Assembly (NCBI RefSeq): GCF_026210795.1 | Contig: NC_089433.1 | Location: forward strand, 3,435,001 to 3,499,000 | Source of the DNA: Rhizophagus irregularis | Taxonomy: Eukaryota; Glomeromycota; Glomeromycetes; Glomerales; Glomeraceae | Reading direction: 5' to 3' | DNA: 64,000 nucleotides | Shown: piece by piece, positions 1-64,000 of the stretch | Layout of the letters: each line of letters opens with the position of its first letter | How positions within the stretch are numbered: position 1 is the first letter of the stretch | Made by a program: the position numbers and the translations under genes | The notes under the pieces: model-generated | Databases searched by the model: none | Told to the model about the DNA's origin: nothing | Seen by the model: only the letters and a program-made list of their open reading frames with translations

Positions 1-2
1 AG

Positions 3-170
3 AGAAGTAAATGGAACTATAGAAGATAATGTCCGAGATGTAAAAAGTTTAGTGAGGATTGAGAACATGTTTGGATTTGTGAAGCAAATGATATAGAAGT
101 AAATGTTTTGATAAAAAATTCCGTTTACGATTACGAGTTAAAATTGCTAGAAGAAAAGAAAAATGAATAA
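3..170 (+). pseudogene. Relic of a reverse-transcriptase-type (LINE-like) C-terminus
   Basis: Reading frame 3 gives a short peptide with the pattern CPRC...EHVWIC, a CCHC-like zinc motif, then an acidic/lysine-rich tail ending at a stop near 170. Two in-frame stops interrupt it, so it is not functional. From general knowledge, Rhizophagus LINE-like polyproteins often end with a CPxCK...HxWIC motif; that assignment is recollection, not a search. It is cut by the window edge, so the upstream part is unseen. Confidence 0.3.
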
Positions 171-1882
171 GCTGAAATAGTAAGAGATATTAATTTTGAG
201 TTTATTAGAACAACCAGCAAAAATACTTTGGGAAAATAAAAAAATTAATTAGAAATATTAGGATAGTAACGAATGATCGGCGAAATAACAGAAGGGAATT
301 GGATGATAGTTAAAGTGATTTAATAATTTAGTCTAAAATAGATTATATTTATCTTTATTAGATTTAGATTGAACTTAGTTATAGAGAATATTATAATGTA
401 AATTATTATATTTTCTAGGCGTTTAAATAATTATGTAAACAATTGTATAATTGTTCTTAATTAATAAACGCGTTACTATTTTAAAAAAAAAATTATATAT
501 AATTATATTTTCATATCAGAGTTTTAATAATTTGGCGTAATCGAAATATATTGCTCGCCACATTACTAGAGTCTCGCCCGTGGAATTACTACACCATATT
601 ATCACTTTTCATTGGTTCGTCTATTATAATCGTGGATTAATTTAATTTTTTATGCATGTCAAAAAATAAAATAATCGATATTATCCGGCCTAACCTTGTC
701 AAACCCATTTACTTAAATCATTTTTTAAGCTTTTTAATAAATTGTTTCAAAATAAAATGTTTAGGTGAAATTATTTTTTTCATTGTACAAATGAAATTTA
801 ACAAGCAATATAACCCATATACAGTACGTAACAGTAATTCTTTCAACAAGCAATATTTATACTTATTAATTTAAAAAACGATAAATATTAAACTTTAACG
901 AAATATATCCTATTATTTTCTATATATAACTTGAACGGTGTATTTATAAATAAAAGATCGTATGTACTAAAAACGTGAATATAAAAAGATCTTTATAATA
1001 TATTCATTTTACAAGAAACTCCCACGCAGACAACATCCAATCATATTTATAATAAAGTATAATCAAGGTAAATTGATTTTTAAGTTCTAAATTTTAATTA
1101 TACTTCCTTAGAACTCCCAAGTCGCTTCAGAATTGACGAATCAACTTGAAAGGTATTTAAAAAGATGGTGTGTTTTTTTAATTAAAGATGTTAATTAACT
1201 TCATTAACATTCCATTTATTTTCTTTGTAGAAAATTGGCTTTCGTGGGAACGCAGTGTAAAACGTTGACGGCTGACGACTTATAAATATAAATGTACAAG
1301 TGAAAAATAAATAATCAGTTGTAAATATATTACACGATAACAGAAAATTTTTCATAGCTCATTCAAACTAAGTTCTACAAAATTCTATTAATTGATTTAT
1401 ATTTATTATATCTTTTATTTATTTTTTTTTTCTACTGTATAATTAATAAATAATTAAATTGAGGCGGCCAAAACCTAAAAATTATATAAATTGTGTACTT
1501 TTGGGTTAAGCGATATAAATTATTTTATGTCATACTTAACATTTTTAAAATTAATATAATCAACAACTATTTTTTGTGGGTTACGTCGAATTTGCGTAAT
1601 TTACTAATCCTTTTTTGGTAAAGATTTATTTTGAAATCATTTAATAGCTGTGATCCAGTCTCACATTCTCACGTTTAGATCTTTCCTTTTTTGATTTATC
1701 ATACGATCATACGATGAATTTATTACGTAAATATTGTAAATATTGTATAATTTGATAAACGTCACATAACTATATAAAGTATAGAGTAGATCATTCCAGT
1801 ACCACACAAAATACCTATCAGCTTGAATAAAATCACTCCGCAACCTTTTTCACTTTTTCCAATATTCAAAATAAAAATAAAA
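171..1882. other. AT-rich intergenic stretch
   Basis: Between the relic at the left edge and the F-box gene I see no coding sequence with recognisable motifs. Short open frames (for example 656-874) are compositionally random. The last ~150 bases before 1883 should hold the promoter and leader of the F-box gene, but no clear element stands out. Confidence 0.4.
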
Positions 1883-3277
1883 ATGTCCAAATTAAATAGA
1901 GATATTCTTTATTTAATATTCAAAGAGTTACGTAATGATAAAAAAACTTTTTATTCTTGTCTATCAGTTAATAAAACTTGGTGTGAAATAATTATTCCAA
2001 TTCTATGGAATAATCCATGGAAATATTTAAATGATGATAATAATACAAATGAGAAAATTCTATTGGATAAAATCATTTCACATTTATCAGATGAATCAAG
2101 AAATAATATAAAGAAATTAGGTATTGATTTACCAACAAACTTATATAAAAAACCTTTATTTAATTATATTAGTTTTTGTAGACATTTAAATTTAAATGCA
2201 ATTAAAAGGATAATTATAAATTCTAGAAAAAAAATTATTTTAAAAGAAATTATTCATCTTTTTATTAATGAAAATACAAAATTTACACATCTTTATATAC
2301 CTCAACAATTTAATCATCAAATACATCTTATTCCAGGGGCTGAAATTTGTTTCTCAGAAATTGAATTTCTTAGTTGTAATACAAGTATTAATGATAATGT
2401 TTTAATTGGTTTAATTAAAATGTGTAAACCAATTAAAGAATTGGAACTTTATATTAATATAATTAATAATAATTATAAAATTTCTGAATTAATTGAAACT
2501 CCTAAAAAATTATTTAATGTTCGATTATTAAATAATTATGCTCTTTATTTAAATCATGATGAATCATTTTGTAAAATTATTGAAAATTCTTTAATTAAAC
2601 ATTCAAATACTATAAAATATTTTAAGATAACTAAACAACCTATCACAGGAATTTTATCATATTTTATTAATTTAAAATGTTTAGAATTGAATGGTAATTA
2701 TCATAAATTAGCATGGGATTGTTTAGAAAATGTTTCTTTACCTTTTTTACAAATTTTAAAAACCATTTATGTTTCAACTAAACCTTTAACAAGTTTAATT
2801 GAAAATACTAATGGTTATCTTAATGAAATAATTATTAATGATATACCTCATGATGATATTGATAATAAAAGAATTATTCAAGTTATTTATAAAAAATGTC
2901 CAAAACTTAAATATCTTAAATTAGAATTTAAAAATAGTAATATTTTAGAATTAAATAATTTATTAATTAATTGTCATTATTTAAATGGTTTATTTTTTAT
3001 TAATTCAAAATTTGATTGGAATAATTTATTTGAAATTTTAATTAAATCTTCTCCAATTAATTTATTTAAATTTAAATTTGATACTATTTATGATAATATT
3101 GAAAAAGATTCTTTAAAATACTTTTTTAATAATTGGAAAGGTAAACATCCTTTATTATTACAATTTAATCAAAAAAATTTGGAACAATATAGTGATCTGA
3201 TAGAAAAATATAAAGAAGAAGGAATAATTAAAAAATTTGATTATAATTTATGTAATGAAGATTTTAAGTGGATTTGA
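1883..3277 (+). CDS. F-box protein (Rhizophagus-type, LRR-like C-terminal region)
   Basis: Single-exon gene of about 464 residues. Residues 1-45 (MSKLNRDILYLIF...CLSVNKTWCEI...LWNNPW) form the F-box, which in known members binds Skp1 within SCF ubiquitin ligases; the start at 1883 is chosen because the F-box begins right there, although the frame is open 20 codons further upstream (1823). The rest consists of loosely periodic Leu/Ile/Asn-rich segments (LKCLELNG, LKYLKLEF) like the degenerate leucine-rich repeats that receive substrates. It ends NEDFKWI, matching the DDNYCCRYFDWN end of the broken paralogue at 38740-40101. Codon use is extremely A/T-rich. Substrate unknown. The family is greatly expanded in arbuscular mycorrhizal fungi. 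Confidence 0.88.
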   Translation: MSKLNRDILYLIFKELRNDKKTFYSCLSVNKTWCEIIIPILWNNPWKYLNDDNNTNEKILLDKIISHLSDESRNNIKKLGIDLPTNLYKKPLFNYISFCRHLNLNAIKRIIINSRKKIILKEIIHLFINENTKFTHLYIPQQFNHQIHLIPGAEICFSEIEFLSCNTSINDNVLIGLIKMCKPIKELELYINIINNNYKISELIETPKKLFNVRLLNNYALYLNHDESFCKIIENSLIKHSNTIKYFKITKQPITGILSYFINLKCLELNGNYHKLAWDCLENVSLPFLQILKTIYVSTKPLTSLIENTNGYLNEIIINDIPHDDIDNKRIIQVIYKKCPKLKYLKLEFKNSNILELNNLLINCHYLNGLFFINSKFDWNNLFEILIKSSPINLFKFKFDTIYDNIEKDSLKYFFNNWKGKHPLLLQFNQKNLEQYSDLIEKYKEEGIIKKFDYNLCNEDFKWI

Positions 3278-4183
3278 TTTTTTTCGTTAGTATACAAGGC
3301 TTGATTTTTAGCTATTTTATTATAGTAAGGTAGTAGTAAAGGTACCAAAATTAACAAAGTAACAATTTAAGATTTATCATTGTAATAATTATTCCGTATT
3401 ATTTTTTTATTTACATAATAAATTTATTTAAAGGCAATTATATCTTATTTTTTATTAGAACAGTTGTACACATACCAGATAGTGATCATTAAATTACTTG
3501 TTCGCTCGATAGTCAAAATTACATGATGCTCTTTAAAATTAATGGAGGAAAATTATTTTATTAAAATTACGCGATTACGCGATTGAAGCTGATTGTGGAA
3601 AGATCAGACATCTAAATATCTATCTTTTTGAGTTACCATCTCATCTGCCGTCCTCATACCTACCAACATGTACAGTAAATAACATCAAAATGATACTAAA
3701 ACTCCTCTTCTTAATGTTTGTACGAAAATCTTTGTAAAATTTGGGTAATTTGATAATACGACCAACGTCCACCCGAGAATATAGACGATCACTTGACCAA
3801 ATCAATCATTGGAGTGAGTGACAAAGTTCATCATATTACGCATGGTTCGGAAAATTTTTACAATACTGTATTATAGTCATAGTCACAAAAAGAAATATCC
3901 CTGTCCAAAAAAAAAGTATTAGATTGAACCATTTTTATCAGTAATACACCTGTGATACCCTAATAATTTCAGCCATTTTCAATGTGGTAACAAGTTTGTT
4001 AATTTATTAATTCAAAATATTATCGTCAAATCTTTACCTTTATCGTATCAAGCGCAGAAAATAAACGCTAATCAACATGGTTAATTATATTAATATGGCG
4101 CGCACAAAAACTTTAATAAATGGAATTACCACATATATATGTATATATTTTTATAACCCACATATAAAATAAAAAGCAATATT
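3278..4183. other. Intergenic region between convergent genes
   Basis: This region separates the 3' ends of the F-box gene (+) and the first BTB-TLDc gene (-), so it should hold both terminators. No ORF or repeat of note was recognised. Confidence 0.4.
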
Positions 4184-5692
4184 TTATTCCCTAATAATTT
4201 GGTATACTTCATAATCTTCCATAAAAAATTCACCATCATCTCTTATTCTTTTTTCATAATAATATCTCTTTTGATAATGAATTTCATCATAATTTGTAAA
4301 TTCATAGGAAGCGTATATATTGATATCATCTCCAAAGCATGGGCCAGCTGTAGTACTAAACCATAATGCACAATCCGCAACTTCTATATTACTAATAATT
4401 CCATCTTTAAAAAAGATATCATTACTTTTAAGAGAAAAAATAAAACTATCTTTAGCTTCACCCCAATCATAATTAGACTCCCATTTTATAGGATTATATC
4501 CACCAATAATCTCATCCGTTCCTCTTACTTTAATAAAAGTAACAGTATTTGATTTACCATCACATAATTCATGGAATTTTTTAGGAGTTAACCCATCTCG
4601 ACTTCCTCTTAATAATAATTTAAATTTATAAGGTAAATATAAATCTCTAATATAAGCGAATTTGTTATCGGTAACATTATTATCAATCCATCTTGAAATA
4701 ATTGAAATAATTCTTAAATCTACAATCCTTGAATTAATTTTGATATTTCTAGGGAATAAGATGTTTTCATTTTGTCCATTATCAGGATCCATATAAGAAT
4801 TTACTAAATTTTCATAAAGTTGATGTTTTAAAAGTTTCTTATATGGACGAACTTTTCGTACAAATTCTTGAGATGATAAACAATAAAATCTGATTAAAGG
4901 TAAACAATTTTGTAAAGTATTTTTCATTGTATTGAAATCATCATCTGTCCAAGTATCAGGATCTGGAATAAAAGTTGAATTTTTTGCGAGACCCCATTCT
5001 AATACATGTTCCCAAACCTCAACTTCTTTCATTTGTAAATCATCTCTTTCAATGAGCTTAATCAAAGATGTTTCAGGAAGTGAAGTAAAATCAAATGAAT
5101 CGAATATTTTTTCAGGAGATTTAGCCATTAAATTTGTACAAAATTGTTGAATTACTAATAAATTAGTAGATTGAAAACTTATTCGATGAGTAAGTTCAAA
5201 ATTTTGTTCTATCCATTCCGATTTATTTTCAATTAAATACCCTTGTAAATAATCAATTAATTCTTGAAGACAAAGTTCATCTGCAGCGGCTAAAATTTTA
5301 AGGATATCGGAAGTATCTTGTTCATTTAATGAAAGAAAACCACCATAAATATATCTAAATTATGAAATTCATAAATTAAATTAGAAATTTAATCATGTAT
5401 TAAAATTATTTCTTTATATATCAGATATAACTTACTTTAAGATAATCTGAAATATTTCTGGTGATATATTTGGTAATCTGATATGAACTAAATTATTAGT
5501 ATTATTGCTCCTGTTATTGGAAGCTATAATTCGTCGTAAATTTGGAGAACGGTAACATAAAATATTCTTGTGAGCACGGAATATTCTTACATAAGGATCT
5601 TCACCAGCTTCTATCTTAATATCGTAATATTCGTCATCTTCTAATAGTTTAATATAATTTTGACTTAATTTTGAAAAAAACTTTTTTAACAT
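4184..5692 (-). CDS. BTB-BACK-TLDc domain protein, copy 1
   Basis: Two exons: 5692-5436 and 5354-4184; the 81-nt intron has donor GTAAGT and acceptor TTTAG. Joined length is 1428 nt (475 residues) with an uninterrupted frame. BTB/POZ domain at about residues 20-105 (YDIKIEAGEDPYVRIFRAHK...PEIFQIILK|YIYGG), BACK region about 120-260 (LAAADELCLQELIDYL; ERDDLQMKEVEVWEHVLEWG), and TLDc domain about 293-475 (KLLLRGSRDGLTPKKFHELCDGK, IIGGYNP, SFIFSL, GPCFG). BTB-BACK proteins usually act as Cullin-3 adaptors; TLDc domains are linked to oxidative-stress resistance and V-ATPase binding. Substrate unknown. Tandem with copy 2 in the same orientation. The BACK portion and intron are almost identical to copy 2 while the TLDc half is far more divergent. 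Confidence 0.92.
5355..5435 (-). other. Intron of BTB-BACK-TLDc copy 1
   Basis: Donor GTAAGT directly follows codon bases TTAAA; the acceptor reads ATTTAG before ATATATTTATGG. Splicing rebuilds the family motif ILKYIYGG across the junction, in frame. Confidence 0.85.
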
Positions 5693-6421
5693 AGTATATT
5701 ATTTTTTCCTTGAGAAAAAAAATTTTTATTTTCGAATAATTTAAACGGGACAATGTGCTTATTTATTAGTCCTTCGTTACACTTCTGACTAATAATTATT
5801 CGTATAGGTTTCACAAGTGTCCTGTTGTCCGTCCGGCACGTGATGATGCGCAATGATAATGTGCTTCGGACTTGATAACGGTTTCCGCTTCCTAGTTTAC
5901 CTAGTTTATATTAGGCCTGTTCAATTTTGATCGTTCGAATTTTTGATCGGGGTTTTGAGTTGATGATTATTGGCTAACAGGATTGTGTAACTTGATCAGT
6001 GACTCGATTTTCATGAACTACTGTAACCTATGCGGCTACGCCCGTAGTAAACTACGTTGCCACCGCAGTCTTAACAAAAATGTAATAATATAATATAGTA
6101 CTAAAAATTATAAAAGTAAAAATCAAAATAAACCCCTTTTTCCTAAGTCAAATTATCTTGCCTTTTATAATAAAATGATTTCATCAAAATAAATTCTAAG
6201 TCCTCCTAAGATTTTTCCCTTGTTCCTTTCTGATGTTTTTCAATTTTGACATTTAACCTTTTTCCTGTCATCATTAGAATTTCAAAAATATCGTTTCCCC
6301 CCTTTTCATTAATATTCAACTTTTCAAAATTTCCTTTTTTTGATCTTCATTTCTATTTCCTTATTCAGTAATTCTCTGACCCTAGTTTCCATTCTCAAAT
6401 AATAGTTTTTTATCACCTGGC

Positions 6422-6477
6422 TACTAATTGGTATTTAGGATTTTTCCGCCAGTTATAAACTGGCGGACCAATTAGTA
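6422..6477. repeat. Short inverted repeat (hairpin)
   Basis: Arms TACTAATTGG / CCAATTAGTA enclose an inner perfect hairpin CCGCCAGTT-ata-AACTGGCGG. It sits inside the TIR element at 5912-6972. Confidence 0.6.
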
Positions 6478-6495
6478 TATCTAGGATGATAAAAA

Positions 6496-6584
6496 AGTTA
6501 TTTACTGATCTAGTTTAGTATATAAATGGGCCATCATCCTTCGGATGATAACCCATTTATGTACTACTAGATTAGTAAATAACT
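6496..6584. repeat. Fold-back MITE-like hairpin (AGTTATTT ends)
   Basis: Near-palindrome of about 89 bp beginning AGTTATTTACTGATCTAG and ending with its inverse CTAGATTAGTAAATAACT, with centre CATCATCCttCGGATGAT. Its AGTTATT termini resemble the hairpins at 14713 and 16388. Confidence 0.6.
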
Positions 6585-7250
6585 AATACTTATCGTTGCG
6601 GATGCTACATTTGTAACATTCCACAATTATAATACTTTGTACACTTAAATTAAATATAATACTGCGCCCACAATTAATAAATTACTCGGTAATTTCTGGC
6701 ATTACACTATTAAAAAGTAGATTTTTTTTTATCGTTTTAACAGAAAATTAAAAACGCGCTTTTGAACGAATCCAAAAAAAAAGAAAAATTTACATGAAAC
6801 AAGTACAAATTAGCGGAAAAAACTACTAACTGACTCAAGAAAAATATGAAAAAAAAATTTATTAATTTTTGAATAAAAAAATTTCGATCAATACGACCTT
6901 TGATTCTGATCACATGTTGTGATCAAAAATCCGAACAATCAAAATCAAAATTGAACAAATTGAACAGGCCTATTGATATATTGTAGATTCCTTCTAAAAA
7001 AATTTACGTACATTAAAATGATTAGATTATTAGATTACGTATACTGGTGTACAGTTTGAATGTTGATCAAAACATTGTGAGCAACATACTATACTTTGCT
7101 TCGCTATAAAATTCGATATGATCATAAACTGAATATTGGATTTTATTTTTTTAAAAAAACAATTCAGAGACAATTTAATACTAAAGAATATAAAAATAAA
7201 ATAAGAAATACAGTAACCATGCACTACAAATAAAATAAAAAATAATACTC

Positions 7251-8754
7251 TTAATTTTTCACAATTTGAAATATTTCATAATCTTCCATAGAAAATTTGC
7301 CTTCTTGATCTCTTATCTTTTTTTCATAAGAAGTATTTATACAAAAGAACTTACAAAAATTTTCATTTTCATTTAATGAACCTATTGCAAGATCACGATT
7401 AAAACATGGTCCATTTCTTGGGTGATTTGCCATTGCGCAATTAATATTTTTTACATTACTAATGATTGCGGTTTTAAAATTACTTTTAAATGAAAAAATA
7501 AAACTATCTTTAGTTTTAATCCAATTATTAGAAGTTGACCATGTTAAAGGATTATATCCACCAATGATTTCTTCCGCTCCTTCGATTTTAATAAAAGTGA
7601 CAGTAATGAGTTTATCATCACATAATGTATGAAACTGTTTAGCAGTAAAACCATCTCGACTTCCTCTTAGTAATAATTTAAATTTATATGGTAAATATAA
7701 TTCTCTCAAATAAGAAAATTTACGATTAACATCCACTTTATCAATCCATCTTGAAATAATTGAAACAATATTTAAACTAACAATTGTTGAATCAATTACT
7801 TCGTCAATATGAATATTTCTAGGAAGTGAAATATTATCATTTGGTATACTATCAGGATTCATGTAAGAATTTAATAAATCTTTATAAAGTTGAGAGTTTA
7901 AAAGTTTTTTATATGGATCAATATTTTGTAAAAATTCTTTAGATGATAAACTAAAGAATCTGATTAAAGGTAAACAACGTTGTAAAGTATTTTCCATCAT
8001 TCTATAATCATCATCAGTCCAAGTATCAGGATCTGAAATAAGAGTTGAATTTTGCGCGAGACCCCATTCTAATACACGGTCCCAAACCTCAACTTCTTTC
8101 ATTTGTAAATCATCTCTTTCAATGAGCTTAATCAAAGATGTTTCAGGAAGTGAAGTAAAATCAAATGAATCGAATATTATTTCAGGAGATTTAGCCATTA
8201 AATTTGTACAAAATTGTTGAATTTCTAATAAATTATTAGATTGAAAACTTATTCGATGAGTAAGTTCAAAATTTTGTTCTATCCATTCCGATTTATTTTC
8301 AATTAAATACCCTTGTAAATAATCAATTAATTCTTGAAGACAAAGTTCATCTGCAGCGGCTAAAATTTTAAGGATATCGGAAGTATCTTGTTCATTTAAT
8401 GAAAGAATACCACCATAAATATATCTAAATTATGAAATGCATAAATTAAATTAGAAATTTAATCATTTTTTAAAATTATTTCCTCACAACCCACCTTAAG
8501 ATAATTTGAAATATTTCTGGTGATATATTTGGTAATCTAATATGAACTAAATCATTAGTATTACTGCTCCTGTTATTGGAAGCTAAAATTCGTCGTAAAT
8601 ATGGAGAACGGTAACACAAAATATTCGTGTGAGCACGGAATATTCTTACATAAGGATCTTCACCAACTTCAATTGTAATATCGTAATAATTTTCGTCATT
8701 ATCCAATAATTCTAAAAAATTTTGGCTTAATTTTGAAAAAAATTTTACTGACAT
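7251..8754 (-). CDS. BTB-BACK-TLDc domain protein, copy 2
   Basis: Two exons: 8754-8495 and 8424-7251, with a 70-nt intron (donor GTGGGT, acceptor TTTAG); 1434 nt, 477 residues, frame intact. BTB about 20-106 (YYDITIEVGEDPYVRIFRAHTNILCYRSPYLRRI), BACK about 120-260, TLDc about 295-477 (KLLLRGSRDGFTAKQFHTLCDDK, IIGGYNPLTW, SFIFSF, GPCFNRD). By family it is probably a Cullin-3 substrate adaptor with a TLDc module. Start at 8754 is the only Met ahead of the BTB fold and matches copy 1. Tandem paralogue of the gene at 4184-5692; the shared central block is nearly identical while both ends differ, suggesting gene conversion. Confidence 0.92.
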
Positions 8755-9204
8755 TTTATAGAATTTTTCCTTTTTTTAAAAAAAAAGAGAGAAAGAGAGG
8801 TAAATTTTTAATGCGTGTTTATATATCTGGTATGTAGATCTCTAAACAAACTTTAAACCAGTTTTAATCTAGTTTGATATTTTTTATGATCATGTGATTA
8901 TATTATAAATAATGTATTTTGCATGTATGAAATGCGAAATAACAATATATTGTTTTTACAGGAAAATATAATGATAATAACTCAGGAGAGGATTGTGAAA
9001 CTGACACGTAGTTAGTATCACATTAACAAAGGCATAAAAATTTGAGATCTATAATTTTTTTATTAAAATAATATTTTATAAATTATTTACACAATTTAGA
9101 ATAATCATAAGTGCAAACTTACTAGTATATTTATAGTTTGATCAACAACTAAAAGTATAAAAGTTTACTAATTAATAATATTAGGAATGTAAATAAATCT
9201 GAAG

Positions 9205-9340
9205 TTAACTGTTCAATTACAAAACTGATTTTATTTATGTAAAAAAAAAAATTTTACATGTACTCTACAATCAGTGTTGAACATAGATATGTATATATGA
9301 TAAAATAAAAATAATTAACTAATATAATGTTATAAAATAA
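9205..9340 (-). promoter_or_regulatory. Conserved 3' flank shared by kinase loci A, C and D
   Basis: The stretch with TCAATTACAAAACTGATTTT, TTATGTAAAAA and CTACAATCAGTGTTGA recurs downstream of locus C (about 42385-42530) and locus D (about 54545-54690) at a similar distance from the stop codon. Its position suggests 3'-UTR or polyadenylation sequence carried along with the duplicated genes. Function is inferred only. Confidence 0.45.
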
Positions 9341-10056
9341 TAACTTAAACTAAAAATAAAATTTGATTCATTTTATTCATTTGTATCATCTTCGATTGAT
9401 AATCTGTAAGAATTGATTTTGGATTAGATAACTGAAATTCAATTATAATATTTATTAAAAATAAAAAATTATAAGACTTAATTTCTACTGTATTATTATC
9501 AATATTATCAAATTTTGGGATATTTTTTGTAAAAGGATTTAGTAACCGAGATTTATAAATAGCTTGTGTGGATGAGCCAGAGCAGTACTTTCATCAAAAG
9601 AAGTAGGATGTGATCTTCTGTATTTTTCTGCTTTCTCAATTTGTTTTTGAATTTCAAAATGTATTTGTTCTTTTTCAAACCCATATTTACTTTCAAGGCA
9701 TGATTAGAATCACTTGCCGAATATAAGAACATAAATAAATTAAAAATTTCAGCTGCTTTTGGTCTATTATTCGGATTTGAATCCCAACACTGTTTCATTA
9801 AGTCAATGTAACATTTTGGTGCTTCTGGCTCATTAATTTCAGGTCTAATTCCACTGCAGATATTTAATACTAATAACTCATCATGTGCACAATTGAAAAA
9901 GGGGTTGTCTTCCAGTTGCCACAAAATACATAATCATGCCAAAACTATATATATCTGCTGCTTGAGTATAAATTTCCCCTTTTAATACTTCAGGAGCTAC
10001 ATAAGGCATAACTCCATAAATATTATTATGATCATTATTACTAACATCTCCACATA

Positions 10057-10265
10057 ATCCCATAAGGACCCCGAGCAATATATAAATAGGTAACAAGAGA
10101 TCGGCACAAATTTACTAATAGCTCTACGCATCTCTTCAGGGCCGGCACTATGTAATTCTGGTCAGAATTATCCAAAAAAGGAAATGATCTACATACTTTT
10201 GGGCTCATTCTACGCAAACTCTCTATTTTTACCTTTTCATGTATTGTTCGGGGTCCTATCCCATA
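10057..10265. mobile_element. hAT-like MITE (193 bp) with 8-bp target duplication
   Basis: Element 10065-10257 starts AGGACCCCGAGCAATA; the reverse complement of its other end is AGGACCCCGAACAATA. It is flanked by exact 8-bp direct repeats ATCCCATA at 10057-10064 and 10258-10265. Eight-bp duplications and short TIRs are typical of hAT elements. It has split the kinase DMG motif of locus A: removing the element plus one repeat rejoins SDMG to LCG. No coding capacity. Confidence 0.85.
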
Positions 10266-12000
10266 TCTGAAATATAAAATATACTACTACTATTAGTTGC
10301 ACCAGCAATATTTGATAATATATTCCTGTATGAAAATCATGGTGAACCATCTTTTTTTGATGAATTTCTTTAAGACCCGTACTAATATTAAGTAGCATTG
10401 ATATTTTATTGTACCAGTTAAGGTTTCTATAATTTTTGTTCATCCAATTCTTTAAATTTCCGCCCTTTGCATATTCAAGAACTATAATGTAATCCTTTGT
10501 ATCTGGATTTTGAGATATTCCATATATTTTAAGTATTCCTCCATTATCAATTGAATATGATTTAACCTATTAAATATAAAAGAAATTTATTATTAAAATA
10601 TATAACTAAATTAAATTTACAGAAAAATCCTGTACCTCATTAAGAAATTCACTTGTGATATGTTGGGAATTATATAAACATTTTAATGCAACTTTTTTAT
10701 TCTGATTGATTTATTACATTATATTGTAATGGGCCATCTTTCCATATTGCTAAATACACTTTAGCAAATCCACCTTCACCTATTTCTTTAATATTGATAA
10801 ACTGATTATATGGTATCCATTCAAATACTATATCATTATAAGTATTAATTTTTGACTGCATTTCCTGAATTAAATTATTAATTCTTTCATATTTACTGGT
10901 CCAGTTCATAGAACTTTTTCTTGATAAAGCATTTTTTTGACATGGTTTGCACCATTTATAGAAATAGAAATATCTGTAAGTCTTTTACATTTTTCACAAT
11001 AATATTTATTTGGAAAAACTATAATATAATCTCTTGTATTAGGATTTTGAGATATACCATATATTCTATGTTCATTACTAGTACTATTAACCTATAAAAT
11101 AAAGAAGTTTTTTATTATATTAAAGTATTTAATTTAAAAAGAAAATCTTATACCTCATTCAGAAATTCATCGGTAGTAGTATTTTGCGAATTATATAATT
11201 TTAGAATGACTTTTGTATTCTTTCTTCTTATATATTTGTTGTCACAATAATTAACATAATTATAAAACAATCGATCATCATTCCATATTGCTGAATAAAT
11301 CATAGTAAATTCATCTTTTTCTAACTCTTTAATATTATTAAACTGATTATATGGTATCCATTCAACTATAATATCATTAAACCCATTAATATTTAATTGT
11401 TTTTCCTGAACTAAATTATCAATTTTTTCATTTCCGCTGGTCCAATTTTTTTCTAAATCATTAATTTGACATGATTTACACCATTTATAAGTTTTCTTTG
11501 TAAATTTCTTACCACACTTATTACAATATAAATTTCGGAGAATTAAAATATAATCTTTTGTTTCTGGATTTTGAGATATTCCGTATAAATACTTCCCATC
11601 AAAAAATTTAACCTGTAAAATATAAGAAAATTATTATTATTACACTTTACTAAATATTTATTAATAGTGAAAATATATACGTACCTCATTTAGAAATTCA
11701 TTGGTAATACTTTGAGAGTTGTGTAGATATTTACAATTGGCTTTTATATTCTGTTTTCTCGTATATTCATATTTATTTGTATCATATTTTAATAGACCAT
11801 TCTTCAATATTGCTGAATATATTGTAGAAAATTCATCTTTTCCTAATTCTTTGATATAATTGAACTGATTATATGTTATCCATTCAACTATAATATCATT
11901 AGAGTTATTAATTTCTAATTGCATTTCCTGAATTAAATTATCAATTTTTTCATTTCCACTGGTCCAATTTGTAAAATTATTTTTTAGATTATTTATCTGG

Positions 12001-13882
12001 CACGGTTTGATAATGGTGTAGTTAGCCGAAAAATTCAGCCGAAGGCGCAGTAAATTTTCGGATAACAACACCCAGCCGAAAAAAATTCATGTTGATCTAG
12101 AATATTTTATTGAATGTTTTATTGGTTCAACATCTACTATTTTCGGCTGAATATTTTCGTCTAACTACACTTTTTTTAAATAATAGTGTAGTTAGCCGAA
12201 AATATCCAACCAGAGGCGCAAGAAACGCCAATATATAATATTCCAGGAGACCAAAGCGAACCAGCAAGACAAGGAGGCAACATCAAAATGTGATGATTTT
12301 ATATATATTTAATATATTTAACTTATTTAATTATAAAATATATAAAATTTTATAATCATTTATATTTTATTAAGCTATAATAAATGTTCAAACAAAATTT
12401 ATTTTAATTATATTATTATTCAATTTAATCATACCACAAATGCCTTACTTTCAGTTTGTTTCTCAATCCATAATTTAATAGCATTTCTCATCAATGCATT
12501 AGCAGATAATTCAGATCTTTTAACAATTTTAGAAACAGCTGATTGTCCAAATCCAATTTGTGATTTAGCTAATTCACAAATTTCATCAGCAGCAATTTGT
12601 TGTGTAATACCTTTAAAAGAATTTTACACTTTTGAAATGCTTCAACAAATCCATTTGCTATTATTTGATCCTCTAGTGATACTTTTGTTTATTTCCATTG
12701 TTCAATGGGATCATCATCTTTAATTTTGTTTAACCTTTTTTTTTATTTGGCTGAGAGCTTTTTACATATTTTCGTGATCTAATATTTAACTGAGGCTAAA
12801 CCATATAGAGCACCTAATGGACTCCATGCTCCTATACGACACATTTCCATAATCTCAGCAACAAATGGTGCAATATTTCTATATTCTATTTGCTAATATT
12901 TCTTATTATTTGCTTTTAAAAATGCTCTATCTAAATACAAATAATCTTTTTCAAAGACTTCTAAGACAAGATATTCATCAGCATATGCCATCAACTCTAA
13001 TATTGTAAATAGACGAAGTTGTGTTGATAAAGAGTTTTTGTGAATAAAAAAATAGGATACTGCATTATATAAGCAATTTCCATCAGCAGTTGTATCAGCA
13101 TATATATAACCATTAAATTCATCTGGTAATAATAAACATGCACCTTCATCTATAACTATACCCTCAGATATACAAACATCTACATATGAAAGATCACAAG
13201 ATAAAATTTGAATTTTTTTATGCTTTTGTCCATAAGACATTATTTCACTTAAACTTGGTAATTTGGCAAGGAATTTTCTAGTTTTAATTAAAAGTTGTTT
13301 AAATAGAATCCATAATTAAGTGAAGTATTTCAGTAAATTTAGCAAATTTTATAACAAAGAAAAAAAGTTTATTAAAAAAAAAATTATCTTTGATTATATT
13401 TAAATCCATTTTATTGAATATTTTCCAAGAATTTAAAAATTATTTACAAGCAAATATTAAAATTAAACATTTTAAAGAAACAATTTTACACCAAACAATA
13501 CCATTTAATAATTAACGATTCTGTATTACATAGATTAATATTATCAAGAAAAGTATATAATTATTATTATTGTAATAATTACATAATATTTACCATTAAA
13601 TAATAATGGTAAATATTATAATATGAACAATCAGGATTTTCATTACCTGTTACCACTTAAATTATTGTATTGCATTTGATATTTACGGCTAACTACACTT
13701 TTTTAAAATAATAATGTAGTTAGCCGTAAATATCTAGCCGAAAATAGTAGATGTTGAACCAATAAAATATTCAAAAAATATTCAAGATCAACATGAATTT
13801 TTTTCGGCTGGGTGTTGTTAGCCGAAAATTTACTGCGCCTTCGGCTGAATTTTTCGGCTAACTACACCATTATCACGGTATG
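12001..13882. mobile_element. MULE-like composite transposon carrying an OTU-domain gene
   Basis: Element 12010-13873 (1864 bp) has long inverted arms of about 165 bp starting ATAATGGTGTAGTTAGCCGA at both ends. Flanks CACGGTTTG (12001-12009) and CACGGTATG (13874-13882) form a 9-bp target duplication with one mismatch. Long TIRs and 9-bp duplications fit the Mutator/MULE superfamily. Each arm is itself bounded by GTGTAGTTAGCC-type repeats, and a second TIR pair borders the inner segment (~12180-13706), so this is nested or composite. It is inserted in exon A3 of kinase locus A: removing 1864+9 bp gives a 459-nt exon, the same length as exon A4, which supports the boundaries. No transposase recognised. 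Confidence 0.8.
12429..13240 (-). pseudogene. OTU-like cysteine protease gene inside transposon, broken
   Basis: From ATG 13240 the frame encodes 115 residues with YADTTADGNCLYNAVSYFF, the Asp-Gly-Asn-Cys nucleophile motif of OTU deubiquitinases, then LRLFTILELMAYADEY. A TAG at 12893-12895 stops it, but the same frame continues with recognisable family sequence (APFVAEIMEMCRIGAWSPLG, ALYGLAS) to about 12790. Further down, after frameshifts, lies a segment ending SELSANALMRNAIKLWIEKQ and a stop at 12429. OTU domains in MULE-type elements are known from plants. I cannot identify the catalytic His. Most likely a decayed cargo or transposon gene. Confidence 0.7.
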
Positions 13883-14142
13883 CACCATTTAGAATATGTA
13901 TCTAAATATTTGCTAACACATTTATCACAATATATATCTTGAAGAATTATAATATAATCCTTATCAGGATTTTGAGATATTCCATATAGGTGATCATTCT
14001 CAAAATATGGCTTAACCTATTGAAACATAAAATTTTATTATAAAATAATTTATAAATTAAATTAAAGGCATACATAACTTATTCAGAAATTCACTGGTAA
14101 TATTTTGTGAGTTATATAATTTTAAATTGACTTTTGTACTCT

Positions 14143-14173
14143 GATAGAAATAAATATGAATATATAAGAAAAC
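14143..14173 (-). other. 31-bp microinversion inside exon A2 of kinase locus A
   Basis: The gene is on the minus strand, but bases 14143-14173 read the expected coding sequence (NKYEYIRK) on the plus strand. Turning just this 31-bp block around gives PLKYDRNKYEYIRKQSTKVN, the family consensus, in frame on both sides. As it stands, the exon reads an unrelated PLKYVFLYIHIYFYQSTKVN. The fit at both breakpoints makes chance unlikely. Confidence 0.8.
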
Positions 14174-14712
14174 ATACTTTAATGGACCATCCTTCCATAT
14201 TGCTGAATATATTGTAGCAAATTCATCTTTTCCTAACTCTTTAATATCATCGAACTGATCATATGGCATCCATTCAACTATAATATCACGATCATCAATT
14301 ATTAATTGCATTTCCTGAATTGAATTATCAATTTTTTCATTTCCGCTGGTCCAATTTGTAAAATTTTTTTCAAAATCATTTATCTGGCATGATTTACACC
14401 ATAAACTAAATTCATCTATAAAACATTTGCTACATTCATTACAATATTTATTTCGAAGAACTAAAATATAATCTTTTGTGTCTGAATTTTGCGATATACC
14501 ATATAGATCATCACGCGCCTATCAAAACAAGAGAAATTTATTATTATTAGGATCATGCCGATCTTGATGGACCGTTATTTTTATCAGTAAAAAGGGTGGG
14601 ATAAAAATATTGGTTATGTATAAAAATAACACGTTAATTAATTAAAAAACTAGGCTTTTATATAAAAACTGCTAAAATTAGGCATGATCTTGGGTGGCAT
14701 GCATAATAATAC

Positions 14713-14785
14713 AGCTATTGAATGGGAGGGTAACATATAAAATCACCCCTATAGAGTGACCAATATTTTTACCCATCCAATAACT
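14713..14785. repeat. Imperfect fold-back hairpin in an intron of kinase locus A
   Basis: AGCTATTGAATGGGAGGGTAA at the left and the inverse of TTTACCCATCCAATAACT at the right form an imperfect hairpin. The termini resemble the hairpins at 6496-6584 and 16388-16467. It lies in the enlarged intron between exons A1 and A2. Confidence 0.45.
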
Positions 14786-15182
14786 ATATTTAAAGTATTT
14801 AAATTAAATAGTATAATTCATACCTCATTTAGAAATTCATCAGTAATATTTCGGGGGTTGTGTAAACATTTTAAATTAACTCTTGTATCCTGGTTTCTTG
14901 AATATTTTCGTTATATTTTAATGGACCATCCTTCCATATTGCCGAATAAATTGTAGAACATTCATCTTTATCTAACTCTTTAATATCATTAAACTGATCA
15001 TATGGTATCCATTCAGTTATATTATCAGAACTTCGAAGGATTTCTAATTGCATTTCCTGAATTAAATTGTCAATTTTTTCATTTCCACTAGTCCAATTTG
15101 TAAAATTATTTTGTAGATTATTTATCTGACATGATTTGCACCATTCAAAACGTAAATACTTTCCACATCTTTCACATTTCAT

Positions 15183-16387
15183 TGTAATAATAATATGGTT
15201 TATACTATTTTAAAATTTTTCAACGTTTACAAGAAATGAAAATCTTGGAACGTCCAACAAGTTTCTTATCTATTGATTTGTTGGCGTAACGTCACATTTG
15301 CCACAAGTCCCATTAATTGATTAAATATTGTTGTGAATAATCATTTGGGTGACACGTGTGACGATTAATTCCATAAATGTTTATTATGTATTTTATAAAA
15401 TATATTAATAAAAATAAATTCAGTTCAAAACTAGCAGTTACCCGCTGCTACCAATGAGTTTGTTTAAGAATTAAGTAGAACAATTTAGTATTATAATGTA
15501 AATCATATCGACAATTAGTAGATTGATATAAATTATATTTACAGTATTAGAATAATATAAATTAGTATATTTAGAATACAATATTAGAATTATATGAATT
15601 ATATTTACAATAATGTCAATAATGTAAATGATATAAATTACAGTGCATTAGGGTAATTTAAATTATATTTACCATTAATAGGTATATGTAATATGAGAAT
15701 TTAATACGTTGATATGATTAATGATTATATGGCGTTTATGCAATTATGATCTATAAAATTTATGCCTGCTCTATACTTGGTTTTTGTTCTCTACACTTGG
15801 CTTTTGATTTTTTCTGTGACGGGCTTGACTTTCATTATTTAATCTTTTTTTACGTTGTTCAGATATTTCACTTTCAAATAATTAAGCCATATGGATTTAG
15901 TATTAACAAAATATTACATATTATATTGATGGAAATTTTTGATACTTAATATATCATTTATGAAATATAAAAAAAAAATTCTCAATAATATATACAATAC
16001 ATGTGGTTCATCGTTCAACAATATATTTGTACAGTATATTATTTAAAAAAAAAATATTTAAAAAAATTTCTTACTGCTTTTTATTATATATTAAAAAAAC
16101 CTACAATAAAAAAGAAATTAACAATTATGTCTGCAATTTATTATTGTTAAAAAAAAATTCTCAAAAAAGAGATATTATCTTAACACGTCCATTTATTATT
16201 ATCTTTGGTAAAATAAATCAAATTATTCTACAGCCAAATAGGATCATGCTTTTTTCATCATGCTGATATTTTTTTATTAAGCTATAAATAAACTACCATT
16301 GCATAATTATTATTGATATTTTTGACGTTGATTAATCAATAGTTTATTGTATTTATAAGATGATCATTGGCGGCTGCAGAATAACAC
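15183..16387. other. AT-rich intergenic region upstream of kinase locus A
   Basis: The first ~60 bases include the leader motif shared with locus B (CGTTGAAAAATTTTA, AAACCATAT). The rest is low-complexity AT-rich DNA; the short open frames at 15746-16266 have no recognisable motif. Confidence 0.4.
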
Positions 16388-16467
16388 AGTTATTTGATAG
16401 GGGGGTTAAAATATCATCCGAACTGCTTCGCAGTTCGGTGATATTCTAACCCCCCTATCAAATAACT
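16388..16467. repeat. Strong fold-back hairpin (AGTTATTTGATAGG ends)
   Basis: An 80-bp near-perfect palindrome: AGTTATTTGATAGGGGGGTT on the left, its inverse AACCCCCCTATCAAATAACT on the right, centre CCGAACTGCttcGCAGTTCGG. Looks like a very small fold-back MITE. Confidence 0.75.
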
Positions 16468-16779
16468 AATATTTAAAAAAAAATCTCTAAAAAAAATATC
16501 TAACCAAAAAAAAATTCTCGGTAAATCTAACCAAAAAAATTTAACAAAATTAACAACATGTACCGGTCAAATACATCACATGTTAAACAATTCGAAATGA
16601 GGGTAATCTAAATATCTAAATATGACATGTTACACAGATTCCGCTAATTAGAAAATCAAACAATCAAACTATCCTTAAAATTGATAGATCTGAATGATAT
16701 TCTTTTTATTAAAAAAAATATTACATCTTTTTTACGTATTTTTATTATTATTATTATTCATTTGATCATAATGTAATGC

Positions 16780-17225
16780 TGCACATTACATTTTCTTATT
16801 TGAATTACTACTAACCAACCCATTTATCTATTTTAAGTAAGGAACTGATCAAAATGGAATATTTTTTTTCATTTTATTTTATTTTTCCATAAATTACTAA
16901 TCGACCCATTTTTTTCTTCATTGCTATTTTAGAGCTTCGGAACGGAAGGTAGAAACAATGTAATTTTTTTAATTTTTTTTTTCATTTCTAATTCCCCTGT
17001 CTTTTGCTTCATTTCTATTTAGATTCGGTCTTGGAACTTCAGAACAGAAGATACTGATCGAAATGGAACAATACGGGTAGATTATAAATATTCCGTTTAA
17101 TAATTATTTTTTTTTCTCCATTTCGAATATTACTAATCGACCTATTTCTTTTAGAACAGAAGATACCGATTGAAACAGAACAATACGTGTAGGTGACAAA
17201 TGTTCTGTTTAACCTTTTGAATGAT
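16780..17225 (+). repeat. Degenerate tandem repeat
   Basis: Roughly three diverged copies of a unit containing ATTACTAATCGACC, CTTCrGAACrGAAG and GATCGAAATGGAAC follow one another. No coding content recognised. Confidence 0.4.
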
Positions 17226-17634
17226 ATCTTTAAATTCGTACTTAACGCTAGTTTTAATAACTAAAAAGTTGTGCGACCTATATGACGATCATTTATCATT
17301 GTCTTATAGGTCAATTACCTTGTGTTATTGAAAAAATTATATTGAAAAAATTATTTTTGATATATTACTAAGCATACAGTATATTATCCGAGTTGAATAT
17401 ATTCTCCAAACCTGACAAAACCCGACCCGATAGGAGGATTATCACAATTTCTGGACATTCTTTTTCATAGGGAGTAAATTGAGGAAAAACATAACCAATT
17501 ATGAATTATCAATGCTAGACAAAATCATAATCCTAATTAATATTGGTTATAACTTATAACCAAATATTCTACTAGTTTAAAAGGATGATATTTATTATAA
17601 AAAGCAGATGAAAATGATAAAGGAATCAAGCAAA

Positions 17635-19145
17635 CCCTATAAGAAATATGTATACGGAAAGGATACGTTTTGTATACATTTTATGTACGTTTCTATAGAT
17701 TCCGTATACAAATTCCGTATATTTAATAAGCAATTCATTTTTGAACATTTTTTAAAAAAACTAATGTATACGAAATGTATACGGAAAAAATTAATCATAC
17801 GGAATGTATACGGAATTTTTAAACTTAATATTTTTAGAAGATAATTTTACAAAAATTCCGTATCATAACACGAGATCACATGATTGTTTATTGTTTGTTA
17901 TGATACGTTTTTTGTTTTTTTTATAAACCCTTACTTTGATGAGTTTGATCTTCCGATCTTCCTTTCTGTCTTTCCCTTCCTTCTCTTTTCTCTTGTCTTA
18001 TTTTTGTTATTTTTTCTAAATTTTTCTTCTTTTTTCATCACCCCCCCTTTTAAAAAAAAATTTTTTTTTTTCGTACCTCACTTTAAAAATTTTTTTTTTC
18101 ATCACTCTCCTTTTTATTCCCACTCTTCTTTTTTTTTTAAAAAAAAATTTTTCTTTCTATTTCTATTTCCTCTTTATAAAAAATTTTTTATTTTTCTAAC
18201 TTTGACGTCCTCCCTTTAAAAAAAAAATTTTTTTTTAACTTTCCTAACTTCGTTACTCTCTTTTTAAAAAAATATTTTTTTTTTGATTTATTCTTTATTC
18301 CCCTTTCTTTTTTATTTATATTTATCCCTTTTTTTATTTCATAGGCCAGCAGATTTTTTTTTGTGAGAAGATTCAGTTTCTTTTTTCTTTTTTGTAGATC
18401 AGTTTGGGAGTCCTTTCCTTTTTGTAGGATTGTTTAGGATTTTTTTCTTTTTTTAGGTCAGTTCAAATTTTCTTTTTTTTTTTTTTTGTAAGTTGGGTTC
18501 AGATTCTTTTCTTTTGTAGGTTGTTTCAGTTTTGTTGCTTCAGAGTCTTGGATTTTTTTGTTGTTTTGGTTTCTTTTTCATCAGATGCTTCATAATTCTT
18601 TTCATTTATGTAGGTCAGAAATTCTGGAGTTCTCTTTCTTTTTTTGTAGGAATGCTGACCTTTGGTGACTTGGACGATTGCAGATACTATATGAAGGGGG
18701 GTTTTGTTTCCAATTAAGTTAGACGTTCTTATGTTTCTTTTTTTTTTTTTAGGTTGTTTGACTCCAAATGAACCTGAACTTATAGATAATTTTTGTTGAA
18801 ATAGGTGGTTTTAATAAGGAGGGAATTTTCATAATGTATTTGTATTTTGTTTATTTTTTATTTTTTATTTAATTTAATAAAGTAAAATTAGATTTATGTA
18901 AATATAATTATAGTAAACTGTAATATAAATAGTAAATTCAGTGACCAAATCGTATAAATTTCGTGATAAAATCAGTGATCAAATCATGTAAATTCCATAT
19001 GAATTCCATGCAAATTTCGTATCCAACCCATATTTTTAGTGATACGGAATTGTGCATTTTTCCGTATCCTATTATGATACGTTATTTCTAAGGAAAAAAA
19101 TCGTATAAAAACTTTATAAAAAACGTATCCAATATTTTTATAGGG
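17635..19145. mobile_element. Candidate 1.5 kb non-autonomous TIR element next to the P450 gene
   Basis: Left end CCCTATAAGAAATATGTATA; the reverse complement of the right end is CCCTATAAAAATATTGGATA, followed on both sides by ATACG-rich subterminal repeats (many copies of CCGTAT / ATACGG, 17640-17860 and 18990-19130). The centre (about 17930-18720) is a pyrimidine-rich tract without a believable gene. The right end stops 30 bp from the P450 stop codon. No clear target-site duplication was determined. Confidence 0.5.
17930..18760 (+). repeat. T-rich tract with reiterated poly-T/GTAGG motif
   Basis: Long T and CT runs alternate with short words like GTAGGTCAGTTCAG in an irregular array. Open frames here are Phe-rich artefacts of the composition. 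Confidence 0.5.
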
Positions 19146-19175
19146 AAATAATAAATTATAATTATGATAACTTTG

Positions 19176-21393
19176 TTAACTTTCAACTTTAGAAACAGAT
19201 AATCCAAGGTATGGATCAAGCTTATTAAAAAGGAAAATTTTTCTTTTAATATGAAATCCTTCAATTGGTTTAAAAACAAAATTCCTAATTAACATAGCTA
19301 ATAATATTTTAATTTCAATTAAGGATACTTTAATGCCTATACAAGTTCTTGTACCAGTAAGGAAAGGCAAATAGTTTAGATTTGATACATTCTTAATTAA
19401 GGAAGGATCCAACCATCTTTTTGGATCAAATTCAGCAGCTGATGGACCCCAAATTTCGGGCAGTCTATGAAGTTCTGCAATTGAAATTTTCATTATAGTA
19501 TCCTATTTTAAAACAATAAAAAAAAAAATCAAATTAATAATTTTGAATTTTTTAGCAAAAAATATATAAACGGTAAATATACCTTTGGAACATGATATCC
19601 TCCCAAAACTTCATCTTTAGTACTAAGTCGACCAGTAGTAGGAACTAAAATAAAATTACATAGTTAATAAGATGATACAAAAAAGAATTAAAAATTTAAT
19701 TTATACCTGGAGAATGTAATCTCAAAGTTTCTTTAACTACGCAATTTAAATATTCCAAAGAATTAATTTCATCAAATGTAGGATTGAATTTTGATTTATC
19801 GGGAAAAGCTTGTAATAATTCTTCACGCAATAAGTCTTGCTCATGCGGATCTTGTGCAAGAGAATATAAGGCCCAACAAATTGCTGTAGCTACTGTTTCA
19901 TGTCCCGCTAATAAAAATGTCATAACCTAAAATATTCAAAAAAAGTGATGAGATAATATGTTTGATGAATAAGCAATATATTAATAAGAAAATTGTGATA
20001 TCGCTGGTAGGATTTGTCACATTATATTGGATCCATTCCCTGTAAAAAGTATTTTATATTTCCATGTTTTTTCCATGAATGTATCATTATCATGGAATTT
20101 ATAGTCGTCTTAAATCATAAAAATTTTATCCCTCTAACACGGATATCCGTCAATGTATTATATTCACGGAATTTTTTACGAAAACCATGGAGAAATAATG
20201 GAAATAATTGGATAAAAATTTTTTATAGGGATGGCGACAAATTACAAAATTCTTTTATTTACCTGATATTTTAATTCTTTGTCAGTTATTTTCTCTTCAA
20301 TGGGTAATGAATTATTGATATTAATTAAATGAGATAAGAGATCTTTTCCTTCCAATTCACCAATTTCTGCTGCTTTACATTTTTCTTCAATCAACTTCTT
20401 TGACATGTGATCAATAATTTCACATGCATTTCTAAACTTTCTGTTTATATCTATTGGAACATTTCTAATAAATGGCACATAAGCTGATAAAAAACTAATG
20501 GCAAGGCGTAAAGAAGGTTGTGAGTCATTTGTAAAAATATTGAGAGCTTCTGTTAATTCATTTGAAGACGTTAATGAATTAAATTCGTAATTAAATCCTA
20601 AAAAAAAAATTTTTTCTTTAGAAATTTTTCTTATTATAATGTGAAAACATCAACATTGAAAAAAATTATCATCTTCTCACCAAATGAGCCAAGCGCATCT
20701 AACGCAGCTTTTGAGATATATGGAGTAAGATTGAATTTAGATTCTCCTAAGTTCACTTTATCTTCGATTAAACATTTTAAGGTAAAAGCTACTCGAATAA
20801 TTGTTGGAACCGTTTCCTAAAATTGAATGAACATATTAATTTAATTCAATTAACTTTATATTATACTACCTACAATGAATTATAATTACTTTGATATTAT
20901 TATGAATGAAAGCCAGATTCATCATTTTTCTTTGTCTCATATGATCTTCACCTTCTGAAAATATAAGACCTTTACCGCCCATTGCAAGAGCATCAGACAT
21001 CATACGAAGAGGTTTAATAAAATCATAAACATGTTTTGACGTAATGTCTTGAATTATTTTTGTATCTGAAATAAGAAGCATTGGTTGATTAAATATTCCA
21101 TGATATCTAATAATATTCCCGTATTCTTGTACCCATTTAAGTTGCGTGTCCTATATAAAAAGAAAGAAATGTATAAATGAGAATTATGACTAACGATTTA
21201 ATATTATTATTTATTAATTAATAACCTCTTTTGTAAAAATTGTTTTAAGATTTCCGTAAAGTAGACTTTCAGATGGTGGACCAGGAATTTTTCTCAAAGG
21301 AGTAATATAAATTGGCCAAATATATATTTTATAAGTGATCCATCCTATAACTCCTAACACAAAAAGACTAACAAAAGAAGTCAAATCAAGCAT
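19176..21393 (-). CDS. Cytochrome P450 monooxygenase
   Basis: Seven exons, all with GT-AG introns: 21393-21226, 21150-20890, 20816-20681, 20597-20263, 19926-19707, 19644-19583, 19502-19176; 1509 nt, 502 residues, frame intact. Haem-thiolate oxidoreductase, probably ER-anchored by the N-terminal hydrophobic helix (residues 4-30, SFVSLFVLGVIGWITY), followed by the proline hinge KIPGPPSE. Helix-I motif AGHET (307-311), helix-K ExxR (ETLR, 366-369), FDPKRW (PERF-like), and haem loop FLTGTRTCIG (about 441-450, Cys448 as iron ligand). Length is normal for microsomal P450s. Substrate cannot be told from sequence. Intron 4 holds an inverted-repeat insertion, and a TIR element ends just beyond the stop codon. 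Confidence 0.93.
20012..20242. mobile_element. Inverted-repeat insertion in a P450 intron
   Basis: The 336-nt intron 19927-20262 is much larger than its neighbours. Its ends share ATTTGTCaC...CCATtCCCTgTAAAAA and, inverted, ATTTGTCGCCATCCCTATAA, suggesting a ~230-bp MITE whose left arm has a ~12-nt insertion. Confidence 0.4.
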
Positions 21394-22197
21394 TTTGTTT
21401 TTTGTTGTAAATAAATAATTTTCGTGAGGAGAAAATTATCGCAAGATACAGTGCCCGGAAAAAAGTATAAATGACGATAATCGTTATGATAATCCCTTCT
21501 ATATAGAGGTTTTTATTAATAATTAACGTTTATTATGAACTGCACCATCTCTAAAAATTTCGTGCAAGTGCGACCCTCACCCCTAAGGAATCGGTTTTCG
21601 CAAATGTGGAAAACCCGAAATTTTTCAGAATAACTTTGTAGAAAAGGTTCGATTGCTAGTGTTACCGGTGTTGACGGTAATTAAGGGACGTATTGTAGAT
21701 AACTTATATCGTATAGACACACGAATACCAACGGGATTCTTACTCAATACTACCTTTCCTGGTATTTCTGGTATTGTTTGTTAAGAATCGTCAAGGTAAA
21801 CAATTAATAAATACGATTAGTAATAATACATGATGGGTATAAGACAAATCTTATGTGAATATACAAAAACAACGTGTAAAATTAACTGAAATATAACGAT
21901 TTTATTTAATAGAGGTAGAATTTCGGATTTACAACAAGGTGATGAAAGGGTGTTGGGAAATATATCTCAAAGATAACTAACTAGAGGGGTAACTACTCTA
22001 TCATGAATTTGGCAAAGGCGTATTTATGGCTAATTTTATCTTACTGCCATCTCTTTTTCTGACATCAATGGCGGAATCTAATCTAATCGTTAATGTTTCA
22101 TCACAATATTACAATAGCGATAATTTTCATTGTAAGCCACTTTTTAATAGAACACAAATGATAAATTTTGGACAATTAATACTATTAAATTAATTTC
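21394..22197. other. Upstream region of the P450 gene
   Basis: Holds the presumed P450 promoter. A moderately GC-richer stretch near 21540-21800 shows no ORF or RNA gene that I can recognise. Confidence 0.35.
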
Positions 22198-22660
22198 CAT
22201 ATAATAACTTCTAATAAAATTGTATACACATAAATAATACAAATAAAGAAAATAAATAAATATATAAATAATAATAAATTGAATAAATTGAATAAATATA
22301 ATAATGATATATATGTAAATTGAATAAATATAATAATGATATATATGTAAATTGAATAAATATAATAATGATATATATGTAAATTGAATAAATATAATAA
22401 TGATATATATGTAAATTGAATAAAGCGATATAATAATGATATATATGTAAATTAAATAAATATAATAATGATATATATGTAAATTTATCACATAAAATCA
22501 ATATCTTTAATATAGTTAACTTCTAATAAAATTGTATACACATTAATAATACAAATAAAGAAAATAAATAAATAAATAAATAATAATAAATTGAATAAAT
22601 TGAATAATGATATATATGTAAATTTATCATATAAAATCAATATCTTTAATATAGTTAACT
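22198..22660. repeat. 32-bp minisatellite with duplicated flank
   Basis: About six tandem copies of a 32-bp unit (TTGAATAAATATAATAATGA then TATATATGTAAA) lie at about 22289-22484. The flank CTTCTAATAAAATTGTATAC...AATACAAATAAAG occurs before it (22207) and again after it (22519), followed by a partial array. The resulting Ile/Tyr-rich open frames are artefacts. Confidence 0.8.
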
Positions 22661-23399
22661 GATATACACAACTATGTATCGGCGTAAATCGGCTCGTAAC
22701 ATCGGAAATCGACATGTACACAAATGTACTGAAATCTCATCGGATCACCATACAATATCGGAAATTACGTGCGCAAGAAATCGCGTGATTTCCGGAGGAA
22801 ATCTCGGGAAATTTTCAATTATTCAAATAGTTTGCTTATAAAGTGAGTGATAAAACTTTGTGTAACATAAACACTTTTTTATAAGCAAAATATCTTTTTA
22901 TAACTGAGAATTTCCCAAGATTTTCTCTAGAAATCGCTAATAATTGACCTTTTCCCACATAGTTATTCAGGAAAATTCCGGGTTTTCGCAAATTTTTGGA
23001 AATCTATTTCCTTAATCGCACTAATTTGAAAACGGCGATAATCAATAAAAATAATTAATTTTGTGCACGTAAGATTTTACTTAACTCCCACCCTTAAAAT
23101 ATGATTACCCATACTATACAGCCAGTTCAGTTTGATGATATTAGTATGAGTAGGTTATATGGAAAGGTGATCCATTACTATAATTATGACATTTCATAAG
23201 CCTGACACTTCAATAAGCTCAAAATCAAAATACCGAAATGAAAATCTTGAATTTATCAGTATTATGGGGTGTCGGGATTTTGACATTTCAGATTTAGAGT
23301 GTCGGGATAATGTACCTTCGGGATTTCGAGTTTCGGGATTTTGGACGGGATCCTATAAAATGGTTAATTTTTTTTATGACTTAATAGATCAAATCTTAT

Positions 23400-24115
23400 T
23401 CAATTGAAAATAATATTTGGGGTAATAAAATATTCGGGATATCTCAAAATCAAGAAACAAATTATTATATTTTTGTTCTTAGAGTTGAATATTGTATAAA
23501 ATGTAACCAACAATATGCAAGTATATATTATAAAGGGTGTTCAACACAATATAGTAAGAATGCAACAATTGATAATATAATACAAATGGTAATATTAAAG
23601 AAATGGATGAAGAATTGAAGATGGTTCTGCTAAAGAATACTAAACATTATGGAAGGAAGGTTCATTGCATTATGATAATAATAAAAATGAATATATAAGA
23701 ATTTAGACGAAAAGGTTGCTTTAAAATTTATTTATGGTAGTTCACAAAATATTATTAATGAATTTAATGAGTTATGAAATACTTATACTGTAAGTTTAAA
23801 TTAGATACTTATTAAAAATAACCTATTATATATTTCAATAGATAAAAAATAATTCAGATCGTAAAATATACGAAATTTCTCAAAATTCATATACAAAAGA
23901 TTGACTATATATACGTGGTGTAACTGATGTATTATGTGAACTATGCCAAATAAATTATTTTAAAAAGAATTTTACAGATTGTGCTAATGAAAATGAAAAA
24001 ATTGACAATCTACTAATTCGAAAAATACAATCAAAAATCATTTACATGATGGTATAGTATTCGAATGGATACCATATAATCAATTAAATAATATTAACAA
24101 ATACTATTACTATAA
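23400..24115 (+). pseudogene. Relic of zinc-ribbon/N-lobe repeats (C/D kinase subfamily)
   Basis: Two decayed units follow each other. The first (about 23430-23780) reads GISQN, YCIKCNQQYA, IDNIIQM, a WKEGSLHYDNNKNEYIR segment, KVALKFIYGSSQNIINEF; it is closest to exon D2. The second (about 23850-24110) reads KIYEISQNSYTKD, LCQINYFKKNFTDCANENEK and FEWIPYNQL; it is closest to exon D3. Stops and frameshifts are frequent. No C-lobe follows. Order D2-D3 is kept, so this is a fragment of a third C/D-type gene. Confidence 0.75.
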
Positions 24116-24574
24116 TTTAACCACACATTTTCTGTATTAAAAACATATCGCTGCATCAAATTTAACATAAATAGCCATATTAAATGGCAGCTATATAGAT
24201 ACTACATAGTCCTGATTTCGCAGGTTTCAGCAAAGTAATAGCAAAAAGTACTAATTGTATATTACAGTAAAGTATTACAATAAAATATTAAGTCTATAAA
24301 CAGTGATAATATAAAATCAAAAAAAAAAATGTATCGGGATAGTAAGTTCGAGATAATGAGTGTCAAGATTCAGGTTAAGTCGGGAATATCATTTGTCAGG
24401 ATTCCTGTGAACGTCGGGTATTATAACGGGATTCTGATCGTAGGGATTTTAAACGGGCTCTCCCTTTTGATTATTTTACTTTAGTTTTCGTAGCAAATTT
24501 TTTTTGAAATTTCTATAATAATTTTTTTTTTAATATTATATGATCGTTTTTCATTATAAAATTCAGAAGCTTGC

Positions 24575-24839
24575 ACGACTAACACAAGATCGACAACAAA
24601 ATCTCGGCAATCCAAAATCTTGACAATCCAAAATCCCGACAAGTCATTGTATCGACAATTTTATTTGTAAATCTAATGATGTGTGATTCTAATACAATAA
24701 TTTTTTGCAATGTGTAATATTTATAATTTTGTTCTGAAATTGTCGGGATAATCAACTTGTTAGTATAATGATTTGTCAGAATTTTGATTTGTCAAGATTT
24801 TGGATTGTCGAGATTTTGTTGTCGTCTTGTGTCGGTCGT
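24575..24839. mobile_element. Fold-back MITE with ~100-bp arms
   Basis: Left arm ACGACTAACACAAGATCGAC and following AACAAAATCTCG, CAATCCAAAATC; the right arm is its inverse (GATTTTGGATTGTCGAGATT, TTGTTGTCGTCTTGTGTCGG). Similar TCGGGATTTTG words are scattered at 23260-23360 and 24330-24460, so related decayed copies may surround it. Confidence 0.7.
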
Positions 24840-24879
24840 TCAGATGATTTTCGAGATTTCGTACCAAAACGTGTCGACT

Positions 24880-26985
24880 AGTGTCGACTTGCAAATTGCA
24901 ATTCCATTATCATGGAATTAATCGTGATTTTAAATTAAAAGATGTATCATCATTACTGAAAGAGACGACATTTATAATAAGAGGAACTAAATTATCAAAT
25001 TATGGAGATTATCTAATATTTTTTAAAAAAAATTTAATATGCAAAAATTTCGTATTAATTTCATCAGCCATTCCGCCATAATATATTCTAATTATAGTAA
25101 AGAAAACAACTAAATTATTGTTGATAAATCCATAAATAAAGTCTTTGTTGGCGGTCTAATCAGCTACACAAATAAATTTGGTAGCGTAAAATCACGATAT
25201 TTATATTTACTGTGAAATAATTGGTTTGATACTTTTTTGATCTATCCTTCTCAGATTTACATACGTACTGTAGGTAGGATGAATTTTATTCAAAAATTTC
25301 GATGTTAGTAATCTGATGATGAATTTCTATGTAGAATCTAAAATACATACGATACATATAAGTTTATTAATAAATCGGTCATAGACGTAAATGAACATTA
25401 ATTTACATATATCAAGAAAAAAAAATCGGAATAAATGAGTCGTCACTTTATTAATCTATTTATCCACGCCATGTTATCATTGACCAAAACGGGATCACTA
25501 TTAATTTGCTGCGCCATGTAAGACGCAAAAAAAAACTATATTTATAATAACAAGCAAATATTTAACATAACGGGAAGCTAATAATTAATGATAAATCGCA
25601 AATTTAAATATATTATTTTTATTAAATAAATAAATTCTTTATTTCTTTGCAGAAATCTGTGATTTATTACTATGTGGTTAAGTAATCACCGTTAAATCAT
25701 TATCCAATACGTGTATTATGAATGTTACAGTTTTCAAAAAATTTACTACAAAAAACTACAATGAATATGATCCATAAAAAAAAATATTAATTGTTAAAAT
25801 AACTTTTAAACCCTTTCGTTCCTATATAATGAAAAATAAAATTCAATAGTTTCAAATTTGTTAGAATTTCATAATAATAATTTCAACTTCTTTTCTTTCA
25901 AAACATTAATGTTTACTATTTAATAAGATATATTTATAGTATAATGTAAGTACAGTTATAAAACATATACAATATGATAACAACAGTGAAGCCAGCTTAA
26001 TTTTTTAGCATAGTAAATAAAAAAGAATTGGCAGTGTAATTAAATTTAAATTGCTGCAAAATGATATGAACATTTTCGAAGCCTATTCATTTATTTAGAA
26101 TGTACATATACAGTCTAAAATAAACTTTTAAACTTTAAATAAACTTTAAGGAACTTACTTTTTTTTTGTTTCAAAAATAAATTGACAGAGTATATTTTGA
26201 TTATTTTTATTTAATAATTTTTTTAACAGTTTGTTTGATAATTTTTTTTTTGATAGGCTTATTTGATAATCTCTCCGACAGATCCACCCGAAATTTTGAT
26301 AGTGTATGTTTGATAATTTTTTGATCCTGTATGTCCATTTGATATTTTTGTTTGATAGAAATAGAGTCCATTTGATATTTTTTTTTTTAAAGGGTACATT
26401 TGATAATGATTTTGATAGGGTTCATTTAATAAGTCTTTAGATAAGATCTGGAATATCTGAAAGTTTGTGTGAGCAAAGAAAAAAATTCGATTAACAACGT
26501 TTTTAAAATGTGATTTTATTATTCATTGACCTATTAACTGTTAACATTCAACATTTAATAGCAAAATTTCAGTGAAAAAGTTTCCGTAATGATTTTTTAT
26601 TTGTTTAAATCTCTATTTATTGTTCATTGTCCATTGTCCCATCACAATTTTATTTTTATGAAGGGTCTGTCGTACAAAATTGAACGGACTTTTTTTTTAC
26701 CGAAAGAGAATTAGAGAAGATCAATGATAATTAAGAAATGATTGTCAATGGAAAATTTTTTTCCGGAATTTAAAATTTGACAATGATCAACAAATGATTG
26801 ACGTAAAAAATATCTATTTTTGCAGAAAACGCTCAACAAAATGATATCATTGATGAAGCGGATATTTTAATTGTTGCAACAATATAAATACAAATGCAGT
26901 TTGCAGATCTCAACAAGGTTCTTTCCTCCTGGTTTCTGAATTTTTTTTTATTTCTATAAACGTTGAAAATTTTTTAAACCATATA
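24880..26985. other. Non-coding region upstream of kinase locus B
   Basis: AT-rich with a degenerate repeat at 26190-26430 built from words such as TTTGATAGGG and CATTTGATAATTTTTT. The last ~60 bases share the leader motif CGTTGAAAATTTTTTAAACC with locus A and probably contain the promoter and 5'-UTR. Confidence 0.4.
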
Positions 26986-28982
26986 ATGTCATATTATAGT
27001 GAATGTGTTTACAAATGTGAAAGATGCGGTAATTATGCTCCTTCCGGATGGTGCAAATCATGTCAAATAAATGATTTAGAAAAAAATTCTACAATTAGAA
27101 TGAGTGGAAACGAGCAAATTGATAATTTCATTCAAAAAGCGCAATTAGAAATTAATAATTATAATAACATAGTTGAATGGATACCATATGATCAGTTCAA
27201 TAATATTAAAGAGTTAGGAAAAGATGAACTTACTACAATATACTCAGCTATATGGAAGAATGGTCCATTACAATACGATTATAATAAATGTGAATATTCA
27301 AGACAACAGAATAATAAAGTCAATTTAAAGTCATATAACTCGAAATATTATACATATGAATTTTTAAGTCAGGTATGAATTTTTCTTTTAACTTAAACAT
27401 TATAAATATAGTAAACAAAAATTTTTTTATTTAATAGGTTTACGTTGCATATTCTACTGGTAACGTTCGTGAATTTGGACCTAATATATATGGAATATCT
27501 CAAAATCCTCATGCAGAAAGTTACATTATAGTTTTTCCAAATGGTTATCATTGTGATAAATGTGGTAAAAAATTTACAGTTGAAAAATGGTGTAGATCAT
27601 GCCAAATTAGTGATTTAGAAAAAAAATTTACAAATTGGACCAGTGGAAATGAAAAAATTGATAATTTAATTCAGGAAAGGCAATTAAGGATTAATTTTTA
27701 TACTGATTTTATAGTTGAATGGATACCATATGATCAATTTAAAAATATAGAAAAAGTTAACTTTACTGATGGAATATATTCAACTATATGGAAAGATGGT
27801 CCATTATATTATGATAATAGTAAATGTAGCTATCTAAGAAAACAGAATAAAACAGTCAATTTAAAATATTTGCATAACTCTCAAAATATCATTGATGAAT
27901 TTCTAAATGAGGTATAAATTTTTATTATTTTTTCACAATCAATGGATGATTCATAATATTGAAATTAAATTTTAAAATTTCTATTTTAATAGATTAAAAC
28001 ATACTCAATTAGTAAAAGTTTTTGTGGGATGTCTCAAAAATTGGATACAAAAGATTATATTTTAGTTTTCCTTCAAAACGAAACTTGTGATAAGTGTGGT
28101 AGACAATTTACATATGAAAATACTAAATATTGTAAACCATGTCAAATTGATGATTCAGGAAAAATATCTACAAATCGGATTAGTGGAAATAAGGAAATTG
28201 ATAATTTAATTCAAGAAATGCAATTAAATATTAATAACCATGGTACCGTAGTTGAGTGGATACCATATACTCAATTCAATATTATTAAAGAATTAGGAAA
28301 AGATAAACTTATTACAATATAATTTAGCAAGATGGAAGGATGGTCCATTAGAATACAATAATAGTGAATGGAAATATTTAAGAAAACAAAATAATATAGT
28401 CAATTTAAAGGTATATAATTCACAAAGTATTTCCAATGAATTTATAAATGAGGTATGAATTTCATTATTTGATTTAAATATTATATATATAATAAGTAAT
28501 TTTTTTTTTATCTTGATAGATTAAAGCATATTTAAATGATATTTATAGTGATAATATTAAAATATATGGAATATCTCAGAATTTAAATACAAAGGATTAT
28601 ATTTTAGTTCTTGAAAATATATACTGTAATAAATGTTGCGAATATTCTAGATCGATGTGGTGCCAGCTATGTAACATAAATAATCTAAAAAAAAATCTTA
28701 TTAAATGGACTAGTGGAAATAAAAAAATTGATAATTTAATTCAGAAAATGCAATCAAATAATGATAACCATGATTTCATAGTTGAATGGATACCTTATAA
28801 TCGCTTCAGTGATATTGAAGAGTTAGGAAAAAATAAATTTGATACAATATATTCAGCAATATGGGAAGATGGTTTATTAAAATATGACAGTGATAAATAT
28901 GAATATACAAGAAGGCAGAATACAAAAGTCAATTTAAAACAGTTATATAATTCACAGAATATTTCTAATAAATTTCTAAATG

Positions 28983-29262
28983 AGGTATGAAATCTTTATT
29001 TTTATTTTTTATTTTTATTTAACAGTAATAGTTAGCGGATACAAATTTTATAAACATATCAAAAATGAAAAAGTAAAATAAAAAAATGAACTAAACTATC
29101 AGAAGAATCTACTTCGACGGTGGGGCAATTAAACACGAAACTATTAAAGATATAACCAACTACACCTAAAAACCATTTCTTTAATTAACCCACTACCTCC
29201 CATACGCTAGCCGAAACTTGGTAAGTTGAAGCCCGCCCTGCAGAAGGTATGAAATCTTTATT
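28983..29262 (-). mobile_element. Retroposon (SINE-like, 244 bp) with 18-bp target duplication
   Basis: The 18-bp word AGGTATGAAATCTTTATT occurs at 28983-29000 and again exactly at 29245-29262. The insert between (29001-29244) begins with a T-rich tail (TTTATTTTTTATTTTTATTT), that is, an A-rich tail on the minus strand, and is GC-richer at its other end (CTGCAGGGCGGGCTTCAAC on minus). Long duplication plus A-rich tail fits target-primed reverse transcription. The duplication copied the 5' splice site of exon 4 of locus B. Confidence 0.75.
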
Positions 29263-29451
29263 AACACCCAAGTAGGATTTTAAGGCGATTTTTTACTTTA
29301 AAAGGCAAAAATTTTGGTTGATCATTTCATTTTTCACCAAAATTTTCTATTCCGTTTTTGAAAATCATCCACATGCATAGTTGCCATGGATACAAAAAAA
29401 ATTGCCTTTTTCGTAAAAAACTCTCAATTTAATCTTAAGTATTAGTACAGT

Positions 29452-29501
29452 ACTGTACATGTACATGTACAAGTACAAGAACATGTACATGTACATGTAC
29501 A
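29452..29501. repeat. Self-complementary GTACAT microsatellite
   Basis: Repeats of the palindromic word TGTACA / GTACATGTACATGTACA, able to fold on itself. Confidence 0.8.
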
Positions 29502-29631
29502 GAGAAAGTGAACATTCACTATGGAAACTTTTTGCACTGAGTTTAACTGTGCTGCTCAAAAAGAATGTTAACTTGACAGATCATGAATAAATCAACATTT
29601 TTTAATAATATGTCGATCATTTTATTAAAAT

Positions 29632-29855
29632 ATAAAAAAAATTAATTTTTTTAATTAAAAACATCCAGCTTGACGTTTTTGTGATTAAAAAATCAAAAAA
29701 ATTAATTTTTTTTTAATTAAAAACGTCCAGCTTGACATTTTTGTAATTAAAAAAAATCAAAAATATTAATTTTTTAATTAAAAACGTCAGGCTTGACATT
29801 TTTGTGATTAAAAAATAAAAAAAAATCAATTTTAAAAACGTCAGGTTTAGCTTGG
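29632..29855 (+). repeat. Tandem repeat, unit about 60 bp
   Basis: Four diverged copies containing AATTAAAAACGTCCAGCTTG followed by ACATTTTTGTGATTAAAAAA. Intronic to locus B. Confidence 0.7.
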
Positions 29856-29910
29856 CATTAGTTCAGGTTGTAACATCAATATAACCTGAATGACTAATAT
29901 TATTATTTTA

Positions 29911-32060
29911 TTAAAAAAACGTTGCAAAAACGTTTTTTCTATAAGATTGTATTAGAAAAAAACGTTTCGTAACGTTTTTTTTGATATTTTATTAAAAAAC
30001 GTTGCGAAAACGTTTTTCTATAAGGTTATATTAGAAAAAACATTTCGCAACTTTTTTTTTGAAAAACGTTGCGAAAATATTTTTTCTATAAGATTGTATT
30101 AGAAAAAAACGTTTTGCACCGTTTTTTTGATATTTTATTGAAAAATGTTGCAAAAACGTTTTTTCTATAATTTTATATTAGAAAAAACGTTTTGCAACGT
30201 TTTTCTTGATATTTTATTGAAAAACGTTGCAAAAACGTTTTTTTCTATAACACTATATTAGAAAAAAACGTTTTGCATCATTTTTTTTGATATTTCATTG
30301 AAAAACATTGCAAAAACGTTTTTTCTATAACGTTATATTAGAAAAAAAAACGTTTTGCAACGTTTTTTTTGATATTTTATTGAAAAACGTTGCAAAAACG
30401 TTTTTTCATAATGTTATATTAGAAAAACGTTGCGAAAACGTTTTTTCATAATGTTGCATTAAAAAAAACACTTCGCCAATTGATTATTAAGCAATTTGAT
30501 AATAAATAATGGGTTCATTCCTGTTTTAAATTGATTTAATAAAAAAATGTGTGAACCTGTTTGCCATTAAAAAATTTAATAATAAATAACAGGTTTGCAC
30601 AGTTTTTAATTGATTTAATAATTAAATGGTGCGAACCTGTTTTTTATTATCTAATCACTTAACAAGAAATGGGTCACGCCATTTCTTTATTAAACCATTG
30701 TGCATAGTACCCATTATTTGTTATCAAATTACTAATCAAAAATAATGGATTCTCACCATATTTTTTATCAAATTGCTAATAATTTAATATGTAATAATGT
30801 GAACTCTTAAAACTTCAAAAATTATTAAAATTAATTTTAACCCTCACAATTTAAGGGATAGTTAGTAAATAATTTATATTAGAAAAAAACGTTTTACAAC
30901 GTTTTTTTTGTCATTCTATTGAAAAACGTTGCAAAAACGTTTTTTCTATAACATCTATATTAGAAAAAAACGTTTTGCAACGTTTTTTTTGATATTTTAT
31001 TGAAAAACGTTGCAAAAACGTTTTTTCTATAACATTATATTAGAAAAAACGTTTTGCACCGTTTTTTTTTGATATTTTACTGAAAAACGTTGCGAAAACG
31101 TTTTTTCTATAATTTTATATTAGAAAAAAACGTTTTGCAACGTTTTTTTGTCATTCTATTGAAAAACGTTGCAAAAACGTTTTTTCTATAACGTTATATT
31201 AGAAAAAACGTTTTGCAACGTTTTTCTTGATATTTTATTGAAAAACGTTGCAAAAACGTTTTTTTCTATAACATTATATTAGAAAAAAACGTTTTGCAAC
31301 GTTTTTTTTGATATTTCATTGAAAAACGTTGCAAAAACGTTTTTTCTATAACGTTATATTAGAAAAAAAACGTTTTGCAACGTTTTTTTTTGATATTTTA
31401 TTGAAAAACGTTGCAAAAACGTTTTTTCTATAACGTTATATTAGAAAAAAAAACGTTTTGCAACGTTTTTTTGATATTTTATTGAAAAACGTTGCAAAAA
31501 CGTTTTTTCTATAACGTTATATTAGAAAAAAAAACGTTTTGCAACGTTTTTTTTGATATTTTATTGAAAAACGTTGCAAAAACGTTTTTTCATAATGTTA
31601 TATTAGAAAAACGTTGCGAAAACGTTTTTTCATAATGTTGCATTAAAAAAAACACTTCGCCAATTTGTTATTAAGCAATTTGATAATAAATAATGGGTTC
31701 ATTCCTGTTTTAAATTGATTTAATAAAAAAATGTGTGAACCTGTTTGCCATTAAAAAATTTAATAATAAATAACAGGTTTGCACAGTTTTTAATTGATTT
31801 AATAATTAAATGGTGCGAACCTGTTTTTTATTATCTAATCACTTAACAAGAAATGGGTCATGCCATTTCTTTATTAAACCATTGTGCATACCCATTATTT
31901 GTTATCAAATTACTAATCAAAAATAATGGATTCTCACCATATTTATTATCAAATTGCTAATAATTTAATATGTAATAATGTGAACTCTTAAAACTTCAAA
32001 GATTATTAAAATTAATTTTAACCCTCACAATTTAAGGGATAGTTAGTAAATAAATTATAA
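29911..32060 (+). repeat. Hairpin-forming satellite array in intron of kinase locus B
   Basis: Units of roughly 78-82 bp combine AAAAACGTTGCAAAAACGTT, TTTTCTATAACGTTATATTA, GAAAAAAACGTTTTGCAACG and TTTTTTTGATATTTTATTG. Each unit is largely self-complementary. Two arrays (about 29911-30460 and 30865-31640) alternate with a ~400-bp spacer (30470-30870 and 31655-32055, offset 1184 bp) that is nearly identical in both places, so the arrangement is a higher-order duplication of array plus spacer. Confidence 0.85.
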
Positions 32061-34219
32061 TGCTTAAAAGCTCACTAACTTGTACTTAATTACCCTAGTT
32101 TAATTTAAATATTAAAAATATAATGAGTAATTTTTTCTTTTAATAGGTCAAAACATATTTTAATAATAATCAAATATATGGAATATCTCAAAATACAAAT
32201 ACGAGAGATTATATTCTAATTCTTCAAAATATATATTGTAGTCGGTGTTGTAAACTTTATACAGGTTCAGGTAGATTTAATGAATGTATATCATGTCAAA
32301 TAATTGGTTTAAAAAAAAATTTTAAATTCTGGACCAGTGGAAATAAAAAAATTAATAATTTTATTCGGAAAATGCAATCAAAAATTGATCCCCATAGAGT
32401 AGTATTTAAATGGATACCATATGATCAGTTTAATGATATTAAAGAGTTAGGAAAAGATGAATTTACTACCGTATATTCAGCAATATGGAAGGATGGTCCA
32501 TTACAATACGATTATAAAGAATATGTATATTCAAGAAATAAGAATATAAAAGTCAATTTAAAATTATATAATTCACGAAATAATATCAATAATGTTTTAA
32601 ATAAGGTATGAATTTTCTCTATTTAATTTAAATGTTATAAATATAATGAAGTAATATTTTTTATTTAATAGGTTACATATTTATTTGATAACAAGTATGA
32701 CGAAATTATATATGGATTATCTCAATATCCTCATACAAAAAATTATGTTATAGTTTTTCCAGATGGATATCATTGTGATAAATGTGGTAAAGAATTTGAA
32801 TATAAACGTTATAAATGGTGCAAACCATGTCAAATAAATAATCTAGAAAAAAATTTTACAAACTGGAGTAGTGGAAATGAAAATATTGATAATTTAATTC
32901 AGGAAATGCAATCAAAGATTAGTTCATATGAAGATATCGTATTTGAATGGATACCATATGATCAGTTTTGTAATATTAAAGAAATAGGTAAAGGTGGCTT
33001 TTCTAAAATATATTCAGCAACATGGATTAATGGTCGATTAATGTATGATATTAGTAGATGTGAATACATAAGATGCTCTATAACAATTGCTTTGAAATGT
33101 TTAAATAACTCTCAAAATATTTCAAATGAATTTCTGAATGAGGTACGAGATTTTTCTGTAAATTTTTATATAAATTAATGTACATGTAATAACGATCTTT
33201 TATATTTTGATAGGTCAAAGCGTATTCAGTTGAATTGGATATTTATAATTTCCGAAATAAAAGACTTCATACGTATGGAATATCTCAAAATCCAGATACA
33301 AAGGAATACATTATGGTACTTAAGTATGCAAAAGGTGGAGATTTTAATTGTTGGATGAAAAAAAATTATAAAAATTTAAATTGGTCAAATAAGTTGGATG
33401 TATTATCTAACATTATTATTGGACTTGAAGAGATTCATCAAAATAAGATGGTTCATCGTGATTTTCATACAGGAAATATACTGTTAAATAAATCCCATTT
33501 GAAAGATATACTTTTATTCAATGATATTATAAAACATTTCAGATATGGGATTATGTGGATATGTCAATAATATTGATCAAAATAGTATTTATGGAGTTAT
33601 GCCTTATGTAGCTCCTGAAGTATTAAAAGGAAAACCTTATACTCGAGCAGCAGATATATATAGTTTTGGCATGATTATGTATTTTGTAGCCACTGGAAAA
33701 CAACCCTTTGTCAATTATGCGCATGATGAGGTTTTAGTATTAAATATTTGTAATGGAAATAGACCTGAAATTAATGTACCGGAAGCACCAAAATGCTATA
33801 TTGATTTAATGAAACAGTGCTGGGATTCAAATCCAAATAATCGACCAATAGCAACTAAAGTTTTAGAATTTATTGATTTTTTTATTGGCTCATATAAAAA
33901 TGTTGTTAATGATGCATTAGACTTTAAAAAAGTACGACTTTCTGAAATTGAAAAACAATTCAAAGCAGCAGAAGAATACAGAAAATCACGTCTCATATTA
34001 TATAATGAAAATGAACGATCAACTATTCATCCACAAGCTTTTTATACATCACGATTACTTAATCAATTTACAAAAGATCTCCCAAAAAATGATAATATTA
34101 ATAATAATTCAGTAGAAGTGATTGACTTTACAAAGTGAGTACAATGAGTACAATTAAATTATTTGTTTAACAATATATGATTATATAAATTAATTATATT
34201 TTTCTTTTGTAGTTTATAA

Positions 34220-35140
34220 TTAAAGAAGCAAGAAAGATTAAAATATGATTTTGATATAACTCGTGAATGACGTTATTTAAGGAAGCCTCTCAATATTGGA
34301 TAAAAGTTTATCAGTATTAGAATAAAATTGTATTAGTTAAAAGATATATTAAGAAGTTTTATGGTCGGAACTGTGATACAAGTTAGTTATTTTAAGGTCG
34401 TGTGGATTGTAGAATACTAAGATTTTCACTGTGCAACAGTTCAGTTCACCGTGAATTACTATTATATATTTTATAATTCATTAAACATTTAATAATTTTA
34501 TCAAATATTTTTTATTTATTTTATAATTTTATATATTACTATTGTTCAATATCGATTACAGATTATTTGTAAACTTTATTTTTTATATTAATAAAGCCTA
34601 TTTATAATTTTCGGTCGTTTGATCAAGTTATAAATATCATGTTGGCTGTATCCTTTCTATCTAATAAACTTCATAATATGAAACATTTATATTTCACAGG
34701 TATCATAGACAACTATTTTGGTAAAAAATTAATACAAATTAAAATTGCAAGTCGCAGCTAACATTGGATATATTTGTCTTTTTTTTTTATTAACCTATTA
34801 TTACTTGAAAGATTAAACGAGTAATCAAGATCTTACGGCTGGCCGCGAATTTACTGTATCTGTCACCAAATTTTGTAGCAAGCTACATCATAATGAAATA
34901 AACAATTTTAAATTCCTTATCTTTTACGATCCAATATTTTCACTGCCATTAATTATCATATTCATATATATAATATATTCGATTCGATTGACGAAACTTT
35001 TTCCACCTCATAATGGGTAATACGGCAATGGTGGCTTACAATGAACTATTCGATACAAAGATATTCAACAATATTTTTTTAAGTAATTACCATATTTGAA
35101 TTCCTTCGGAATTTTTTTAAAAAAAGGTTATGCCTTACGG
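34220..35140. other. 3' flank of kinase locus B and AT-rich spacer
   Basis: No further coding sequence recognised. The terminator of locus B is presumably within the first few hundred bases. Confidence 0.35.
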
Positions 35141-35697
35141 TGTCCAGTCCGATGATCTTCCTGAGTCCAATCATGTTAATTTTTAGCACAGTCATGTGAA
35201 TTTGGGTCCGGATCATTGGACCTTGCGGTCCAGTGATTCACTTAAAATTACTTGGGTCCGATTGATTATAGAGCACGACTTTTTTTTTTTACTGTTCGCT
35301 TTATAATGAAAGTTATTATAAAAAAATTTTTTTACTATTAAATATTTAATGAGATAATAGTTTTAGTAATGATATAGTATAAATTGCTAGGACCTCTTGC
35401 TTCAATAAATTAAGATGCAATTAATTTTGTTAAAGTTTTTAATCATTTTATTGTATAAAAAATGCTTATTTAAATCTAAACTAATAATTATTAAATACAA
35501 GAGAAAAAATAAAATGTAGATCGGTCATGTAAATTTGTTCGATCTGATTGATCAAAATCACAGGACTCAGCACAGTTAATTCAGTCCGATGTTAGCGAAG
35601 TCCAATCAAAGTTTAAATTCGGTTTGCATCAAAATTCACATGACTGTGCTAAAAATTTACATGACTGGACTCAGAAAGATCATCGGACCGGACTCAG
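35141..35697. mobile_element. MITE with long (~65 bp) terminal inverted repeats
   Basis: Left end TGTCCAGTCCGATGATCTTC, then TGAGTCCAATCATGTTAATT and TTTAGCACAGTCATGTGAAT; the inverse of the right end (35630-35697) repeats GGTCCGATGATCTTTCTGAG, TCCAGTCATGTAAATTTTTA and GCACAGTCATGTGAATTTT. No transposase frame in the 560 bp. Target duplication not resolved. Confidence 0.7.
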
Positions 35698-36329
35698 TAA
35701 AGATATACTCAAAAAAAAATATTATCATCCTATGTTACAAAAAAAAGTGAATTTTTTAAAAGCTTTTATACAAAAAAGTAGTATCAGACTAGTATCAGCT
35801 TGTTTTTTTAAATATATCAAGTTTAGAGTTTTCATATTTTGCTAACAATATCTCAGTATGAAAATTTACTATTTTGTCAAATGTTTAATATGAAACAAAA
35901 TTCAGTTGATAACTCTTTGTATAGACAAACCTTGTTAAAATTTACGTACAGGGGAGCAGTATTCATTTTAATATTATAAAATTTTTGAAAATAATTACAC
36001 CATAAATACTTCGTGATAACATTTATTATTAGAAACATTAAATATGAATGAATTTCTTCTTTTGTATTTCTTAGGAATTCATAATTTTATCATAAGTTCT
36101 GTCAAACAAAATTCATAAATTTAAATAATATGATAGTAATCTTTAATTCTTTGAAGCGCATTGTCAATACGAGATAATTATTTTTCTCTTCGCGTTTATG
36201 TCAAGTAATTTCCATTTTAAATAATAACTATTTTTAATTTTTTTTCTCTCCTAATTCAAAAATACATTATTTTTTTTGTTTCAAATATCGTAATTATTAA
36301 AATATCAATTCAATTTTTACAAATTAATA

Positions 36330-36845
36330 AGGAATTATTGGAAAATGATGAACAATTGAATTTTATGATATTATAACTAAAGTTGGTGAAGAATCTAACG
36401 TAAAAATCATTTGTTAACTTGGGTTTTTGTAATAGGTATATTTATGGCGGTATTCTTTCGTTGGATGTACAGGATACTTCAAGTGAAAGTTTTTGCTGTT
36501 GCAGATAAAGTAAGAAAATCTTGGATATATTTAATAAATTAGTTTAAAATCTGATAAACTCATTAAGACTTCGACAATTTTGTACTGATTTTATTACTAA
36601 CTGAAATCACCTTTAAATCATTTGATTTTACTAAAAAATCTCTAGTTCTAGTTATTAAAATAGACGATTTACAAATGAGAGAAATTGAAATTTGGATACA
36701 TGTAATAAAATGGGGAACTGCACAAAATACTTGGTTGTTTGCTGTTAATTAGATTCTTTAACTTCATCCCAAGAATTCTTACAAAAACTGGTTACTGCTG
36801 GTTCATATAAAAAACTTTTTAATGATTTACTTTATAAATAATGAA
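36330..36845 (+). pseudogene. BTB-BACK domain relic
   Basis: Fragments match the two BTB-TLDc genes: LLENDEQLNFYDIITKVGEES (BTB start, about 36335), RYIYGGILSLDVQDTS (BTB end, 36435-36480, following an intron-like TTTTTGTAATAG), DDLQMREIEIWIHVIKWGTA (BACK, about 36665) and LTSSQEFLQKLVTAGSYKKLF (about 36760-36825). Order and spacing are kept, but parts of the BTB and BACK segments and all of the TLDc domain are missing, and frames shift. A third, decayed copy of the family on the other strand. Confidence 0.75.
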
Positions 36846-38739
36846 CCATTATTGAAATTGATAATTAAAATCAAATTACATAAAAATTTGTTAATATAAT
36901 AATTTTTTTATTAAATGCAATTTATAAAATGGTTATCTATACATATATATTATGGTTAGTATTCGGTTTAATTAAATATTTCATTGATCGCAGAGTTTGA
37001 ATTTTAAATTGATTGATATATCAAAAGCTGTATAAAACAATTCCATAAAATCAATTTAAAAAATATTCTCAGAAGTAACAGGGCCTGGTATTGATTTTAT
37101 AATCAATTAATCACTTTAATTCGAAAATGTACTAATAAACGTGGCTATATAATTAGAAATGTATAATCATTTTGCTAAAAAATAATTCGTAAATTTAAAG
37201 TGTTCTTTATTCATCTACTAACGCTATGATTAGACATAATTAATCTCTATGAGGAGTATTTACAAAAATCAAACTACCATTACCGATAATAGAACAACAA
37301 GTCATGATGTCACGATCTATAATTCTGACGTTTCATATCGCTTTGTTATTATTACTACCGTTGTGATGCGTAGCGTTATAATCACATGATACTCACTGTG
37401 TTCAACATGTTACACATGATCTTAAAAATTGATTGGTCATTCACGCGGCGTGAAAGAACTTTGATATGGACTCTACTGTACAGTCCTTTGCTACGCTTCC
37501 ATATTTCTTTTTATTAATTCAATTTTTGTGTTGATATTGGAAATAAGCTGTGTTTAATAATATTTTGTCTTAATAATTTACCTCAATCATTTAATATACA
37601 TAATAATTTGCCATGGTTGGTTCTTATGCTAAGTAATTACACGTTGATAATACTGTAATCAAAAAGCACTATAATCTATGTACAGTAAGACTTTTTTGCA
37701 TATTTGAAATAAACTTTTAAATATGATACCTACTTCGAGATAGAGTGTACCTTCTTTTGGTGGATTTACATCCATAATATGAGGGAAATTAACGTCGTTA
37801 ATGGCGCAAATTCTTTAAATGGTATTGTTATTGTTGAATCATATCTTTGATTATTGTATAGGTTTATATTTTGCAACATCATTTACCAAATGGCGTTATT
37901 GAATAGATTATAATTATTTAAATTCAAAATATTGAATTTATATAATGTGTTAAAAACACTTGCGTATATTGGCCAAAGATTAATATCCTGTATGTAGTGT
38001 ATTTTTCCCATTTATGCGCTGCTCTACATCGCTAATATTCTATTCACTACGTTTTATTCGCTCAGATATAGCGAGTTAAACATTGCGCAGAAAAATCGGT
38101 ATAAAAACAAAGGTCAATTGGCTGATCAGAAGCCGTCTTCAGGTGTCTGGATATTATGCCGGCTGATGTCTGGACCTCATGTTGGATACTTGGATAATTT
38201 TTAGACACCATATCAGATATATGTAGGATGATATTGATATTCGACATGATTTGAAAACATTTTCCTCTGCTAATCATATTACCAAATATATTAAATTTTA
38301 TTTTATAGTAAATTTGCCAATTTCCTATAACTATGTTAGTGATAATTATATCAATTGATCATTGAAAGATAAAATAAAATTGAGCCAGAAAATTATTATA
38401 TTTATGAAGAATTAAAAATTCACCCAGAAATTATAAACAAAATCAATTATATTTAGTAATTATGATCTAGGTATCATCATATGCATGATGCAACCATTAA
38501 AAAATATTAGTCATAATTGTGTAAAGTTTAATATTAATATATGATTATATTTTCCCTTACTATATATTATCAATATCTTATGACCCAAATTAATTAATTA
38601 AATTTTACAAAGCAATAAATTTGTCTTATACAGATTATGTCCTGATAAAACAGTTACTCAACACAAAGTGCCAAGTATAAATATTAAAAGTTCGCCTTAA
38701 AAAAACAAAATCCAAATTTTTTTAAATATTAAAAAAAAA
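36846..38739. other. AT-rich spacer
   Basis: No convincing gene. A small frame on the minus strand (38062-38277) has no recognisable motif and unremarkable composition. Confidence 0.35.
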
Positions 38740-40101
38740 ATGTCAAAACTCTCACAAGATTGTCTTATAATTATTTTTGAAGAATTAGAATATGATGTCA
38801 AATCATTATATTCCTGTCTTTTGATAAATAAACTTTGGTGTGAAACGGTTGTACCAGTTCTTTGGAAAAATCCTTGGAAGTTTCTTAAGAATAATATCTT
38901 TACATAGAACTATAACCTCATTTTTACCACCCGAAATTAAACTTCATTTAATAAATAAGGATATCAATACTCATAAACCTTTATTCAAATATATTAGTTA
39001 TCTTAAAACTTTAAAAAATACTAGTATTGTGGCTATTGCACAAAATACGCATGATAAGAATAAATTCATACGGGAATTATTTAAAATGATTTTTAATTAT
39101 TCTCCTAATATTAAAAAACTTATAATATTTAGTGATTATGTTGATCAAGAACTTTGTAATATTCCAGAATTACGCAAGTGTTTTTTAAACGTTACTACAT
39201 TAAAATGTTATACTTTTGTTAAACTTGATAAGTTGGCACAAATTTGTCATAATATCAGATTATCAGATATTTAAATATAAAATATTGTAATTATGATAAT
39301 AATCCTGGATTAATTACTTTAATTAAAGCACAAAAGAATTTAAAATATTTCAAATGTGGTTTCAAAGCTTCATATGAAATTTCATGTAAAGGGATTGGAG
39401 AAGCTTTAACAAAGCAAGCAGATTCCATTCTTTTAATTCATTTAAGTTGCCCAATTAAATTTTGTTGTCCAATATTTACCAAATTTGTTAACTTAAAAAC
39501 TTTAAAAATTAATGGAAAAATTGTGGATAAAAGTTTAATGAAGCCAAATTTACCAAATCTTGAGTATCTTGAATTATATGGTGGTTATATTTATGAAGCA
39601 GCAATATTTATTAAATCAACAAAAGGAAGTTTACGAGAAATTAGAATTAAACATGATTTTCATGAAAAAAAATGGGTTAATGTTTATTCAGTCCATTACT
39701 CAATATTGTCCAAATCTAAAATCAGTTGCTTTGTTTTATCAAGATGATCATTTGGTTATCAGGGAATTAGAAAAATTATTCTCAACATGTTCTCAATTAG
39801 AAAGATTAGTTATAGTATGTGAAGATTATTATAATGATTCTTATGATAAATTATTAGATACTGTATATTAGTAATAAATGCACCTTCAAGCTTAAATTCT
39901 TTAAAATTGGATAATTTTAAAATTAAAATGAAAAGTTTGAAAACTTTCTTTAAGAGATGGAAGGACAAACATCAAACATCAATATCTGTTTATTATATTT
40001 TATATTTTAAAGAAATTCATAAAGTTGATATAATCAATGATTGTGTTGAAGTAAAAAAATTTGATGATAATTATTGTTGTCGGTATTTTGATTGGAATTA
40101 A
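38740..40101 (+). pseudogene. F-box protein pseudogene (paralogue of 1883-3277)
   Basis: Starts like the intact gene: MSKLSQDCLIIIFEELEYD, CLLINKLWCETVVPVLWKNP. The frame stops at about 38907 and homology resumes in another frame (PPEIKLHLINKDINTHKPLF, KYISYLKTLKN), shifts near 39270, runs through LKTLKINGKIVDKSLMKPNL and LPNLEYLELYGGYIYEAA, shifts again near 39690 (TQYCPNLKSVALFY), stops at 39871, and ends CVEVKKFDDNYCCRYFDWN at 40101. At least four breaks. The N-terminal F-box is clear, the rest LRR-like. Confidence 0.85.
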
Positions 40102-40329
40102 AAGTGTATTAGGGTAGAATTATATTAGCAATAATTATAATTATTGGTGCTATTAAAATTTAAATAAGTTCATACATAACAGTTATAACTCATTTTAAAA
40201 CGTGATATTATTGATATTCATTATTGTATTTTGTGTTAATTTTTTCCTTTAGATTAAATTAGTGAAAAATTATTAAAAACATTATTAACCAATAAATTAA
40301 TTACCTTATTTTGATATAACGTCTGCTGG

Positions 40330-40695
40330 ATTATTCATACTTTTAAGAATTATTTTGGCCTTCTCTTTTCCAATTTTGATGTTTATGATCATATATCTAT
40401 CCATTTTGCTCTATATACTTTACCAAATTCATTTTTTTTAGTATATTCATTAATATCATAAAATCCTTTATAAGGTATCCATTCTAATGTTTTCTTAAGA
40501 ATTAAATACTCCATGTGTTGATAACTGAACGAATTTATCAATAACATTGTTGCCACTAGTCCAATTTTTTAAGGTTTGCTGAAAATGTATTGTACTACAT
40601 GCATATTTTACATTTGTCACATATCATTTAAAATCATCGTATAATTCTTGGTTTCCGAATCTTGAGTTATTCCATAAAATTCATGATTTATTGTC
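40330..40695 (-). pseudogene. Relic of a zinc-ribbon/N-lobe kinase unit
   Basis: On the minus strand one reads FYGITQDSETKNYTMIL (about 40690-40640), then a broken ribbon and linker, LEWIPYKGFYDINEY (about 40480), FGKVYRAKWID (about 40415) and decayed sequence after. The loop motif FGKVY is intact, as in the last unit of a functional gene. No C-lobe follows in the next 300 bp. A single-unit fragment of the same family as loci A-D. Confidence 0.6.
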
Positions 40696-41029
40696 AAGAC
40701 TCAAGAAATTAGGGAGTTTTTTTTTAAACTTTAAAAGCAATACTGTGAAATTTACAAATTATTTACAAAAAGAATTTTGTATAAGTAGTTTGTTGTTACA
40801 TATTTACAAAAACAATTTTGTATAAGTAGTTTGTTATTACATTGTTACGAAAAAAATTTTTTTTTTATCCTCTAGAAAAAAAAATATCACACTAATTAAT
40901 ATGAAAAAAAAATCACAGAAAATTAATTATAACGACCCATAAAAAAAAAATTCCCCCCAAAAAATATTATTATTATTAATAGTAAGAATCAGAAAAATGG
41001 CAATTGTCATGTCGCCATAACATTGATCT

Positions 41030-41275
41030 GATCACCGGTCCAAACCTAAATGGTGAAAGAATGTATTCGGAAAAAAAAATTCGGTTTGAAAGAAAAAAAA
41101 GCCAAAACGAAAGAAAAAAGAAAAAAAAAATTTGGGGTAAAGAAAAAGAAAAGGATAAAGAAAGAAATCGGTTTTAAAAAAAATAAGTACCGAAAAAAAT
41201 TCTGAAAAAAAGGACAATAATAATCCGGTCCAAAAAGACCGAAAAAAAAATTCAAAAAAAATTAATAATATGATC
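41030..41275. repeat. Purine-rich low-complexity tract
   Basis: Runs of A with GAAAG and ATTCGG words. The Phe-rich frames on the opposite strand are composition artefacts. Confidence 0.6.
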
Positions 41276-42603
41276 TAAAAAAAAAGAAACATCAGGAAAT
41301 ATAAAAACCCATCGATTTAAGTAGTAATACAGTATATTTTTACACTTAACATTTAATTGGTCGATTATTTTGCCTTTTTCTTATGATGAAAAGAGCCACA
41401 AGTCCTACAACGTCCCTAGTTGGCTGGTGAACCGAGTCCGGTTGATCAACATCCGAAATTTTTTGACTTGTAATCATTTTAATCATCCGGACCCATGTCT
41501 TCTGCCGTTATTACATGGGATCAGAGCTAATTCCACATTGGATCCAATAGGAACCTGGAGCGAAAATTAGTATAGCCGGGTTTCGCCTGCATTACTATAT
41601 AAATCTAAACTTATAGAATAATTGCTTAATCATCTAATAATTCATTATTAACGATAATGAAATTAATTAAAAATATTATTGAGGAGTGATGACTTTTTCA
41701 AAAATGAGTATAGAAATCTCAAAAGTAAACTTTTATTATAAATGTTATTTTCGCTCTGTACTTATATATAAATAAATATATATTATAAAATTTTGCGTTA
41801 ACCTGAACACATTTTTCTATTTGGGAAAAAAATCTAGATACAACATAGAATTACTCAAGCATTAAAATAAATATCTTGAAATTAGCGAAAATAATGAATT
41901 GCAAAATTATGGTCAATATATATAATAATGTAAAGATACAACACTACCAACAAAGAAACAATTGCTTTTGGTCTGAAGTAACAGCTATTATTGAAGCTGT
42001 TGAATAAATAAAAAAATCACACATGAGTGATATTTTGACAAAATAATGAAGATTAATACTTTTGAATAACAATTATTTTATCGAAACTTCAAATTAAGTT
42101 AGACTCATACTTTATTTATTTAATTCACTATATCTTACATAGAGTGAGTAAGAGCATATATAAAACTGATATTACGTAATATTGCTTCACAAATTCAACT
42201 AATAAGTCGGTTCATCTTAAATGTTTAAACGAAAGGATAATTACTATTGTTAGAAAATTATTTAAAGATTCGAACGTTAGATTATTAATCCTTATTTGTT
42301 ATTTTTATTATATACCCACTTTTAAAGAATTCACTTCTAAATTTTAGCCAAATTCCAGTCAATTAAAAATTTCGAAGTTATCTCGCTCAATTACGAACTG
42401 ACTTTATTATGTAAAAACAAAGTTACATATAGTACTCTATAATCAGTGTTAAGCAATAAATAAATAAATATAAGTGAAAAAATAAAAATATAAATATAAA
42501 TAAAATGTTAAATTACGTAATATATCTAGTTAAATTGAAATATAACTAGTAGCTAATTTCAACTTTATTTTTACTATATCATTTATATCATTCTAAATCT
42601 CAT
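41276..42603. other. Intergenic region 3' of kinase locus C
   Basis: At 41370-41590 there is a markedly GC-richer block with an open frame (MPFSYDEKSHKSYNVPSW...) that I do not recognise; its first ~22 bases (TGCCTTTTTCTTATGATGAA) recur at 48821, suggesting a dispersed repeat. About 42190-42600 is homologous to the 3' flank of locus D. Confidence 0.4.
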
Positions 42604-45600
42604 TCATTCATCACTACAATATACAAAAAATTTATTCAATTTATAATACAATTATAGAATTGTTAACAAAAATTAAAACAGTACTTACTTTGTAAAATCA
42701 ATTACTTCTACTGAATTATTTCCAATATTATCATCTTTTGGAAGGTCTTTTGTAAATGGATTAAGTAATCGTGATGTATAAAAAGCTTGTGGATGAGTAG
42801 TTAATCGTTTACTTTCGTCAAATGGTGTGAGATGTGATTTTCTGTATTTTTCTGCTTCTTTGAATTGTTTTTCAATTTCATAATGTTGTTGTTCTTTTTT
42901 AACTTTCACAATTCTTTTGAAAGCAAATTTATCATACTTATATGAATAAAAAAATAGATCAATTAATTCAAGAATTTCAGCTATTTTTGGTCTATTGTCT
43001 GGATTTGAATCCCAACAATTTTTCATTAATTCACCATAACATTTTGGTATTTCTGGTTCATTTACTTCAGGTCTAACTCCGTTGCATATATTTATTGCTA
43101 AATATTGATCATGTGCACAATCAGAAAATGGCTGTTTTCCAGTTCCTACAAAATACATAGTCATACCAAAGCTATATATATCTGCTGCTTGAGTATAAAG
43201 TTTTCCTTTTAATATTTCAGGAGCTACATAAGGCATAACTCCATAAATATTATTTTGATTAATATCATTAACTTTTCCACATAATCCCATATCTGAAATA
43301 TATACACTATTATCATTTAAACTATTAACATAAATAGCATTTAATAATATATTTCCTGTATGAAAATCGCGATGAACCATCTGATTTTGATGAATTTCTT
43401 TAAGACCTTTAATAATATTCCATAAAGTTGTTAATTTATATGACCAATCAAAATTTTTGTAATTTTTATTTGCCCAATGATCAAAATTTCCACCTTCTGC
43501 ATAATCAAGAATCATTATATAATCTTTTGTAATTGGATTTTGTGAAATTCCATATATTTTAAGGACATTATTATTAATATAACTACCATATTTTTTAGTT
43601 GAATATCCTTTAACCTACAAATAATAAAAATTATCATCACTAATAAATAGCTGAAATAATTAAGTTGTAATAAAGAAAATTCTTACCTCATTTAAAAATT
43701 TATTTGAGATATTTTGTGAGTTATGCAAGCATTTTAAAGCAACTTTTTTATTCTGAGTTCTTATATATTCATTATAACTATTATTATAATACAATGGACC
43801 ATTTGTCCATATAGCTGAATATACTTTAGCAAAGCCACCCTCGCCTACTTTTTTAATATTACTAAACTGATTGTATGGTACCCATTCAAATACTATATCA
43901 TCATAAGAATTAATTTTTGACTGCATATCTTGGATTAATTTGTCAATCACTTCATTTCCACTGTATTGACATATTGGACATAACTTCATATTTACATTTA
44001 TATATTTTCTACTACATTTTTCACAATATTCATCCTGAAAGATTATAAAATATTCTTTTGTACTTGGATCTTGAGATATTCCATATAATTTGCAATTTGA
44101 ATAATCCTTAGCCTATTAAATATGAAAATTGCCATATTCAGTTACTATATTAAAAAATTTTAAATTTAATTTATAAGTAATTTCTTACCTCATTCAAAGC
44201 AATATCTTGTAAATTATATACTTTTTTAAAAGTAACTCTCTTATTCTTGTTTTTATTCCTTATATATTTAATCTGATTTCCATAATATGATGGTCCTTTC
44301 TTCCATACTGCAGAATAGATTTCAGTAAAGTCAGATTTGATTATTTCTTCAATATTATTGAACAGACTATATGGTATCCATTCGAATACTATGCCATCAT
44401 AATCACTTTTTAATTGCATTTTTTTAATTAAATAGTCAATTTTTTCATTTTCATCAGCATGAACTGTAAAATTTTTATTAAAATAATTTATTCGGCATAG
44501 TTTACACCATCTACCATATGTATATAGTCCACATTTGTCACAATATCCAGCTTCGAGAACCATAATATAATCTTTTGTATCTGAATCTTGGGATATTCCA
44601 TATACTTCACAATCTGAATAATTCTTAATCTATCAATTTTGAAAAAAATTATTGTTTAAATTCATTCATTTATAATAAAATCTAGTGGTAAATTACATAC
44701 CTCATTCAGAATTTCATCAATATTATTTTGTGGATCACATAAATTTTTTAAGGTAATACTTTTATTTTGATTTAAATTTCTTACATATTTGTTTTTACCA
44801 ATATAATATGATGGACCATTCTTCCATACTGCTGAATAAATTTTACTAGTAAAATCGCATTCGTCCATTTCCTTAATATTATTGAATTGATCATATGGTA
44901 TCCATTCAAATACTATACCGCTATAATCATTTTTTAAATGCATTTCTCGGATTAAATTTCCAATTTTTTTATTTTTATCAATGCAGTATGTAAAATTCTT
45001 TTTAATATAATTCATCTGACACGGTTCACATTCACTGTATGTAGTAGGCAGTTCACAGTATTCACAATATTTACCTTCAAAAACCAATATATAATCACTT
45101 TTATTTTGAGAAATTCCATATATTTTACGATCTGAACGGTTTTTTATCTATTAAAACATAATAGGTTATTATTATATTATTTATTAAGTATTTAATTCAA
45201 ATTTATAAAATTTCATACCCAATTATATTCACAAATGATATAGTGTAAATCAATATATTTTAATACAACCTTTACGTTCCGAATTCTTATATATTTATTT
45301 ATATTAATATCACGATGATATGGACCATCCTTGCATAATGCTGAGTAAGCAGAACTACTTTTATCAATTTCTTTAATATTATAAAACTGTTCGTATGGTA
45401 TCCATTCAAATTTATCATAAGAATCAAGTTCGAATCGTATTTTTTGAATTATATTATTAATTTTTTGATCCCAACTATACCGTATTTTACATGTTGAACA
45501 TTTGGCATAGGATGTAAATTTTCGGCCACATTTTATACAATATACATTATCAAGAACAAGAGCATAACCATTTGTATCTGGATTTTGAGATATCCCAAAT

Positions 45601-46048
45601 ATATCACTATTATAAAATTTGACCTATTAAGGCATAAAAAAATGTTATTATATAAATGTAAGTAATTATAATAAAATTATAAAGTTCATACCTCATCTGC
45701 AATATTATGAGATTTAGAGATATATTTTAAAGCAATATTTATATTCTTTTTTCTTATGTATTTATTTTCAGTAAATTCATAACGTAATGGACCATCTTTC
45801 CATATTGCTAAACATAACCTATTCATACTATTTCCTTTAATATCATCAAACTGGGAATATGGTATCCATTCAAATATAGCATGATCAAAGGAATCGACTT
45901 TTAATTGCATTTCTCGAATTAAATTATCAATTTTTCCATTTCCACTGGTCCAGTTTTTGAAATTTTTTCTCAAATACCTTAATAGACATGGTTTGCACCA
46001 TTCATAATAATGACAATTATAATTGCGACATTTTTTACATATCGCCAT
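42604..46048 (-). CDS. Kinase C: four degenerate zinc-ribbon/N-lobe units plus a complete TKL-like protein kinase
   Basis: Seven exons: 46048-45692, 45623-45219, 45147-44701, 44629-44189, 44112-43687, 43614-42689, 42613-42604. They join to 3012 nt (1003 residues) with no break. Internal introns 1-5 are phase 0 at the same codon. Units end at about residues 119, 254, 403, 550 and 692; each has a four-Cys ribbon (CKKC...CKPC, CIKC...CSTC, CEYC...CEPC, CDKC...CKLC, CEKC...CPIC) and FEWIPY plus an IYSAxW-like N-lobe. Loops of units 1-4 lack the GxGxxG glycines; unit 5 has VGEGGFAKVY (loop about 640-645) and VALK Lys about 677. C-lobe: HRD 773-775, DMG about 800, APE about 823, WDSNPDNRP. Predicted active Ser/Thr or Tyr-type kinase of the TKL group, cytosolic. 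Substrate unknown. Start at 46048 matches locus D. Confidence 0.85.
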
Positions 46049-46960
46049 TATATTATTTGTGAAAGAAAGAAAAAAATGAAATGAAAAAAATGCCAAATTA
46101 GCCAACATACTATTTAAGGAAAATTGGAGCCTCTGCGGTAATAATCACATGGTTACACTTATGTACAATAGTACTAAAAATTATCTCTGTATTCAGGGGT
46201 CCTGCAGACACCTGTTTCACCAACATTATTTTTCAATCGCGATAAGTTGTTTATGGAAGCAGTAACAACAATATGTAGACGAGTTTACTATACATAATTC
46301 ATTATATTTTGTATTTATCGATTACTAACCAATACAAAAAAGGTTTTTACCGTAATTATTTATCGTATGAAACCATTATTATGAAATTGAATCGAACATA
46401 CTATTACAATTTGAAAGTAAATAAGCTATAACTTTTTTTTAATAAGCAGCATATTTTTCTTTTATTAATTATAGTTACGAAGAAATGTTATGAGCAATTT
46501 CTCTTAAAAAATCGAAGATCAAATAATTTGAAATTAAAGCGCAATAAGGAGTGAGGAGACTACCCTAGCATAACCACGAAAAAAAAATGACCCTACGTAC
46601 CCAATTTCGCTATAATTTAGAAAGTAGGAAAGCTAATTTGTAATATATTATAAGTTTAATTTAAACGTAATTTATTATAAAATGATAACAATGATGTGAA
46701 TAGAAGAATTTGTATTTCAAAATAGTATTCGTTTCGAAAAAAAATTTATTAAAATTCATCTGTATAAATTGTATACAAACCAATTGTCATAGTAATATGT
46801 AGAAATTTTTTTCTTCAATCAGATTTGAAAACTGTAAATACTATAGTCGGGTATACTATAAATCTATAATATACTTTTTTGTTCTTAGTATCATATAATG
46901 GACTTTTGATTTGCTAAACACTACGCTTTTATTGAAATTAATGAAACATAAATATTTACA
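46049..46960 (-). promoter_or_regulatory. Upstream region of kinase C, shared with locus D
   Basis: The first ~65 bases (containing GCCAAATTAGCCAACATACT) match 59831-59896 upstream of locus D, and 46560-46990 resembles 60660-61160 (for example TAATTTAGAAAGTAGGAAAG, TGAAACATAAATATTTACAT). The duplication of C and D therefore included about a kilobase of promoter-side DNA. Confidence 0.5.
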
Positions 46961-47454
46961 TCACAAAAATTTTAGAATATTCTTTATTTCTAGCGGATAC
47001 GAGTATTTTGAGATCTTTCATAATAATAATATACTGTATATAGTCCTTCGTTACACTTCGGACTAATTATTATTCATTTTTGGTTAGATTGAAGAGTCTA
47101 TTTGTGTGACCTATCATGATTGACAACCGATCAGCTGATCCTGATTTGTTTTCTCTTTAACCCTTTTTTTTTATGGATTAAAACTGGTTTTTCTTAAATT
47201 TTTTTTTTACTTTTTGATTTTATTTTTCTCAGCGGTTTTTTAAATGGTTGATTTCAGAAAATTAATTCAAAAAAAAAATTTAATTATATAAAAGTGAGCA
47301 AATATTTGGTATTATGAATAGTTCTATATTAAATTGAATAATAGTTATACGCCGATAGTTTAAAAAGCGATCATAACTATATGAAAGTAGCTTAAATTTT
47401 AGTTTAAGCCTCTACACAACGGAAGAATTTGTATTTTCAAAATATAAATATTCA

Positions 47455-48413
47455 AACACCCAGCTGAAAAAAATCCATGTCGATCTTGAATAATTCAACT
47501 ACGGCCAGATATTTACGGCTAACTACATTATTATTTTAAAAAAGTGTAGTTAGCCAGGACCCAGAAATACATATAAAAGGGTCAGGTTTGAGTTTGCGTA
47601 TTTTGAACTGAAAAATTCATGAAAATCTTCCCTTTTTAAGATAATTTCTGATAACACCAGTCAGAATTCTATTTCCTATTATAGTAACCTACTGACATTA
47701 TCATAATTCCGGCCCTGAAAAAATGCGTACAGCTCATAGTAAAAAATTTTTTTCATCACCTGACCCCTATATATATATTTCTGAGCCGTAAATAACAAAT
47801 ATAACACAATAATTTAAGCGGTAACAGGAGTATAATTAAATTGAATACTAGTATAATTAAAATAAATTTTGTTCGAACATTTATTATAGCTTAATAAAGT
47901 ATAAATGATTATAAAATTTTCAATATTTTATTATTGAAAGTTCTCGGTTCATACTCGTATCACGTGACTTTATTAAAAAGTTATGTAAAAAAAAAATTTA
48001 ATAAATATAATTTTTTTTAAAAACATGCAATGTGTATTTTTGCCTGTTCTGTAAGTTTACTTAAAGCGTCAAAGTTGATTTTAAATGTCAATTTTGATTT
48101 ATTTAACAAATTCTTTTTTTTTTCCTGATTATTCGTTAAATTTAATTCTGCCCAACATTAAATAATCAGCTTACTTTTTTGGAAACCCTTTGAACATCCT
48201 GCGTACGAATAGTTTGTAAATTTAATAAATTTTAAAATGTTGATTTATATATATTTAATTTAATTAATTTATTTATTAACTTTAAATCAACACATTTTGA
48301 TATTGCCTCCTTGTCTTGCTGGTTCGCTTTGGTCTCTTGGAAAATTATATATGTATTGGCATTTTCTTGCGCTCCTGTTGGATATTTCGGCTAACTACAC
48401 CATTATCTAGAAA
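47455..48413. mobile_element. Internally deleted relative of the OTU-carrying MULE-like element
   Basis: Right end CGGCTAACTACACCATTAT at 48413; inverted, it continues into GAGCGCAAGAAAATGCCA and CCAAAGCGAACCAGCAAGAC, matching 12180-12300. Left part (47507-47556: ATATTTACGGCTAACTACAT, then AAAAGTGTAGTTAGCC) matches the inverse of 13690-13740. 47800-47935 matches the inverse of both junction zones at about 13640-13690 and 12350-12440, so the whole OTU gene is missing. A further insertion lies at 47557-47793. Confidence 0.7.
47557..47793. mobile_element. Small MITE nested in the deleted MULE-like copy
   Basis: It interrupts GTTAGCC|GTAAATA, which is continuous in the copy at 13.7 kb. Ends: AGGACCCAGAAATACATATA then GGGTCAGG; inverse of the right end: CAGAAATATATATATAGGGG then TCAGG. 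An internal GGCCCTGAAAAAATGCGTAC resembles GGCCCTGAAGAGATGCGTAG in the hAT-like MITE at 10057-10265, so the two may be related. A duplicated AGCC is the only flank repeat seen. Confidence 0.55.
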
Positions 48414-50927
48414 ATCATCGCTGCTTCGCAGTGATCATGCTTAGGTTTAACGTGGCTGTAGGATAATATGAGTTGTATAATTTGTTGTTCATTTTTGGTT
48501 AGATTGATATCCTCCAATCAGCTTTGATATTGTAATACCAGAATTATCTAGTGAATTTATTAATTATGGCATGGGGCACAGTTTTATATTTAGTTTAAGT
48601 GTATAAATTTTGTTTGTTATTTTTAGATAACTCCTGTCACATGAGTATAAACTGGACACGTGTTTAGAAGATCTATGAATTAATCACAGGGATTGAAATG
48701 AGGCTTAGAAATATCTTTTGAATGTAATCAACGCTCATAAGAATTATAAGAGGTATTCAACCATTAAGGAGGACAATATATTTTCCTATTTTACCCATTA
48801 TATTATTTTTCGATTCTTTTTGCCTTTTTCTTATGATGAAAAAGTGCCACATTAATTAATTTTAATGGTTGATAGAATGTATATGAGAGGAGACTATCGA
48901 AGGTTGATTCTAGAATTTAGTTTAATAGGATATTATGAACATTTTATATAGAGAAGATATTTGGTTATTAAATAAAGGAATATTTTGTTAACGACTCGAT
49001 GTGGTAAGAATTTATATAACGGGATTGAGCGTTACAATATCAGAGTCTTGCCATCTGATCATTGATACCTTTTTTTAAACTATTTTAGTGATTTTTTTAA
49101 GTATTTTTTTTATGGCTTAAAGCTGTTTTTAAAGTAGTTTGTATATATATATATATATTTTTACTTTTTAATTTTTCTCATATTTAACCATTTTATAACA
49201 ATTATTTTATTATATTTCACCTTATAATTTTAAAAGCTTATATATATATTAATTATTTTATTTTTCCTCCTAGTTTGGAATCTTGTGATTTTTTTTTATT
49301 GTAGGAATGTAACTAAGGCTCCTTTTCTCTCTACATCTTTGGATTTTGAACTGGATTCCCAAAATTGTAAATTGAAAGCGTACGAATATTTTCTTAGACT
49401 TTGAAATGTTATGCTAAGCTTAGGTTTATTTCTTTTCTTTTTTTTCTTATTTAGGTGACTTTCTTTTTTTTCTCAATTTCTATTTTTTATTTTGGCGTTT
49501 ATTAATATTCTATTATAATTAGGATTGATGGACTGGCCTAAAATTGCTGAGGATCAAACTAGTTCACATCACGTCTTTAATTATAACTAAACATCCTTTT
49601 AAAAAAATTTATCCATATAATTAAGTTATACCTAGATTACACTTTATAAATTAATTTTGAATTGCGTAATGTATATCATGTCTCTGCCAAATTTATTACA
49701 GATTTCCATCATATAGAATTTTAGCCAGAATAGTTTTGACCGGTAAATTAGCGTATATGAACACCGATCATTTTGTTGGCTACACGACCTTTCCGTTAAT
49801 ATGATTACGTTGATCATTAGGTTCGTATATTAACGTTAGATTATTTTTACTAATGATTCATTATCAATGTAACCAATTCGGATGATTAAAGAAATGGGCA
49901 AATTATGATAAATTTAATAAATAAAAGAATTTATTAATATTTTTGTCCATATTACAGCTTATTCCAGAATATTATTTGTGTGCAATTATGAATTACCTAC
50001 TATGTGCTTTAATCCCGGTGCGAAGAAACGGGCTATTGCTAATTTTGTTCTTATTGCTTTAATAAAGAATTCTTGATTTTTCGAAAGGGAAATAATAAAT
50101 AAATTATTTATTATCTTTATTTAAATAACTCGATTTTTTGAGTATCTGATATAAACGAAAATTTTAATTAAATAGTATATTTTATCAGTTCAAAAACATT
50201 TAATTAACAAATCTAACAATGAATTCAAATTTTAAAAAGTCATTGAAGCTTTAACCAGTTATAAAAATTTTCAAAAAAAAAAAATCAAATATTTGATATT
50301 ATGAGTAACTCAGTATACAATTAAATTTGCGGTTACAACAATATTGCTATAAAATATTAATTTATTATATATTTTGGAAAAAACTATTAATACTATAAAA
50401 TACCATAAATTATTAATAATTTTACTTTTTTTAAAAAAATTTAATTTAACTAAAATTTTCCAAAAATTTTAAAATTCATAAAAATAATTCGAATTTAAAA
50501 TAAACTGGCAGTTGTCATTTGTCATTGAAATGGAAATAAAAGAATTAGGTATATCATACTGTACAAAAAAAAAAAGATCTGCATGACTGCATGACTGCAT
50601 GACACGACGTACAAAATGTCGGCCCGATTAATATAACAATCAGCTATTCGTCCTGTAATGAAAAGTCAGGTGACTCCAAATATTACGACATTCCGCTTAT
50701 CTTTTAAATAGGAAATTTATTTATAAATTAATACAATAAATAGTAAATACGCCAATTATGTTTAATCATACATAGTATTCTTAAAATAGAAAATTTTCCA
50801 GCACATTTAACTTTTTCCCTCCCACTTTCACAAAAAGTGTTTCTTATATAATTTTTTAACGATTACATCATTTTTTAATTTTATAAAATTTTTTATAAAG
50901 AAACTAAAAAAAAAATAACAATCTAAA
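48414..50927. other. AT-rich spacer before the MBOAT gene
   Basis: No coding sequence recognised. The 3 x TGACTGCA short tandem at about 50580-50602 and the MBOAT leader at the right end are the only visible structures. Confidence 0.35.
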
Positions 50928-52199
50928 ATGATTTCATTCCAGGAATTCCCACCAAAATTACCTTTACATATATTACAAATAATTTTTTTTACTCTCTTTT
51001 CCACTTTCGTTGCGTTTTCATTAGAACCTCCGAAATCACTATTTAGATACTTTATCTTAATCAATATAATTGTATGTTTGTTAACACTTCCGATCATATA
51101 TCGAGGAAAATATGAGGAATATGAAATAGTTCCGTTAACATTATTGGCATTTGGTTGGAGCTTTAAAATGATGATTTGGTTAAAAAAATGTTTATACGCC
51201 GAGAAGGAGAAACAAATAGGTCCATTTTATTTGACTATGTTTTATTGGAGAAAATTGCCGGAAAAAACGAATAAAAGTCGAGAAATATCAATTAAAGACA
51301 TAAATATTTACATAATTAAGCGTATTATTATATTACTTTTTAAGTGGATTTTATTTGAAATATTATACAGATGGATAACAAATAATATTCCTGAAATACC
51401 TGAAGGGATTTACCCGGTTCGAATTTTCAACTGGATTACAAAAGGAATTCCAGCTTTAACACCTTTTTTATTATTTTATTACGCTGTAACTACATTTTTT
51501 GTCACAATCACGTTATCTTTAGGATACGATCTATTCCTTATTATAAATGGAATATTTTTAAGATTTCTTATCACTTTAAAAGATGAAAAAAGTATCTTCT
51601 TTTTCGAAAAACAGCATATGAAACATATTAAGGAATGGTGTATATCCATGATTTATGATACAAATCATATGTTTAGATATCCTTACTTATCAACATCTCC
51701 GCGAGATCTTTGGTCATTCAGATGGCAATTATTCTTAAACGAAAGTTTTAAAGAATTAGCTTATTTACCAGCTCGAAACCTTTTCATTAACAGATCAAAA
51801 AATTTTAGGGATGCGATCGGAGTTTTAGCAGCATTTACTATGAGTGCCATATTACACGAATATCTCATATTCGTTCTTTTTAATAAATTTTCATTTGATA
51901 ATTTTTTCTTCTTTACTTCACATGGAATTATTCTTGTTATTTGGGAAAGTATCTTTGGATCAATAAAAGAAAATGAAGAAAGTTCTTCTAAAAGAATTTT
52001 TTTAAGGTGGAGTATTATGATGATGATCATTTTATTCACTTTACCTGGATTTGTTGAACCATTTGTACGACATCCTCGTTGGGTTGCCTCATCTGTATTT
52101 TCAAGCTATACAAGAGATCCTTCTCACAATTTCAATTTTTCGAAATTTTTAAATTATGATATCAGATATTTTTCATCTTTTAAACCTTTAGAAACCTAA
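50928..52199 (+). CDS. MBOAT-type acyltransferase, wax-synthase-like
   Basis: Single-exon gene, 423 residues. Hydrophobic segments at about 12-58, 66-88, 126-150, 172-215, 290-320, 325-343 and 358-375 make it a multi-pass membrane protein, most likely of the ER. SPRDLWSFRWQ (257-267) corresponds to the xSxRDFWGRRWH block of wax synthase-type MBOATs, and AILHEY (307-312, His310) to their conserved histidine. Members transfer an acyl group to a fatty alcohol, sterol or secondary-metabolite hydroxyl; the acceptor here cannot be predicted. The histidine usually found at the end of the RDFW-RRWH motif is Gln267 here. The start is the only Met before the first helix, and an AAAATG context precedes it. 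No operon-like neighbours. Confidence 0.82.
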   Translation: MISFQEFPPKLPLHILQIIFFTLFSTFVAFSLEPPKSLFRYFILINIIVCLLTLPIIYRGKYEEYEIVPLTLLAFGWSFKMMIWLKKCLYAEKEKQIGPFYLTMFYWRKLPEKTNKSREISIKDINIYIIKRIIILLFKWILFEILYRWITNNIPEIPEGIYPVRIFNWITKGIPALTPFLLFYYAVTTFFVTITLSLGYDLFLIINGIFLRFLITLKDEKSIFFFEKQHMKHIKEWCISMIYDTNHMFRYPYLSTSPRDLWSFRWQLFLNESFKELAYLPARNLFINRSKNFRDAIGVLAAFTMSAILHEYLIFVLFNKFSFDNFFFFTSHGIILVIWESIFGSIKENEESSSKRIFLRWSIMMMIILFTLPGFVEPFVRHPRWVASSVFSSYTRDPSHNFNFSKFLNYDIRYFSSFKPLET

Positions 52200-54790
52200 A
52201 AAAAAAGTGAATTCTTAGAGGAAAGGATAGAAAGGAAATTTTTATATTTTTTAATCTTTAGAGGAAATTTTTTTATAAGTTAATATGACCGGTATTTTTA
52301 AGATCCTAAATTTTAAATTTGGACTTCACTTTGATTGTATATATTCAAACTCGTGATTTAATAATAATAAAACTAGGATAGTGTAATACTAAGAGATTAA
52401 TTGAGTGAAACAAACAAATCAAAATTTAAAAGTCAAAAATTGATTCAAATATGAAAAATTTTCCAAGATAAATAAATATCTAAAGATCATATTTATGAAA
52501 TTGACAGTAATTTATCAAAAACCATAAATTCCACAATAAATAAATTTAGCTATCACGATAAGTTATAACAATGGCTTTATAATAAATTTTATTTCGAATA
52601 AAATCACTGTTTTTTTTTTACTTAGAAATAGTTTAATACAGTATACGAACGTTATGACAGAATTAGTACAGTAAATGTAGTATCTAATATAAAAATATGG
52701 TGATAAAAGAGGGAAGAGTCTAATACATTGTTTCCACTTAAAAAAATGTACTAATTTTGTAATTATACATTTGCGACCTAAATAAAATACATTTGACCCA
52801 TCTAGTTTGTCTAAGTTTGGTTAAACCGGATTTATTTACTTATTAATATTACTATTTAAGGGTTAATAGGGAACAATAAATTTTATAAAAATAGGAGATA
52901 CAAAATTTAATTAGTCATCCCTAATTATGAATAAAATTGATAAAGGCATTAGTCACGTGTAATAAATTTTATTGAATGATTATCACGGGATTAAAAATAG
53001 GTAAAATGCTAGATGTCAAATATTATTGCGAAAATGGTATTGCTAAAGATTTGTATAATATGACTCAAAAAAAAATCACTAGGAACCAATCATCTAAAAT
53101 TCTAGAAATTTAATGATTAAATAATTTCCATTCATGATATAAATCGTCTGATTTTTCGAGCTTAATTTCGAAAAGCTTAAGATACACCATGTAACCATCT
53201 CAATGACCCTTGAAATGATATCCTTTTTTTAAAAAAAAAAATAATGAATAATTCTACGAAACTACTTGAACATTATAAATTCCTCGCGATTATATGTAAT
53301 CGGGTACGAACAAAATTAAGTTGTTAAACTTTTCTTATTCAAAATAAAATTAAACCAATAGATAATTAAATAAAGAGAATATAAAACCTACTTGAAATCC
53401 GTTCATTTACTTTTGACTGACAGACAAACAATTTTTTTTTATCGAAACTCAAAATAAATTTACTTATTAAATCCATATTTTATTCGTTCGTTAAAATTAA
53501 CAAAATGAAATATATCTGATTAAATAAAATCTCAAAATTTTAATCATTATCTCATTGTGATTCTTTTTCGGTAAACTTTTACATCATTTATTTACCTTAA
53601 ATAGTATCCAACTCAAGATTTTTTTGCTTCTAGCTATTCTTCTTGATAGCATTAATTTATATTTCTGGTTAGATCGGGCAAAATTTTGATCTATTAACAA
53701 CTTTTTTTAAAATAAATGGATTTGTATTACTGAACGGTTTATCAATTTAAATGAGCTAAGAAATTTTACATCCTATAGTAGAAAACTAGAAAAGTGGTAG
53801 TAATGCTGTAATAAAAGCATTTTTGGCAATAATTTCATCATTTTTTAACAAAAGTTAAGTGTTCAGATGTTGCTTTCTTCTCCCGATTTCATCCCGTGAA
53901 TAAACTTTAAGGTATCACTTTCCTGTATCAATTGTATCATTAAATTCTTTAAAATACATATTAATGTATTGTAGTATAATTAAAAATACATTTTTTTTAA
54001 TCATATCGCTTTTAAAAAATATGTTCCGCATTTCGAAATCAAAAACTATTCCTTATATTTTTTTGTTTTTTTTTCCGAAATAAATATAATCGAGAATGAA
54101 TAAGAGAAAAAACAGGGGCGTAAAATTATCATTATTTTTAAAAACTACGGCAGTTTTAAAATATTTATTAATAAATATAAATGTATATTTTTAGTAAAAA
54201 AAAAAAGAATTTATTCCAATGCAGTTGAATCATACAAAATTACATTAATTATGTTAAGAAAAAATATTTAATTCAGTATTTGGGAAACAATTTATAATAT
54301 AATAATAATAACTTGTAAAAGTTTAATTCAATTAAATTATTTACTTCGCGCGTTATTTTAAATTCAAATAAATCGGTTCATCTTAACAGTTAAATGTTTC
54401 AATGAAAAGGCCTACAATTATAGTCGCTAGATAAATATTTGAATTCGAACATTCAGTTCAATGATATACGTAATTTTTACTTCACCTCGGATTCAAAATC
54501 TTCACTTGTAAAATTTCCAATCAATTAAAATTTCGAAATTATCTTACTCAATTACAAACTGACTTTATTTATGTAAAAACAAAGTTACATATACTCTATA
54601 ATCAGTGATCAGTGTTGAGCAACAAGTAAATAAATATAAATGAAAAAATAAAAAATAAAAATAAATAAAATGTTAAATTCCGTAATATATCTAGTTAAAT
54701 TGAAATCAATTATAGAACAAAAAGCTTGATAACAAGTGGCTAATTTCAACTTAATTTATACTACATTACTTATAACATTCTAAATTTCAT
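52200..54790. other. AT-rich spacer between MBOAT gene and kinase locus D
   Basis: Nothing coding seen. The last ~400 bases (from about 54370) are homologous to the 3' flank of locus C. Confidence 0.4.
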
Positions 54791-56678
54791 TCATTCATAA
54801 CTACAACATACAAAAAATAAAACCAATTAATACAATTATAGAATTGTTAACAAAAATCAAAACAGTACTTACTTTGTAAAATCAAATACTTCTACTGAAT
54901 TATTTCCAATATTGTCATCTTTTGGAAGGTCTTCTGTAAATGGATTAAGTAATCGTGATGTATAAAAAGCTTGTGGATGAGTAGTTAATCGTTTATTTTC
55001 GTCAAATGGTGTGAGATGTGATTTTCGGTATTCTTCTGTTTTTTTGAATTGTTTTTCAATTTCATAATGTTGTTGTTCTTTTTTAATTTTCACAATTCTT
55101 TTGAAAGCAAATTTATCATACTTATATGAACAGAAATATAGATCAATTAATTCAAGAATTTCGGTTATTTTTGGTCTATTGCCTGGATTTGAATCCCAAC
55201 ATTTTTTCATTAAATCAATAAAACATTTTGGCGCTTCTGACTCATTTATTTCAGGTCTAATTCCATTGCATATCTTTAATGCTAAAATCTTATCATGAGC
55301 ACAATCAGAAAAAGGCTGTTTTCCAGTTCCTACAAAATACATAATCATACCAAAACTATATATATCTGCTGCTTGAGTGTAAGGTTTTCCTTTTAACACT
55401 TCAGGAGCTACATAAGGCATAACTCCATAAATATTATTTTGGTTAACATCATCAGCTTTTCCACATAATCCCATATCTGAAACATATATACTATTATCAT
55501 TTAAATTATTAACATATAAAACATTTAATAATATATTTCCTGTATGAAAATCATTATGAACCAGTTGTTTTTGATGAATTTCTTCAAGACCTTTAATAAT
55601 ATTCCATAATGTTGTTAATTTATATGACCAATTAAAATTTCTATAATTTTTATATACCCAATGATCAAAATTTCCACCTTTTGCATAATCAAGAACCATT
55701 ATATAATCTTTTGTATTCGGACTTTGTGATATTCCGTAAATTTTAAGAACATTATTACCAGCATAATCATCATATTTCTTAATTGAATATGCTTTAACCT
55801 ATTAAATAATAAAAATTATCAATTAATAAATAACCGAAATAATTAAGTTGCAATATCTAAAATTCAAAAAAAATAATTTTACCTCATTTAAAAATTTATT
55901 TGAGATATTTTGTGAGTTATGCAAGCATTTTAAAGCGACTTTTTTATTCTGAATTCTTATATATTCATTACTACTATTATAATATAATGGACCATTCTTC
56001 CATATTGCTGAATATACTTTTGCAAAGCCACCCTGACCTACTTCTTTAATATTATCAAACTGACTGTATGGTACCGATTCAAATACTATATCATCATTTG
56101 AATTAATTCTTGATTGCATTTCTTGGATTAATTCGTCAATATTATCATTTCCACTTGTCCAGTTTGTTAATATTTTTTTATCCATTGTAATTGTACATTT
56201 TTCTTCACTATACTGAAAAACTATAACATAATCTTTTGTTTCTGGATGTTGTGATATTCCATATACTGGATATGCTTTAATCTATTAAAAGAAAAAAAAA
56301 ATAATATTTAAAAAAAATGAAATTTTGAATTGTATTAATAGAAGATTTAATACCTTATTTATGAATACATTAGTAATATTTTGTGAATTATATAAATATT
56401 TTAAAGTAACTTTTTTATTCTGAGTTCTTTTATATTCATGTATACTATAATCATAATATAACATCCCATTTTTCCATATTGCCGAATATACTTCAGCAGC
56501 AAAATCGCCTTCACCTATTTTTTTAATGTCATCAAGCTGACTATATGGTATCCATTCAAATACTATGTCATTATGTGAATTAATTTTTAATTGCATTTCT
56601 TGGATTAATTCATCGATTTTTTCACTTCCACTAAAAAGACTATATTGGCTATATTGACATATAATACACAACTTAATA

Positions 56679-57371
56679 TACACTCCCGCGCAATAAGTTT
56701 AGGACCACCTTATTTTTGTTTATATAAATAATGTTTTATTCTTATTTATATAAGTTTTTTTTTAAAAAAAATTCTTTACATTGTAATTTCTTGAATAAAT
56801 ATAAAAAATTATCATATTGATCTTTATAAATCATATAATACAAGGTTTTTTTCTCAATGACAAATTTTTAACTTTTCAACCAGAGTGATTACAACAAAAA
56901 TAAGTACAAAATTTAAATAGTTAGGTAAACATAAGATTATATTTCAAATTTCGTAAAGATCGAATCAGTAGTTATTGAGAAATTAACAATTAAGAATCGA
57001 CAATTTATATATTTGACCTAATAAATAAATGATTTTCATATATAAATTGTCGATCTTTAATTATTAATTTCTCGATAACTACTGACTCAATTTTCATGAA
57101 ATTTGGAATATAATTTTATTGTTAGCTAAACTATTAGAATTTTGTATTCATTTTACTGTAACTGCTTTAGTTAAAGAGTTAAAATTTTACTATTAAAAAA
57201 AAACTTTATTTTACATGATTTATAAATGCAAATATGGTAATTTTTTATGTTTATTCAAAAAATTATAACACAAATTTTTTTTTTAAAAAAAATAAATTAT
57301 ATAAATAAGAATAAAACTTTATTAATATAAACAAAAATAAGGTGGTCCTAAACTTATTGCGCGGGAGTGTA
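56679..57371. mobile_element. Tc1/mariner-like hairpin MITE with TA duplication
   Basis: Element 56681-57369 (689 bp) starts CACTCCCGCGCAATAAGTTT, and its other end is the exact inverse (AAACTTATTGCGCGGGAGTG), flanked by TA on both sides. Inverted symmetry is not limited to the tips: inner arms also pair (ATCGACAATTTATATA with TATATAAATTGTCGAT around 56995-57055), so most of the element is one long fold-back. No transposase. It sits in exon 5 of kinase locus D. Confidence 0.88.
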
Positions 57372-59109
57372 TCCATTTGTATATTTCCTATTACATTTTT
57401 CACAATATTCATCATCCTGAAAGATAACAATATAATCTTTTGTACCTGGAGCTTGAGATATCCCATATAATATACAGTCTGTATAACTCTTGTCCTATTG
57501 TTAAATGTGAAAAAAAATTGTTATTCAATTAGTTATGTTGAAAGTACTTAGTAACTAAGTTTATTAAGAAATTACACACCACATTCAGATATTCGTCAGT
57601 AATATTTTGTAAATTGCATAAACTTTTCAATTTTACTTCTTTATTCCTATTTTTGTTTCTTATATATTGGTCTTTACTATTATAATATGATGGGCCATTC
57701 TCCCATACTGCTGAATAAATTTTAGTAAAGTCATATACATCCATTTCCTTAATATTATTGAACAGATTATATGGTATCCATTCGAATACTATGCCATCAT
57801 AATCACTTTTTAATTGCATTTTTTGAATTAAATAGTCAATTTTTTCATTTTCATTAGCGTGAACTGTAAAATTTTTATTAAAATAATTTATTCGGCATAG
57901 TTTACACCATTTACCATATGTATATAGTCCACATTTTTTACAATATCCATCTTCAAGAACCATAATGTAATCTTTTGTATCTGAATCCTGAGATATTCCA
58001 TATATTTCACAATCTGAATAATTCTTAATCTATCAATTATGAAAAAAAATACTGTTTAAATTCATTCATTTATAATAAAATCTAATAATAAATTACATAC
58101 CTCATTCAGAATTTCATCAATATTATTTTGTGGATCACATAAATTTTTTAAGGTAATACTTTTATTTTGATTTAAATTTCTTACATATTTGTTTTCACCA
58201 TTATAATATGATGGACCATTCTTCCATACTGCTGAATAAATTTTACTAATAAAGTCACATTCATCCATTTCCTTAATATTATTGAATTGATCATATGATA
58301 TCCATTCAAACACTATATCATTATAATCATTTTTTAAATGCATTTCTTGGATTAAATTATCAATTTTTTTATTTTCATTAGCGCAGTCTGTAAAATTCTT
58401 TTTAATATAATTTATCTGACACGGTTTACAATTACCATATGTAGTAGTATGCAGTTCACAGTATTCACAATATTTATCTTCGAAAACCAATATATAATCA
58501 TTTGTATCTGAATTTTTAGAAATTCCATATATTTTACAATCAAAACTGTTTTTTATCTATTAAAGCAAAAAAGTTATTATCTAAAGAGTATTTGATTCGA
58601 ATTATAAAATTTCATACCTTATTAAATTCATTAATGATATTTTGTGAATCGCCGTAAATATATTTTAATACAACCTTTTCGTTCTGAATTCTTATATATT
58701 CGTTTTTATTATTGTCATATTGCAATAAACCTTCCTTCCATAATGCTGAGTATACTTTAGGAGAATCATCCCTACCCATTTTTTTAATATCGAACTGATT
58801 AAATGGTATCCATTCAAATATATCATAAGAGTCAATTTCGAATTGTATTTTTTGAATTATATTATCAATTGTTGCATCCCTACTATACCGTATTTTACAT
58901 GTTAAACACACTTTATGGAATTTATATTTTTGGTTACATTTTATACAATATGCATCTTCAAGAACAAGAATATAATCATTTGTATCTGGATTTTGAGATA
59001 TCCCAAATATTTTATTAACAGCGTAACTTTTAATTGAAAAAGATTTGATCTATTAAGGAATAAAAAAAAAATTTAATAATTATACAAAAAAAAAGTAGTT
59101 ATAACTTTA

Positions 59110-59445
59110 TAGAAATCTCTTTATTTTAAACGATATCATTTCAATATCAAAATAATATCATTTTGATATCATTATGATATCGTCACAATATAGCTACTAT
59201 GCAATATCAAAATGATATTGAATAATATTTTAACAATATCGAAATTATATCGTAGTGATATTGTTAACGACATCGTTAAGATTATCTTAACGACCTTTGA
59301 TATTTATTATAAGATATCAAAACAATTTCGTTACAATATTACATTTATATCGTAACGATAAGTGATATCGTGATGATATTGTAATGAAATTGTTTTGATA
59401 TTGTTACAATGTCAAAATGGGGTTGTTATGATGATCTTACGATAT
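59110..59445. repeat. GATATC/ATATCG palindrome-rich tract
   Basis: Dense short palindromic words (AATATCAAAATGATATTG, ATATCGTAACGATA) over about 330 bp, overall partly self-complementary. It expands the first intron of locus D to 424 nt, against 68 nt in locus C. Confidence 0.65.
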
Positions 59446-59830
59446 TGTTTGAATAATTTATAAGATTTCGTACCTCATCCGCAATATTTTGAGAACTAGA
59501 GACATATTTTAAAGCAATATTTTTATTTGGGAATCTCGTATATCCTTCTGCACTATATCTATAAAGCAATTGACCATTTTTCCATATTGCTAAACATAAT
59601 CTACTCATATTATTTCCTTTAATATCATCAAATTGGTTATATGGTATCCATTCAAATACAATATCACTATAGGAATTAATTTTTAATTGCATTTCTTGAA
59701 TTAATTTGTCAACTTCTTCATTTCCACTAGTCCAGTTTGTGAAATTTTCTCTTAAATGGTTTATTCGACATTTACACCATCTATAGTAATTACTATGGTC
59801 ATCATAGCCACATATTTTACATATCGCCAT

Positions 59831-62190
59831 TGTACTATTCTGAAATTGTGATAGAAAGAAAAAACGAAAAATGTCAAATTAGCCAACATACCGTTAAAAA
59901 TTATTTGCATAAATACTATATTGTTGTGTGCCCGATCGTACATAAATGTACATATTCTATTTCCCAAAAATAGAAAATAAGAGGTCGATTATTTTAGAAA
60001 ATTTTTCTCGGATAAAAAATTTTTTTTTAATCACATAAAAATAAGTTTTCTTTATTTGTAACTAGTCATGCCCACAGCCAGCCTCTGGCTGGCCTTTACT
60101 AAGAGTATATTAAGGATTATAAATTTTGATGATTCAATTTGTTTTTAAAATGAAGTATTGTAAAATAAATAGAAATATTTATTTAGAAATTATATAATAA
60201 TATAATACATATTGACAATTTATACATGATGCCTTATATTAAATGTGAGAATATTTTTAGGGTAATTTTTAAAGATGATTTATACAAATTAAGATACGTT
60301 TACATGATTGTAGATGTACACTAATTGCTATATTTCATAATTTGATAGTTATAAAATTGGTAATAGTTGTGATGCTATTTGTTTTAGGTGAGTATATTCT
60401 CATATTTTATATTATATAAATAAAAAAATAATTGTAAATTTATCATTTATTCAATAAATCAATTAATGTAATTTTTTATCAGTAAAAAAAAGTACCGAAA
60501 TAAAAATAAAGGGAAATTTGTAGTTATCAAGAAATATGTACATTATAATAATATATAATGTTCAATAATTAAAGTTAATTTTTTTTTAATTTTTCTTGTT
60601 CTGGTTGAAATATTTGTTGGTTCCTCATCATTTTCACCATTATCTTCAATTTCTTTACATAATTAGTTGTAACTTTATGTATCAATTTCACAATAATTTA
60701 GAGAGTAGGAAAACTAATTTTTAAATGTAATTTAAATGCGTCTAGTTTTAATTTATTATAAAATGAACAACGTAAAACATTCATAAATTATGTGAACGGA
60801 AGAATTTGTATTTCAAAGTAATATTCATCACGAAAAAAATTTATTAAAATTCATCGCTTTAATAACTGTATATAAACTAATTATTACAATATCATAATAT
60901 ACAGAAATTTTTTCTTCATTCAGGTTTGAAATATTATTGTTAATAATGTATGTAGTTGAGTTATAGTTAAACCATTTACTTAATTGACATCTTTTGTTCT
61001 TAATATAATGGTACTTGACTTACTGAACTCTATGCTTTATTGAAAAAATTTGTCTAAACGTCATAGTATGAGTTAGATGCGATCGTAGTGATATCTTTTT
61101 AATGAAACATAAATATCTATATCACAAAATTTTAGAATTGGTTTTTATTTCTTAGCGATACAAGTATTTCAAGTATTTTGGTAATTTATCATCACTCTTT
61201 CATTAGTATGCGTAAAAAACGAAAGCGATGAAGAAACTATTCAGTCATAATTGGTGAGTTGGTGATATGTAATTTTCGCTTATTTAATTTATCTACTTAG
61301 TTTTTAATGTTTTATTATAATTATTCTCTTCAAGGATGTTGTTGCTATTCTTTTATTAGTATTTATTCTTTTATTAGTATTTTATTTTTTCATTGGATTG
61401 GCTTATTTTGTTAATTTCAGTTTTATGTTTATTTTTTTTTTATCGAAAGTTTTATTTTTTGTCTTCATTATAGTTAACAATCGTAGGTTATTTATTATAT
61501 ATATTTAACCATTCTATTTAATTGTTAAAGATAGTCCGCATCAAAAGATAAGATAGGTCATTAAAAATAAAATGTTGAGAAACATGAACAGGGAGAATTT
61601 TAAACTTAACTTGAACAAAAAGTTTAAACGTTATATAACTTACTGTTAAATTATGTCAATTGTCCAATATAATTTAATTTAAATCCAAAGAAGGTTCGGT
61701 TGAAACTATTTGTTGGAGAGCTTATGAACATTTGCACTAATATTTTTGCGTCATTGGTATGTTTAATAGTTACATAAAAAGCGTATTTTTTTTTGTATTT
61801 TATGAATCTCACTTAACAGATCACCAAACCTCACTAATAACAATAATACATATATGTGTGTATATATTCGCATTTAAGAGTTTCATTTATAAGCATATTA
61901 AATGCCTTATTATAAAAAGTAATTATAATCAATTATACATTATCATTAATTTAAATAAATTTAATAGATAATTTATTATTAAATAATTGTAAGACAAATT
62001 AAAAAAAAAAGTACAATAACATCTCGCATAATATAAAAAAAACTAGATTTTATAATACTTAAAATTAAAATTCCGCCGCTTTTTGTCGTTTAATTGGCTA
62101 TATAAATATCAGGTATAAAGTAAAATTAGAAATAGCAATTGTTTTTTTTTAAAAAAAAAACGACATAAAAAAGGTGATTAAATAATTTAC
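59831..62190. other. Spacer between kinase D promoter and acyl-CoA synthetase end
   Basis: The left part is duplicated with the upstream region of locus C (see 46049-46960). The rest is AT-rich with no gene recognised; in particular I found no coding sequence for the missing C-terminal part of the acyl-CoA synthetase. Confidence 0.4.
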
Positions 62191-64000
62191 CAATTTTCTA
62201 TCAATGATTTTTAATGTTCCATTCGGTAAGATCATTCCAATATCACTAGTATGAAGCCACCCTTCAGAATCAATTGCTTGAGCTGTTTGCTCTGGACGTT
62301 TATAATAACCTTTCATAACATTTGGTCCTCTTACACAAATCTATAATTATTTGATAAAACATATTTGATTATTGATACAATTAATCCGTAAAAAGCTATA
62401 TCATTTTGTTATATATGATACATACTTCTCCTCTGGGATTAGGTTTATCTTCAACAGTGTAACCTTTCTCCTCATAATTCACCAATTTGATTTCATTACA
62501 TGGAATCGGTCCACCAGTATGTGAATCACATCCTGATCGATCAGCTGGTTGATAATCAAAAAACGCATTAAATGTAACAGCACCGCTACACTGAGTAAGA
62601 CCATAAGCTTGAATAACTTGACATCCAACGGTTAAACGGAGGAAATCAAGTATAGTTTGAGAAATTGGTCCTATCACAATAAAATGTGTGTAATGAGTTT
62701 TTCATCACGTTAAAATCAATATTATTTCCTTAAAAAAAAATAATAAATTTAATATATTACCAGCTCCAGTAACAATAACTCGAACTTGACCTCCAAATTT
62801 TTCCTTGATCTTATTAAATACCAACATATCCCAAAGTGAATTTGTAACCAACTTTCCTTTTCTTAGATGTTTTAATTTAAATGCATATCCTCTCTCAAAA
62901 AGAAATTGATTTCCATATTCTTGTCTAATAGTTTCATGAAATCGAATCAAAAATCGGGGTGTACTAAAAGAGGCGAAAAAAACGAAGATTAGAATCTTAA
63001 AAAAAAAAGAATTAAAAAAAAAGAATAAATATTCAAACCTGGTAAAAATGGTAGGTTTAACTTCTTCGGCTTCTTTTAATACAGTAGATGATTTTCCACT
63101 ATAAAATGCAATTGATGCTCCGGAATATAAAAGAGCAAGAACTGTGATCCTTTCGAACATGTAAGCTAAAATATAAATATAAAATCATGTGAAGGTAAAT
63201 AGGATTGCAAGAAGTAATAAAAACTACTCAAATTAATTCTTACCAAGTGGTAAATATGATAAATGCTTATCGGAGGGAATGATTTTTTGTGCATTTGGAA
63301 TTGTCGAGAGGATTCCGGCTAATTAAGAAAATTGTTAAAAAAATTTTTTGTAAAGTACACTTCTTGTAGTATAACTTGTGTTGACTTACCAACATCTGCA
63401 ACGATATTCTATCATTCAATGTCAAAAGTTAATAAAATTTCCATAGACTATTCATTAAACAACAAATTAACTAACTTACTTCTTGTGTCAATTCAATTCC
63501 AATCGGTTCCTATTAAAGAAATAAAAGGAAAGGATCATTAGCTTAACCTTTAAAAAAATAAATTAATTATATTATTTTTACATACGCCTGATGTAGTCCC
63601 ACTCGAAAATACAATAGTTGCAGTTTCTCCAGGTTCTGTTGATAATAATAAGAAAGTTAAAGTAAGTTGTATTCAAGTCAATTGTATCATCAAATATATA
63701 TCATGAACAAGGTGAAAAACTTATTATTCTACCAGCTACAACGAATTCCAATTTAGATTGAGAGCCTAATTCTTCAACTTCTTTGAATCTTGTCAAAATT
63801 AAATTCAAAGCTTTGGCCTTTTCGCTTTGATCAGATGAAATTGAAGACTCCGTCAATATGACATGTTTTAATGATGCACAAGATGGCGCGGCACTGAAAA
63901 TAATTGGAAGCGTATCATTGGATACCACTATAACTCCGATTTGTGTAAGGTTTATTTGGCTGATAATGTCATTCAAACGAAGAGGAATACTTGGTATAGC
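62191..64000 (-). CDS. Long-chain acyl-CoA synthetase (AMP-forming), partial
   Basis: N-terminus lies beyond the window. Exons: 64000-63733, 63635-63586, 63509-63480, 63408-63390, 63318-63244, 63165-63039, 62963-62761, 62670-62426, 62340-62191; all GT-AG and frame-consistent. It activates fatty acids to acyl-CoA through an acyl-adenylate. Visible motifs: ETATIVFSSGTTSG (P-loop, first adenylation motif), LSYLPLAYMFER, VTNSLWDMLVFNKIKEKFGG, VIVTGAGPIS, QAYGLTQCSG (adenine-binding motif, with Gln where YGxTE normally has Glu), GWLHTSDIG (usually TGDIG; Asp binds ribose) and IDRKL. The C-terminal subdomain that should follow (xIFKLxQGEY...) is not found in the next 2 kb; the frame reads through the last donor for a few codons. 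Could be a truncated copy or have a long last intron. Confidence 0.85.

Follow-up and report, generated by a model that had tools for sequence, protein, structure and literature searches.

Why would a kinase gene carry several N-terminal lobes and only one C-terminal lobe? The question is raised by a locus at positions 42604-46048 of the window, that is, of the whole 64,000-nucleotide stretch of Rhizophagus irregularis DNA analysed here. The species has an expanded kinase repertoire, put at 2,533 kinases in one account (PMC10234402), and another names PF07714 as the most frequent motif among its expanded genes (PMC6123716). The first-pass annotation, made from the letters of the DNA alone, had read the locus (locus C, minus strand) through seven exons as a 1003-residue protein, and this reading is borne out by the splice sites and the translation: seven predicted exons, joined by GT-AG introns, give an open 1003-residue frame that ends in TGA.

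Exon 1: 45692-46048, minus strand; ATG, four-Cys ribbon, linker helix and beta1-alphaC of unit 1, without glycine loop
Exon 2: 45219-45623, minus strand; beta4-beta5 (unit 1); ribbon, linker, beta1-alphaC (unit 2)
Exon 3: 44701-45147, minus strand; beta4-beta5 of unit 2, then unit 3
Exon 4: 44189-44629, minus strand; beta4-beta5 (unit 3) followed by unit 4; N-lobe strands predicted
Exon 5: 43687-44112, minus strand; beta4-beta5 (unit 4) followed by unit 5, the terminal one, which carries GEGGF and VALK
Exon 6: 42689-43614, minus strand; beta4-beta5 of unit 5, complete C-lobe (HRD, DMG, APE) and tail
Exon 7: 42604-42613, minus strand; final codons and stop, placed by the GT-AG splice-site letters only

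Exons 2-5 each open with beta4-beta5 and run directly into the ribbon, linker and beta1-alphaC of the next unit, and the five introns that join the units are phase 0, 68-76 bp long and contain in-frame stops if retained. The further claim of five N-lobe units, with a glycine loop in the last only and a single C-lobe behind it, is confirmed for locus C: GEGGF occurs in unit 5 alone, the four ribbon Cys are present in all five units, and the one C-lobe, after unit 5, contains HRDFHTGN, ISDMG and APE. Across unit 5 and exon 6 the terminal kinase has the glycine loop, VAxK, the alphaC Glu, HRD, DxG and APE. Units 1-4 had been said to lose the loop glycines and keep the N-lobe framework; the loss stands, whereas the framework motif IYSAxW is partial in units 1-2 (LCLAIW, AYSALC).

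The C-lobe exon matches PF07714 (PK_Tyr_Ser-Thr) at 117.6 bits against a cut-off of 23.1 (E 7.7e-34). The terminal exon E5 stays under that cut-off (16.1 bits, E 0.0072), exons E1-E4 give no PF07714 match at E 1 or better, and none of five upstream window exons (four of locus C, one of locus B) rises above any Pfam cut-off. Because Pfam is blind to the upstream exons tested, annotation of such a gene probably shows one kinase domain behind an unannotated stretch. With no C-lobe between the units, units 1-4 fall outside PF07714, membership of which takes the profile and both lobes, and, having no C-lobe of any kind, upstream units also fall outside the usual definition of a pseudokinase as a complete bilobal domain. 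The ribbon consists of two CxxC pairs, and every Pfam zinc ribbon match to it is under cut-off.

Three further loci of the window had been credited with the same design; the design is indeed common to all of them, but each is damaged.

Locus D: 54869-59878, minus strand; six-unit paralogue of locus C; split unit 5, terminal unit without intact ribbon, HND in the catalytic loop
Locus B: 26857-34138, plus strand; serial units, terminal GKGGF
Locus A: 9553-15209, minus strand; serial units, three or more of them broken; fragmented C-lobe

In locus B one unit (about 28011-28452) is frame-shifted and the C-lobe changes frame at 33533-33570; in locus D the terminal unit has no intact ribbon and HND replaces HRD in the C-lobe. 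What splits unit 5 of locus D is a 0.69-kb repetitive element (about 56681-57371) with 94-nt inverted ends (94%), of which four other full-length copies, about 100% identical, lie elsewhere in the genome; this identity makes the insertion look recent. Between units of locus A, a 140-residue open frame without Pfam match (12893-13315, minus strand) is possibly part of an insertion. Elsewhere in the window lie two neighbouring similar genes (4184-8775, minus strand), that at 4184-5359 with BACK and TLDc domains above cut-off, a 426-residue open frame with an MBOAT_2 match above cut-off (50919-52199, plus strand) and a fragment of an AMP-binding enzyme, also matched above cut-off (62396-62701, minus strand).

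The serial N-lobe design is real and general in this genome, far beyond one window. Across 146.7 Mb in 32 contigs, each of four window-exon protein queries found at least 150 matches at E 4e-16 or better (for each, the best 150 of 3195-4670 first-look candidates), and the pattern of locus C is therefore more than chance. The union of the four lists comprises at least 322 distinct junction exons, 282 of which fall into 88 clusters with at least two members (281 in 87 under a slightly different rule). Internal stops are absent from 147 of the 150 exons of the first list, best matches being biased to intact ones. A C-lobe query gave at least 134 matches in the genome (128 of 4285 candidates scored). 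A query of a ribbon-less subtype and one of a third subtype gave at least 150 matches each, with 135 and 114, respectively, of the listed 150 in clusters of two or more, and none of the 150 listed ribbon-less exons is among the 322. The unit had been defined as ribbon, linker and N-lobe; linker helix and N-lobe do repeat, but the ribbon is optional, and since a whole subtype is without it, the conserved repeat is linker helix plus N-lobe rather than ribbon plus N-lobe. One scan of viral contigs with alignment A3 found no relatives.

A detailed set of 24 arrays (20 hand-picked for compactness plus window loci A-D) holds 146 intact units, besides 23 partial or broken unit hits spread over 8 of the 24. 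Neighbouring units lie under 400 bp apart in 114 pairs, and in 108 of these a frame-keeping GT-AG intron separates them; every one of the 108 introns is phase 0 and would disrupt the frame if left in, and their median length is 72 bp. The longest array with its C-lobe read has 20 units (C2:5555500-5569800), the 19 upstream loops being shortened and without GGF. L039 (C2:1368300-1378200) has 20 complete ribbon-less units ending in DKGGF, its C-lobe lying outside the fetched piece, and shows a higher-order repeat in which a unit near 1313 recurs near 5650, protein-identical and with similar neighbours. L015 (C3:5525700-5534500) has 13 units, of which units 7-9 are nearly identical to each other. 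In L005 (C5:3320900-3324500), two units share one 330-residue open frame, with a 9-nt in-frame stretch at the expected place of the intron.

Kinase loci with a single unit also exist. That C-lobe loci without ribbon-type hits would be such kinases was considered and rejected: of eight hand-chosen C-lobe loci without a nearby hit among the 322, seven proved serial (six ribbon-less and one, L023, with ribbon), and the eighth, L027, has one partial unit and a C-lobe in pieces. Eight further PF07714 kinase loci comprise five with a single unit and an intact GG loop (L031-L034 and L036, the last without ribbon) and three with serial units (L029, L030 and L035). In four of the five single-unit loci a donor GT directly follows the common alphaC codon; in L033 the hit ends earlier.

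What sets the last unit apart is its glycine loop. Across the 24 arrays, GxGGF occurs in 21 of 22 terminal units, L019 with DKGGF being the exception, versus 0 of 124 upstream units, among which the last units of L017 (where the piece ends before the C-lobe) and of locus A (true terminal unit broken) are counted. GxG is found in four of the 124, including unit 4 of L009, which keeps most of the loop (GKGGI). Upstream units have the four Cys in 117 of 124 cases (terminal, 18 of 22), the beta3 Lys in 107 of 124 and the alphaC Glu in 70 of the 90 with full hits, the other 20 having Lys. In ten serial loci of a second sampling, GGF is again confined to the last unit among units passing the length filter. 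A column comparison of 149 upstream with 37 terminal units, five of the latter from single-unit kinases, points the same way: the loop Gly, Gly and Phe are conserved at 1.0, 1.0 and 0.97 in terminal units, while upstream Asp is commonest at the two Gly columns (0.40 and 0.39) and Phe falls to 0.42; the Ala of VAxK goes from 0.89 in terminal to 0.26 in upstream units, and constraint is relaxed in part at the alphaC Glu (1.0 to 0.76) and the beta3 Lys (1.0 to 0.87). Conservation upstream remains at 0.93-0.99 in ten N-lobe framework columns (EW 0.99, W 0.97) and, in units that have a ribbon, at 0.97-1.0 in its Cys, and a linker Phe is more conserved upstream (0.86) than in terminal units (0.55); mean identity between upstream units of different arrays is 52%. 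Upstream units thus lose mainly the putative ATP-contact positions while the N-lobe framework stays. As for the C-lobes read, 15 of 18 have HRD in the catalytic loop; the others have HHD (L008), HND (locus D) and HHN (L015), so that the terminal kinase may be inactive in a few arrays.

For a degenerate exon, structure prediction is in part consistent with the N-lobe fold, a five-strand sheet with alphaC. An AlphaFold run with an alignment of 13 window exons gave a mean pLDDT of 66 for the degenerate exon 4 of locus C (the other four models 56.5 to 38) and 66 for a terminal-type exon of locus B. The exon 4 model has its strands in N-lobe order, with pLDDT of 71-84 in blocks of residues 81-140, and a poorly predicted alphaC end (pLDDT 36). 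Kinases make up 47 of the 50 structural matches listed for it, mostly over residues 80-143 (beta1 to alphaC), with EGFR, JAK2 JH2 and RIPK3 among the first and Z at most 3.8; RIPK2, JAK2 and EGFR lead for the terminal-type exon, with Z at most 4.2. Compared with a kinase the exon has its parts in permuted order, so that a sequential aligner can match only half of it, and a Foldseek search of the PDB yielded nothing at E 0.001 or better. A unit sequence profile found weak PDB matches (best E 0.079), the best 60 of 77 all being kinases (58 CK2 alpha, 2 ROCK2). The N-lobe-like sheet on which the earlier proposal had staked itself is therefore predicted for exon 4 in strand order and by its kinase matches, but at modest confidence and with a poor alphaC.

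Gene structure, intron phase, the terminal-only loop, framework conservation, family size and the single-unit architecture elsewhere, all read from the genome itself, lead us to a reading that we regard as on balance probable: multivalent, ATP-dead N-lobe repeats serve one terminal kinase, the architecture being on firmer ground than the role. One gene would give one kinase preceded by a row of N-lobe repeats without ATP-binding residues, all units presumably lying in one mRNA. The terminal unit alone, docking on the single C-lobe, would have kept the glycine loop; the upstream units would have lost ATP binding, and most likely are each folded and act as non-catalytic, multivalent binding or regulatory modules for that kinase, a role already proposed in the first-pass annotation, where decoys, dimerisation and scaffolds were named as candidates.

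A rather unlikely alternative, able to coexist with the reading just given, is that the arrays form a reservoir of cassettes from which alternative splicing makes kinases varying in the number or choice of units. The internal exons are phase 0 at both ends and could thus be skipped or selected without loss of frame; the 108 scored introns, phase 0 without exception, and the diversity of units within many arrays agree with such a reservoir. Upstream N-lobes chosen as working ones should, however, keep the loop, and GxGGF in 0 of 124 of them disfavours the swapping of active N-lobes, while exon skipping to vary unit number could still take place.

We think it unlikely that the rows are a by-product of tandem duplication, in which unequal exchange multiplies exons that are tolerated because the frame is kept and that have no selected function. 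Here the evidence on selection is divided. Codon models of L006/8/12 give an omega of 0.21 for upstream units (five positions), 0.26 for terminal units and 0.225 for the C-lobe, under the 0.396-0.585 returned by the same program in eight neutral simulations of that shape. The 20-unit array gives 0.43, within the 0.365-1.139 of six neutral runs shaped like it, and L002/L003 gives 0.58. Omega is thus under neutral in some arrays (L006/8/12) and indistinguishable from neutral in others (the 20-unit array and L002/L003); the simulated ranges leave only some arrays clearly constrained, and uniform clear purifying selection in all arrays, an earlier candidate, was dropped after the simulation. Further values are 0.346 upstream, 0.340 terminal and 0.238 for the C-lobe in L007/11/14, 0.24 in L015, 0.35 in L039 and 0.30 in a four-gene C-lobe set; the matching simulations cover L006/8/12 and the 20-unit array. 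Between loci C and D, the upstream units are relaxed compared with the C-lobe: by YN00 and maximum likelihood, omega is 0.56-0.59 upstream, 0.33-0.40 in the terminal unit and 0.23 in the C-lobe, and ranges by unit from 1.3-1.5 (unit 2) to 0.26-0.29 (unit 4). Pooled NG86 dN/dS (0.57 upstream, 0.61 terminal) was set aside because its neutral expectation here is 0.70-1.04.

A by-product would account for the near-neutral omega of the 20-unit array and L002/L003, for the equal divergence of units (0.109) and inter-unit gaps (0.107; introns plus short exon edges) in the former, for the partial or broken hits in 8 of 24 arrays and for near-identical neighbours such as units 7-9 of L015. It sits poorly with ten framework columns held at 0.93-0.99 despite a mean identity of 52%, with ribbon Cys held at 0.97-1.0, with the omega of L006/8/12 under simulation and with 36 upstream pairs in which neutrality would predict about 95-145 stops, these being non-independent pairs of units selected for open frames. 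Very improbable, finally, is an ordinary kinase made from the last one or two exons behind pseudogenic remnants: some arrays are damaged upstream, but in locus C it is exon 1 that has an ATG just ahead of its ribbon, whereas exons 2, 3 and 5 have none there and that of exon 4 falls within beta5; splice sites persist along arrays, with donors after the units of a 20-unit array, and the two L005 units are joined in frame by 9 nt where an intron would be expected.

The single unit in five of eight sampled kinases fits an origin of the repeat by tandem duplication of one N-lobe with its intron, single-unit genes presumably being the starting state. The simplest step would be duplication of a stretch of genome that starts ahead of the ribbon or linker, stops shortly after beta5 and includes the phase-0 intron. 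This would yield exactly these exons, in the middle ones of which the beta4-beta5 of a unit precedes the beta1-alphaC of its successor. In a tree of 186 units (79 columns, with the loop and VAxK columns removed), the units of L029 and L035 group together (0.93) near those of the single-unit loci L031/L032, both L030 units group together (0.994), as do all 22 ribbon-less units (0.77), and the ribbon-type arrays are mixed. This suggests that arrays arose more than once, a pattern that exon conversion within arrays could mimic. A test for monophyly of the terminal units did not find it, although for 14 of the 22 the nearest unit from another array is likewise a terminal one.

Kinase N-lobes are usually studied as half an enzyme. 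If our reading is true, hundreds of N-lobe exons kept as repeats without C-lobes would show that an N-lobe can exist as an independent module and would account for some of the great increase in kinases in these symbiotic fungi, and the arrays, from 3 to about 20 units, are a ready set for copy-number effects on a kinase. A wider generalization, which we offer tentatively as possible rather than probable, is that the N-lobe has become a free-standing repeat domain off catalysis, in up to about 20 copies per polypeptide and from more than one origin, retaining ATP binding only beside a C-lobe; such rows might make up a sensor or scaffold, shaped like a solenoid or like beads on a string, the valency of which evolves fast by exon duplication.

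Among known systems, locus C is like the expanded TKL-like kinases of R. irregularis in that its C-lobe exon passes PF07714; the accessible parts of the published accounts of these kinases (PMC10234402, PMC6123716) do not mention N-lobe repeats, and a limited search of literature available in part, including PMC8647823, PMC6123716, PMC4219462, PMC10234402 and PMC3886924, found no serial N-lobes.

The arrays resemble JAK-type tandems and pseudokinases in placing a non-catalytic kinase-derived module before an active one, and the structure matches include the N-lobe of the JAK2 pseudokinase. In JAK-type tandems a non-catalytic pseudokinase stands ahead of an active kinase, and the pseudokinase modules are complete and two-lobed; the upstream units here, by contrast, have no C-lobe and recur in rows of up to about 20. 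The 2019 survey of pseudokinases across life by Kwon et al. is said to have reported fungal expansions. Dscam-type clusters are tandem arrays of homologous, phase-matched alternative exons, and the arrays described here share with them the tandem, homologous, phase-matched exons but differ in that the working glycine loop lies in the last exon only.
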